Source: Lotus japonicus
Lineage: Eukaryota > Streptophyta > Magnoliopsida > Fabales > Fabaceae
Assembly: GCF_012489685.1 (NCBI RefSeq)
Contig: NC_080041.1
Span: 27,765,780-27,829,779 of the forward strand
Length of the DNA: 64,000 nt
Reading direction: 5' to 3'
Under the pieces are notes generated by a model, which ran no database searches, was not told the DNA's origin, and saw nothing but the letters and a program-made list of their open reading frames with translations. Positions 1-64,000 of the stretch are shown here, one piece after another; position 1 is the stretch's first letter; every line of letters starts with the position of its first letter. Both the position numbers and the translations under genes were made by a program.

Positions 1-404
1 AAAATTAATTAAATTAAATTTTATCAATAACTAATTAATAGTCTTGTTAATCAAATTGAGATATTTTACAAATAATAGTTAATATAAATAAGAATATAAA
101 TTTATCATTAGTAATTATAAATTAGTCCCATTAATGAAATTGAGATATTTTACAATTTATAGTAAATATATTATAATATAAAATTTATAAATAAGTAATT
201 AAGTTTATCATTTTTTTTTAATAAACAATTAAGTTTATCATGAGCATGGAGGTCAATAAAGTTTATCAATAAGTAATTAGAATTATCATTATATATATAT
301 ATATATATACGTATATATATATTTATTTATTTATACACATTTAAAACTTTTACTTAAAACTAATGTTTTTTTATCTTGTAATTAAAATATTATATGTGGT
401 GAAT
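1..404. other. AT-rich intergenic DNA
   Basis: No coding potential is visible. Two imperfect direct copies of roughly 90 bp share the phrase attgagatattttaca, near 56 and 140. A TA microsatellite lies at about 290-325. Confidence 0.6.
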
Positions 405-828
405 GTTGTTATATCCCTCCCGAGGAAAATGCATCCCTGAAAATTGACCAAACATCATTCCCCACTATCTCCCAGTACTTCTTAAAGAAAAACGGTTGGA
501 ATCCGTCAGGACTCGGAGCGGTGAACGGTTTCATGGACTTCAACGCTGCATAGACCTCTTCTTTCGCCACCGTTTGAGAGAGTACGCTCCGGTCTCTATC
601 TGAGAGGGAAGGAAAGTTGTCATGGTCAAATTCCATCCTTACTGGCTCAGTAATGGCAGCAAAGAGAGTTTGGAAATAGTTCTGGACCTTCGTTATTAAT
701 AACTTCTTGTCAGAACACCATGTTCCATCACACAATATCAATATGTGAATTCTATTTCGCTTTCTACGGATCACCGTGTGAGTATGGAAATATGAAGTAT
801 TGCGATCCCCAAACCTAACGTTGTTATC
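405..828 (-). pseudogene. LINE (L1-type) reverse transcriptase fragment
   Basis: On the minus strand an open frame runs from about 828 to 409. It starts with the GDRNTSYFHTHT-type linker and RRKRNRI block that precede the reverse transcriptase in plant L1 LINEs. It ends with the AALKSMKPFTAPSPDGF block and FFKKYWEIVGNDVW, the RT domain entry. The frame stops before the catalytic YADD region, so only the endonuclease-RT linker and the first RT blocks remain. No poly(A) tail or target duplication was found next to it; it is a decayed internal piece. Identification rests on motif recognition, not a search. Confidence 0.8.
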
Positions 829-833
829 ATGAT

Positions 834-1036
834 AACATAGTAACTTGCATTCATATAAGTAAATGTAGCTAGCATCCTAGGCATATAGGCATGTTCATAA
901 TAACACTAGCTAGCATTTATTGCATCATCATCATATAGCATATCTTGCACATATATCATCGATAGTCCTAGTATCATGCTTTCTAACAATCACAATCACA
1001 ACAATTTATCTAGGTCGAGGCCGAAGTGCCCTTACT
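834..1036 (-). repeat. Fragment of a long chromovirus-type LTR
   Basis: The sequence closely repeats 2680-2797 joined to 6594-6685 (shared phrases such as cctaggcatataggcatgttc and tatctaggycgaggccgaagtgccctta). That is part of the outer solo LTR at 1646-8230. It ends abruptly against the truncated left Cassandra LTR at 1036/1037, with no visible target duplication, suggesting a recombination or deletion junction. Confidence 0.7.
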
Positions 1037-1040
1037 AGCG

Positions 1041-1136
1041 GGAAAACTTCCCAAGAGGTCACCCATCCCAATATTACTCCAAGGCTAGCACACTTAACCA
1101 TGGAGTTCTAATGAGTTGGGCTCCCGAAAAGAAGTT
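1041..1136 (-). repeat. 5S rRNA-derived block in left Cassandra LTR
   Basis: On the minus strand the sequence follows the 3' two thirds of plant 5S rRNA: AACTCC, GGTTAAG, then the internal control region GGGATGGGTGACC, with cttgggaag where 5S has cctgggaag. The 5' third of 5S is absent, so this is an LTR-embedded derivative and not a 5S gene. Confidence 0.85.
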
Positions 1137-1404
1137 GCAACTTGTTGTCATGAGTAGTACCAATCAAATCTTTTATGCCCTCCTCAACTGTATAGTCCAT
1201 CCCTAGACAGTCTCGGACTACCTCTTGTGCGAGTGTGAGATCGGTTCATTCATGTGCCCCTCCGCCTAGAAGCCTGCCTGAGCCGCTCCTTGTCCGTGCC
1301 TCACTGCACCGGCGATCACTGCCCGCCCTCGTCGGCCCCGGGCGTCACAGGCCCACCAACTTCCGCTTGGTTCGTCCCCGAACCACACCGTACTAGGAGA
1401 GGCC

Positions 1405-1417
1405 GGCTCTGATACCA
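1405..1417 (-). promoter_or_regulatory. Primer binding site (initiator Met-tRNA) of Cassandra
   Basis: The minus strand reads TGGTATCAGAGCC, complementary to the 3' end of plant initiator Met-tRNA. It lies a few bases inside the right (5') LTR, as expected. Confidence 0.85.
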
Positions 1418-1502
1418 ATTTTAACACCCTGATCTGACGACTGGCCTCACGGTAACAACACGAGTCTTTTCAGCGCGCTATGTCCTCACTCGCGCGCTTC
1501 TC

Positions 1503-1598
1503 GGGAAAACTTCCCAGGAGGTCACCCATCCCAATATTACTCCAAGGCTAGCACCCTTAACCATGGAGTTCTTATGAGTTGGACTCCCGAAAAGAAGT
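1503..1598 (-). repeat. 5S rRNA-derived block in right Cassandra LTR
   Basis: Same 5S-like block as in the left LTR, with the IE/C-box part intact (GATGGGTGACCTCCTGGGAA on the minus strand). It is followed by the usual Cassandra LTR tail running to the primer site. Confidence 0.87.
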
Positions 1599-2411
1599 TG
1601 TAACTTGTTGTCATGAGTAGTACTAATCAAATCTTTTATGCCCTCTGTAACGCCCCGATTTCTCGAGGGTCACTTTAGTAACTTTTTCCAAAAACGTGAG
1701 TAAATTTTTGTCGAAATAAAACCTTTGAATGATAATAAATAAAAGATAGACTGAATGCTGAACAAACTTTATTTTATTAAATAGACCAAGGCTTTTTCTT
1801 TATTACATCAGGACTCAATGAAGGAAACTAGTGCTTTCAACCTTTCTTAAGCTCATCCACATACACGATGGCTTTAAGAAGGTGTCGAGCCCTAAAACAA
1901 CACTCGACCTCACCCCCAGTACAGACTCAATAATCCCACTCAATACCCGACTCATAGGCCGCGTGCCCTCCAAGGCCTCCAACGCCCGCATCATATCGTC
2001 TCGCATCCTCTGCTCTCGCCAGTCCCATAGCTGAACCATCGGTCGCGCGGTCGATGTCTCGAGCCTTGCCGTCGACAACATCAAGCAAGTGCATGGCCGC
2101 ATCTCGACTGATCACACGCATGCTTGTTGTCTAGGCGTTAAGCGCCCCAAACAACAAACAGCAAACAAGCAAGGGTCAACTTCTAACACACACATATCAT
2201 AAGTAGGGTATACTACCCTATCAATCACAAGTTTGTCTCTAAGCTAACATTCACAAATAGGGGAACTATATCAAGCTCTAAGTTGCACAAGTATGGGGAA
2301 CTATCTCATAATTCTAAGTTATTCTCAGTCAATGCTCGTGCATATGCATGCAGACGCTTTGGATATCCGTAAGCCAATCCCTCATGGAAAGGCAGGACGA
2401 ACACGACTCCA

Positions 2412-2486
2412 CGATCGGGGTTGGACACCTCCAACGCACCGCTGCCCAACAGCTTGATGATCGGGGTTGGACCTCTCCAACGCACT
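2412..2486 (-). repeat. Two hairpin-forming repeats in the outer solo LTR
   Basis: Two copies of gatcggggttgga followed by tccaacgca occur about 46 bp apart. In each, GTTGGA (2420-2425, 2466-2471) pairs with TCCAAC (2430-2435, 2476-2481) across a 4-bp loop that differs between copies (cacc, cctc). Confidence 0.6.
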
Positions 2487-2797
2487 GCCGTTTCACGTTT
2501 GTCCTTTGTTCAGGTCCATCCTCTGAACGTCACCACTGACTAGCCCAATCCAGGTCACCAGCCGTGGCCAACCAAGCCCAGTCCAGGTCACTTGGCCCAC
2601 AAATGCATGCCATGCAAGTTAGTCATCATCACTAGGCCCTAAGCCATCACGTTCATCTCATATGAACAAAATATCGTAACATAGTAACTTGCATGCGTGT
2701 CAATAAAAGTAGCTAACATCCTAGGCATATAGGCATGTTCATAATAACACTAGCTAACATTTATTGCATCATCATCATATAGCATATCTAGCACACA

Positions 2798-5700
2798 TGT
2801 AACACCCCGATTTCGGTGGCGTCACTTTAGTAACCAAAAAGAAACTTAAAGCGGAAAACGTGAATTTTTTTTTTTTGATAACAGAACCAAAGACTTAAAG
2901 AAATAAATTCTCAACGAAAGATAACAGAACTAATATATAATATAAATGCAGCCCCCGCTGTAAGTAGCAAACCTCGTCACGAGTAACCTCCAGTGACGGA
3001 AAGTAGAAAAGTGTAACGCCCGTAGGCAAAATGTACAATCCCAAAAGGATAGGTCAAGTGTCAGCAACACAAGCCCTCAAAAGTAAGAATAAGTCAGAGC
3101 TATGACACTAACACCCAACCTTAGTAGACTCTAAACACCCATCCCCTATACTTCCATCATCGACTCTCATCTGGTCATGCATGAAGTCCGGGTCCATGTC
3201 GAAGGCTCAGTAGTAGTCATTTCGCTCCGGGTCTTCCCCGTACGACGAAGCATCACGAAACAGTCCGTCAACGGCATCTGACAAAAAGGGCATACATAGC
3301 CCCCCAAACACAGGTAGCACGTGCAAGGGTCAACTTACGGAAGACAGTATAGAGAATACGATACAACAAGTAGAGTATAAAAGGGTATATATATATGTTG
3401 TATATACACATAAAAGTTCTGCATTGTCTACCCTAAGGTTTAAACATAGCATGTTATCAAATCTCTAGTACAATTCAATCATCAAAGCACATAACAATAT
3501 TTATCAACATCTACTCATTAAAACACATAACGATGTTTATCAACTTCAACTCCTCTAAATCCCAACGAATATAATTAGAGTGCATGATTCGTCAATGCCA
3601 CGTCAATCCCGACGATTCCGGAAGAGATAGGCTGGGCACGATCGAGTCGGTCCTAACACTGGCATTGTGTCGACCATAATCCCTCGAGTGTCACTTACAA
3701 CCTTGACATAGCCATATCAGTCCTAACCCTGCGGGTCGACTTTTCCCTCCGCTATGCCCGACAATCAACAGGTCGATCCTAACCTCACGGTCGATCATAT
3801 CCCCCGTCGATGTCCGAATTACCCGAAGGTATAAACTGTACCCGAAGGCATAAACTGTACCCGAAGGCATATACTGTACCCGAAGGCATAAACTGTACCC
3901 GAAGGCATAAACTGTACCCGAAGGCATAAACTGTACCCGAAGGCATATAGATATACTGTACCCGAAGGTATATACTGTACCTGAAGGCATATAGATATAC
4001 TGTACCCGAAGGTATATACTGTACCCGAAGGCATATAGATATACTGTACCCGAAGGTATATACTGTACCCGAAGGCATATAGATATACTGTACCCGAAGG
4101 TATATACTGTACCCGAAGGCATAAACTGTACCCGAAGGCATATACTGTACCCGAAGGTATATACTGTAACTCATGATGATCTCCAAATCATCCGACTCAT
4201 CTCAATCCGATGGTCAAAACTGCTCCTCGAGCAAAGAGTATCAACATACTCGGAAACTATCAATTTCCCGGCTTATCCCTCGGATAGCCCAACAAACCCC
4301 GCTGCTCCAACAGCACAAGAGTATCAACATACTCAAAACTTCTCAACTTCCTCAACACTTGGATCCGACGACACTTCTCGTTTTCCAAAAACTAAGATTT
4401 GCATCCAAAGCTTCCTTTCGAGCTTATTATCTTTATTTAAAGATTTAGAGGTTGTTTAATGTCTTATGAGTTTTCTTTACTAAATGATATCCTTTTAGTC
4501 TTATCGCAAATCCTATAAGTTATCGGGATCTCCTAATCCCCAAATGACTCCAGAGAATGTCTCGATCCATAAACACCATAACAAGGCCCGAATCTCATTC
4601 GCCCTATCAAACTTTCTCAAAACTCTCAAAATAAAATCGGCATGACCTGCCCGCTATTCTCACTACTCGGAAACTCAGATTTCATTGCAAATGCATAATT
4701 AACTCAGCACAAACAACCAACATGTCAAATCAACATATTATGCAATAACCACATAGCACTTAGCATATAAAGCATGCATCACACATCCTAAATTACCCAC
4801 ATAGCACTTAACATGAAATTCACTCTCAAAAACATTCAGTAGATGAATCATCTACATTGTCAGCCGAAGCCTCAGAAAACTTTTCCCAATCAAAACACAA
4901 ACAAGAGCATAAACAGTAAATCAATGTCGAAAGCATCGACACCTAAAGCATTAGCTAGTAAGGTAAGTTGCCCTTACCTCTAGTTATTCTAGCGTTCTCC
5001 TCAAACGTTCCTTCACAATGAGCTCCTTAATCTTCAGGAAATTCTTCAAAAGAACCTTTAGAGTAAAACCACAGAATTCCATCAAAGACTATCAGAAATT
5101 CAGTAATCAATACTCACTAAGGTTACACAAAGTAGTATATACTCCGAGGTACGATAATCTAGCGCGAAAGGACAAGTTTTTGAAAAAGAAGTTTTCCTCC
5201 TCCTCCTCTATAGCTCTCGGCCACTATTCACAAATAGGAGGGTCGATTTTTCTTCGATCAAACTTGGTTCCTATGCTATCATTAGCCGTAACTAAGGGTA
5301 TTCTAAACTCGGAAAAATTATCGGATCAAAAACTGTCGCAGGGGTATTTTGGTCATTATTTTTAGCTCAGAAATTCAAAACTGAAATTTCAAAAAGCAAA
5401 TTGGATGGGGACGTCACCAACGACGTTTATGACAACTAATCCTACTAGCACTAAGCTAAGGCGATAGTTTTCAGCCCAAAGGACGAAGCTTTGCCCCAAA
5501 ATGGGTATTTTCACCAGAATTGAAACTCGACGGTAGTTTTTCGAGAATCGGCGGAGTATTATTAGCTAAACATACTCAGAAGAATGTAGGGAAGATGTTT
5601 AGAATCAAAAATGAGATATTCAGGATAGTTTTGCAAAAACCTCAAAACTATGAGCACAGAAATACCTAGAGAAAAGCTATGGAAAAAGCGATCAGAGGTA

Positions 5701-6593
5701 AGGAAAAGCATCAGTACCTCGAGGCCTACGCGTAGCAACGAACGGAACGACGATCGGTCAAGAATTGGAAAAATCACTTTTCTTCCTTTTCCTCCTCTTG
5801 AAGCTACGGCCGTGTGTGTGTGTGTTGTGATTTTTTTGTTGTTTTTTTCTTTTTTCTTTCATATACTATATATAGGAAATGGAAAATGCGGAAAAATGAG
5901 AATTTCACGATTCCGATTTTTCCTACTGATTCAAACGTATATTAGACACGATATTCTTCCCGTTGAATCTTCTAATTCTCCAAAGAAATATCAGTATGAT
6001 TTTTGGTTTTCGAGGCTTGTTTTTAATGTGTACCGGCTTAAAATGCACTTTATGCACTTTATGATTTTGACCTCGGATGCAGAAACTTCCTTCTGAAGAA
6101 AGATCTGGAACGTCGATTAGAGTGGGCGCACGCGGATGAAATCTTTATTTGATGCTCCGAATAGAAAAAGTCTTCATCGTCCGTTGATTTTAGGGTTTCT
6201 GAACTATCAGTGATTCGGTTTCGGCAAACTTCCGATGATTAGAATCGGACGTTCGTAGATCCTAGAGTTTCGCCTCGAAACGATTGTTATATATGGAAAA
6301 AGAGAAGTTCTAACATTTCTTTGAAGATTTTTGGACTAAATTCCTACAGTGTTCCAAGGGTGGAACATAGTTTGATTTTCTAAGGTTCTTGTCCTAGGTT
6401 TTAAAGCGAATATTATTCGTGCTATAACTTAAATCGACTTCGATACAATCCTTTGACTTTTCCTGAACTCCCTCCTTCATAATTTATTCCATTTAGTAAA
6501 CTCTTGTTCAGGTTTTCCTTTCACGATACATCAACCCTAATCGTGAATAGGAAGTTTATTCACTTAGCATAAGCTTAAAACTTGGGTCTTACA
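2798..6593 (-). mobile_element. Nested solo LTR (3.8 kb) in the outer solo LTR
   Basis: The minus strand begins TGTAAGACCCAAG and ends CGGTGTTACA-type sequence (tgtaacaccccga on plus at 2798). Flanks are ACACA (2793-2797) and ACATA (6594-6598), a 5-bp duplication with one change. Removing it rejoins sequence that is continuous in the related fragment at 834-1036. It belongs to the same family as 10651-14596: both share the first ~130 bp, the region around agctaaggcgatagttttcagcc, and the GTCACTTTAGTAACC end. A TATA box (TATATATAG on minus) is near 5865. Translated ORFs of this stretch are repeat artefacts. Confidence 0.85.
3821..4168 (-). repeat. Tandem 19/25-bp repeat encoding TACC-UUCG-GGTA hairpins
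   Basis: About 17 copies of a 19-bp unit (cccgaaggcataaactgta), some lengthened to 25 bp by an extra tagata-type insert. On the LTR's sense (minus) strand each junction reads TACC TTCG GGTA or TGCC TTCG GGTA, a C(UUCG)G tetraloop on a 4-bp stem; an example is 3959-3970. The array sits in the half of the LTR downstream of its TATA box. Confidence 0.85.
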
Positions 6594-8584
6594 ACATACA
6601 TCATCAATAGTCCTAGCATCATGTTTGCTAACAATCACAATCACAAACAATTTATCTAGGCCGAGGCCGAAGTGCCCTTACCTTAGTCACATAGGAACAC
6701 GTCCTAGGACTTTGGATTTGGCGGGGTCACACTTGCTCCGAACTTCCTAGTCATGTGGACAGAGTAATGGTACGAGTTAGTAGTCGTTTAGCGGTAATAT
6801 ATCCCTTCCCCGTCGTTTCAAAAATACTATCTTAAAAACCTCGAAAAATCAAAACTTTCTCTTTCATAAGATCAAAACCTATTTCCTAAAATAATTGTTT
6901 GAAGATCATAAGAACGTTATAAGAACATCATGAATTTCTTAAGAAAAACCCCCAAAATCATAAATATTCCTAAGCAACTCGATCAAGATCATTCTCTTCT
7001 GGTTTTTGGCAGATCAGCTTAAGCTGCAACCACAGAGCATATTGAGAATGGCCTTGCTCAAGGCTTAGAAACTAAAGCAATAAAAAAATAAATAAAAGAA
7101 GACAAGAGAGGGAGAGAGCTCACGGCTAGGGAGAGAGGAGAGCAAGTGAGCTTGTGTGAAAAATGAGGAGGTGGAGCTCTCTATTTATAGTGAGAGGTGA
7201 GAGCAAGGCATTAATTGCTTTACTTCCTCCCCAAGTGAGGCCCAAAACCGCCCCCCCCCCCCCCCTTCAGCCCATTCTAGGTTTTCTAGAACTTTCCAAA
7301 ACTCCCCACTTTTAGCCCTCAAATTTAGGTTTATTTCCTAAATTAAACCCCACAAAAATTAGCATTTAAATCCCTAATTATTTGTAGAAATAAAATCTGA
7401 GTCACAAGAGTTTTAAATCAGATTTGGAGGGATCCTTGGAAGTTTTAAAACTTTAGAAATCAATCCCCCATCAAATAGAAAATCAAAGAATCACATCCCT
7501 AATTTTTTCTCCATCATAAAACCTAGCTAGAAAAGGAAATTTTTGCAAAAGTCTTCTTTTTTTCTTCCTCCACAAGCCTTGGCCGACCACACCCTCTCCT
7601 TTCTCAGATTTTCACAAAAAATTATTAAAATAATAATTTAAATATAAACCCCAAAATAATTAATGCATTAAATGCACCATTTCCCTCCTAAATGCATCAA
7701 AACTTCAATTTTAAAATCAAAAATCCTCATCAATAATTTTTGGCTCCAAAAATTCGTGCACCAGCTCCATGATGCCTCAAAAATATTTTCAGAATTAATT
7801 TTGATATTAAACCATAGGTTAAAATTGTTTAAATGCATTTTATTTAAATAAAACCCCATTTTATTTAAATAAAACCTTCAAAAATAGCACCAAGGAATAT
7901 TCTCTCCGAGAATATTCTTAAAATCATGCCCAGCACCTCCCCATAAGGTGTGGCCCACGAAAACGTCCTCGTCGACTCGATTCGCCAACTCATCGCTGCC
8001 GTCGGGTCGATTTTGACCTAAAAGTCGCTGTCGCCGAACCCTAGCAATATTATAGTCAAAATGCTCGTATCGTTGCGCTCATCAACGTCTAGAGGTTTCT
8101 AGGACTTAATATTGCTTCTAACAATTAATCACCTTTTTAAAAGGCATAATATCACATATAGCACAAGCAATTCACAGAATATTATTTAATATTATTATTA
8201 AAATAGTATGCCCTAAAACCGGGTCTTACACCCTCCTCAACTGTATAGTCCATCCCTAGACAGTCTCGGAAAACCTTTTGTTCGGGTGTGAGATCGGTTC
8301 ATTCATGTGCCCCTCCGCCTAGAAGCCTGCCAGAGTCGCTCCTTGTCCATGCCTCACTGCACCGGCGATCACTCCTCGCCCTCGTCGGCCTCGGGCGTCA
8401 CATGGATCGTGATTTAGTTGCGTGAAGCTCGATTTTCTGTGCGATTTCTCTTCAATTTTTTTTGGTAGATCGTGATTTGGTTCCCGCGCGATTCGCAATT
8501 TGATTTCGGGAAGTTCAAGTTTCTGTGAAAATTCGTGCGATTCAGAGGCTTGTGGTTGAATTTTCGGTTCATCAACAGAGCTTG

Positions 8585-9592
8585 ATGGAGCCATGTCGCC
8601 AACGACATGGCAGGGAGCCGCAGCGAAGTTACATTTCTTCCCCGCGCACCGCGAGATTGGATAGACACCGCCGTGCAGAAGCACGCCGTGCTCTAAGCGG
8701 TTACTTACGGTTGCAAAATGAGTGCATGCAGGAACAATTGAGGTACTATCACCTTCGGTAGTGGAATCAAGAAGAAGAGGAAGCTGAGACCGCTGTTGAG
8801 GTCAAGCCTTTCTCGGCAGCAGTAAGAGAGGTGGCCGTGCCAGACGGTATGACACACCTCGCGTTGGAAGCGTACGACGGGAAAACCGATCCGAAGGATC
8901 ACTTGCTTCATTTCAATGCAAAGATGGCGATGAGCACGGTTTCCGACGCGGTAAAGTGTAGAATGTTTACTTCCACACTCCGAGGAGCAACTATGGATTG
9001 GTTTGTGGCTATGCCTCAAGGATCCTTAGCCAAGTTCCGCGACTTCACACCAAAATTCCTTGACCATTTCTCCACGAGAACAATCGAAGATCTGTTTGAC
9101 ATGCGGCAGCAGGAGCGTGAAACCTTGGAACAATATATGAAACGGTACAGTGCTGCATCCACAAGGTTTGAGGAACTGGAGCCACGCATATGCGTGTGTG
9201 CTTTCAAAGGAGGTTTATCCCGGGGAAAGTTTAGCCGCGAACTAAGTAGGGAGCTGGCATGCTCAGTGACAGAAGTCCGCGCCCGAGCGCAAGACTACAT
9301 CCTAGAAGAAGAAATTGAAGCACACAAAAGGAAGCAAGAGAGGGCGGCGAACGTGGCGCTGACGAGGAAACGGGTATAGGATGAGGAAGCAAGTCGCGAG
9401 CAAAAGGTTAAAAAATCTGGTCGATCTGCTAAGAAAAACAAGGGAGGACAACTCAGTCGGCGTTCTCGCCGAACAGCCGAGGCGAACCAGCGAACGAGGC
9501 CGAAGGGGCACTCAGGTAAGGAATTGACAAAATTACTCTTGAAAGCAGGAATCGAGGACATGAACAGGAAGGCAAGTGCAGAATGGATCTAG
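8585..9592 (+). pseudogene. gag: Tat-type gag (capsid) pseudogene
   Basis: The frame begins ATGGAGCC at 8585. It meets an in-frame TAG at 8758-8760 and continues into the capsid region of the Ty3-gypsy gag type: LEAYDGKTDPKDHL (~8861), CRMFTSTLRGATMDWF (~8960-9005) and FRDFTPKFLDHFS. A second in-frame TAG is at 9377-9379. Basic sequence follows to about 9592, where the reading shifts to the frame of the protease ORF. The protein would have packaged the element RNA in virus-like particles. Two stops and the shift show it is dead. The next feature follows directly. Confidence 0.82.
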
Positions 9593-10623
9593 GGTGCGAG
9601 GCAAAGAATCGGCCCAAATGGTGTAAGTACCACAACTTGGAAGACCATGACACCACCGACTGTTTTACGCTTAAAGGTCAAATCAGACAGCTACTCAAGG
9701 CGAAACAGTCATGGGCGACGAAGAGGAAGGAATCTAAGGAAGCCGAGAGTGGCGAGGGCGAAGGAACGGTGGAAACAGCTAACGTGATCATTGTCGGGGG
9801 TCGCGAGGGTGGCGATGGCGTATCAACAATAGGGCGAAGACAGGCAGAGATGACAGCATCGATGCAAGGCTGTCCGGCTCGGCCTGGATACGAACACCCA
9901 TACATAGTAATATCGTCCGCAAATTTTGAAGCAATCAAGACCCATACAGATGATCCCTTAATGGTAATGGTGAGAATCAGAGGTTTCAATGTGTGGAGGG
10001 TGCTATTGGACCAAGGTAGCTCAGCCGATATAATCTACGGGAACGCATTTGAGCAGTTGGGACTGAGGGATGAGGATTTAAGGCCATACACATGAAATTT
10101 GGTAGGATTCTAGGGAAAGCAAGTTCAAGTACGCGGCTATGTGGAATTGGACATAGTTTTTGGAGTGGGCGAGGATGCCGAGCTCTTGAAAATAAGATAT
10201 TTGGTCCTACAAGTCGTGGCAGCTTATAACGTCATCATAGGGTGAAACACCTTAAATCGCCTCCATGCAGTTATATCCACGGCCCACCTTGCGGTACAAT
10301 ACCCGCTACCCGGCAGAAGGGTAGGGAGGATAGCAATAGACCAAGAAGGGGCGAGGAAATGTCGCGACCATTGCCTTAACTTGTATGGTAGGAGGGGAGC
10401 TGGCGGCGGACACAGGTGTCATGAGATTCGGGTGGCTGGAGGCGAGCAAGGGCACCCAGTGGTACAGAGCCAGAGCATCTCGGGCGAACAAAGAAAGCAG
10501 GTCGGCAAGAGGATGAACGGGCCGAAGAAAGGGAAAGAGCAGGGCAAGGGGAAGAGTGTACCCTCTACCCAAATAGACAGTGAGTGGAACAACGAGAGAT
10601 GGGATATGAACGATACCCTCTAG
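9583..10623 (+). pseudogene. Tat-type nucleocapsid end and aspartic protease pseudogene
   Basis: The frame opens at 9583 with a zinc-knuckle-like CKYHNLEDHDTTDC (typical of Tat elements). The protease follows: DDPLMVMVRIRGFNVWRVL and the degenerate active site DQGSSADI near 10010, where Tat proteases have D-x-G-S-S-A-D. A stop falls at 10093-10095. Homologous sequence continues to about 10350 with further stops (10110s and at the NVIIG-W position near 10240), and an open tail reaches 10623. Such a protease would cleave the Gag-Pol precursor. It leads toward the RT start, which resumes after the solo LTR at 14597. Confidence 0.78.
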
Positions 10624-12899
10624 CCCAGGCTCACCATCGAGCAAGAACAATGTAAGACCCAAGTTTTTAAGCCTATGCTAAGTGAATAAAATCCTATTCA
10701 CGATTAGGGTTGATGTATCGTGAAGGAAAACCTGAACTAGAGTTTACCAAACGAAATAAATATATGAAGGAGAAAGTTCAGGAAAAGTCTGAGGATCGTA
10801 CCGAAGTCGATAAAAGTTATAGCACGATCGTTATACGCTTAAACCTAGGTCAGAAACCCTAGTATATAGCTAGTTTTCACTTTTAGGCACGATGGAAGTT
10901 AATTCCAAAAATCTTCAGAGAAATGTTAAAACTTCTCTTTTTCCATATACCACAATCGTTTCGAGGTGAAACTCTAGGATCTACGAACGTCCGATTCCAA
11001 TCATCGGAAGTTTGCCGAAACCGAAACCCTGGTATTTCAATACCCTAGAATCACCCGACAATGAAGACTTTTTCTATTCAGAGCTTCAAATGAATATTCC
11101 ACACGCGTACACCCATTTCTCTTGATGATTTCAATCTTTCTTCAGAAGGAAGTTTTCCATTCCGACATTCGATGCAAAAAGCAACTTATCGGGTAAAATA
11201 GTTTTATACCGATTATGCATTAGTCGCCAAAAATACAAGGAGACCTCATTTTAGTTTTGGAATTCTTTCGCCAAAACATATCTTAGAATTCACGGAGAAT
11301 GACGCCGGAAAAATCAGATTCGCGAAAATTTCATTTTACCGCGTTTTGCCAACCTCTATATATAGCGAAGAAATGAGAAAAAACACAAAACCATACCCAT
11401 TTTCCCCACCAAGGCCGCGAGTTTGAGAGGAGAGGAGGAGGAGAAGATTTTCTTCATTTCTTGCTTGATCGTCGATCCAACAGTTGCTACTTCAAGGTGC
11501 CAAGGTATAGTCGCTAATCCTTACCTCTGATCGCTTTTTCCATAGCTTTTCTGTAGACTTTTCTAAGCTGATAGTTTTGAGGTTTTTGCAAAACTATCCT
11601 GAATATTCCATTTCTGATTCTAAACCTCTTCCTTATGTGCCCAATATCACTTTTGCCGGGTTAGATTTTCCGTTATGTCATCGGATTTCCGCCGGAATCA
11701 ATTTTAGCCTTAAATACCCATTTTTGGAGTTTTTGAAGTAAAGCTTCAACCTTTAGGCTGAAAACTATCGCCTTAGCTTAGTGCTAGTAGGATTAGTTGT
11801 CATAAACGTCGTTGGTGAAGTCCCTGTCAAATTTGATTTTTGGGATTTCAGTTTTGAAAATTCTAAGTTAAAAATCATGACCAAAATACCCCTGCGACAG
11901 TTTTTGATCCGATAATTTTTCCGAGTTCAGAATACCCTTAGTTACGGCTAATGATAGCATAGGAACCAAGTTTGATCGAAGAAAAACCGAACCTTACAAT
12001 TACCAAAAGTGGCCGTGAGCTTTTAGGGGGGAGGAGGAAAATTTCCTTTTCCGAAAACTTGTTCTTTCGCGCTAGATTATCGTACCTCGGAGTATATATT
12101 ACTTCATGTAACCTTAGTGCGTATTGATAGCTTATTTTCCGATAGATTCTGATAGTATTTCTGTGGTTTTGCTCTAAAGGTGATTTTGAGGAATTCCCAG
12201 AGGAGCAAGCCTTTGATTGTGAACAAGTGTTAGGAGATCGTCCTGGAGAATCTACAGGTGAGGGCTACTCACTGAATCCCTAGTTAATGCTTAGGGTCGA
12301 TACTTTCGACTTGATTTACTGTTTATGCAATTGTTTGTGTTTGATTGGAAAAACGTTTTCTGAGGCTTCGGCTGACAATGTAGATGATGCATCTACTGAA
12401 TGTTTTTGATGATTGACTTACATGCTACGTGCTATGTGGGTAATTTAGGATGTGTGGTGCATGCCTTATATGCTAAGTGCTATGTGGTTATTGCTTAATA
12501 TGTTGATACATGACATGTTGATTGATTGTGCTGAGTATTTATGCTTTGGTAATGAAATCTGAGATTTTGTATAGTGAGGATTGCGGGCAGGTCATGCCGA
12601 TTTTATTTTGAGAGTTTTTGAGAAAGTTTGATAGGACGAACGAGGTTCGGGCCTTGTTTTTGTTAGTGGATCGAGACATTCTCTGGAAGTGATTTGGGAT
12701 TGGGAGATCCTGAAAATGTATAAGATTTGCGATAAGACAAAATGGAATCTATTTTCTAAAGAAAACTCATAAGACCTTAAATAACCTCTAAATCTTTAAG
12801 TAATGATAACAACCTCGAAGGAAGGCATTGGAAGTCAAATCTTAGTTTTGGAAAACGAGAAGTGTCGTCGGATCCCAGTGTTGAGAAAGTTGAGAGGCT

Positions 12900-13080
12900 T
12901 TGAGTATGTAGATGTTGTTGTGCTGTTGGAGCAGGTGTTGTTATTGTGCTGTTGGAGCAGCTGTTGTTGTTGTGCTGTTGGAGCAGCTATGTGTTGTTGG
13001 GCTATCCTGGGGATAAGTCCGGGAAACCGTTAGTTTTCCGAGAGTGTGATACTCTGTGCTCGTTGAGCAGTTTTGACCAT
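12900..13080 (+). repeat. Short hairpin repeats in solo LTR (TGCT/AGCA)
   Basis: About three copies of a ~22-33-bp unit with tgctgttggagca, where TGCT pairs with AGCA across gttgg. A related unit at about 13058-13070 reads TGCTC-gtt-GAGCA. The family member at 2798-6593 has TGCTC-gag-GAGCA at the matching place near 4225. The stem is kept while the loop changes. Confidence 0.55.
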
Positions 13081-13432
13081 CGGATTGAGATGAGTCAGAT
13101 GATTTGGAGATCATCATGAGTTACATGTGTTTTGTTGTGAAGAAGTGTCTTTTGTCGCAGAATCGACTTTATCTTAGGGTAAGCTTTTAGAGACTTTAAT
13201 TTACCTAGAACACGTGGCGACGTGTCGTGTGAGATTCGGAGACGTTGTTTGACTAATCATCCTGCATTCATGCAACATTAATGAGGTATTAACACAATAC
13301 GTACTCTGGACCTCGTCGGTTTCCAAAATGGTCATAAGACCCGGAATGCCGTGTAAGAGTGTTTGTAGACGACTCTTGTAGCAGACCGAAATGGCAGACC
13401 TACGAGTTTACTGCTGATCTGGCTACCTTGGT

Positions 13433-13665
13433 TTGGTGTAAGAGACACGCGGGCAGAAATGGTCCCACCGTTGCTGGTGCTAGGATTGACCCGTTGATGC
13501 CCATCCCAGAGGCACGCGAGCGGAAATGGTTCCACCGTTGCTGGTGCTAGGATTGACTCGTTGTTGTCCATACCTTTGTTTGGTGTAAGAGGCACGCGGG
13601 CAGAAATGGTCCCACCGTTGCTGGTGCTAGGATTGATCCGTTTGATGTCCATCCGTTTCCGGATT
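13433..13665 (+). repeat. Three ~65-120-bp direct repeats in solo LTR
   Basis: Three copies contain gaaatggtyccaccgttgct followed by ggtgctaggattga. Each holds CCACC and GGTG arms around gttgct. A related ggtcgatcctaacc-type repeat occupies the corresponding region of the minus-strand copy near 3690-3800. Confidence 0.7.
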
Positions 13666-14596
13666 GCATATTGGTTGACTGGGTTAACCTGCATATCATT
13701 TCATGCAACATGCATACTGATTTAGTTGATGAGTGTGTGTGATACTTGTTAATTCTATTTGAGGCATGTTAACTGTGATTTACTGTCGTTTATGTTCATT
13801 GAGAAATATGCAACCCTAGGATGTTATCCCTAGCTATAAGCCTAAGTGGCTATTTCCTTATCTGTATCTATCGGTGGTATTATTTATATAATTCTTTGGA
13901 GTTGACCCTCGCGTCTTCTGTGTGTGCTTTGGCGGACAAACGCCCATTGTCAGATGTCTTTGGCGGGCTAGTTCATGATGGTTCACCCTTCGGGGGGAAC
14001 TAGGTTGGGATGCTGGAACAGGAGCGCGTCGCGGTAGCGAGAGGATGACGGATGGTGTACATAGACTAGGTCGTTCTGGATTTCGAATTCGGACGACGAT
14101 CATGCTAGTATGTAGGTTTTAGTGCTGGTGTGAGCTCCTTAAGATGGGATTAGTGTAGGAGTAGAGTCTTAGCTCTGAACATCATTTGTTTCTTTTGGGA
14201 CAGGGTAGTTTCCCACCTATAGCTTTTTCTGTGGTTTCTTTACAGGAATCACAGAGAGTTGGTTGGACTTAGGAGGTCTTGCTTCAGGCCGATGGGCCAG
14301 CTGATTCTCAGTTTTGAGGGATGGTGTTGCGGACACTTCACCTTTACTTTCAGTCTGTACATATTGCCTTCGGGCGCTACACTTTTCTTTCCGTCACTGG
14401 AGGTTACTCGTGACGAGGTTGTTACTTACAGCGGGGGCTGTATTATATATTGTACATTAGTTCTGTTGCTTGTCGCTTTTGGGTTTGATTTAATTCAGTC
14501 TTGTCTTAGTTATTATCGAAAAAAAATATTCACGTTTTTCCGCATTAAGTTTACTTTTGGTTACTAAAGTGACGCCACCGAAATCGGGGTGTTACA

Positions 14597-15009
14597 AACA
14601 ATGCCTAAGTAAGCTGGTAGAGGACAACGTCGACCTCTTTAGTGGGGAGCAAGGAGGAACCATTTCCAGGGAGTTGCTCATATTAGAGCAGCTCTCTGGG
14701 AAGGCTGGAGAAAAGGACAAACAGTGGGAGAATCGCCACGATAAGAGGAAATGGGAACAGTTAGTGGATGGAAGTAAGAGGCCAATGAAGTCAGCCCGAC
14801 ATGCCGAGTGGGTGGACGAGCAACGATAGACTCCTTCCTACGACAAGAAGGTCAAGCAGGGCGACGAGGATGGAATACTGGGTGTAATACTCTGAACAAG
14901 GAAACAACTAGGAAGCTAGGACTAAAAATAAAGATGCACTCTTTTTCTCCGACACGGGAGTTTTTTAACGAGGCATCCCTTGATGTAAAAATTTAAACAA
15001 ATCAAATAC
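14597..15009 (+). pseudogene. Tat reverse transcriptase start joined to pol 3' remnant
   Basis: Directly after the solo LTR the frame QCLSKLVEDNVDLF continues the phrase begun before it. It resembles the entry to Tat RT (L-x-x-N-x-D-V-F). The catalytic RT, RNase H and integrase are missing. What follows to about 15000 includes ttttttaacgaggcatccc, the kind of sequence found just after integrase in Tat elements. The pol gene therefore seems to have been lost by internal deletion around 14680-14900. Short ORFs of 60-90 codons here are not recognised. Confidence 0.5.
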
Positions 15010-15755
15010 AAAAGGATATTCTTAGCAATACTCCTGGCTATCGAATTGAGACGGTAGCCTGGTGGGAAAAATTCCCTGAAGGTGGCGATCCCAACTCGAC
15101 CTTGATGTTTGGGGATCGCTCCGGAAAGTCCGGCGCTGACCGTAGCCCCTGTAGGCGACGTGTGCGGATGAGCTTCCCGTCGCCACTCGTTGGCGGCGTG
15201 CGCGAATAAAGCTCTTTATCCAAAGAACCTCCCCGAAATTTGGGCGAGTCGAGTCTTCCTGAAACACGGGAAGCATTTTTAACTCATATGGCCATTGGGC
15301 CCCGAGCAACTGTAAGTCCCCACCTAATAAGGCTGGAGGGGTCGCACCTGCTCTTACGGGAAATTATGGTGCGAACAAAAGCCTCGGTAAAATACCGAGC
15401 AGAAGTCCTAGTTATACGTAGCACACTCTCGAAAAATACTCACACAAAACTGGGAGACTAGCACGGAAAACACGTGCCAGGCGACGAAGAACGAAAGGCG
15501 AAGATAAGTAGCGGGCCGCCCGCCTCGCCCGCTTAACTATCCTTCGCTCATTTAATTATTCATTCATTTCTTCATTTATCTGTTTACGTCATGACGATTT
15601 ACTAACTCGGTTATTTGTTTGCTCGTACGATTCATAATGGTGCACGTCAAAAAAATTTGGGAAACAAAACGTTTTTTTCAAATACTTGACTTTATACATT
15701 CAAAAAGGAGTATCTCTCCTCATTTTCCTACATTCCTTGCGTTGCTATGATCTCT
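15010..15755. other. Tat 3' spacer, with the tail of the antisense ORF
   Basis: No sense-strand gene is visible. At the right end, 15755-15660 on minus contains the last two codons (TCA, stop TAG at 15745-15747) and the 3' UTR of the antisense gene whose body is at 53634-53942. It is separated by the Athila insertion. The UTR phrases CATAGCAACGC and AATGAGGA match the Copia-borne copy after 35870. Confidence 0.7.
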
Positions 15756-17060
15756 TGATGACCCTATATTAGTAGTGTTTTTAGAGTCATTTCTTTGATA
15801 GTTTTGAGTTTTTTTGTTGAGTCTCATGTAGTGTTTCATGCATTCTCATGCATTTTTATCTTTTCTTAAGTCTTTGTTTTGTTTTGGTAATTTTGTAGTT
15901 TTATAGGGAGTTTTCTTGCATTTTAAGTTAAGTTTATGACTTGTATGATTTTCTTTTGTTTTTTTGAAGGACCTCTTGTGCTAATGAGCTCTTTGAGCTT
16001 CTAGGTTCTTCCTTGACTTGTTGGTTAGGTTTGGAGAGCAGAAACTGAAGGTAATAGAAGGCCAAGAAGCATGGATTTGAAGGAGGACTTAAAGAGGGCT
16101 GAAGGGGAGTTACAAGAAGCTGAAAAGTTCATTCCAGCGAAGCTTGAGCGCCTAGGCGCTGTGAATTGACGCCTAGGCCCTAGTGCAATTTCCTGAAGGT
16201 CAAGGAATTGGCTCCCAGGCGCTGGGAATTGGCGCTAGGCGCCAATTAAGCTCCAGAGAGCATGTTTTTGCATGCAATTGGCGCTCAGGCGCTCTGAATT
16301 GGCGCCTGAGCGCCCAAACTCGTATTTTGTGGCTATAAATAAGGCTTAGGCCAATTTCTTAGGGGGATTAGACATTTTCACTCATTTTGGACCAAGTTTG
16401 AGAGCTGAGGAGAACCTTGGGGCTGTAGGAAGGCTTCCAACTTGTATTTTTCTCAGGTTTTCATTACATTTTCTGTATGAATTCACTAGCCATGCGTGGC
16501 TAGTTTCCTTTTTTGCTTTGGGTTAAGAGATTCTATGAAGTTTTAGTTTGTTAAATCCTATCTCTATGCATGAGTTCTTGATTTAATCTTGTATTTCATT
16601 TCCTTTATGCATGTTATACTTGTTTCTAGGCATAGAGTGAGGGGAGGGTTTTGTTGGCCTGAATATACATGCTTATAAACCTCTTATGAATGTTTAAGTA
16701 CACAAGGAATTGGGCTTAACTTTCAGTTTGAGAGAATTACTTTTGTGAGGAATCAACTAGTAAGTACATAGGCTATAGCAACAAGAGATAAATAAAGGTG
16801 TCACATGCATAGGATAGGTGGACTAAAGTGGATTAGATGATCAACAACCCAAGGCAATTTTCTATCAATTGTTATTTACAACATTATCCACATTGCTCTT
16901 TTGCAAAACTTTTGTCACAAACAACCAAAACCAATTTCTGAATTTTATTCCTTTAGAAACTTGCAAACTTTAGGCCTAAATCAACAATTCTCACTCACAA
17001 TCCCTGTGGTTCAATATTTTAAAACCCGAAGGTATTCGTACACTTGCGAATTGACCAACA
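15756..17060 (+). repeat. Athila 5' LTR
   Basis: It begins TGATGACCC and ends CCAACA just before the primer site. A TATA box TATAAATA lies at 16334-16341, about 20 bp after a cluster of GGCGCC-type palindromes (16139-16315). It aligns along its length with the 3' LTR at 52209-53603. Confidence 0.93.
16139..16315 (+). promoter_or_regulatory. GCGCCTAGGCGC palindrome cluster upstream of LTR TATA box
   Basis: Repeated near-palindromes such as gcgcctaggcgc, gcgctcaggcgc and gcgcctgagcgc alternate with gaattgg. The cluster recurs in the 3' LTR (52605-52770), in both LTRs of the minus relative (48760-48905, 51700-51810), and upstream of the 3' ORF (46371-46480). Its place just before TATA suggests promoter function; that is inference. 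Confidence 0.65.
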
Positions 17061-17066
17061 AGTTTT

Positions 17067-17084
17067 TGGCGCCGTTGCCGGGGA
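17067..17084 (+). promoter_or_regulatory. Athila primer binding site (tRNA-Asp type)
   Basis: TGGCGCCGTTGCCGGGGA starts 6 bp after the 5' LTR. It is the primer sequence typical of Athila elements. Confidence 0.92.
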
Positions 17085-17191
17085 TTGTTTGTGGTTTTCG
17101 GTTTAAGTTAAAGAGTTTGTTTGTTTGTTTTACTAAGCATTGCATTGAATAGGTGCTACTAACCTTTTCTTTGTTTTTGTGATTTCAGTTT

Positions 17192-18579
17192 ATGCACGGT
17201 AGACTTGGCACAGATCCATTGTTGTTTGATCCGGAGTCAGAGCGTACTCTCCATCATCGTCGAGCTCAGCAAAGAGCTGCTGAGATAGCCTCCATGGCTG
17301 TCCATATGACGGAGGAGGAATTGCAAGCCCACATTGAAGAGAGAGTGAATGAGGCTATTGCCCAAAGACTTCAAGAGCAAGAAGCGGAGAATGCCAATCG
17401 TTCTCTTAGAGACCTCACCTCGGCTGCCATGAGCTACGATTATCCGGGCAGCATAGTTTCCCCCGATGGCACGAGAAATTTCGAGTTGAGGCCGGCATTC
17501 ATTAATTTGGTGAGTCAAAATCAGTATGGTGGAGGTGCTCTTGAAGATCCTCATGCACACATGGAGCGATTTATCCGCAATTGCAACACTTACCGAGTTC
17601 AAATGTTTCAGCGGAAACCATCCGCTTGAGTTTGTTCCCTTTTTCTTTGAGGGACACTGCTGAAGAATGGTTGAATTCACAGCCCCAAGGTAGCATCACA
17701 TCTTGGGAAGACTTGGCTGAGAAATTCACCACAAGGTTTGTTCCAAGAGCCCTCTTGAGAAAGCTCAAGAACGACATCATGACTTTTGCTCAATCCACCG
17801 ATGAGAATCTTTATGAAGCTTGGGAAAGGTTCTAAAAGCTCTTGAGGAGGTGTCCTCAACACAACCTCACCCAAGCTGAACAAGTAGCAAAGTTCTATGA
17901 TGGTCTCCAATACTCTTCGAGGTTTGGCTTGGATGCGGCTTCAAGCGGTGAGTTCGATGCCTTACTTCCACAAGTGGGGTACGAGTTGATTGAAAAAATG
18001 GCTATAAGAGCCATAAACTCAAGTAATGAACGCCAAGCCCGAAGAGGAGTCCTAGAGGTTGAGGCTTATGATCAGCTCATGGCCTCCAACAAGCAACTCT
18101 CCAGGAAAATGAATGAGATTCAAAATCAAATGAAGACTACCAAGATTGGTGGTCGAGTTGCCAAATTGGAGTGTGTGACTTGTGGAGGGCCACATGACAG
18201 CGAAGAATGCACAGAGACTAGACCGGAGGAAGAAGTGAAGGCCATGGGTCAAGCTCGGAATGACCCATTTTCAAATACTTACAATCCAGGATGGAGGAAT
18301 CACCCTAATTTTTCTTGGAGGCAAGGCAATAATGGACAAGGGAATGGCTTTCAAAGGCAATTTCCTAGCCAAGGATTCCAAGGCCAAAACTCAAGACAAC
18401 CTTAAGAGCGAGGAGAAGGTGAAGGTAGTGGTTCCAAGAAGAGCTTAGAAGAGTTGGTGGAAACTTTCATCAACCGGACGGAGAATAATTACAAGAATCA
18501 AGAGGCGGATATCAAGAATCTTGAGAATCAATTTGGCCAGCTGGCCAAGCAAATAGCCGAGAGACCTCAAGGTAAGTTT
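17192..18579 (+). pseudogene. gag: Athila gag pseudogene, 5' part
   Basis: ATG at 17192. The first frame carries a coiled N-terminus, then FELRPAFINLVSQNQYGG and DPHAHMERFIRNCNTY, the start of the Athila capsid. A short deletion near 17602 shifts the frame. From 17581 the second frame continues with LSLFPFSLRDTAEEW, TSWEDLAEKF and LMASNKQLSRKM. It holds a zinc finger CVTCGGPHDSEEC near 18170. Stops lie at 17833-17835 (TAA) and 18403-18405. The gene is cut by the solo LTR at 18585 and resumes at 22282 with the C-terminal basic region. Gag would form the particle; this copy cannot. Confidence 0.88.
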
Positions 18580-20723
18580 CCTTCTGTAAGACCTGGATTT
18601 GCAGAACAAGTTAATTTCCGACTCACGCGTAGAATCAGTGTAAGCGTGACACGAGTTTGATATTTGAGAAAGACTAATGAAGAAGAAAGTTCAGGAATTG
18701 CATGAGGAATGTTGCGGAGTTGCTGTAGGAATTAGTGCGAGTTGTCTGCACACTTGCTTTATGGCGAGCGTGTCCAAAATAGGCTAATTTCGCTTTAGAG
18801 CAACGTTTTAAGTGAGATTTCAAATCCTTGGAAAATTTAAAGATTCTCTTTATTTTTCCTTTGACCAGCGTTTCATTTCGGAACTCTGGACTATACGCAT
18901 GATAGTATTCACTTTTCGGAAGTCTGCCGACGCTAATTTCTTTGCTTCGAAACCCTAGTTTCGAGCGATGGATGAAGACTTTTTCTATTCGGGACTTCTA
19001 ACAAAGTTTCCGTCCGCTTAGCCAGATTTGTTTCGACATTTTTAATCTTTCTTCAGTAGGAAGTTTTGTCGTTTGAGCATCACAGCAAAAAGTAGTTTTT
19101 CGGGTCAGATTAACTTACACCGCTTTTGGGATTTTAGATATCGTTTTTCCCAAATCATAGATACTTGTTTTGAGTTCTGGAATTCTGACGCCGGAATCTC
19201 TCTTAGAATTCATCGGTGAATGTGCTGCAAAAATCGGAATCGCGAAATTTTCATTTTCCCGCGATTTCACCTGCCTATAAATAGTCGAAAAACAAAAATA
19301 TCTTCATTTTCCACCAAAGAGGGCCGTGAGTTAGGGAGAAGAGAGGGAGAGGAGATTTTCGCCGAAACTCGACCGATCTTCGCGCAGTTCGTCTCTACTT
19401 CAAGGTATCGAGGTAACTAGCTTGATTCTTACCTCTGATTTTTGTTTCTACTGCGTTTCTGAAGTCGTTTCTGTGCTCACAGTTTTGAGTTTTTTGTAAA
19501 ACTGTATGTTTTCTCTGATTTCTTGCTTGGGTTATCTTCCCTACGTTCCCAAGAGTCTAAAACCTCTGTTAGTAATCGCCGATTGCGATCGAGCTGTCCA
19601 GGATCTGAAAAACTGATTCAAAACTCTTTAGTCGCACATTTCAAAACTTTATTGCCGAAAAGTCATAATCTGACTTCGTGCCTTTAGGATTTGTTGTCAC
19701 GGATGTCGTTAGGATCAATGCTGTCAAATTTGTTTTCCGAACTGATAACTTTGAGGTTTTGAGCCTTTATTTTGGACCAAAATGCCCCTGGATAGCCGTA
19801 TTTCGACCCGATTGTCCGAAAGTTGTCCTGACAGTTTCTTTGCCTTAGTTTTACCCTAAAACTACCTTGTAAACAGATTTGATCGAAGAAAAAGAGCCGA
19901 AGCCCTTTTTCCTTGATGGCCGTGGGCTATTCCTTTAGGGGGAAAGTTTTTCGTTTTCGAAAACTTGTCTTTCCGTACCCGATTGTCGTATTCTGAAGCT
20001 TTAATGCTTTGTCTATCGTTTATGTGTTGTATTGTGATCGAGCTAATCGATATTGTTTGGTTTCTGCTTTGTTTTTCTCCAAGGTTCAGTTGAAGGAACT
20101 TTGGAATATTCAGAGCATTTGCTTGAAGAAAACTTTGATTACGAGACTGGATCAGCTAGAGGTTAGGGAAACTTCCATATTAGCTACGATTGCATGATAG
20201 GCGTCGAGAAATTCGACTTATGCTTTGTGTTGATATTGATTATGATGATGAACTGATGTTATGATGCTTTTCCATAACTTGTGATATTGTGATATTGTTG
20301 GATTGTGCGTTTTGACGCGATTTCGGAGTGGGGAACCTCTGAACTGGTTAAAGTTGGTGTTTCGGGTTGGATGAACAACCCTAGGCATGTCCAAATGTGG
20401 GGTTTGAGACTTAGCCATATGTTGGAATTCTTAGACTTTCCCCGGGAAATGTATTTTGGGTGGTTGATCGTTGAACACTAAGAATGATAGAGCTTTGAAA
20501 AACTAAAGACTTGGGAAACTTAGACTTTGAGAAATAAACTCATAACCTGACTAATGTGAATTGAAATCATTTTTATTAACGTTTAAGCATAGGAGAACTG
20601 AAGGGGAAAATATTTACGAAAGGGGGAAAAGTCGACTTTTGTTGTGGGTTTTGGTATTGGGGAAAGCCACTGAGGTGAGCTAAGGTGATGATTGAAAGTC
20701 ACCGAGTACTTTATGTACTCTTG

Positions 20724-21096
20724 TGTTGGAGCTGTGTTGTATTGACCGACACTTAGCGCTCTTGTTGTTTGGGCTGTGTTGTATTGACCGACACTAAACC
20801 CTTGTGTACTATTGTGGTGGGAGTAGTGTTGTATTGACCGACACTAACTCCGAGTCGTGTTGTATTGACCGACATTAACTCCGAGTCGTGTTGTATTGAC
20901 CGACACTGACTCTGGCTTTGATTTTGGGATCTATTGTGGTGGGAGTGGTGTTGTATTGACCGACACTAACTCCGAGTCGTGTTGTATTGACCGACACTGA
21001 CTCTGGGCTTTGTTTGTGGGTTTTGTTGTTGGAGTTGTGTTGTATTGACCGACACTAACTCCGAGTTGTGTTGTATTGACCGACACTAACTCTTGG
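20724..21096 (+). repeat. Array of nine covarying hairpins (loop around tattgacc)
   Basis: Nine copies of gtgttgtattgaccgacac or close variants. The flanks of each copy are complementary but differ between copies: GAGTC (20883-20887) with GACTC (20908-20912); GGAGTT (21031-21036) with AACTCC (21057-21062); others pair GGAGC/GCTC or GGG/CCC. The related LTRs at 23048 and 30284 carry five copies each. Confidence 0.85.
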
Positions 21097-21177
21097 GTTG
21101 TTTTGAGTTTGGGTTTGAGCTAAACACTTGTGTGGTGAGGACGATTCGATGTTTGGCTAACCATATTGCATCAATCG

Positions 21178-21412
21178 GGTGAATAACGGGAATGGTTCAC
21201 CTGTGCATCTCATGGTGAATAACGGGAATGGTTCACTAATGCATATATGATGAATAACGGGAATGGTTCATCATATGGTGAATAACGGGAATGGTTCACC
21301 AAGGATGAATAACGGGAATGGTTCATCCAGGATGAATAACGGGAATGGTTCATCCATAGTGAAGAACGGGAATGCTTCACTTGTGGCGAACGGGAACGCG
21401 TCACAAATCCGG
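21178..21412 (+). repeat. Array of eight covarying hairpins (loop AACGGGAATG)
   Basis: Each unit has the loop aacgggaatg between complementary arms that change together: GATGAA/TTCATC (21249-21254, 21267-21272), GGTGAA/TTCACC (21277-21282, 21295-21300), GTGAAG/CTTCAC. The last unit is degenerate (ggcgaacgggaacgcgtcac). Confidence 0.88.
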
Positions 21413-22286
21413 ATCATGATTGCATTTCACGCATACATTCATTCTGACTGGGATTGTGTGCTGTTTGATTTATTGAGGCATTGTTAGAGCCATAACATGC
21501 TAGGATTATCTATATGTTTATAGAACAACATATATATCTATACCCCATATCACATGTTGAGTGTATATCTACTTTATTCCGTGAGTTGACCCTAGCGCGT
21601 TGGCTTTGGTTTCATGTTTGTGTTTGGGCGGTCGGCCTGCTGCCAGATGTCGACGGTGGAGTGGGTTTCGACGGTCTCTCCCTCGATGGGGGATCAGGTT
21701 TGAGTTGGTGGACCGGACTGACGAGCGTGGACGTCTAACGAAAGGAGTTCTACGACGCATGGAGCTGAGCCTCAACTTACCGTCTTCAGTTCGCTGTGGA
21801 CTCGGTTATGTGAGCAGTTATGGGAGGGTAGGTTTAGGCAGGCGTCATACTTTGTGTAGAGCTCTGATTCGTCTTACTTTTGGGACAGGGTAGGTTCCCG
21901 ACGCATGGCTTTTGTGTGGTTCTCTTACTGAAGGATCACAGTGAGTCAGTCGGACCATAGGGGTCTTTGCTCAGGCCATTTTGAGGCCGACTTTCTCTTA
22001 GTGGATTGTATTTACAACTTTCTCACTCAAACTTCTGGGTCTGTATATATTTGCCTGCGGGCACACTACTTTGGAGTCACTGCGAATGCGCGTGACGGGA
22101 GAGTGCAGCTGAGGCTGTACAAGTGTATTTATTTGTACATTGGTTAGTTTAGTGGTTGGGCTATGTCTTTATTCTCTATTGCTTTATTTAAAAGGGATCA
22201 TCGGAAAAAAAAAATTACCTGTTTTCCGCGTAGAGTTTATTTTTGGTTACTGAAGTGGCACCTGGAAATCGGGGTGTTACACCTTC

Positions 22287-22780
22287 CGACACTATCCCCA
22301 ATCCTAAGCAAGAAAATGCCTCTATTGTAGCCACTAGAAGTGGGAGAGTGATGAATGAATTGAAGAAAAAAACAGAGGGAGAAAAGAGAGAGGAGATAGT
22401 GGAAGGAGAAGTAGTTGTGCCTATTAAGGTGAGAGAGGAAGTTGATCTTACTCTTGAAACTAGCAAGGTTCTGTTCCCTAAAGCATTGGCAAAGAAGAGC
22501 TTAGATAAAAAGTTTTCAAAATTTGTTGATGTTTTCAAAAAGCTCCACATTAGTATTCCTTTTGCCGATGCTTTGGAACAAATGCCTATATATGCTAAGT
22601 TTATGAAGGATATCTTGCATAAGAGAAGAAGGTTTAAGGGAGTAGATGAGACGGTGTTGATGACGGATGAATGCAGTGCCATTTTGCAGCGGAAGATTTT
22701 GAAGAAAAGAAGGGACCCCGGAAGTTTCACTATTCCGGTGGAAATTGAAGGCATGGCGGATGTGAAAGCCTTGTGCGACC
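22287..22780 (+). pseudogene. Athila gag C-terminus and protease N-terminus
   Basis: This continues the Athila polyprotein after the solo LTR. It has NPKQENASIVATRSGR, a charged linker, then VDVFKKLHISIPFADALEQM and MPIYAKFMKDIL, the conserved Athila stretch before the protease. It reaches RDPGSFTIPVEIEG and ALCDL, the first half of the active site. The coding frame (from 22243) is open to the SIRE insertion at 22781. Its continuation LGASINLMP starts at 45521. Without the SIRE element the protease would be uninterrupted here. Confidence 0.9.
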
Positions 22781-23047
22781 TGAAGGTATGAAAAACGGTA
22801 GAAAGGGGGGGGGTTTGAATAACGTTTTCAGAATAAAACTTCCACCTTAAAGATTTTAACAAATCTTTCGAGAACAAAGAAAATCCACTAATCAGGTAAA
22901 TGTTACAACTGCACTTGAAACCTACAAGTGACTAACAATACACTGACTTAGCTCACACTAAGATTCACTCTCTTAGTCTTCTCTAGGATCCGATCAAACT
23001 TGATCTCCTAAAGGTAACTAAACAACTGTTTAAGAAAGAATGTTTAC

Positions 23048-26000
23048 TGTAAGACCCGGATTTTCGGAACAAGTTAATTTCCGACTCACGCGTGGAATCA
23101 GTGTAAGTGTGACAGGAGTTTGATATTTGAGAAAGATTAATGAAGAAGAAAGTTCAGGAATTGCTCGAGGAATGTGGCGTTGTTTCTTTCGGAGCTAGTG
23201 CGAGTCGTCTGCACACCTGCCTTATGGCGAGCATGTCCAGAATAGGCTAATTTCGCTTTTAAAGCAATGTTTAGGCGATATTTCGAATTCTTGGAAAATT
23301 TAAAGATTCTCTTTATTTTTCCTTCGACCAGCATTTCATTTCGGAACTCTGGACTGTACGCACGATAGTATTTACTTTTCGGATGTCCGCCGACGCTAAT
23401 TTCTTTGCTTCGAAACCTTAGTTTTGAGCGAAGGATGAAGACTTTTTCTATTCGGGACTTCTAACGAAGATTCCGTCTGCGTTGCCAAACTTGTTTCGAC
23501 ATTTCCAATCTTTCTTCTGTTGGAAGTTTTGTCGTCTGAGCATCACAGCAAAAAGTAGTTTTTCGGGACAGACTAACTTACACCGCTTTTGGCGTTTTGG
23601 ATATCGTTTTTCCTAAATCTTAGATATTTGTTTTGAGTTCTGGAATTCTGACGCCAGAATCTCTCTTAGAATTCCACGGTGATCGTGCTGCAAAAATCGG
23701 AATCGCGAAATTTTCATTTTCCCGCGATTTCGCCTACCTATAAATAGCTCAAAAAGCAAAAATTCCTTCATTTACTTCCTATTGTGGCTGAATTTCGTGG
23801 AGAGCAAGGGGGGAGGAGATTTTCGCGAAAACTTGACCAATCTTCGCGCAGTTCGTCCCTACTTCTAGGTATCGAGGTAACTAACACGATTCCTACCTCT
23901 GATTGTTGTTTCTGTTGCGTTTTTGAAGTCGTTTCTGTGCTCACAGTTTTGAGCTTTTTCTAAAATTGTCCGTTTTCTTCGATTTCTTGCTTGGGTTATG
24001 TTCTCTAGGTTCCCATGAGTCTAAAACCTCTGTCAGTAAACGCTGATTGTGATCCAGTTGTCCAGGATCTGAAAAACTGTTTCAAAACCCTTTTTGTCTC
24101 ACATTTCGAAACTTTATTGTCGAAAAGACTTAATCTGACTTCGTGCCTTTAGGATTTGTTGTCACGGATGTCATGAGGATCATTGCTGTCAAATTTGTTT
24201 TCAGAACTGATAACTTTGAAGTTTTGAGCCTTTATTTTGGACCAAAATGCCCCTGGATAGTTGTATTTCGGCCCGATTGTCCGAAAATTGTTCCGACAGT
24301 TTCTTTGCCTTAGTTTTACCCTAAAACTACCTTGTGAATTGATTTGATCGAAGAAAAAGAGCCGAAGCCCTTTTCTCCTTATGGCCGTGGGCTATTTCCT
24401 AAGGGGGGGGAGTTTTTCGTTTTCGAAAACTTGTCCTTTCATACCCGATTGTCGTATTCTGAAGCTTTAATGCTTTGTCTATCGTTTATGTATTGTTTTG
24501 CGATCGAACTAATCGATTTTGTTTGGTTTCTGCTTTGTTTTCCTCCGAGGTTCAGTTGAAGGAACTTTGGAATACTCAGAGCAATTGTTTGAGGAGAACT
24601 TTGTTTGCGAAGCTGGAACAGCTCGAGGTTAGGGCAACTTACATATATATTAGCTATGATTGCATGATAGGCGTCGATAAATTCGACTTATGCTTTGCTA
24701 TGATATTGATTATGATGATGGTTTATTGTTATGAATGTTTTCATAACTTATGATGTGATGTTGTGTTGAATTGAGCGTTTTGACGCGACTTCGGAGTGGA
24801 GATTCATTGATCTGGTGATCTTTGATATTTTGGGTTGGATGAGCAACCCTAGGCAAGTCCAAATGAGGGGTTTGAGACCTAGCCTGGTTGGTATTTGTTG
24901 GTTTACTTAGACTTTCCCCGGGAAACTTCTTTTGGGTGGTTGGTTTTCGGAAAACATAGAAGGATTAGAATTTCGAAAACTAAAGACTTGGGAAACCTAG
25001 ATTTTGAGAAATAAACTCATAACCTGACTAATCTGAATTGAAATCATTTTTATTAATGTTTAAGTATAGGAAAACTGAAGGGGAAAATATTTACGAAAGA
25101 CGGGGAAAAGTCGACCTTTGTTGTGAGTTATTGGAATTGGGGAAAGCCACTAAGGTGAGCTATGGTGATGATTGAAAGTCACCGAGTACTTTACGTACTC
25201 TTGTTGATGGGGTTGTGTTGTATTGACCGACATTAATCCCTTGGGTTCTCTTGTTGTTGGAGCGGTGTTGTATTGACCGACACTTAGCGCTCTGGTTGTT
25301 TGGGCTGTGTTGTATTGACCGACACTAGACCCTTGTGTATTCTTGTTGGTGGAGCTGTGTTGTATTGACCGACACTTACTCCGAGTTGTGTTGTATTGAC
25401 CGACACTAACTCATGGGTTTGTTGAGATTGGGTTGTGAGCTAAACACTTTCGTGGTAAGGGCGATTCGTTGTTTGGCTAACCACGTTGCATTCAATCGGG
25501 TGAATAACGGGAATGGTTCACCTGTGCATATCATGGTGAATAACGGGAAAGGTTCACCTTGCATAAATGATGAATAACGGGAATGGTTCATCATATGGTG
25601 AATAACGGGAATGGTTCACCAAGGATGAATAACGGGAATGGTTCATCCAGGATGGATTTCATCCAGGATGGATAACGGGAATGGTCCATCCATAGTGAAG
25701 AACGGGAATGCTTCACTTGTGGCGAACGGGAACGCGTCACAAATCCGGATTCATATTGTGCATTTCACGCATACATTCATGCTGACTGAGACTGTGTGCT
25801 GTTTGTTTATTGAAGCAATGTTAGAGCCATAACATGCTAGGATTACTTATATGCTTATATAACAACTTATATATATACCCTGTCACATGTTGAGTGTATA
25901 TGTACTTATTGTTGTGAGTTGACCCTAGCGCCTTGGCTTTGTTTGTATGTTTGTGTTTGGGCGGTCGGCCTGCTGCCAGATGTCGATGACCGACTGGTTC

Positions 26001-26676
26001 TCGGTGGTCTCTCCCTCGGGGGGGGATCAGATATGAGCTGCAGGATCGGGATGCCTCACCGCTTGGGTGATCGATGTTGCTGGTCCCCGGGCGACGTATC
26101 GGGGAAGGGTCATGGAGGACCGGACTGACGAGCGTGGACGTCTGACGAAAGGAGTTCTATGGCGCATGGAGTTGAGCTTCAACTTGCCGACTTCAGATCG
26201 TTGTGGGTTTGGCACTGGGAGGTTAGGTTTGGGCAGGCGTCATGTTTTGTGTAGAGCTCTGATTCGTTTTGCTTTTGGGATCGGGTAGGTTTCCGACGCA
26301 TGACTTTTCGTGTGGTTCTCTTACTGAGGGATCACAGTGAGTCTGTTGGACCATAGGGGTCTTTGCTTAGGCCATATTGAGGCCGACTTTCTCCTAGTGG
26401 TTTGTAATTATAATTTTCTCACTTACACTTCTGGGTCTGTATATATTTGCCTACGGGCACACTGCTTTGGAGTCACTGCGAGTGCGCGTGACATGGAGTG
26501 CAGCTGAGGCTGTACACGTATATATGTTGTATATCTGTTAGTTTAGTAGTTGGGTTTTGTCTTTACTTCCTTATCGTTTTGATTTAAAGGAAAGAAAACG
26601 AAAAAAAAATTACCTGTTTTCCGCGTAAAGATTATTTTTGGTTACTAAAGTGACACCTGGAAATCGGGGTGTTACA
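23048..26676 (+). repeat. Chromovirus 5' LTR
   Basis: TGTAAGACCCGG to CGGGGTGTTACA. TATA box TATAAATA is at 23739-23746. Hairpin arrays lie at 25205-25411 (five gaccgacac units) and 25498-25742 (aacgggaatg units). Confidence 0.93.
25205..25742 (+). repeat. Hairpin arrays in 5' LTR
   Basis: First array: five gtgttgtattgaccgacac-type units. Second array from 25498: aacgggaatg-loop units. One unit has GGATGGA (25666-25672) paired with TCCATCC (25685-25691), where neighbours have GGATGAA with TTCATCC: two arms, two matching changes. Another pairs GTGAAG (25695-25700) with CTTCAC (25711-25716). Confidence 0.87.
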
Positions 26677-26679
26677 TTG

Positions 26680-26691
26680 TGGTATCAGAGC
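26680..26691 (+). promoter_or_regulatory. Chromovirus primer binding site (initiator Met-tRNA)
   Basis: TGGTATCAGAGC begins three bases after the 5' LTR. Confidence 0.93.
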
Positions 26692-26848
26692 TTAGTCGAG
26701 TCTTTTGGGAGTCTTTGGGGAATAGGTCTTCTGTGCTAGGTTGTGTGACACTGCAAAGAGTGAAAATTGATTGTCTGCAGAGCGATTTTCGCTCTAATTG
26801 TTTGCGTTACTACTTAATCGGATTGAGTGGTTTGTCTAGTGCTACCGT

Positions 26849-27671
26849 ATGGCTAGTACTAATCAGACGTTTGATGAGATATAGGATGGTGGACCTTAAC
26901 CGGATGGCGGAGGCAATAGCTACACTGATCGAGGCAATGATGAACCAGGCTGCGGAAGACGCTTATATGCGCGCTGAAGAGGCTGCACGTGAGCATCACC
27001 AACGATTGATGGCGACGGCGATGTATCAACAAAGAGGAATGAACCGAACAGGAGCTGGGGGACCAATAAGGTCAGGATCTCAAGGCTACAACAGAAGGGA
27101 GAGCTACCATCAGTGGGGACCGTATCAGCGTTTCAAGGGAAGAGATCTTATCTCAAGAGTCTACAAACCAACGACTGCTGATACTGGAGGGGAGCCAGTT
27201 GGTGACAAAGGTGTGACATGTACTCGTTGTGGAAAGTTTGGGCATTTTGCTAACAAGTGCTCAGTGACTGGACGGAGATGCTTCAAGTGTAACTGAGAGG
27301 GGCATCTAGCTGTGAACTGCAAGACACCCCAGGAGGAAACGTCTGATAGTAAGATGAAAGGGAATGATGCTACCGAAGGGACAGGAAACAAGACTTCGGG
27401 AAGAGCAGTGACGTGTTACAGGTGCAGGGAAGTAGGGCACTATGCTAGTAAGTGCAAGATCAAGGGAAAACTATGCTTTAATTGCAACCAACCGGGACAT
27501 TTCTCCAGAGATTGTAAGGCACTCAAGGGCGAATCATCAAGGAATGTTGGGAAAGGAAAACAACTTGCTACAGAGGAAAGGATTCATATCAAGGAAGGAG
27601 CAAGAGTTGAGGAGTCGAACGAGGAAGAACGTGGGAACGATGGTAATATTTTAACTGTTCTTTTATTCTAG
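26849..27671 (+). pseudogene. gag: Chromovirus gag, capsid-deleted, with four zinc knuckles
   Basis: A likely original start is ATG at 26849 (MASTNQTFDEI, then a TAG). The frame used downstream is the one open from 26679. An acidic N-terminal helix (RMAEAIATLIEAMMNQ) runs into LMATAMYQQRGMNR, skipping the capsid domain normally found there. Four CX2CX4HX4C knuckles follow: CTRCGKFGHFANKC, CFKCN-stop-EGHLAVNC (TGA at 27294-27296), CYRCREVGHYASKC and CFNCNQPGHFSRDC. They form two tandem pairs. Only a nucleic-acid-binding remnant survives; the internal stop splits the second knuckle. Confidence 0.82.
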
Positions 27672-29970
27672 AATAACTTACTCTTTTCTCTTCGAAGCGA
27701 GTGTGACGCGCCTAACTTGTATTTACGACCTAGACTATGATCTTATGATTATTATCCCTAGTAGGACCTTATTCGAAGTTGCTCGTGTTTTAACTATAGG
27801 AGTTACACGAGGTTGGGAATAGCACACTAAGTCTAGAAAGTAGCCTTCCACCGATGCGATTATGAGGAAGCTAGTAGCTGAAGAACGAATCTTAGGGAGA
27901 TTCCGTATGGGTAGTATACGTGTCATGTTGAGGGTGTGTAGTTCCGTAGCGGGATCATTAAAGGATTTAGTATCAGGATATTTGTGACTACTGGAGGATA
28001 GGAACTCATTGACTGTTCCAGTGGGTTTTTCTAAATTTCCACCTTCGATGTATTAGGCCTGATCAACCTAATATTGAGGGGGTGATATTCGGAATCACGG
28101 CTGGTTATGGACTTTGATAGAAGGACGGGTAAGATGAATTTGAATTGATTGAGGATTAGTCGGATTTGGGAGGAAAGTTCGTGTTAAGCATTTGATTGTA
28201 AAAGATTAAGATTTGAATCTGTGGAAGTCGATGAGTGTCGTATAGACATTGATTGGTTAGTTCGTGTGATTACTCCAAGTAGAGGTAGACCAAGTCAAGA
28301 GATTTAGTGCTGGAAAAGTATTAAGTAGTTTCTCGGAAGTTATGAAGTCATAGGTTATGTGATTGCTGAGGGGAGTTGTTAGAGACTAAATAAGTTGGAT
28401 TTAATCAGGTTTTAGATGATAGCTTGATGGTAGCGAGATTGAGAAGAATTAACTCTGAACTAGATTGTTATAGTCGAGTTCGAGGAATAAGTTTTGCTAA
28501 GCGTTGGATTAATATGTGGAGACATTATAGTCTTAAGAGATGAATTTTCGCTTGAAAAGTGTTGAATTAATGATTAAGTTGGAGAAAGAAAGTTTTAGCA
28601 TAAGTTGAATACTTGAGGTTGTTGATATGGATTCCAAAGAAATATGCTAAGATTACTAAGTGAGATTTACTAAGTTGGATTGAAATCTTAGGGTTAAGAT
28701 TGAATCTTGAGAGTCGAGAATCGCGTACGAATAGGAGATCTTATGGTTGTAGGTGTGACAATAGGAGTTGAATCTTAGAAGATTGAAGACCTGAAGGTGA
28801 GCTTCGGGTTAAGACCATTGAGGTATAATATAAGAGAGATCTTGAAGTAAAGGAATTCTGGGTTGTGTGGAGTGTTAAGGTTGGTGATCGATTGATGTTG
28901 ATTATGAGGTTGCGGACATAATGACCATGTGACAAGATTTGAATGATGTTAGCATAATAAGTTGTGAATGTGAAAGCATGACGCCACTGGTCAGGTCGTT
29001 TGGGTAAGTGAAGGAGTTATAGTTTTTAAGAAACGGATATTCATTTAAGAAGTATTGAAGGATTAAAGGTCACTAGAGGACCAAACTTGGTGAAGGTTTA
29101 GGTTTTAAATCTATGAATGTCTGTCTAAGGTGTGTAAGACTCGAAGGTTGTCAGAATTTGATTGAGAGATTAAGAAGTTGATTGACGAGATGGTGATTGA
29201 GTCACAAAAAGGAAGGTGTTAGTATTAAGATGAATACCTGAGGTTGTTATATTTTGACGAGTTTCGTAGAGTATAAGAGTCAATGGGACTTTGTTATGGA
29301 TTTTGATGATGAATATTACGGGTAACAAGTGAATTTTACTAAAGTTGAATGAGAATCCTAGGGCTAAGATTGACCTAGTGAGTTGAGATTCATGTACACA
29401 TAAGAGATTTAGTGGTGTTAGCGGCTACGATAACAGTTAAATCTCAGAATGTTGAAGGATCGGATGATAAAATGGCTAGTTAAGTCCCTTGAGGTATAGT
29501 TATGATTTAATCTTCTAGAGGATAAGTCTCGATTTGTGCGAAGTGTTAGGGATTTCAGTAAGTGTAAATAGGTTTGAGTGAGGGAAGTTTTGAGGAAGAA
29601 GACGATAATAATGGATTGTTAGGTATTAAGAGGAGGATTATCTTATAAGTTGTTGATAAATTGATGTTGAAGGGGATAAGATTAGTGAAGGACAAGAAAT
29701 AAGGACATAAGTCGAGCTTTAATTCGAATAGTGACTAAGTAGAAGTGTGATTTCTTGGTGTGTGTAAAGATAGTTACGAAGTTAGAGGTGTTTTAATGGA
29801 CTAGCGGTTTCCAAGGGGGAGGATTCGTCTAGGAGTTATCGAACGAACAAGTGGAGTTTTGGACTGTAGATGAAGATCACGAGGACAAGTTGAGTATCTA
29901 CTTTGAGATGACAGAGAGGCACCGAGTTTAAGAAGGATTTCGGATGACCGACAGTAAAAAAAAAAAAAAC
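27672..29970. other. Non-coding interior of the chromovirus, with diverged ~0.65-kb repeats
   Basis: There is no protease, RT or RNase H and no ORF above about 65 codons. Purine-rich sequence shows old direct repetition: the stretch around 28580-28850 (tgaggttgttgat, cctagggytaagattg-type, ccattgaggtataat) recurs at about 29230-29500 in the same order. It is identified only as retroelement filler. Confidence 0.6.
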
Positions 29971-29974
29971 AAGT

Positions 29975-30245
29975 GGCTAAGATTGAGCGACTGCACGGAG
30001 TGCCAACCGGTATCATTTCAAGCAGAGATCCGACGCAAGTGATCGAGCCAGACGACATGAAGTTGAATGATGGTTTGTCTTTTGAGACACCGACAGTTAG
30101 CAGTGGGGATAGAAGAGTGAAACAGTTAAGGGGAAAACAGCTTGCTTAAGTAAAGGTTATGAGGAACAATGACACGGGCAATGCTACATGGGAATTGGAA
30201 GACCAGATCAAGGAACTGTATTCCGGAATTTTCTCAGAACTCTGA
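29975..30245 (+). pseudogene. Integrase C-terminal remnant with internal deletion
   Basis: Minimal integrase core (RLHGVPTGIISSRD) passes directly into the C-terminal domain (DPTQVIEPDDMKLNDGLSF, DRRVKQLRGKQL, VKVMRNNDTGNATWELE, IKELYSGIF). In intact chromoviruses the core DRDPRF and the tail DPTHV lie more than 200 residues apart; here they are joined at a shared GATCC-type DP codon pair. One stop (TAA, about 30147) is internal. The Trp-Glu motif near the end supports a Tekay/Del-type origin. Confidence 0.75.
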
Positions 30246-30265
30246 GTTTCGAGGACGAAACTTTC

Positions 30266-30283
30266 TTTTTGGATGGGAGTATT
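30266..30283 (+). promoter_or_regulatory. Polypurine-tract region of the chromovirus
   Basis: After cgaggacgaaactttc the sequence ttttggatgggagtat abuts the 3' LTR. Position and G-rich purine run match the plus-strand primer site of this lineage. Confidence 0.65.
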
Positions 30284-33200
30284 GTAAGACCCGGATTTTC
30301 GGAACAAGTTAATTTCCGACTCACGCGTGGAATCAGTGTAAGTGTGACAGGAGTTTGATATTTGAGAAAGATTAATGAAGAAGAAAGTTCAGGAATTGCT
30401 CGAGGAATGTGGCGTTGTTTCTTTCGGAGCTAGTGCGAGTCGTCTGCACATTTGCCTTATGGCGAGCATGTCCAGAATAGGCTAATTTCGCTTTTAAAGC
30501 AATGTTTAGGCGATATTTCGAATTCTTGGAAAATTTAAAGATTCTCTTTATTTTTCCTTCGACCAGCATTTCATTTCGGAACTCTGGACTGTACGCACGA
30601 TAGTATTTACTTTTCGGATGTCCGCCGACGCTAATTTCTTTGCTTCGAAACCTTAGTTTTGAGCGAAGGATGAAGACTTTTTCTATTCGGGACTTCTAAC
30701 GAAGATTCCGTCCGCGTTGCCAAACTTGTTTCGACATTTCCAATCTTTCTTCTGTTGGAAGTTTTGTCGTCTGAGCATCACAGCAAAAAGTAGTTTTTCG
30801 GGACAGACTAACTTACACCGCTTTTGGCGTTTTGGATATCGTTTTTCCTAAATCTTAGATATTTGTTTTGAGTTCTGGAATTCTGACGCCATAATCTCTC
30901 TTAGAATTCCACGGTGATCGTGCTGCAAAAATCGGAATCGCGAAATTTTCATTTTCCCGCGATTTCGCCTGCCTATAAATAGCTCAAAAAGCAAAAATTC
31001 CTTCATTTTCTTCCTATTGTGGCTGAATTTCGTGGAGAGCAAAGGGGGAGGAGATTTTCGCGAAAACTTGACCAATCTTCGCGCAGTTCGTCCCTACTTC
31101 TAGGTATCGAGGTAACTAACACGATTCCTACCTCTGATTGTTGTTTCTGTTGCGTTTTTGAAGTCGTTTCTGTGCTCACAGTTTTGAGCTTTTTCTAAAA
31201 TTGTCCGTTTTCTTCGATTTCTTGCTTGGGTTATGTTCTCTAGGTTCCCATGAGTCTAAAACCTCTGTCAGTAAACGCTGATTGTGATCCAGTTGTCCAG
31301 GATCTGAAAAACTGTTTCAAAACCCTTTTTGTCTCACATTTCGAAACTTTATTGTCGAAAAGACTTAATCTGACTTCGTGCCTTTAGGATTTGTTGTCAC
31401 GGATGTCATGAGGATCATTGCTGTCAAATTTGTTTTCAGAACTGATAACTTTGAAGTTTTGAGCCTTTATTTTGGACCAAAATGCCCCTGGATAGTTGTA
31501 TTTCGGCCCGATTGTCCGAAAATTGTTCCGACAGTTTCTTTGCCTTAGTTTTACCCTAAAACTACCTTGTGAATTGATTTGATCGAAGAAAAAGAGCCGA
31601 AGCCCTTTTCTCCTTATGGCCGTGGGTTATTTCCTAAGGGGGGGGGGAGTTTTTCGTTTTCGAAAACTTGTCCTTTCATACCCGATTGTCGTATTCTGAA
31701 GCTTTAATGCTTTGTCTATCGTTTATGTATTGTTTTGCGATCGAACTAATCGATTTTGTTTGGTTTCTGCTTTGTTTTCCTCCGAGGTTCAGTTGAAGGA
31801 ACTTTGGAATACTCAGAGCAATTGTTTGAGGAGAACTTTGTTTGCGAAGCTGGAACAGCTCGAGATTAGGGCAACTTACATATATATTAGCTATGATTGC
31901 ATGATAGGCGTCGATAAATTCGACTTATGCTTTGCTATGATATTGATTATGATGATGGTTTATTGTTATGAATGTTTTCATAACTTATGATGTGATGTTG
32001 TGTTGAATTGAGCGTTTTGACGCGACTTCGGAGTGGAGATTCATTGATCTGGTGATCTTTGATATTTTGGGTTGGATGAGCAACCCTAGGCAAGTCCAAA
32101 TGAGGGGTTTGAGACCTAGCCTGGTTGGTATTTGTTGGTTTACTTAGACTTTCCCCGGGAAACTTCTTTTGGGTGGTTGGTTTTCGGAAAACATAGAAGG
32201 ATTAGAATTTCGAAAACTAAAGACTTGGGAAACCTAGATTTTGAGAAATAAACTCATAACCTGACTAATCTGAATTGAAATCATTTTTATTAATGTTTAA
32301 GTATAGGAAAACTGAAGGGGAAAATATTTACGAAAGACGGGGAAAAGTCGACCTTTGTTGTGAGTTATTGGAATTGGGGAAAGCCACTAAGGTGAGCTAT
32401 GGTGATGATTGAAAGTCACCGAGTACTTTACGTACTCTTGTTGATGGGGTTGTGTTGTATTGACCGACATTAATCCCTTGGGTTCTCTTGTTGTTGGAGC
32501 GGTGTTGTATTGACCGACACTTAGCGCTCTTGTTGTTTGGGCTATGTTGTATTGACCGACACTAGACCCTTGTGTATTCTTGTTGGTGGAGCTGTGTTGT
32601 ATTGACCGACACTTACTCCGAGTTGTGTTGTATTGACCGACACTAACTCATGGGTTTGTTGAGATTGGGTTGTGAGCTAAACACTTTCGTGGTAAGGGCG
32701 ATTCGTTGTTTGGCTAACCACGTTGCATTCAATCGGGTGAATAACGGGAATGGTTCACCTGTGCATATCATGGTGAATAACGGGAATGGTTCACCTTGCA
32801 TAAATGATGAATAACGGGAATGGTTCATCATATGGTGAATAACGGGAATGGTTCACCAAGGATGAATAACGGGAATGGTTCATCCAGGATGGATTTCATC
32901 CAGGATGGATAACGGGAATGGTCCATCCATAGTGAAGAACGGGAATGCTTCACTTGTGGCGAACGGGAACGCGTCACAAATCCGGATTCATATTGTGCAT
33001 TTCACGCATACATTCATGCTGACTGAGACTGTGTGCTGTTTGTTTATTGAAGCAATGTTAGAGCCATAACATGCTAGGATTACTTATATGCTTATATAAC
33101 AACTTATATATATACCCTGTCACATGTTGAGTGTATATGTACTTATTGCTGTGAGTTGACCCTAGCGCCTTGGCTTTGTTTGTATGTTTGTGTTTGGGCG

Positions 33201-33912
33201 GTCGGCCTGCTGCCAGATGTCGATGGCCGACTGGTTCTCGGTGGTCTCTCCCTCGGGGGGGATCAGATATGAGCTGCAGGATCGGGATGCCTCACCGCTT
33301 GGGTGATCGATGTTGCTGGTCACCAGGCGACGTATCGGGGAAGGGTCATGGAGGACCGGACTGACGAGCGTGGACGTCTGACGAAAGGAGTTCTATGGCG
33401 CATGGAGTTGAGCTTCAACTTGCCGACTTCAGATCGTTGTGGGTTTGGCACTGGGAGGTTAGGTTTGGGCAGGCGTCATGTTTTGTGTAGAGCTCTGATT
33501 CGTTTTACTTTTGGGATCGGGTAGGTTTCCGACGCATGACTTTTCGTGTGGTTCTCTTACTGAGGGATCACAGTGAGTCAGTTGGACCATAGGGGTCTTT
33601 TCTTAGGCCATATTGAGGCCGACTTTCTCCTAGTGGTTTGTAATTATAATTTTCTCACTTACACTTCTGGGTCTGTATATATTTGCCTACGGGCACACTG
33701 CTTTGGAGTCACTGCGAGTGCGCGTGACATGGAGTGCAGCTGAGGCTGTACACGTATATATGTTGTATATCTGTTAGTTTAGTAGTTGGGTTTTGTCTTT
33801 ACTTCCTTATCGTTTTGATTTAAAGGAAAGAAAACGAAAAAAAAATTACCTGTTTTCCGCGTAAAGATTATTTTTGGTTACTAAAGTGACACCTGGAAAT
33901 CGGGGTGTTACA
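30284..33912 (+). repeat. Chromovirus 3' LTR
   Basis: Same length and termini as the 5' LTR. TATA box is at 30974-30981. Hairpin arrays at about 32442-32648 and 32735-32979 have the same unit number as the 5' LTR. Confidence 0.93.
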
Positions 33913-33917
33913 TTTAC

Positions 33918-34739
33918 AAAGAATTTGCTTCTGAAAAGCTAATAGTAAACACAATGAATTCAGATGAAAGAATGCTTAGAAGGTTTGAATATATCTTGCG
34001 CGTATGAGATTCTTCCAACCGCATCTTTCAATCTTCAGCCTCTATTTATACTCCAAGGATTAGGGTTTGAACGCTGCATGGGAATGCTACCGTTAGAGGG
34101 CATTTCTAGAAATTCCAGCTTCTGCTGTGGCTGAGAATGTTAGGTAGGTCATCAGGATAGTACATTTGCTTTTGTACTTGGATAGTGACTTGACCTTTAA
34201 ACCTAGTAGACTTCTGATCAGGGGAATGCTTCATGTTGGAACTTGTGAAGCTCGTTGATCAGAGTCAGAGGGAAGCAGAGATCCTCTGACCGTTGTATCT
34301 TCTGATTCTGAACTCAGAGGGAAGTACATGGTCTTCACAGTCATCTTGCTTCTGGACTTCAGAGTTTCCACTTTTCAGCTTCTGGATCTTCAGAGTCTTC
34401 TACACCATCAGAACATCTGAACCTTCCGAGTGTCTGGGTTGTCAGAACGTCTGCATCTTCAGAACTTCAAGTGACTGAGTCCATATCAGAGCTTGTGTGA
34501 CTTCAGATATTCTGAAGTGTTTCTACTGTTCAGAGTGAACATAGATGTTGCGAAAGCGTTGCTTGGGTCACTCTTTATGCACAGTGCTTCTGATTTGTGT
34601 GAGATAAAATTGAGGTTAGAGCCTGTAAATAGCACACTCAGAAAAACACGTTAGAGTACCATAATTGTTCATACTAAAATGTTAACTTGTAATCATCAAA
34701 ACATAGAGTTGTACTACTCGATCAAAACTTGATCTTACA
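33918..34739 (-). repeat. SIRE 3' LTR, distal part
   Basis: Continuation of 22781-23047 after the chromovirus and one TSD copy. On plus it ends gatcttaca, the reverse of TGTAAGATC. It is rich in TCAGA/TCTGA motifs between about 34217 and 34540, as are the other two SIRE LTRs here. Confidence 0.9.
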
Positions 34740-34740
34740 A

Positions 34741-34753
34741 TCTCCCCCTTTTT
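34741..34753 (-). promoter_or_regulatory. SIRE polypurine tract
   Basis: The minus strand reads AAAAAGGGGGAGA immediately before TGTAAGATC. The same tract adjoins the second SIRE copy at 63785. Confidence 0.88.
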
Positions 34754-35376
34754 GATGATGACAAAACCAAGTATTTTGATGAACAATTCTTAAACAATAA
34801 ACTGAATTCACTCAGAGTTTAGAGATATAGAATTAGACTTATCCTGATGTGAATAGTTTATTTTGCTCATTCTGAATCCAAGTCACAGCTTGATTCTGAG
34901 CATAGCTCCCCCTGAATCTAAGATTTAATGAAAACGTTAGACATGTCTAGATTCTGAGCTAAATAATATAAGAGTTCAGAGTGAAGGCGCATGACATAGA
35001 TGAAATAAAATAATCAGAGCACATAAGTATTCAGAGTCACAAGCAGGGTATCAGAGTCAAATAGAATCACTTCAGAAGAAGTGAAATGTATTCCTTGTAT
35101 TTGCCCAGTGACACATCTATGGTCATAAAGGTGGAACTCTTAAATTCTCCAAAAGAAAAATAAATCACACTAACACAGCTTACACATCAAAAACAGGTTT
35201 GTACTCCCCCTTTTTGTCATAAGCAAAAAGTATGGGGTGTGAAAAACGTAGCTTGAAGTACAAGGTACTCCCCCTTAGAGAAGGTCTAAGTTTCAAAACG
35301 ATATGGAGAAATAAACGATGCATGAATGAGAGTTAAGCGAATTAAAGAAGGGAGTTAATGGAAAAGAAGAACGTTT
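34754..35376. other. SIRE 3' non-coding region
   Basis: No ORF is visible. The first ~200 bp recur in the second SIRE copy at 63790-64000 (gatgacaaaac, cattctgaat, agctccccctgaatcta). It separates the LTR from the antisense gene module. Confidence 0.7.
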
Positions 35377-35479
35377 ACCACCGGCCACGGGAGTAAAGAA
35401 AAGCTTCAGTTACCAAGGACTTAACCTCGAGAAACTGTAGGAGCAATAACTTCCAAGGAGAGAGTGAAGCTTATATAAA
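35377..35479 (+). promoter_or_regulatory. Promoter of the antisense module in SIRE (copy A)
   Basis: Plus strand, opposite to the element. Motifs: ACCACCGGCC (35377-35386), CCTCGAGAAACTGT (35425-35438), AGCAATAACTTCC (35442-35454) and TATATAAA (35472-35479). TATA lies 52 bp before the ATG. The last three motifs recur with identical 17- and 30-bp offsets upstream of the homologous ORF at 53942 (minus). Confidence 0.75.
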
Positions 35480-35530
35480 GCGAGTAAGAAGAGGGTAAGC
35501 TTCACAACAAGATTAATACCATAAAAAGAT

Positions 35531-35878
35531 ATGGCTTCATACATGGTTACACTGGAAGAGCTCAGAAGGAAAGCCTTCGAGGAAGACATGTTCCTTAACA
35601 TCCGGCACCCTGATGGTACACGAACGATACAAGAGCTGACGAAGACATTGCTTGAAGAAGATCTTGGTCCAGAGCTGGAGAAAGATCTGAGAGAATTCCT
35701 CGGTTTCGTGGAGGAAATTCAGGAACACAGCCAGCTGGAACTGAACTTTCTAGAAGAGAAGGAGTCAGTGGAAAGAAGAGTCAAGACTATAGAAGATAGT
35801 CTGGAGAGGACCGAGCTGAGCATCAAGCTTGGCAATATAGAGTATACGCTTGATCGGCTGGAGAAGGAAAGAGCATAG
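35531..35878 (+). CDS. Antisense small protein ORF in SIRE (module copy A)
   Basis: An intact 115-residue ORF on the strand opposite the element, between its env-like ORF and 3' LTR. The start is fixed by the TATA box 52 bp upstream and by the shared MASY start of copy B. The product is acidic and largely helical: LEELRRKAFEEDMF, a middle LLEEDLGPELEKDLREF, FVEEIQE, then a coiled-coil-like tail ending in RLEKERA. No signal peptide or membrane segment is seen. It is about 50% identical to the minus-strand ORF at 53942-53634 in a Gypsy relic. A polyadenylation-like AATAAA is near 35966. Family and function are not recognised. The conserved promoter, ORF and 3' UTR argue for a captured gene. Confidence 0.72.
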   Translation: MASYMVTLEELRRKAFEEDMFLNIRHPDGTRTIQELTKTLLEEDLGPELEKDLREFLGFVEEIQEHSQLELNFLEEKESVERRVKTIEDSLERTELSIKLGNIEYTLDRLEKERA

Positions 35879-35996
35879 CAACGCCGGGAGTGCAGAAGAA
35901 TGAGGAAGGATCCTCCATTCTAGATTTAGGAAAGAATGTATGATGTAATGATTATGAATTATCATGAATAAAGAAAAAAAATTTGCAAACACAATG

Positions 35997-36038
<42 letters not shown>
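35997..36038. repeat. (AT)n microsatellite
   Basis: About 20 uninterrupted AT units lie between the antisense ORF and the env-like ORF. Confidence 0.9.
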
Positions 36039-36041
<3 letters not shown>

Positions 36042-36292
36042 GTGAGAAACAACGAGTAAGCAAAATATAGCAAATAATGCAAATAAAAATAAAAGTAAAA
36101 TAAGTTAAGAAAGAAAAACGAAAGAAATCCTAAAAGCTAGGGCTTGTCAGAGCGACGCAGAAGTTCTTTAAGAGCTCGATTCATTTCCATCAGCAGAATC
36201 TCATGAGAGTTGAGACAGTGTTCCATGATGTCAAGTCTGGAAGAACATGGCTGTGTAGAGGTAGAGCGAACATTCTGAGCAGAGTGAGGAGC

Positions 36293-38976
36293 TTAAGTGG
36301 AATCAGAATCATCATGAGTTAAAGGCACTGGTGCAAGAGCTTGACATCTAAGAGCTTCAGCTTCAGCTTGTAGTCTCTCAGCTTCTAATCTTGCATTTTC
36401 AGCTTGTGCAGCCTCTTGACGTGCAACTTCTTCTGCTTTCTCTTTCTTTCTTCTTGCTTCTTCAATAGCTTCAAGTAACTTAGTTCTTTGTTGTTGTTCA
36501 TGCATAACAACTCTTCTGTTAAACTGCTGATTGACAGCCTCAATCCTCTGATCCATTTCCGCAGTGAGATGACTCATCATAACAGGAACTTGAGCAACTA
36601 ACCAAGTGCTCAGACGATTCCATTCTTCAGCAATAGAGTCAGAGTTCTCACTAAGGTCAGTGTAACCTTGCACATTGCGAATCATCAGTGAAGCTTCATG
36701 ATTAAAGACACTGACGCACTCAAGAAGAGAATTTGGCTTGAGGTAGGTGTAGGGAACAATGGAGAGATTGGTTTCAGGAGAGGTGGGCTGGTTGCTGCTA
36801 TTTGCCTCAGATACACCTTGAGGAGAACCAACATCAAAAGTTTGGACATTTGGTTCAGAGGTTTCAAGGTTTGGTTCAGAGGTTTCAACCTGAGGGTGTG
36901 GTGATCTAACCGAAGAGTAGTTAGACACTGAGTGTTCTGGTTCTGGTTGAATGAGTTCTTGTTGAACTTGGTCTGGTTGAACTTATTGAGCTAAAGGGTC
37001 TACTTCATGTAAAGGGTCAGCATGAATAGGATGATCTGGGTCAACTAGATGTTCTGGTCTAGGTCTAGGGTATCTCCTAGGGCTAGGTATTGTGAGGTAG
37101 TACTCTGGAATAGCAGACTCTTTCTCTTTCGATTAGATTCAGAGTTGTTTGAGGGTGAAGAGTCAGCGACATTGGTAGGAAATGATACAGAAGTATAGGG
37201 AGTTGAGGAATCTGTATCAGTGGTTCGACGAACAGGACGTTCTGAAGCTCTGGGGACAGAGTGATCAGAAGGTCTGGGTTCAGGTTCTGGTTGGTGGAGA
37301 ATAATGGGTTCAGAGGTTAGTGGGTTGTATTGAATGGTTATGGGTGAGGTTGGTTTAGAGGGACGTGGAGTCTGAAGCATGTTCCAAAGAGGTGCATCTT
37401 GTTGGGAAGGTTGGAAAAATGAAGATCTAGGTGAATTTGGTGGAGAAGTGGGTTGGTCAGCTGGTTGAGACTCTCGGACAGGAGTGAGTTGGGTGGCTGT
37501 GCGGTTAAGGAGTGTAGAGATGGGGAGTGCATCAAGCGAATTTACATCATCATCAGATTCAGTAACAGCAGACTTACTGGATGATCGCACGGCAGACCGA
37601 GTAACTCTGGCAGAAGTCTCCATTCTGATAACTTGAGCAGCTGGTTCCACACGAGTTGGCTTCTCCACAATTCTAACTTGCTTCTTTTTCTTCTTAGGAG
37701 GAGGAGCATCACCATCATCACCATCAGATGGAGCATCTGGTTTGGTGGGTTCCTCGTCCTTCCTCTTGGATTTTTCAGGCTTTCTCTTCTTCTAATCATC
37801 AGACTCTTCAGAAGATTCCTCCAAGACCATTTTTCTCTGAGCTTTCTTCTTGGGAGGAGAGTCAAACTCTGGAGCTGGTGGCAATTTTCTGAAGAACTCG
37901 TCCACATCTATCTCATACCCTTGTTGCCTCAGATCATTAATGTAACACAGGATTGCACTCGGATTATCTGCTTGAGACCACAGAGGGTAATCATTCAGAG
38001 TCACCCTTCTTTGTCTTACTTCATCAGAAGTATCTTCATGAGCAGGGGCAACCTTCTTCTTGATCAATCCCATCTTCTTCAAAGATGTGGATGTGAAGAC
38101 ATCACTAACAATTGTTGACAGATCCTCTGTGCATCCTGCCTGGATCAGATCTTCTTTGAATTTGCTCTCAATGGAGTGGTCTGAAAGCAGTCTCCCAAAA
38201 GGGATGTACTTGATAGCAGACTTGATGGAGGCAGTGGTTCTGGATTTCCTGATACACTCTTTTAGGTAAGAGTACAGGAAGAAAGGAAGGCAGATCTTTC
38301 TATGATCCTGAATGAAGAACAGCATCGCCTTCTGACAGAAGTTGATGTAATCAGGAGAGCTTCCCTTTGGCCTCTGGTTGATGCAGTGAAGCAAAATCTT
38401 GTGTCAGACCCTTAGCTTGGGATGAAGATCCACCACTTTGTAGTCACTCTTGCCAGGTTTGTAGTTGGTGTAAAGAGCCTTGTTGGTTTCTTCCTTTGTT
38501 CTGGGTTTCAACTTTGATTCCGTCAATTGGAATCTATACCCAGTTCCAGTGTGTGCCCCCAAAAGGTCAACAATTGACTTCTCAGTAATGATTATCCTCC
38601 TTTCAGCAATGTGAGAAACCACATGTGTGTCATCGCAGTCGGCATGTTTCCTGAATTCCTTAACCAATTTGTCATAGATTGGACCTCGAAGCCTGTTGAA
38701 ATATTCTTCCCAGCCTTGAACATGAACTTCAGGACGAAGATCATACCCATTAGCAACTATATTATCCAGGTCGAATCTCCATTCAGCAAGCACCTGGAGT
38801 TCTTCCGGAGCAAAAACACAGTGAACGACACAGCCCCGTTCTACAATTGGAATCATCTTCTCTTGAGCTTGACCTTGACTTTGAGTTTCAGGACCTGATT
38901 GACCTGTAGCTTGGCCTACTACCATAGTAGGAAATCTGGTTACATCTGCAGTTTCACGTCTGTTGGGTCTAACCAT
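36293..38976 (-). pseudogene. SIRE env-like ORF, broken
   Basis: A reading frame of about 890 codons runs from ATG at 38976 (MVRPNRRE). The N-terminal half has GWEEYFNRLRGPIYDKLVKEF, RRIIITEKSIVDLLG and WSQADNPSAILCYIN, resembling the plant transposon domain found in 3' ORFs of several plant retroelements. A Lys/Ser/Pro-rich middle follows, then a C-terminal coiled coil of Ala/Glu/Arg (about 36320-36500). Breaks: TGA at 38404-38406, TAG at 37792-37794, a frameshift near 37100, and TAA at 36982-36984. No signal peptide or transmembrane helix is evident, so 'env-like' is a positional name; any envelope role is unproven. Confidence 0.8.
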
Positions 38977-39412
38977 CTTGAAGGCGGTTGAAGGTTTTGG
39001 GTAGAAAGGAGAAGGATGAATAGAGAGAGAGAGAGAGATCCTGGGGATGAGGTTTTGAAAAACTGAAGAGAGATAAGGTAAAACCGTAAGTGTAGGAGAA
39101 CGTGTGTGTATAGTGGGTTTTTGAAAATAACTGTTGTGGATCAAAAAGCAATTTAAAATCAACGGTTAAAAATTAAAGACATCATAGTAACAGTTAATAC
39201 ACATATCACACGCAGGAGAGAAGCACATCAACACTCATTACGACAGACTGTCAGCACGGGCACAAGGAATTATGTATCAGAGATACTGACACACGTTTAC
39301 TGTCTCAGCTTCAGAGTCAGCACCAATGGGTACATAAAGTCTGATAGAGTTACCTTCTGGACTAGACATCTTCTGATAAAGAAGTATCATAGCCAGACGT
39401 TCTGATCCATCT
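38977..39412 (-). other. Spacer between SIRE pol and env-like ORF
   Basis: No recognised coding sequence. It contains a (GA)n run at about 39021-39038 and a pyrimidine-rich leader (minus) before the env-like ATG. A splice acceptor could lie here, but none is certain. Confidence 0.5.
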
Positions 39413-42400
39413 TCATGCTGGACAAAAGTCCATATTCAGATTTTTCAGGATGAAATTAAATATATCCTCTGCTAAGGGCTTTGTAAAGATATCTGCCCAT
39501 TGATGGTCAGTATCAACAAACTTCAGAAGAAGTACGCCCTTCTGTACATAATCTCTAATAAAATGATACTTTACCTCAATGTGCTTTGCCCTTGAATGTA
39601 AGATAGGATTCTTGCTCAATGAAATTGCAGCAGTGTTATCACAATAGATTGGGATATTGCTTTCAAGGATTTGATAATCCTCCAGCTGATGTTTCATCAA
39701 GAGCATCTGAGTGCTGCATATTGCTTCTGAGATATATTCTGCCTTTACAGTAGATAGTGCAATGGTTGATTGCCTCTTGCTTGCCCATGAGACTAAGTTG
39801 CTTCCCAGAAATTGACAATTTCCATAAGTGCTTTTTCTCTCTGTTCTATCTCCAGCATAATCAGCATCACAATAACCTGAAAGCTTATACTCTGATGTTT
39901 TCTTATACATCAAGCCAAGGTTAGTGGTACCTTTCAGATATCTTAGGATCCTCTTAACAGCAGTTAAGTGGGTTTCCCTCAGATCTGATTGGAAACGAGC
40001 ACATAAATGAACACTAAACAATATATCTGGCCTAGATGCAGTTAAGTGTAGAAGTGATCCTATCATACCACGATAGAGCTTCTGAAAAACTTTGCCACTT
40101 GCATCTTCTTTCTCCAGAATGCATGTAGGATGCATTGGAGTCTTGGCAACTGTAGATTCCAGCATATTGAACTTCTTCAGAAGTTCTTTAGTGTACTTGC
40201 TCTGATGGATATATGTTCCTTATGGTGTTTGATCAACTTATATTCCCAGAAAGTACTTGAGTTCTCCCATCATACATATCTCAAATTCAGCCTGCATCAT
40301 CTCAGAAAATTCTTTGCATAGAGATTGATTAAAAGAACCAAATATAATATCATCAACATAAATTTGCACAATTAAGATATCATCTTTGTAAGTTTTGCAA
40401 AAGAGAGTTGTATCTACTTTACCCCTTACAAACTCATTCTCCAGAAGGAATGAGCTGAGTCTCTCATACCATGCTCTGGGAGCTTGCTTCAGACCATAAA
40501 GAGATTTCTTCAGCTTGAAGACATGGTCTGGGTTCTTCTCATCCTCAAAACCTGGGGGTTGATGAACTTAGACTTCCTCTGATATGTATCCATTTAGGAA
40601 GGCACTCTTAACGTCCATCTGATGTAGAATTATGTTGTGATTCACTGAGAAGGAGATCAGCAGTCTGATTGATTCTAGTCTTGCTACTGGAGCAAATGTT
40701 TCAGTGTAGTCTATTCCTTCCTGCTGACTGTAGCCTTGAGCAACTAGCCTTGCCTTGTTTCTGACTACATCACCTTTCTCATTCAACTTGTTTCTGAACA
40801 CCCATTTGGTTCCAATTACATGGACACTTTGAGGTTTCTTCACTAGGCTCCAAACATCATTTTTGGAAAATTGATTCAATTCTTCTTCCATAGCCAGAAT
40901 CCAGTCCTTGTCCTGAAGAGCTTCATCAATTGACTTGGGTTCAATTGAGGACACCAATCCTTTCAGACTAAGCAGGGTCTCTTCAGAGGGTCTGAAGGCT
41001 GATCTGGTTCTGACTGGTTCGTCTTTGTTGCCCAGAATCAATTCCTTAGGATGAGCTGCAGTGATTCTGCTCTTCTTCTGAGGTTGTGAATCAGAGGGAC
41101 CAGCTTCTTCTGGTTCATCTTCCTCTGGCTCAGCTTCCTCTGGAGCTTTGCCTTTGTCAGAAACATTTATACTTAGATCTGCAAATTTCTCAACTAGCTT
41201 TGACTGGTCAGCGCCAAGCTTATCGTCAAATCTAACATGAATAGATTCTTCAATTGTTTTAGCATCAGTGTTATAGAATCTGAAACCTTTAGATCTCTCA
41301 AAGTAACCAAGTAATAGACATTTAGACGATTTAGCATCAAACTTATGCAATCTATCCTTAGTGTTAAGAACATAACATACACAACCAAAAGGATGAAAGT
41401 AAAAAATGTTGGGTTTTATATTCTTCCACAATTCATAGGGAGTCTTATTCAGAATTGAACTCACAGAGATTCTGTTCTGAATGTAACACGCTGTGTTTAC
41501 TGCCTCTGCCCAAAAGTTCTTAGTCATGCCAGTTTCTTGGAGCATGGTTCTAGCAATCTCCTGAAGAGTTCTGTTCTTCCTCTCAACAACACCATTTTGT
41601 TGAGGAGTTCTAGGACAAGAGATATCATGTGCAATTCCATAGGAATCAAACAGACTCTCAAACTTGTCATTCTCAAACTCTCCACCATGGTCACTTCTGA
41701 CACGCACAATTCTACAAGCCTTCTCGTTTTGCACTTGGGCTATGAAGGTAGAGAACACAGCATGAGACTCATCCTTGCGGGTTAGATATTTTACCCATGT
41801 CCAGCGGCTATAGTCGTCAACAATGACCATCCCATATCTCTTGCCACCTATAGACTCAGTTTTCACTGGTCCAAACAGGTCGATATGCAGAAGTTCCAAC
41901 GGCCTTGAGGTTGAGACAACATTCTTTGCCTTGAAAGGGACTTTTGTGAATTTGTCTTTCTGACATGCTTCACAAAGAGCGTCTGAAGAGAACTTCAGAG
42001 TGGGTAAGCCCCTGACAAGGTTTAGCTTACTCAGCTGAGAAATCTTTCTCATACTGGCATGCCCTAACCGTCTATGCCATACCCATTGCTCTTTATTAAC
42101 AGACAGAAAGAACTTCACATTCTGAGCCTCCAACTCAAATAATCTGATCTTATAAATGTTGTTCTTCCTCTTGCTGTTAAACAGAACAGAGCCATCGATC
42201 TGACTTACAGCCCGGCAGAACTTTTGATTGAAGATAACATCATAACCCTTGTCAGCTAATTGACTTATAGACAATAAGTTATAAGTTAAGATGTCTACCA
42301 ATGAAACATTGTCAATGCATGGACTACTATCTACACAAATAGTACCAGTACCAACAATTTTACCCTTTTTGTTGCCACCAAAGCCAACTTCGCCTCCAGG

Positions 42401-44237
42401 CTTAAGTTTTAGCTCTTGGAACATACGCCTTTCTCCCGTCATGTGACGCGAGCATCCACTGTCCAGATACAATGATTGGTGTTTCAGTGGAGCTATAAGG
42501 ATTTCCGCAACATAGATAATCGTATCCTTAGGTACCCACTTTCTGGGTCCTCTCTTGTTAGATACCCAGAGGTTCTGATCACCTTGGGTTTCTCAACATG
42601 GTAATGTAAAGGAATTTTTGCATGATATTTAGACATGGAGAAAGATCCCTTTTTGAGAGGGGGTTTAGCAACTTCAGCCGGTAAAGGATCAGGTAATATG
42701 GTACCAGAGGGAACAAAGCATTCATAAAAAGATTTAGCTTCAGGCATAGAAGGCTCATTTCTAATTGGTTTAGAATAGCCAATGCCATGCATTCCATTTC
42801 TGCTTACGCCATAGATCATTGAAGCCATTAAGCTTCTGTCTATGCTTTTAGCCAGGAATCTTTGAAAAGATTTTTCATACTTAGATTCATGCTTACTATC
42901 AGAGGCATCGCAGGCAATAACTTCTTCTAACTTAGCAATTTGATTCTTAAGCACAGAGTTAGAATTCACTAAAGCATGGTTATCATTTTTCAAATCAGAA
43001 ATGATTTTCTCATGTTCAGAAGGAGTCTTAGAAACAACAGATAAGTTCTTTTTCAACTTTTTATGCTTAGACAATAAAGAGTTATACTTATCCATGATAT
43101 CAGACAAAGCATGTTTCAGTACAGAGGTTGAGAAAGAAGCGAATACCTCATTTTCATCGTCTGACTTAGAATCTCCTTCTGATTCTGAGTCAGAGTCAAC
43201 AGCATCCTTTGACTCTGCTCCTTTGTCTTTGACAATAGCCATGAGTCCTTGGACTTCACCATCAGAGTCAACATCCTGTGACTCTAATTCGTCAAAAGTC
43301 ACCGTCAGACTTTTCTTGGTCTTGAAGTGCTTCTTTGGCCTCTTGTCCTTCTTCAACTTTGGACAGTCACTTTTGTAGTGACCCTGATTCTTTGCACTCG
43401 AAACATGTGACTTCCTTGATTGATGACTTCTTCTGGCCTGAGGATTCAGACTTTCCTTTGGCCTTTGCAGAGCCTCTGTACTTGCTTTGCTTGTGCTTCC
43501 AGATTCGGTTGAGTCTTTTAGAGATCAGAGTCAACTCATCTTCATCAGAATCTTCTGATGCTTCTTCAGATTCTTCTGCTTCAGCTTGGAGACCTTTTGA
43601 CTTCTCAGCTTTAGCCTTCTCAGATTTGGATTTCAAGGCTATTGACTTCTTCCTCAGATCTTGCATCTCTGAGCGCTTCAGCTCATGACACTTCAGTATG
43701 CTGATGAGTTCTTCTAAACTCATACGCTCAACATCTCTCGTAAGCTCTGTTGAAGTCTCCAAGGGCATCCAGCTTTCAGGAAGACTTCTGATGACCCTTA
43801 TGACATGATCTTTTGTGTAGCTCTTGTTGAGAGGTCGTATTCCAGCTACAAGCAACTGAAATCTAGAGAACATTTCTTCAATGGACTCGTTTGGCTCCAT
43901 GAGACATCTTCAGGGATTCAAAGATTCCCTTAGTAAACTCACGATCTGTAATCTTCTGGTACTCTTCATAAGAGATAGCACTTAGAAGAATTGCTCTAGC
44001 TTTGTGATGTTGTGACTAAAGCTTCTTTTGATCTGCAGTCATCTCTGACCTTGGGATCTTCTTGCCTTCTGCATCAACCGGACGCTCATAGCCATCCACA
44101 ATAATATCCCAGAGATCTGCATCGAAACCCAGAAAGAAACTTTCAAGTCTATCTTTCCAATACTCGAACCTTTGACCGTCGAACATGCGAGGCTTTGCAT
44201 TGTAACCATCTTTTTGCGTTTCACTGGTGGTAGCCAT
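39413..44237 (-). pseudogene. gag-pol: SIRE gag-pol polyprotein pseudogene
   Basis: Starts MATTSETQKDGYN at 44237. In order: Copia gag (FDGQRFEYWKDRL), a zinc knuckle near 43385, an acidic/coiled gag tail, protease LDSGCSRHMTG (~42465), integrase with HRRLGHAS and CEACQKDKF zinc residues and D-D-E (LHIDLFGP, VRSDHGGEF, NGVVERKNRT), RT (MDVKSAFLNG, YVDDIIFG near 40350-40370) and RNase H (GYCDADYAGD), ending at 39413. Breaks: TAG at 44016-44018; a deletion with frameshift near 43895; an extra C in 43382-43384 that splits the knuckle; a shift near 42565; TAA at 40565-40567, 40238-40240 and 40220-40222. The catalytic motifs are intact, so decay is fairly recent. Confidence 0.93.
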
Positions 44238-44295
44238 TGTTTTTCACACCGGCCCGGATCATTGAACACTGTTAGGTGTGGTAATCAGAACTTGC

Positions 44296-44307
44296 GCTCT
44301 GATACCA
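44296..44307 (-). promoter_or_regulatory. SIRE primer binding site (initiator Met-tRNA)
   Basis: The minus strand reads TGGTATCAGAGC, two bases inside the 5' LTR. Confidence 0.92.
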
Positions 44308-44309
44308 AT

Positions 44310-45515
44310 TGAAGGTATGAAAAATGGTAGAAAGGGGGGGGGGTTTTAAATAACGTTTTCAGAATAGAACTTCCACCTTAAAGATTTTAACAAATCTTTC
44401 GAGAACAAAGTGCTTAAGATAAGAGATAGAAAAGCACACAAGGATTTTATCCTGGTTCACTTGATGAATCACTCAAGCTAATCCAGTCCACCCGTTAAGG
44501 TGATTTCTTCCTTCTTAGAATGAAGGCAATCCACTAATCAGGTAAATGTTACGACTGCACTAGAAACCAACAAGTGACTAACAATACACTGACTTAGCTC
44601 ACACTAAGATTCACTCTCTTAGTCTTCTCAAGGATCCGATCAAACTTGATCTCCTAAAGGTAAATAAACAACTGTTTAAGAAAGAATGTTTACAAAGAAT
44701 TTGCTTTTGAAAAGCTAATAGTAAACACAATGAATTCAAATGAAAGAATGCTTAGAAGGTTTGAATATATCTTGCGCGTATGAGATTCTTCCAACCGCAT
44801 CTTTCAATCTTCAGCCTCTATTTATACTCCAAGGATTAGGGTTTGAACGCTTTATGGGAATGCTACCGTTGGAGGGCAGTTCTGGAAATTCCAGCTTCTA
44901 CTGTGGCTAAGAATGTTAGGTAGGTCGTCATGATAGTACATTTGCTTTTGTACTTGGATAGTGACTTGACCTTTAAACCTAGTAGACTTCTGATCAGGGG
45001 AATGCTTCATTTTGGAACTTGTGAAGCTCGTTGATCAAAGTCAGAAGGAAGCAGAGATCCTCTGACCGTTGTATCTTCTGATTCTGAACTCAGAGGGAAG
45101 TACATGGTCTTCACAGTCATCTTGCTTCTGGACTTCAGAGTTTCCACTTTTCAGCTTCTGGATCTTCAGAGTCTTCTACACCATCAGAACATCTGAACCT
45201 TCAGAGTGTCTGGGTTGTCAGAACGTCTGGATCTTCAGAACTTCAAGTGACTGAGTCCATATCAGAGCTTGTGTGACTTCAGATCTTCTGAAGCGTTTCT
45301 ACTGTTCAGAGTGAACATAGATGTTACGAAAGCGTTGCTTGGGTCACTCTTTATGCACAGTGCTTCTGATTTGTGTGAGATAAAATTGAGGTCAGAGCCT
45401 GTAAATAGCACACTCAGAAAAACACGTTAGAGTACCATAATTGTTCATACTAAAATGTTAACTTGTAATCATCAAAACATAGAGTTGTACTACTCGATCA
45501 AAACTTGATCTTACA
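44310..45515 (-). repeat. SIRE 5' LTR
   Basis: 1206 bp, TGTAAGATC to ACCTTCA on minus. It is full length compared with the 3' LTR and close to the third copy at 62578-63784. A run of about ten C (minus; G on plus at 44334-44343) near the end varies in length among the three copies. Confidence 0.92.
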
Positions 45516-46245
45516 CGACCTAGGAGCGAGCATCAATTTGATGCCGCTCACCATGTTTGAGAAGCTGAACCTAGGAGAGGTTACCCCAACCATGCTATCC
45601 TTGCAAATGGCGGATCGATACCTTAAGACTCCTTATGGGATTGTGGAGGATGTCATGGTGAGGGTGGACAAGTATGTGTTCCCCGTGGATTTTGTTGTGC
45701 TTGATACGAAGGAGGATGAGAAGATTCCTCTCATTCTTGGTCGACCTTTCTCAGCTACTGGTAGAGCTAAGATTGACGTTGACAAGGGTCACCTCATTCT
45801 CCGTGTTGGTAAGAAAAAGGTACGATTTTCTATTTTTAATCCTATGATTGAGACTAACCATGACAATGATTTTGTTTGTGATGTGATTAGAAGCAAGTCG
45901 AAGGTTTCGGAAGTGACCCCCAACCCCAAAGCTAATGAAAAAGTTGATGAGTTCCATCCGGCTCTCATCAAGCTTGTTAGTGGTAACAAGTATGGAGGGT
46001 CTAAGTACGAGAACTTGCATGCTCACATGGTTAAGTTTACCCAAGCTAGCTCCCTTGCTAAGATTGAGGGTGTTTCAAGTGATGAAGTGAAGATTAAACT
46101 CTTCCCTCATTCTTTAACAAGGGAAGCTAGGGCTTGGTTTGATAAGCAAGAGGACATTGCCTCATGGGAAGATTTACTTCAGAGGTTTTGTGCAAGGAAT
46201 TTCCTTCCTAACACCATCGGAAGGAGAGTCCACCTAGGACTATAA
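45516..46245 (+). pseudogene. Athila protease fused in frame to a second gag fragment
   Basis: After the SIRE element the protease resumes: LGASINLMP (active site spanning the insertion), PLILGRPFSATGRAKIDV and LILRVGKKKVRFSI. Instead of RT, the same open frame goes on into a capsid piece: FHPALIKLVSGNKYGG, ENLHAHMVKF, IKLFPHSLTREARAWF, ASWEDLLQRF. This parallels the first gag (NLVSQNQYGG, DPHAHMERF, LSLFPFSLRDTAEEW, TSWEDLAEKF). It ends with a stop at 46243-46245. The fusion is open throughout, unlike the first gag. It looks like a template switch that replaced pol. Without the SIRE element gag-pro-gag' would be the element's main coding unit. Confidence 0.88.
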
Positions 46246-47139
46246 CCTAGGGCTAAATGGGAGACAACCCATTCTTTTTATTTTGCTTTTTTCTATCTTT
46301 TAATTTTGTAGTATTTTAGTTGTTTAATTTCAAAAAAAAAAAGTAAAAAATTTTGAAAAAAAACTGGGCTGAGCGCCTAGGCGCCAATTCACGAGCGCCT
46401 AGGCGCCAAATAGTGGCACAGGCACTGCCTCTGGAACTGGCTTGAGTGCCTGAGCGCTCCCCTCGAGCGCTAGAGCGCTCCTGTACGTGTTTTTGCCCAC
46501 ATTTTGGGTTTTAAAACCCCAACCTTTCATTTTCCCACTCTTAGCTCTCATTCTTTCATAAAAAACGCACCCCACACTCTCCATACCCCATTTCTACTTC
46601 TCATTTCTCACTTGCATACACTTTGGCTCTTCCAATTGCTTCCAAGTTTTGCATTGCATCAAGCTCATTCCACTTGCACCCACTCACTCTCAAGTCAAGG
46701 TAAGTTCCATCTTCCACTTCCCTTCATCAGAGTTCATGGGTTTTGCATTGCATGCTTCTTTTGGGTTTGGGTGAGTGGTTTGTTGTTATTGCAAGTTCGG
46801 TTTGGGTTGTATTTGTTCATAATGAGTTGATTTTGTGCTGAATTAGAAAGGGGTTGTGAGTTTGTGAGAGTTGGGTAGTTAGGATTTAGTGGTTTAGTGT
46901 AGTTTAGTTGTTGCTTACAAGGTGTTTGTTAGAATGCCTCAATGGGTTCTCTTAGTCGATTTTTGGCAAGTGCTTTAGTGGTGATCTTTTCTTCTTTGCC
47001 AAAGTCACTAAGAGGCTTGTTGGGTGCTCTTAGGAAGTTTAATTTTTATTTTTGTACAAAGTTTCTTCTTTCATTTTTTTTTTTTTTGAACTAACATCTC
47101 TAACGTTTGTGGCTGGTATATGTGCTAACAATTTTGCAG
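46246..47139 (+). promoter_or_regulatory. Athila spacer: palindrome cluster, TATA-like site and leader intron before the 3' ORF
   Basis: After gggagacaacccattc, common in Athila elements, a cluster of gagcgcctaggcgcc-type palindromes lies at 46371-46480, as in the LTR promoter. TTTTAAAA follows at 46509-46516, then a pyrimidine-rich leader. A good donor AAG|GTAAGT is at 46700, and a polypyrimidine tract ending TTTTGCAG is at 47139, giving a 440-bp candidate intron that ends exactly before ATG 47140. Promoter activity and splicing are inferred. Confidence 0.55.
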
Positions 47140-47934
47140 ATGCCTGCAAAAAGATCAAGAACTAACACAAGAGTTGCAGCTTCTCCCTCCACCTCCCTGA
47201 GCTTTGATCGCTCCCGCTTCCTTTCATTGAAAAAGGAGGAGTTTTACCGATCTCACCTAGCACACAAGGAGTGTGTGAAGGAGCGGAGAGTTCTTTATCG
47301 GGAGGGAAGGAGAGACCTCTTGGGCATGCAAGAAGCCATGGAGATTAGGAGGTGGAAAAATTGGGTCAACCCCATTCTTTTTGCTTGTGAGATCATGGTC
47401 AGGGAGTTCTACGCGAACACCTACTGTGACAATCAAGAGGACAGGTCCAGAGCACCAGTGAATTCATCTTGTTTCAGGGGAGATGTGATTGATTACAATC
47501 CAGTAGTCATTCGCAGGCATCTTGGTTTCCTCACGGAGGACCAATAGAAGGAGCTCTTCCCCGAGAAGGCCACCTATCATGAGCTCTTAAAGGAGAAGTC
47601 ACCGGAGATCTTAGAAGACATGAAGGTAGTAATTGTTAGGCCTGGGCGGAATTGGGTTGCAGTTGATGACGATATTATTTTTGTGAGGAAGAAGGATATG
47701 ACACCGCTGGCTAGAGTTTGGGCTGAATTTTTGCAGGATTCCCTCATTCCTAGCTCTAACAAATCTGAAGTTAGAGAGGTTACAATGGTTGTCATCTACT
47801 GCATTGTGAGAGGCCATCCTATGGACGTGGCCACCATCATTGCTGGTCGGATTTATTCCCTCTACAACGGGAGTAAAGACAAGCATCGACCCATCTTTCC
47901 TCACTTGATTTGCTCACTTGATTCATGTCGTTGA
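47140..47934 (+). pseudogene. Athila 3' ORF ('env-like', plant transposon domain)
   Basis: ATG at 47140 directly follows a consensus splice acceptor. The N-terminus is basic (MPAKRSRTNTR, possible nuclear signal). Then come RRWKNWVNPILFACEIMVREFYANTY, SCFRGDVIDYNPVVIRRHLGF, LARVWAEFLQDSLIPSSN and MVVIYCIVRGHPMDVATIIAG. This pattern is that of the putative plant transposon domain common in Athila 3' ORFs. An in-frame TAG at 47545-47547 interrupts it and the frame ends at 47932-47934, short of the usual length. No signal peptide or membrane anchor is seen. It lies just upstream of the 3' LTR. Confidence 0.8.
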
Positions 47935-47945
47935 GTATAGTGGTG

Positions 47946-49293
47946 TGTTGGTAAATCCGCAAGGGTACGAATCCACCCGATTTTAAATATCGAACCACAG
48001 GGATTGTGAGTGAATAGATTCGGTTCAAGCTTTGAGTTTGAAGGTTTGTTTTATTGAGGCAAACATTTGTCGAAGTAGTAATAAGGAAAAAGAAAATATA
48101 AATTCAGAAATGAAACAGAAAATGAAAAGAAAGAGTGATTTACTTTGGGTTCTTGCTCAACTAATCAATTCAAGCACATCATTCTAAGCACATGTTCTCA
48201 TGAATCTCTCCTTGATGTTATAGCCTAAGCAACTCCCTATCGATGCCTCGCATAGATAATTCTTTCAAACCAAAAGATAAGCCCAATTCCTTGTGTACTT
48301 AAACATTTGTTTGAAGCATAAAGATTATAAAGTTCAGGCCAACAAACCCCAACCCTTCCTCTATTCCTAGTAGCAAGTATAGAAGAGGTAATCCCATAAC
48401 AAGTCCCTAATCTATAACAAACTTCCGTTCTTTTATAGAGAAGCATAAAGCTAGCACATGTTTTAACTTGAAACATAAAGCATGGATATGGGATTCAAGG
48501 AAAGAAGAAGAACATGTGGGAAAGAACTTAAGATTATAACTTAAAAGGAAAAGTCTTACAAGAAAACCAAAGTAAAAGAAGAGAGATTAGCCAAGCATGG
48601 CAAGACTAAGAACCTGAATTACAAGCTTGGAAGCCTTCTCTCACTCTCCTAGATGTTCCTCTCCTTCTAAATTTATGTAAAAATGGAATGGGTATCAAAG
48701 ATTACAAAAGAAAATGACTAAAATCCTATTTATAGGAAAAAATTACGAGTTTGGGCTGTTCCAGGCGCCAATTCAGAGCGCCTGAGCGCCAATTCCATGC
48801 TGAAAATATGGCCCCTGGAGGTAATTGGCGCCTAGGCACCAATTCAGAGCGCTTGGCAAAAAAAACAACTAGCGCCTCCGCGCCAATTCCCAGCGCCTAG
48901 GCGCTCAAAGCTCGCTGAAAAGGCTTTTGATCTTCATTTTAACTCCTCTTTACTCCTCTTTAAGCCTCCATTCAATTCTCCAAGCTTCTTGACCTTCCTT
49001 CTCCTTCAGTTTCAAACCTGATTACTCTCATCAAAGCTCAAGGAAAAATATCAAGAATACCAACCATTTAATTGCACAAGGGACTCAAAACTAATGACAA
49101 TTAACAAAAGACTCAAACTATACTAAAATGCAACTAAAGCCCTTATAAAACTACAAAATTACTAAACTAATGCAAATGCACAAATAAAAGTTAAAATGCA
49201 TGAGAATGCATGAAACACTACATGAGACATAAGAAAAAGACTCAAAACTAACAAAGAAAAACCCTAAAAACATCATATAAACCCGGGTCATCA
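47946..49293 (-). repeat. LARD 3' LTR
   Basis: Carries the palindrome cluster (48760-48905) and TATA box TATAAATA on minus at 48727-48734. Confidence 0.9.
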
Positions 49294-50861
49294 CACCACT
49301 ATACTCAACGACAGCTCGCCCTCGAGCGTCACTAAGATTAGCTTGTCCTTAAGCACAAAGAATTACTCCTAACACACATGCCAAAAGAGGGATACATTTT
49401 CAGAAAACCGGGGGATCAAGTAAATGTAGTTAGTTCCAAGATAAAGATTCAACAATCAACTTCATGCAACTTTTAGACAAAGAAGAATTAGAGTCCACTA
49501 TGAGAAGCATTTAGAGCTAACATCCTAGCATTAGACAATTGTTTAGTGCACTGAGCACAAAAGCAAGTTCATAGGTTCTGAGAATCATTCACTCAGGAGC
49601 AACTAAAGTTGACAATGCATTATTCAATGAGACTTCAAAAGGGTTGTAATGTTGGCTAGGTAAAGCACAAGGTAGGTGGTCCCTAAGGAAGACTAAGGCT
49701 GCACAAAATTTGAGTGTGGTCCAATTTGGAATTCCGGAGCTTTCAAGCTATTGATACTTAGCACTCAAGTCTCTTAACCCTTTTTTGTTTCATATTTTTT
49801 TCTTTTTTTTTTTGGAACTCCACCACACCATGGAGTTCATTTTCTCTTTTGACTTTTTTCAATTTTTTTCTTTGGGGCAAGAGACAATTGCACTTTTTAT
49901 AAACTAGCTCCATCAAGAGTTAAGAACCACAACTCCCCATTGAATCCTCCAAACAACCAGCCCATTAAACATAGATACCAAGGAAATCTCCATTAGGCTC
50001 AAAAGGGTCAACTAGGGACAAAGATGTTATAAAACAATTTCTGTGGCACAAGAAAACCTACCAGTCTCAAGAATGCAAGTCTCCTAAAGCTACACTCGAG
50101 GACGCATGAAATGAAACACAGAACCAAGAAGTGCAAGTGAGTCAGGATCCTCCAGGGAAATTATATAGTGAAGGGTCAAAGATAGACCCTTGTGGACTCA
50201 CATCAACTCTATCCTCAAGACAACACTTAGAAGACCGAAATTTCTCCCTCTCTTTCCCAAACATACGATCACTCCCCAAAAGAAAGCACAAAGTATCCAT
50301 TTAAAAACATTTTCAAAACCAACATCATGTGAGTGAGCAAGACTTTGGAACATGTCATTTGAGTATAAGGAATAAAGACCAAGGTATAAAAGACTCTATA
50401 TAACAATGCATGATAAAATTGGATAAACAAAATCTATAAAAGAAAAATATGCAAAAATGCATGGACTAAAACTCAGGGTAAGAAAAGAACCTCCTTCCAA
50501 GTGATTGAGTGCTCCAAGTGTTCTCCACCTTGGCTTTTATTTCCTGAAAAACTAGAAGAAGAAACGTAAAACAGAAAAAGAAGATCCTATGTATCAACTT
50601 ATCAACTCATGACCAATGAATCTAATTAAAATTAAATTCACTAGCTGATCCATTCTAGGTCAGGTTCACAGAATTCAAAACCTCAAATCATGTTGTAATT
50701 GATCACGTCACAACAAGCACTAGGAACAAGAACGAATCAGTTAAATTGATACATAGGAACAAAACAGAAAAAGAACATGGGTTGTCTCCCATTCAGCCCT
50801 AGTTAGAGTCTTAGGTAGACTATACTTCAAAATCGTAACATAAACCTAAAATCACAAACAA
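49294..50861 (-). other. Non-coding interior of the LARD
   Basis: No ORF on either strand. It begins (plus 49294) with the polypurine-tract region caccactatactcaacgac, identical in kind to the one before the outer Athila 3' LTR, and includes gggttgtctcccatt near 50780, a piece of Athila post-coding spacer. The gag-pol part is simply absent. Confidence 0.75.
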
Positions 50862-50879
50862 TCCCCGGCAACGGCGCCA
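50862..50879 (-). promoter_or_regulatory. LARD primer binding site
   Basis: The minus strand reads TGGCGCCGTTGCCGGGGA, as in the outer Athila. Confidence 0.92.
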
Positions 50880-50885
50880 AAAACT

Positions 50886-52203
50886 TGTTGGTAAATCCGC
50901 AAGTGTACGAATCCACCCGGTTTTAAATATCGAACCACAGGGATTGTGAGTGAATATATTCGGTTCAGGCTTTGAGTTTGAAGGTTTGTTTTATTGAGGC
51001 AAGCATTTGTCGAAGTAGTAATAAGGAAAAAGAAAATATAAATTCAGAAATGAAACAGAAAATGAAAAGAAATAGTGATTTACTTTGGGTTCTTGCTCAA
51101 CTAATCAATTCAAGCACATCATTCTAAGCACATGTTCTCATGAATCTCTCCTTGATGTTATAGCCTAAGCAACTGCCTATCGATGCCTCGCATAGATAAT
51201 TCTTTCAAACCAAAAGATAAGCCCAACTCCTTGTGTACTTAAACATTTGTTTGAAGCATAAAGATTATAAAGTTCAGGCCAACAAACCCCAACCTATAAC
51301 AGGTAATCCCATAACAAGTATAGAAGAGGTAATCCCATAACAAGTCCCTAATCTATAACAAACTTTCGTTCTATTATAGAAAAGCATAAAGCTAGCACAT
51401 GTTCTAACTTGAAACATAAAGCATGGATATGGGATTCAAGGAAAGAAGAAGAACATGTCGGAAAGAACTTAAGATTATAACTTAAAAGGAAAAGTCTTAC
51501 AAGAAAACCAAAGTAAAAGAAGAGAGATTAGACAAGCGCTAAGAACCTGAATTACAAGCTTGGAAGCCTTCTCTCACTCTCCTAGATGTTCCTCTCCTTC
51601 TAAACTTATGTAAAAATGGAATGGGTATCAAAGATTACAAAAGAAAATGACTAAAATCCTATTTAAAGGCAAAAATCACGAGTTTGGGCTGTTCTGGGTG
51701 CTCATGTGCTAATTCAGAGCGCCTGAGCGCCAATTCCATGCTGAAAATATGGCCCCTGGAGGTAATTGGCGCCTCAGAGCGCTTGGCAAAAAAAAACAAC
51801 TAGCGCCTAGGCGCTCAAAGCTCGCTGAAAAGGCTTTTGATCTTCATTTTAACTCCTCTTTACTCCTCTTTAAGCCTCCATTCAATTCTCCAAGCTTCTT
51901 GACCTTCCTTCTCCTTCAGTTTCAAACCTGATTACTCTCATCAAAGCTCAAGGAAAAATATCAAGAATACCAACCATTTAATTGCACAAGGGACTCAAAA
52001 CTAATGACAATTAACAAAAGACTCAAACTATACTAAAATGCAACTAAAGCCCTTATAAAACTACAAAATTACTAAACTAATGCAAATGCACAAATAAAAG
52101 TTAAAATGCATGAGAATGCATGAAACACTACATGAGACATAAGAAAAAGACTCAAAACTAACAAAGAAACACCCTAAAAACATCATATAAACCCGGGTCA
52201 TCA
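50886..52203 (-). repeat. LARD 5' LTR
   Basis: Close to the other LTR but with small indels near 51290-51340 and in the palindrome cluster. Its TATA box is altered (tatttaaagg at 51659-51668 against tatttatagg), so this promoter copy may be weak. Confidence 0.9.
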
Positions 52204-52208
52204 TGGTG

Positions 52209-53603
52209 TGATGACCCTATTTTAGTAGTGTTTTTAGAGTCATTTCTTTGATAGTTTTGAGTTTTTTTGTTGAGTCTCATGTAGTGTTTCATGCATTCTC
52301 ATGCATTTTTATCTTTTCTTGAGTCTTTGTTTTGTTTTGGTAATTTTGTAGTTTTATAGGGAGTTTTCTTGCATTTTAAGTTAAGTTTAGGACTTGCATG
52401 ATTTTCTTTTGTTTTTTTGAAGGACCTCTTCTGCTAATGAGCTCTTTGAGTTTCTAGATTCTTCCTTGACTTGTTGGTTAGGTTTGGAGAGCAGAAACTG
52501 AAGGTAATAGAAGGCCAAGAAGCATGGAATTGAAGGAGGACTTAAAGAGGGCTGAAGGGGAGTTACAAGAATCTGAAAAGTTCATTCCAGCGAAGCTTGA
52601 GCGCCTAGGCGCTGTGAATTGGCGTCTAGGCGCTAGTGCAATTTCCTGAAGGTCAAGGAATTGGCGCCCAGGCGCTGGGAATTGGCGCCTAGGCGTGAAT
52701 TAAGCTCCAGAGAGCATGTTTTTGCATGCAATTGGCGCTCAGGCGCTCTGAATTGGCGCATGAGCGCCCAGACTCGTATTTTGTGGCTATAAATAAGGCT
52801 TAGGCCAATTTCTTAGGGGGATTAGACATTTTCACTCATTTTGGACCAAGTTTGAGAGCTCAGGAGAACCTTGGGGCTGTAGGAAGGCTTCCAACTTGTA
52901 TTTTTCTCAGGTTTTCATTACACTGTCTGTATGAATTCACTAGCCATGAGTGGCTAGTTTCCTTTTTTGCTTTGGGTTAAGAGATTCTATGAAGTTTTAG
53001 TTTGTTAAATCCTATCTCTATGCATGAGTTCTTGATTTAATCTTGTATTTCATTTCCTTTATGCATGTTTAGCTTTGGTGCACCTTTGCTATAGCCTAGA
53101 TTATAATCAAATGGAAGTTTGTTATGATGTAGGGACATGAATTAAAATAGATCCTTCTATACTTGTTTCTAGGCATAGAGTGAGGGGAGGGTTTTGTTGG
53201 CCTGAATATACATGCTTATAAACCTCTTATGAATGTTTAAGTACACAAGGAATTGGGCTTAACTTTCAGTTTGAGAGAATTACTTTTGTGAGGAATTAAC
53301 TAGTAAGTACATAGGCTATAGCAACAAGAGATAAATCAAGGTGTCACATGCATAGGATAGGTGGACTAAAGTGGATTAGATGATCAACAAACCAAGGCAA
53401 TTTTCTATCAATTGTTATTTACAACATTATCAACATTGGTCTTTTGCAAAACTTTTGTCACAAACAACTAAAACCAATTTCTGAATTTTATTGCTTTAGA
53501 AACTTGCAAACTTTAGGCTTAAATCAACAATTCTCACTCACAATCCCTGTGGTTCGATATTTTAAAACCCGGAGGTATTCGTACACTTGCGAATTGACCA
53601 ACA
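52209..53603 (+). repeat. Athila 3' LTR
   Basis: 1395 bp, TGATGACCC to CCAACA. TATA box at 52788-52795 and palindrome cluster at 52605-52770. It is longer than the 5' LTR because it keeps the segment at about 53070-53160. Confidence 0.93.
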
Positions 53604-53633
53604 TCTCTCATGCTGCAAACGGTATTGCCTGTG

Positions 53634-53942
53634 CTATAAGTTGCAGAGTCTTCGGCTCAGCTCCTGCTTCTTAGGATCTTCTTCCACCGTCTCTAGAGCT
53701 GTTTTCACTGCTCCTATCTCCACCAGCAGATCCAACTCCCGCCGGCAGAGCTCCTGAATCTCCTCCACGAAGCAAAGGAAATTTCTGAGGATGGCGTCCC
53801 TCTCTGGACTCAAGTCCATTCCCAGTAGCTTGTTGGTTAGGTCGTAAATGTTGGGATCCTCCAGATGCCTAACGTTGATGAAGAGATCTTCATCGAAAGC
53901 TTTCTTTCTGAGCTCTTCCAAACAAGTAATGTAGGATGCCAT
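53634..53942 (-). pseudogene. Antisense small protein ORF in Tat relic (module copy B)
   Basis: Homologue of the SIRE-borne ORF at 35531-35878, antisense to its host element. Shared features: MASY start, LEELR-KAF-ED-F-N-RH, LT--LL--DL-PE, LR-FL-FVEEIQE, and a helical acidic tail with ELS--L-N. A TAG at 53634-53636 stands where copy A has GAG. The reading frame continues beyond it and would end with TCA-TAG at 15745-15750, on the far side of the Athila element, at the same codon position as copy A. Copy B is therefore a truncated, interrupted allele of the same gene. Function is unknown. Confidence 0.78.
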
Positions 53943-53997
53943 TTCCTTGATGTTTTAGAAGGAAGATGGGATGTGAAGGTTGTTGCGTTTTGGTTTT

Positions 53998-54111
53998 TAT
54001 TTATAAGCCCGGTTCAGTCTCCGGAAGTTATTGCTGGAACAGTTTCTCGAGGAGTTTTTCTTAGAAAAGGAGCGATTCGCAATAAAGGCTTAAATATTCA
54101 TGGCCGGTGGT
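53998..54111 (-). promoter_or_regulatory. Promoter of antisense module copy B
   Basis: Minus-strand motifs: ACCACCGGCC (54102-54111), CCTCGAGAAACTGT (54039-54052), AGCAATAACTTCC (54023-54035) and TATAAATA (53998-54005). The TATA box lies 56 bp before ATG 53942. Order and spacing match copy A. Confidence 0.75.
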
Positions 54112-54390
54112 CAACAATAGCCGTTGTAATCTGGAAAGAAGCACTTAAGCAAACGTCAGGGTTTTCTTGGAAAAACAACTCGCATGATTTGCAGCACATT
54201 ACATCCTTGGCGGGATATCCATGCCCAAAGATTGTAACAAGAACAGCATCGGCAGAGAAGAAAGACAAAAACTTTTTTTAAAAAAAATTGGGGGGGGGGG
54301 AAGAAAAGGAGAAATAGACATAAGATGCAAAAAGAATTTGGAATTCTCATTCAAGAATACAAGGGAACAAATTATCGGTACAAAATTGAC
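54112..54390. other. Spacer between the two antisense Tat genes
   Basis: No recognised gene. It contains a poly-A tract and a run of ten G near 54280-54300 (plus). Confidence 0.5.
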
Positions 54391-56495
54391 CTATTGCTCT
54401 ACATCTTCTTCGGTCAGAAAACGCTCGGCGACAAAGCTTGTGCGATCCTCGGTCCCAACCAATCCTAAGGGGGTAACCTTTTTGAACGCCCCCATCTGGC
54501 GAAAGTCGATTAGAGGGTGGAGGTGTTCAACTTGAGCTTTGGCGAGGAAAAAGCCACGGCCTCGCTCGAAAATGGCATTTGCAGAAGCATCTGATGTCAT
54601 CTTCTCCTCCAAGGCCTTCGCGTCAAGTTGGGCTTGAGTCTTCTCCAAGGATAAGGCCTCGTCTCTCTTCGCCAGTTCAAGGAGAAGGTTTACAAGGTCA
54701 GCCTCCAATAAAGAAACGACTTGATCTTTGGAAGCTACCATGTCTGCCTTCGCATTAGCTTCCAGTTGCACCTCCTGTCGCAGCTCTGCCAGGGCTTTTT
54801 CCAAATCAGAAATTCTCTTATCTTGGAACTCTAGGCTCACCGCCGCACGGCTGGCCTGCTCGGCCCGCTCTTGGGAGAAGGAGGTTTCTTTGGCAATCAT
54901 TTGAGCATGAAGCGCTTCGCGTTCTTCAGATAGTTTAGCATTAAGAGCGCGGAGGCGAGCCACTTCCAATCGCAACCCATCGGCATCCTTGGCGGACCGG
55001 TTGTAGCAATGAAAGGTGTGGAGCACTTTCGCTAAAGCACCTTCGGAAACTTTATCCAAGCTGTGCTGCCTAACTACCTCATCCATCCTTGTCACTTGGG
55101 CGGGTGTTAAAGATAGGGAGCATGGCGATCCCTGGCTTGCGGAGCCCGAGGAAGGGGCGGTGGCGCGACTTGGCGGCGGCGGTGGAACGCTGGCGGGTAG
55201 CTCTGGGCTTTGACCAAGAGACGATGGAGCAGCTGTTGACCGAGGAAGGGTTCCGGCAACTAAATTGCTTTGGGTGTTTGATGAGGAGGCCGATATTATT
55301 CTTGAGGGCTCACCGGTCTACGTCGAATTATGAGTAAAATCCACCCCTCCGGGGGGCGGTGCGACAGGTGCGGGGTATATTCTCTTTGGGGAAGGGCGAG
55401 GGGCTTCCTCGCCGAGAGGCCGTTTCCCACTCGCCTGGAGTCTCAACAAGGAAGTCTTGTCGCCCTTCAAATTCACTCGCGGAGGAAACATGACTTTTCT
55501 CTTCTTCTCAAAAGCGGCCAGAAGATCCCCACCAGCATGGTGCAATTGTTCTAAGTCAAAAGGGCAGGGGTGAGCCAGCAGGAAACGGGAAACGTGGAAT
55601 AAATAAGAGAGAAGGATTTACCAATCACAAGAGCGCAGTCTGAAACCGGGAGCCTGGCCAAAAAATCGATGACAGCTTTGTCCTCAGGGGTCAGGGCGTC
55701 CTCGGGTGGGTCGATTACTTGGTGCACTTCCTAGGTCCAGTAGAAGGGAAATCGGGCAGTGCCGTCCCTGTGGGTGAAAACCTCGGGATATTCGTGGGAC
55801 ACCACGACCCTGAAGAATTTTCGGGCCAAATCAACGGTAATGTTGGGCCAGAAGGGGTTGAAGCGTTGGCGACCCTCTCTAGCTTCCAGAGAAACCCAGC
55901 TTCGTGGTGGCGACGGTTGGGCAGACACACGGTAGAAATAAAAGAAGTGGGATGGCTCAGGATCTTGCTGAATCGCGTCGCAAAGGATCTCGAAACTTCG
56001 CAGAAAAGCCTAACTGTTGGGATGAAGTTGACTAGGGGCAACGCTGATACTGTGAAGCACGAAGCAAATAAAGGAAGAAAAAGGAAATCTGATTCCCAAA
56101 CTTGTAAACATATACCCATAAGCATAGAAGAAGTGAGGAGCGCCCATGTAACCGTCTAGGGGATGGAGCCAAGGGCGTTCAGAAGGTGTGCAAGCACCGT
56201 AGTACATAAGATTGTCTAGGGGTTTTTCGTGACAAAACCCACCAGATTCTGAGGAAATTTCCCAAATGGATGATTCCTGCTCTATGCTAGACTGTTGGTT
56301 GGGCATCGTCCCGGTGGGCAAGGCCCTTATGGCGGGGGTTTTCAAGGACTCCCAGGTTTTCGTCCGGAAGGCTATGATTTCTTCTTTGAGGGAAACACCC
56401 CCTAGAGGGGGTAAGACAACGGGAGGAACGCACCGCAGAGGGGTGGCGATGGTGACTTTGCGCTTGGGGTTTTTGGTCTGACATTTCGGTGTCAT
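54391..56495 (-). pseudogene. Antisense PF04195-like gene of the Tat element, with intron
   Basis: Starts MTPKCQTKNP at 56495. The first exon has LHPLDGYMGAPHFF, LHSISVAPSQLHPNS, FEILCDAIQQDPEPSHFFYFYRV, SWVSLEAREG and ARKFFRVVV, matching the 'putative gypsy-type transposon' domain by pattern. A 71-bp intron fits 55621-55551 (GGTAAATCC donor, CTTAG acceptor; phase kept). The second exon has a basic/proline-rich part, then a long coiled coil (about 54990-54560) and ends at 54391. Breaks: TAG at 56010-56012 where a Trp is expected, TAG at 55728-55730, TAG at 55318-55320; otherwise one frame. It is antisense to the gag of this element, and the second antisense gene lies downstream. Confidence 0.72.
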
Positions 56496-56939
56496 TGTGG
56501 AAAGGTTACGAGGGGTGAAGGTTATTCTGATGTGCGAGGGTTTGCCGGAAAAGGGGATGATGAGTAGAAAATCGAAAAAAGCTAAAGCAATGAACCGCGA
56601 AGAAAGTTCGCGTGATGAGCGGGAAATAAAAGATCAATACCTTTTTAAAGCAGGAAATGACGCTTAGGAGGAAACGTGTGAAGGGAAGCTAAGGGAAGTT
56701 GTTGTGAAACATGGAGGAAAAGTGGGGAATCGTGCCCCTTGACATCAGGAAATAATGTGGTGGTAGTTGCGAAATTTTGGGAAGTGGGAAGGACGCATTA
56801 AATGAAAAGTTACCATAGTTGAGGCCTATTGGTTCAAATTCAGGTTGTCTGGCTTTGCAAAGATTTGAAGGGACGTCTCAAAGATAGCAGTTGGGATTTG
56901 AGAGATTTACTGACCTTAACACTACCTCAGCGCAACACA
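56496..56939. other. Tat 3' region upstream of the LTR-like block
   Basis: No ORF of note. On minus it is the upstream region of the PF04195-like gene. TTTAAAAAG near 56640-56648 (minus) could be a weak TATA; this is uncertain. Confidence 0.4.
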
Positions 56940-57557
56940 TGTCTAAGTGCTGCGGATCAAAACACGTGCATGGCTACGATGGGGCGAGCGCGCCAAACGC
57001 TATTGCTACAAGACCACTTGTGGACTCTGTTCACCCGAAGGGGGGAGACGCAGCAAAAAGTCTGGAATGCATAGATTTTAGATGCTTTATTCTCTAAGCC
57101 ACGTTGGCTACTGTACTTAATTTTATTAAAACTTTAGGTTCCAGCATTGGTTAGTTTTTCTAACGGCGCTCGCCTTAGCTTTTCTGCTTAAAGACAGACT
57201 TAGCTCTCATGCTTCGAGCTCGGTGTCTTGTGGACTTGTGGACTGGGCGAGACCCCAGGGTCCCTCGCCCAGGAGCGCTAACCTCATACAGGGAGCACGC
57301 CAGGGACTTGAGCCTCTCTCCCCGAGGCCCAACTGGCCCACTTAGACAGGTTAAAGGCGCGAAATCCCAACTCTGGCCCTATAAATAAGAGGAGAATACC
57401 AATTGTAAGGGACTCTTAGCTCATTTGAGAAATATTAAAATTGAAATTCAGTTATTCTCTCTCTCTAAGCGGTTAGAGCTTCTCTCTCTAAGGCATTCGT
57501 ACCGTTTTCGTCACACTTTGGGTACTCTACCCCATTCAATGTTCACAGGATAGAACA
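56940..57557 (+). repeat. LTR-like unit 1 (probable Tat 3' LTR)
   Basis: TGTCTAAG to ATAGAACA. TATA box TATAAATA at 57380-57387, followed by ccaattgtaagggactctt, a CT-rich stretch and cactttgggtactctacccc, a typical U3-R-U5 order. It is repeated as the next unit. Boundaries are judged from the repeat. Confidence 0.6.
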
Positions 57558-57577
57558 CGTGGCGTAGGCTCGACACA

Positions 57578-58154
57578 TGTCAAAATGTCACGATTCGGAG
57601 CACGTGCATAGCTACAGGGTCACTTGTAGACTCACACCGCCCGGGAAAGGGGAGAATGGCAAAAGTTTGAAATGTAGACTTTGAAAGCTTTACTTGCCGA
57701 GCCATGTTGGCCATTGTTCTTCATCTTTAAACTTAAGATTTAGGCATTGGTTAGTTTCTTATGGCTTTCGCCTTAGTTTTATGCTTAAAGACACACTTAG
57801 CTCTTATGCTCTGAGCTCGGTGTCTTGTCAACTTGTGGACTGGGCGAGACCCCAGGGTCCCTCGCCCAGGAACGCTGGCCTCAGGCGAGGAGCGCACCAA
57901 AGACTTGGGCCTCCCTTCCCGAGGCCCAATTGGCCCATCAAGGTACCTTAGGGGTGCCAAGCCCAACTTCACACCTATAAATAGGGGACGGTTACCAATT
58001 GTAAGGGACTCTTGGCTCACTTATGAAATAACAAGATACAAAATTCAGTTACTCTTTCTCTCTCTAGCGGTTAGAACTTCTCTCTCTAAGAATTCATATC
58101 ACATTCCTCACACTTTGGGTACTATACCCCTACTCTATGTTCTTGGATAGAACA
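57578..58154 (+). repeat. LTR-like unit 2, tandem to unit 1
   Basis: TGTCAAAA to ATAGAACA, collinear with unit 1, TATA box at 57976-57983. Only 20 bp separate the two units, and no target duplication is visible around either. Confidence 0.6.
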
Positions 58155-59022
58155 ATGATGACGCATAAAACCTTTTGATAGTTGTGTTTTGGCAAAAGCC
58201 AATATGAAAGTTGCTTTAGTTTTGCAGAGATCATCACGAGACAAGACATGATTTTATGAATCTACGATTAACACTTCAGACATGAAATCAACTAGCAGCA
58301 ACCGCTTGATTTCACACCCAAAATCTATGTATTTGATTTTGTTTGGTTCCAATCTTTTACAAATTTCTAGGTTTTTATTTATTGCAAACAAGTTCTTGTA
58401 TTTGTTTTATGTTCAATTCGCTGATTGAATTGTAGCCTTAGAGAAAGAAATATAATTAAACTACTTTTATTACTCACTTTTTTTTCTTGTTTCCATACGT
58501 CTATATGATAGGTGTTTGATTATTCTCTTGGATTAGACAACCAAATTAGAATAGACCCAAAAGTATTTTCCCAATACCTGTAATTATGTAAATTTAGAGT
58601 TCAAATATAAGATAACATGCTTATGACATCAAAAACTTTAGGGTTTATGAATTCTTTTTTTAATTATGGTTGAGTGTTTCTCAGATCTTATTTTAGGTTT
58701 AGTTTGGTTTTTTAATTTCAAAAATAATTAAAAAATATAAATAGTCGGGGAATAAAATGTAAAATATAAGAAGTTTAGGGACTTAAATTTAGAACATAAA
58801 ATTTGTTGGTCAAACTGATCACATGGCATCATAGTATATTAGACATCTTTTTATTGGTCACTACGTAGGGGGCATGGCTGCTGATTAAAACATAACCAGC
58901 ATTATTAAGTTTGCCTAAAAGTAAGCATGTAGGAGTAGATTTTTTTTTTGATAAGCCAAATATTGCATTAAAAGGGAGTACAAGGGGTACTCCAACCCTT
59001 AATAAAAAAAAAAAGACAAAAA
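58155..59022. repeat. Duplicated block D, copy 1
   Basis: From atgatgacgcataaaacc onward this matches 60541-61412 closely. Both copies contain the same LINE tail at the same site, so the block duplicated after that insertion. Origin unknown; no ORF. Confidence 0.8.
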
Positions 59023-59766
59023 TCTGCATCTTAGCAACTCAACACATTACCATCACCGCGCGCAACCCGCGCATCATACGCACACCACGAGCGCTACCCC
59101 CTCTCTTCCTCCCGCAATTCATAACCGTAAATTCAAACTATCTACTTTCTGTTTAGAAAATCTTCATCTTAGGGTTCCTAAATCATGCTTTCTATCACTA
59201 CCCAATACTATACCAATCCAAAAAATATGAATTCAAACTCTTACCTCTTGTAGATCAATTCTAGGTTTTCACCAATTTTTCTCCTCTTCTTCCCTTTTCA
59301 CGTGTTCTGTTCTGCTCTTCTAATCGTCCGACCAGCATTATTAAGTTTGCCTAAAAGTAAGCATGTAGGAGTAGATTTTTTTTTTGATAAGCCAAATATT
59401 GCATTAAAAGGGAGTACAAGGGGTACTCCAACCCTTAATAAAAAAAAAAGACAAAAATCTACATCTTAGCAACTCAACACATTACCATCACCGCGCGCAA
59501 CCCGCGCATCATACGCACACCACGAGCGCTACCCCCTCTCTTCCTCCCGCAATTCATAACCGTAAATTCAAACTATCTACTTTCTGTTTAGAAAATCTTC
59601 ATCTTAGGGTTCCTAAATCATGCTTTCTATCACTACCCAATACTATACCAATCCAAAAAATATGAATTCAAACTCTTACCTCTTGTAGATCAATTCTAGG
59701 TTTTCACCAATTTTTCTCCTCTTCTTCCCTTTTCACGTGTTCTGTTCTGCTCTTCTAATCGTCCGA
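58896..59766. repeat. 436-bp tandem duplication
   Basis: 58896-59331 is repeated directly as 59332-59766 with almost no changes (ctgcatctt against ctacatctt, poly-A length). It includes a LINE tail in each copy. Confidence 0.88.
58937..59025 (-). mobile_element. LINE 3' tail fragment (also at 59373-59460 and 61327-61420)
   Basis: On minus: a poly-T-rich segment, then ggagtaccccttgtactcc, which folds as GGAGTAC-cccttGTACTCC-type hairpin, then ttggcttatcaaaaaaaaa. This is the recurrent 3' end of dicot L1 LINEs with its poly(A). The copies come from one insertion later duplicated. Confidence 0.6.
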
Positions 59767-59950
59767 CGTTCGGGTCGAACGTCACGTCTGGATAGTGGCC
59801 GACGGGAGAAAAGGCGGCCCGGAAGTGGTTTGGACGCGCCATATGTAGTGGATATGAGGAAACTGAGGGAGTGAGTGCAGTGGATATGAGGAAACATAGG
59901 GAAACGAAACTCAAAGCGCTAACGAAACAGATACCCCTATATATAGGGAA
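59678..59950 (-). other. Possible first exon and promoter of a lost host gene
   Basis: Minus strand: ctatatatag at 59937-59946 as TATA, a short leader, ATG at 59842 (MARPNHFRAAF), an open frame of 48 codons to 59696, and a consensus donor AGAG|GTAAG at 59679. The lower part is included in the 436-bp duplication. No protein family is recognised and no downstream exon was found. It may equally be chance. Confidence 0.25.
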
Positions 59951-60540
59951 ATAGTTGTCACCGTCGAACCCATCACCGTTTCAATCGGGCTATCCTAGCT
60001 TCCCTGTGCTAGAATTTTTCCAGATGATAACGGCGACAAGTTTCATTATGATTAGATATTGATGACATGTAATTAACAATCCACGTGTTCTATCAACAAT
60101 TTGTGAACAGCACAAACAGTACCATTGGTATTGCACATAAGTTCTAAAAATGAAAAGAAATTCGATACAAGTAAGGCAAACTTTTCAATGTCCTTTGCTC
60201 ACGGGGGATTATAATACTGTTTTACAAGTACCCAATCAACGAATGCCAAGTGTTAAATTGTGCTATGTCATTCTAACTTATAAAATTTGTAATTTGATCC
60301 TCCAACTATTTTTATTATAAATTTTACCATATACTAAAAATACATCATTTTCTGATTTTCAAATTGATTTTAACTTTTACTGAAATTAATTGTAAAAACC
60401 TTTTAAGTTGATTTGGGGAAAATTAACCTAATTTTCCTCCTCTCCTCCTCTGTAGGTGTCATGTTCTTCTTTGTTGTGTTCATCATGTCGTCGTGCTCTG
60501 CCTCTTCCTCCAGAATAAGAAACATACAACTCTGCTATAT
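59951..60540. other. Intergenic DNA
   Basis: No ORF, repeat partner or RNA gene was recognised. Confidence 0.5.
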
Positions 60541-61412
60541 ATGATGACGCATAAAACCTTTTGATAGTTGTGTTTTGGCAAAAGCCAATATGAAAGTTGC
60601 TTTAGTTTTGCATAGATCATCACGAGACAAGACATGATTTTATGAATCTACGATTAACACTTCATACATGAAATCTACTAGCAGCAACCGCTTGATTTCA
60701 CACCCAAAAAATATGTATTTGATTTTGTTTGGTTCCAATCTTTTACAAATTTCTAGGTTTTTATTTATTGCAAACAAGTTCTTGTATTTGTTTTATGTTC
60801 AATTCGTTGATTGAATTATAGCCTTAGAGAAATAAATATAATTAAACTACTTTTATTACACACTTTTTTTGTTCTTGTTTCCATACGTCTATATGATAGG
60901 TGTTTGATTAATCTCTTGGATTAGGCAACCAAATTAGAATAGAGCCAAAATTATTTTCCCACTACCTGTAATTATTTAAATTTAGAGTTCAAATATAAGA
61001 TAACATGCTTATGAGATCAAAAACTTTAGGGTTTATGAATTCTTTTTTTAATTATGGTTGAGTGTTTCTCAGATCTTATTTTTGGTTTAGTTTGGTTTTT
61101 TAATTTCATAAATAATTAAAAAATATAAATAGTTGGGGGATAAAATGTAAAATATAAGAAGTTTAGGGACTTAAATTTAGAACATGAAATTTGTTGGTCA
61201 AACTGATGACATGGCAGCATAGTATATTAGGCATCTTTCTATTGGTCACTGAGTGGGGGGCACGACTGTTGTTTAAAACACAACCAGCATTATTAAGTTG
61301 GCCTAAATGTAAGGATGTAGGAGTAGATTTTTTTTTTTTTGATAAGCCAAATATTGCATTAAAAGGAAGTACAAGGGGTACTCTAACCCTTAATAAAAAA
61401 AAAGACAAATCC
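60541..61412. repeat. Duplicated block D, copy 2
   Basis: Second copy of 58155-59022, with scattered substitutions. Its LINE tail continues further (to about 61500) than in copy 1. Confidence 0.8.
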
Positions 61413-61705
61413 CAAATAAAAACAAGCAAAGAAACACAATTACACGTCAAAACCGCACCCAGCAAAAGAAAGAAATAACTTAAACAGTAGTAGCTAAATT
61501 GATACCCCCACCAACGTAGACAGTAGCCAAAAACATCAATCCTTCCCTAATACAACCACAACGTAGGCTCCAATCCTTTACCCCACGTAAGAATGAAAAA
61601 TTCGAATGTGGAATGTGGGTGAGGCAATTTGAGTGGATAGCAATTATAGCAGTAGCAATTATATTGGAAATTCATTAAAAAAATTATATTGGAAATTGGA
61701 ATGTG
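61413..61705. other. LINE-derived and AT-rich sequence
   Basis: The first part continues the LINE tail (minus). The rest is AT-rich with short repeats of attggaaatt. No gene is seen. Confidence 0.4.
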
Positions 61706-62546
61706 GATAGTAGAAATTTTGTGGCTTTGCAAAATTGGAAATTGAGAGGCAATTGTTTTTATTTTAATAAGTAGAATGTGTTTTAAAAGCAATTTCTACC
61801 CCTGAAGTTTGATGATATTGCGATTGATACCCTCCCTCAAATTTTTCTACGAATGGCAAGGGAATTGAAATTAAAGAATTCAAATTTGGGGATAAATTAA
61901 AGTAGCTTTGAATTTGATTGACAATTTAGTTTAGCGTAAGAACTGAGTTTAAGTTTCATCCAAAACTTATTTTAAAATTGAAACTTGACTTTTTTATTTT
62001 GCTATTCTTGTTAATGGTGTTTTTACATTGAAGTATATATACAATATTGACCCAGTTTGGTGGTTCTGGCTTGACCAGCGAGGAGATGGAAGAAGGGTTG
62101 ATGCTTCATGATGGTGGTGGTGGTGATTATGGTGTTAGGTGAGAGGGGGATTTGGTGGTGGTGGCGTTGAAGAGAAGAGAGGACGAGAGAAGAAGAGGAG
62201 GTGGTGGTGAATAGGGAGATGGTCCCTGTATTTTTTTTAATTAAATTTAGTTTTAAAATTTAATAAAAAATGTCACGTCAGCACTTCAGTCATGTTTTAA
62301 ACGCAAGGCTGACGAAATGACACTTTTGCAACTTTCTAATACTTTCAGGTACACTTCGTAGAAAAAATTGAGGTGGGGTATCAATCGCAATATCATCATA
62401 CTTCAGGGGTAGAAACTGCTTTTAAGCCTTACTTTTAATTACTCTTTATTGTGGTTGTAATCAAGCTTTTAAAACACATACCACTAATTAAAAAAAAATA
62501 GATTGCCTCTCAATTTCCAATTTTCCAAAGCCACAAAATTGCTATC
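61706..62546. mobile_element. Fold-back (long-TIR, MULE- or MITE-like) element
   Basis: Two inverted arms, 61706-61852 and 62355-62546, share gaggcaat, ccaaagccacaaaatt, ctacccctgaagt, atgatattgcgattgatacc and ttctacgaa in inverted order. The right arm has a ~58-bp extra segment. The central ~500 bp includes a GGT/GAG-rich stretch (62095-62215). No transposase and no clear target duplication. Confidence 0.7.
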
Positions 62547-62577
62547 ATTCACATGTTATTAGTGTGAATGATCTGCA

Positions 62578-64000
62578 TGAAGGTATGAAAAACGGTAGAA
62601 AGGGGGGGTTTGAATAACGTTTTCAGTACAAAACTTCCACCTTAAAGATTTTGACAAATCTTTCGAGAACTTAAGTGCTAAAGATAAGAGATAGAGAAGC
62701 ACACAAGGATTTTATTCTGGTTCACTTGATAAATCACTCAAGCTACTCCAGTCCACCCGTTAAGGTGATTTCTTCCTTCTTAGAATGAAGGCAATCCACT
62801 AATCAGGTAAGAGTTACAACTGCACTTGAAACCTACAAGTGACTAACAATTACACTGACTTAGCTCACACTAAGATTCACTCTCTTAGTCTTCTCTAGGA
62901 TCCGATCAACCTTGATCTCCTAAAGGAACTAAACAAACTGTTTATCAAAGAAATGTTTACAAGAGATTTGCTTCTAAAAAGCTAATAGTAAACTCAATGA
63001 ATTTCAGATGAAAGAAAGCTTAGAATATTTTGAATATGTCTTGCGTATATGTATTGCTTCTAGCCGCTTCTTTCAATCTTCAGCCTCTATATATACTCCA
63101 AGGATTAGGGTTGAGCAATGCATGGGAAATGCTACCGTTGGAGGGCAGTTCTGGAAAATCCAGCTTCTGCTGTGGCTGAGAACGTTAGGTAGGTCGTCAG
63201 GAAGGTACACTTGCTTTTGTACTTGGATAGCGACTTGACCTTTTAACCTAGGAGACTTCTGATCAGGGGAATACTTCATATTGGAACTTGTGAAGCCGGT
63301 TGATCAGAGTCAGAGGGAAAACACAGATCCTCTGACCATTGTATCTTCTGATTCTGAACTCAGAGGGAAGAACATGGCCTTCAGAGTTTCTTGCTTCTGG
63401 ACATCAGAGTTTCCACTATTCAGCTTCTGGATCTTCAGAGTCTTCTACACCATCAGAACATCTGAACCTTCAGTGTTTCTTGGTTATCAGAACTTCTGGA
63501 TCTTCAGAGCTTCTAGTGACTGAGTCCACATCAGAGTTTGTATAGCTTCAGAACTTCTGAAGCTTTTCCACTGTTCATACTGAACATGGTGAATGCGAAA
63601 GCGTTGCTTGGGTTACTCTTTATACACAGTGCTTCTGATTTGTGTGAGATTGAGTTGAGGTCAGAACCTACAAATAGCACACTCAGAAAAACACGTTAGA
63701 GTACCACAATTGTTCATATCAAAAGGTTAACTTGTAATCATCAAAACATAGAGTTGTACTACTAGATCAAAACTTGATCTTACAATCTCCCCCTTTTTGA
63801 TGATGACAAAACTAAGATTTTTGATGAACAATTCTTAAACATTAAACTGAATTCACTCAGAGTTTAGAGATATAGAATAAGACTTATCCTGATGTGAATA
63901 GTTTATCTTGCTCATTCTGAATTCAAGTCACTGCTTGATTCTGAGCTTAGCTCCCCCTGAATCTAATGCTTGATGAAAACGTTAGTAAAGTCTAGATTCT
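62578..64000 (-). mobile_element. Second SIRE-family element, 3' LTR and start of interior (runs off window)
   Basis: LTR 62578-63784 (TGAAGGTATG to gatcttaca on plus) has the same ends and TCAGA-rich body as the SIRE at 22781-45515. It is followed by polypurine tract tctcccccttttt (63786-63798) and the same 3' non-coding region. The expected TSD is CTGCA (62573-62577), its partner outside the window. Confidence 0.9.

Follow-up and report, generated by a model that had tools for sequence, protein, structure and literature searches.

A homologous unit made up of a predicted promoter, an ORF and a 3′ UTR is present in two retrotransposons of different superfamilies, a Copia SIRE and a Gypsy relic, both lying in the 64-kb stretch of DNA that was analyzed (hereafter the window). 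The window contains two copies of this unit, one per superfamily, of which only the SIRE copy is intact. As delimited by alignments and flank tests, module A, the SIRE copy, spans positions 35373..35958 on the plus strand and comprises the whole shared unit, with upstream boxes, core promoter, ORF and 3′ UTR. Module B, the copy in the relic, is interrupted by a nested element. Its 5′ part, with the promoter and the ORF up to the insertion, aligns at 53604..54115 on the minus strand, and its 3′ UTR, severed from the ORF, is found at 15677..15750 on the same strand (alignments, flank tests). Sharing of a gene, promoter included, between Copia and Gypsy elements would demonstrate that antisense genes move between superfamilies and are under selection, and the two diverged copies provide material for testing the roles of the protein and of the promoter box.

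Both ORFs were found where the original prediction had placed them. ORF A (35531..35878, plus strand) is an intact ORF of 115 codons inside the Copia SIRE. For ORF B (53634..53942, minus strand, 102 aa), the start and the reading frame are present as claimed, but the end is a premature stop and homology to ORF A runs on to 53604; its 102 codons therefore represent a shortened ORF. Homology of the two ORFs, without which the original prediction would have been refuted, is borne out by the alignment of their proteins, in which 47–49% of the residues are identical and the BLOSUM62 local score is 224, compared to a maximum of 53 among 500 shuffles. The similarity extends into the non-coding parts of the unit. 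The 200-bp 5′ flanks align with a score of 56 (shuffle maximum 33) and the 100-bp 3′ UTRs with a score of 41 (shuffle maximum 30), and in both cases none of 2000 dinucleotide shuffles scored as high. For the next 200 bp outward of the modules, 302 and 263 of 2000 dinucleotide shuffles were as good as the observed alignments. As this outer similarity is at shuffle level, the shared piece ends with the approximately 590 bp that correspond to one presumed transcription unit. Alignment of the two modules from promoter over ORF to 3′ UTR, proposed at the outset as a check, reveals homology throughout, beyond chance as judged by dinucleotide shuffles, with sharp ends. When the SIRE linker was simulated with a first-order model, 4 of 2000 runs contained an ATG ORF of at least 115 codons on the plus strand. 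A tblastn search of the window recovered these two modules and no third; its best further match, at 1914-2048, has 29% identity over 42–45 residues (E 0.15, or 0.04 without composition correction), lacks the MASY start that ORF A and ORF B have in common, and was taken as a chance match. Confirmed relatives of the module numbered zero in the viral_contigs and genome_contigs collections, both of which hold viral or prokaryotic DNA and have little bearing on plants. Besides, no known structured RNA reached the gathering threshold in 34700-36400, and no tRNA genes were detected within the 64-kb window.

The upstream region of the unit contains a series of promoter-like signals. The box ACCACCGGCCA (35377..35387, plus strand), recognized by sequence comparison, marks the outer upstream edge, and ACCACCGGCC, CCTCGAGAAACTGT and AGCAATAACTTCC are present upstream in both modules. 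The promoter box of module A, CCTCGAGAAACTGTnnnAGCAATAACTTCC (35425..35454, plus strand), is identical at 27 of 30 positions to its counterpart in module B (54023..54052, minus strand), identified by comparison with module A. It is followed by a TATA box, TATATAAA at 35472..35479 on the plus strand in module A and TATAAATA at 53998..54005 on the minus strand in module B. The distances from CCTCGAG to AGCAATAAC (17 bp) and from AGCAATAAC to the TATA box (30 bp) are identical in the two modules, and the end of the TATA box precedes the ATG by 52 bp in module A and 56 bp in module B. The words, the exact offsets and the position of the TATA box are thus as originally described. Downstream of the TATA box, at a spacing of 28 bp in module A and 27 bp in module B, both copies have the initiator-like word CTTCACA (35500..35506, plus strand, and 53978-53972, minus strand). 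The A of the CA in this word, in module A the predicted start site, lies 32 bp (module A) or 31 bp (module B) past the T with which the TATA box begins, approximately the spacing expected for a plant start site. Taken as signals in the sequence only, these elements suggest that the module has its own promoter. Two further observations concern the same region of module A. A perfect 10-nt inverted repeat (35464-35473/35496-35505) flanks its TATA box, and just past the module, at 35967-35981, an AATAAA is followed by an A-run, which could function in polyadenylation or be left over from the arrival of the unit.

The interruption of module B is caused by an LTR element of 37.8 kb at 15756..53603 (LTRs 15756-17060 and 52209-53603, TSD TCTCT), which is inserted shortly ahead of the end of ORF B and itself contains the SIRE. 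Its LTRs are 97.4–97.8% identical over the aligned pieces and have TG...CA ends, with TCTCT on both outer sides. On these features, the direct-repeat pair and everything between, SIRE included, can be read as one LTR element. Because this element splits the gene, the 3′ UTR words of module B are distant from ORF B, TAGCAACGC being located at 15747-15739 and AATGAGGA at 15724-15717, both on the minus strand. The common 3′ UTR words that had been noted are real, but in the Gypsy copy they do not directly follow ORF B. By itself AATGAGGA occurs at chance frequency (3 found vs. 3.98 expected), and it is its position that matters. When the insertion is bridged, module B can be read in parallel with module A up to a stop codon at the equivalent position, and its 3′ UTR resumes at 15750.

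The carrier of module A (22781..45515, minus strand) has a TSD (CGACC), canonical ends and pol domains. Its right (5′) LTR is located at 44310-45515 and its left (3′) LTR, split by a nested element, at 22781-23047 and 33913-34739, all on the minus strand. The Pfam domains rve, gag_pre-integrs and RVT_2 are found at 40568-42472 on the minus strand, with integrase (rve) ahead of RT (RVT_2), which is the Copia order. Among the defining features of Sireviruses are, at the 3′ LTR, a terminal PPT, AGGGGGAG, and an AT/TG attachment site (PMC2829016). Both features occur in this element, as AAAAAGGGGGAGA at 34753-34741 is followed by a T and by the TG with which the LTR starts. Moreover, the multiple PPTs of Sireviruses are present, with three copies upstream of the 3′ LTR in 34700-36400, as are the 5′ LTR junction CA-ATTGG-TATCAGAGC and the poly-C signal near the LTR end (minus strand 44380-44260). 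Judged by its junctions, PPTs, poly-C signal and Copia pol domains, the carrier is a Sirevirus. Module A is antisense to it and lies between pol and the 3′ LTR, the placement of an antisense 3′ accessory ORF (aORF-3R) of plant LTR elements, with 634 bp between the upstream edge of the module and the 3′ LTR. The gene is directed inward, towards ORFs downstream of pol at 36293-37668. These are putatively env-like and have no Pfam match above a cut-off. A second SIRE copy starts at 62578, and the end of the window at 64000, equivalent to window position 34955 in the first copy, falls short of the position of the module. The element nested in the 3′ LTR of the SIRE (23045-33914) has LTRs of 3.6 kb that are 99.4% identical (23045-26678/30280-33914) and a TSD (TTTAC). 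Two of its internal ORFs (26679-27671) were scanned, with zinc knuckles as the main match, and the element is possibly non-autonomous. Elsewhere, a second exact copy of the primer-site word TGGTATCAGAGC is found at 1417-1406 on the minus strand, a possible trace of another Sirevirus.

The carrier of module B is a likely Tat/Retand-type Gypsy element of which only parts are recognizable. A gag domain (PF03732; 8831..9379, plus strand; E 3.3e-8, 34.1 bits, cut-off 24.1) probably belongs to the same relic as module B. Just after it, a reading with stops lies within 9950-10660 on the plus strand; we take it to be protease-like from its motif, and its ORF has no Pfam match. A TRP28-like (PF04195) gene lies in pieces in several frames at 54394..56633 on the minus strand, with a match (E 5.7e-4, 20.5 bits) under the Pfam cut-off of 26.2. 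Lastly, two LTR-like copies with purine tracts (57002-57557 and 57608-58154, plus strand, 76.8% identical) putatively represent the 3′ LTR of the relic; they stand in tandem, 50 bp apart, which is odd for a single element end. Scanning 30 of the 66 ORFs in the two arms (stop-to-stop, at least 75 aa) revealed no RT, RNase H, aRH or integrase. Gag and protease-like reading, module B and TRP28-like gene are separated by other insertions, and we assign them to one relic tentatively, on the basis of their strands and their succession. As gag, protease-like reading, LTR-like copies and purine tracts are on the plus strand and the TRP28-like gene is on the minus strand, the plus strand is the likely sense strand, in which case module B would be antisense. 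Of the original claim that the module is antisense in both elements, the part on the SIRE is confirmed directly, and the part on the relic is likely from the orientation of these neighboring features. The accompanying claim of a location near the 3′ LTR is accurate for the SIRE, but loose for the relic, where approximately 2.9 kb, including the TRP28-like antisense gene, separate module B from the putative 3′ LTR.

The two copies have diverged considerably. Over 112 codon pairs, counted with unjoined flanks and leaving out one stop codon, pN amounts to 0.287 and pS to 0.712, giving a pN/pS of 0.40 (bootstrap 0.30–0.53). The ratio is also 0.40 for the 101 codons before the premature stop, and 0.41 when the flanks are joined. 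Differences at the three codon positions number 39, 28, and 60. Only 5 of 17 comparable fourfold sites are identical, which is about chance level, compared to 27 of 30 positions in the promoter box. The probability of at least 27 identical positions out of 30 is approximately 7e-12 at 29% identity per site; at 50% per site it is 4e-6, or 8e-4 when 180 offsets are allowed for. The synonymous changes are close to saturated and were therefore not used for dating. The contrast of saturated fourfold sites with the conserved box and with the pN/pS of 0.40 shows that protein and predicted promoter were both under selective constraint at some stage of the descent that connects the two copies. A host gene or a third element could have been the site of this purifying selection. 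In addition, the LTRs of the SIRE differ by 2.4% (827 bp); with synonymous sites saturated, the module copies must have separated long before the SIRE inserted. As judged from these divergences, the two modules do not derive from a single recent local event, a statement that concerns these copies and does not extend to carriage of the gene by the SIRE family at large.

The predicted product of ORF A is a protein of 13.7 kDa with a pI of approximately 4.6, without cysteine or tryptophan, and its longest basic run counts three residues. Neither ORF A nor ORF B matched a Pfam family up to E 1, TRP28 (PF04195) included. In the AlphaFold2 model, which rests on two sequences, the protein forms a long helical hairpin (residues 46–86 and 90–114), with a best mean pLDDT of 79.7 and a range of 65.2–79.7 over five models. 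A fold search of this model against the PDB gave no matches at E ≤ 0.001, and the four sequence matches to solved structures up to E 1, of which the best (E 0.034) was a kinase chain, were taken as chance. The low pI and the lack of a long basic run make an adaptor likelier than a DNA binder, and the modeled hairpin would suit a dimerising adaptor.

Several known systems resemble the module in part. One of these, AtRE1, is a Copia element. AtRE1 and other retrotransposons are comparable to the module in that they contain an antisense promoter (cited in PMC7264820), but no common promoter-ORF unit is described for them in the accessible part of that source. Antisense promoters in retrotransposons (PMC7264820) and antisense ORFs in Retand elements (PMC11963269) are already known. 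In maize, gene23 of the Gypsy element Grande is an antisense gene between pol and the 3′ LTR with its own promoter, comparable in place and orientation to the module (PMC7264820). Compared by description, the proteins differ, as that of gene23 is said to be nuclear and ORF A has basic runs of at most three residues (PMC7264820). The antisense TRP28 (PF04195) ORFs of Retand elements occur in the same kind of place and orientation, and a TRP28-like gene adjoins module B (PMC11963269). Unlike these ORFs, ORF A and ORF B have no Pfam match. ORF A has no similarity to any of the three neighboring antisense ORF pieces tested either, and an origin from the TRP28-like gene was rejected. In 15 Gypsy families of common bean (PvRetro13 etc.), an antisense ORF2 lies opposite to pol and between pol and the 3′ LTR; some of these ORFs have an SMC domain, and with 436–849 aa in six rows they are longer than ORF A (PMC4093653). 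Two Copia families of common bean have an extra ORF in the region between pol and the 3′ LTR that encodes env-like proteins (PMC4093653). In SIRE elements, the envelope-like ORF (eORF-3′F) is also an extra ORF between pol and the 3′ LTR (PMC6317226), but it is sense; module A is antisense, with the putative env-like ORF on one side and the 3′ LTR on the other. Among the matches listed in the literature, none describes an antisense ORF or gene in a SIRE element. A large survey of extra ORFs, in which reverse-strand ORFs were distinguished, was confined to ORFs of at least 250 codons; 582 Ty1/copia elements have such extra ORFs, some of which may be reverse (PMC6317226). Because of this threshold, ORFs as short as ORF A would be missed by the survey (PMC6317226). 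Outside plants, the ORF3 types of rotifer LTR elements and Terminons are common to unlike retroelements, for which template switches were suggested; these are animal elements, and a promoter-carrying antisense unit is not among what the consulted portion describes (PMC5408684). As to a possible role, the VANC anti-silencing proteins of Arabidopsis VANDAL are trans-acting helpers encoded by an element, although VANDAL belongs to another transposon class and the likeness would be a functional analogy only (PMC10398659). In the literature, neither where the antisense genes of plant LTR elements come from nor what they do is regarded as known (PMC7264820; PMC11963269).

On balance, we favor the explanation that the module is an old antisense accessory gene from the Tat/Retand stock that has become common to a Copia lineage, probably via template switching, and that encodes a small acidic helical protein. 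Such a gene would be self-contained, with upstream boxes, a TATA box, an initiator-like word, an ORF of approximately 115 codons and a short 3′ UTR. It would have passed from the Retand-type antisense stock to a SIRE lineage through a switch of template from one genomic RNA to another, which would move the whole unit, upstream boxes and promoter included, and leave the antisense orientation unchanged. The gene's own mRNA would be without those boxes, and the homology that reaches upstream past the predicted start therefore argues against capture of that mRNA. In the element, the gene's own promoter would drive antisense transcription pointing away from the 3′ LTR, and the product may be a trans-acting, dimerising adaptor with a role in regulating element expression, silencing escape or assembly. 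More tentatively, the module may be a portable regulatory cassette, in which a trans-acting protein and a conserved promoter code are template-switched between Copia and Gypsy elements and selected, serving as a helper or sensor of element activity across superfamilies. A possible though doubtful alternative is a very old gene that was exchanged anciently and then descended vertically and separately in SIRE and Tat elements, with no recent transfer. This differs from the favored explanation in timing only, so that the odds of the two overlap. Saturated synonymous divergence, set against the 2.4% divergence of the SIRE LTRs, fits ancient inheritance, but the same data would fit if the SIRE had gained the gene recently from another, diverged Tat family.

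An origin by one or two captures of a small host gene, comparable to retroviral transduction, would explain the likeness of the copies by one host gene or gene family. Capture would account for a segment that is sized like a transcription unit, with promoter and sharp ends, and selection at the protein level might be that of the host gene. We nevertheless consider it unlikely, as two captures would each need an antisense landing in the same region; the missing Pfam matches of the ORFs also speak against it, weakly. It is similarly improbable that the module in the SIRE is a chance fragment of another Tat element without a role there. Only one SIRE copy can be examined, since the other one in the window ends before the module, but the segment in common has the size of a gene, terminates with the transcription unit and is bordered on either side by 200 bp unlike the Gypsy relic; moreover, the carrier has a TSD and canonical ends, and ORF A is intact. 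The least probable of these alternatives holds that the antisense promoter matters rather than the protein, with antisense RNA limiting the element through double-stranded RNA or collision with the sense transcript. Such a role, discussed for antisense ORFs in PMC7264820, would agree with a promoter box that is better conserved than fourfold sites, but the pN/pS of 0.40 and the distribution of differences over codon positions indicate that the protein itself is constrained. A DNA transposon origin was rejected, as no terminal inverted repeats were seen at the ends of module A among the best 25 of 26 inverted pairs in 35300-36060, which comprise an AT run, the 10-nt repeat that flanks the TATA box, and internal pairs.

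Other repeats and elements are found in the window. An inverted pair of approximately 2.5 kb (4165-6593/10651-13125) is 78% identical, and parts of it are 65–68% identical to the 3.6-kb LTRs of the element nested in the SIRE 3′ LTR and to a relative at 18584-22281. A 435-bp unit is duplicated in tandem at 58895-59767 (99%), and the neighboring segment 58155-59020 is repeated at 60541-61409 (94.8%). Lastly, a plus-strand ORF at 47107-47547 matches Transposase_32 (PF20167) with an E-value of 1.3e-7 and 32.1 bits, below the cut-off of 45.
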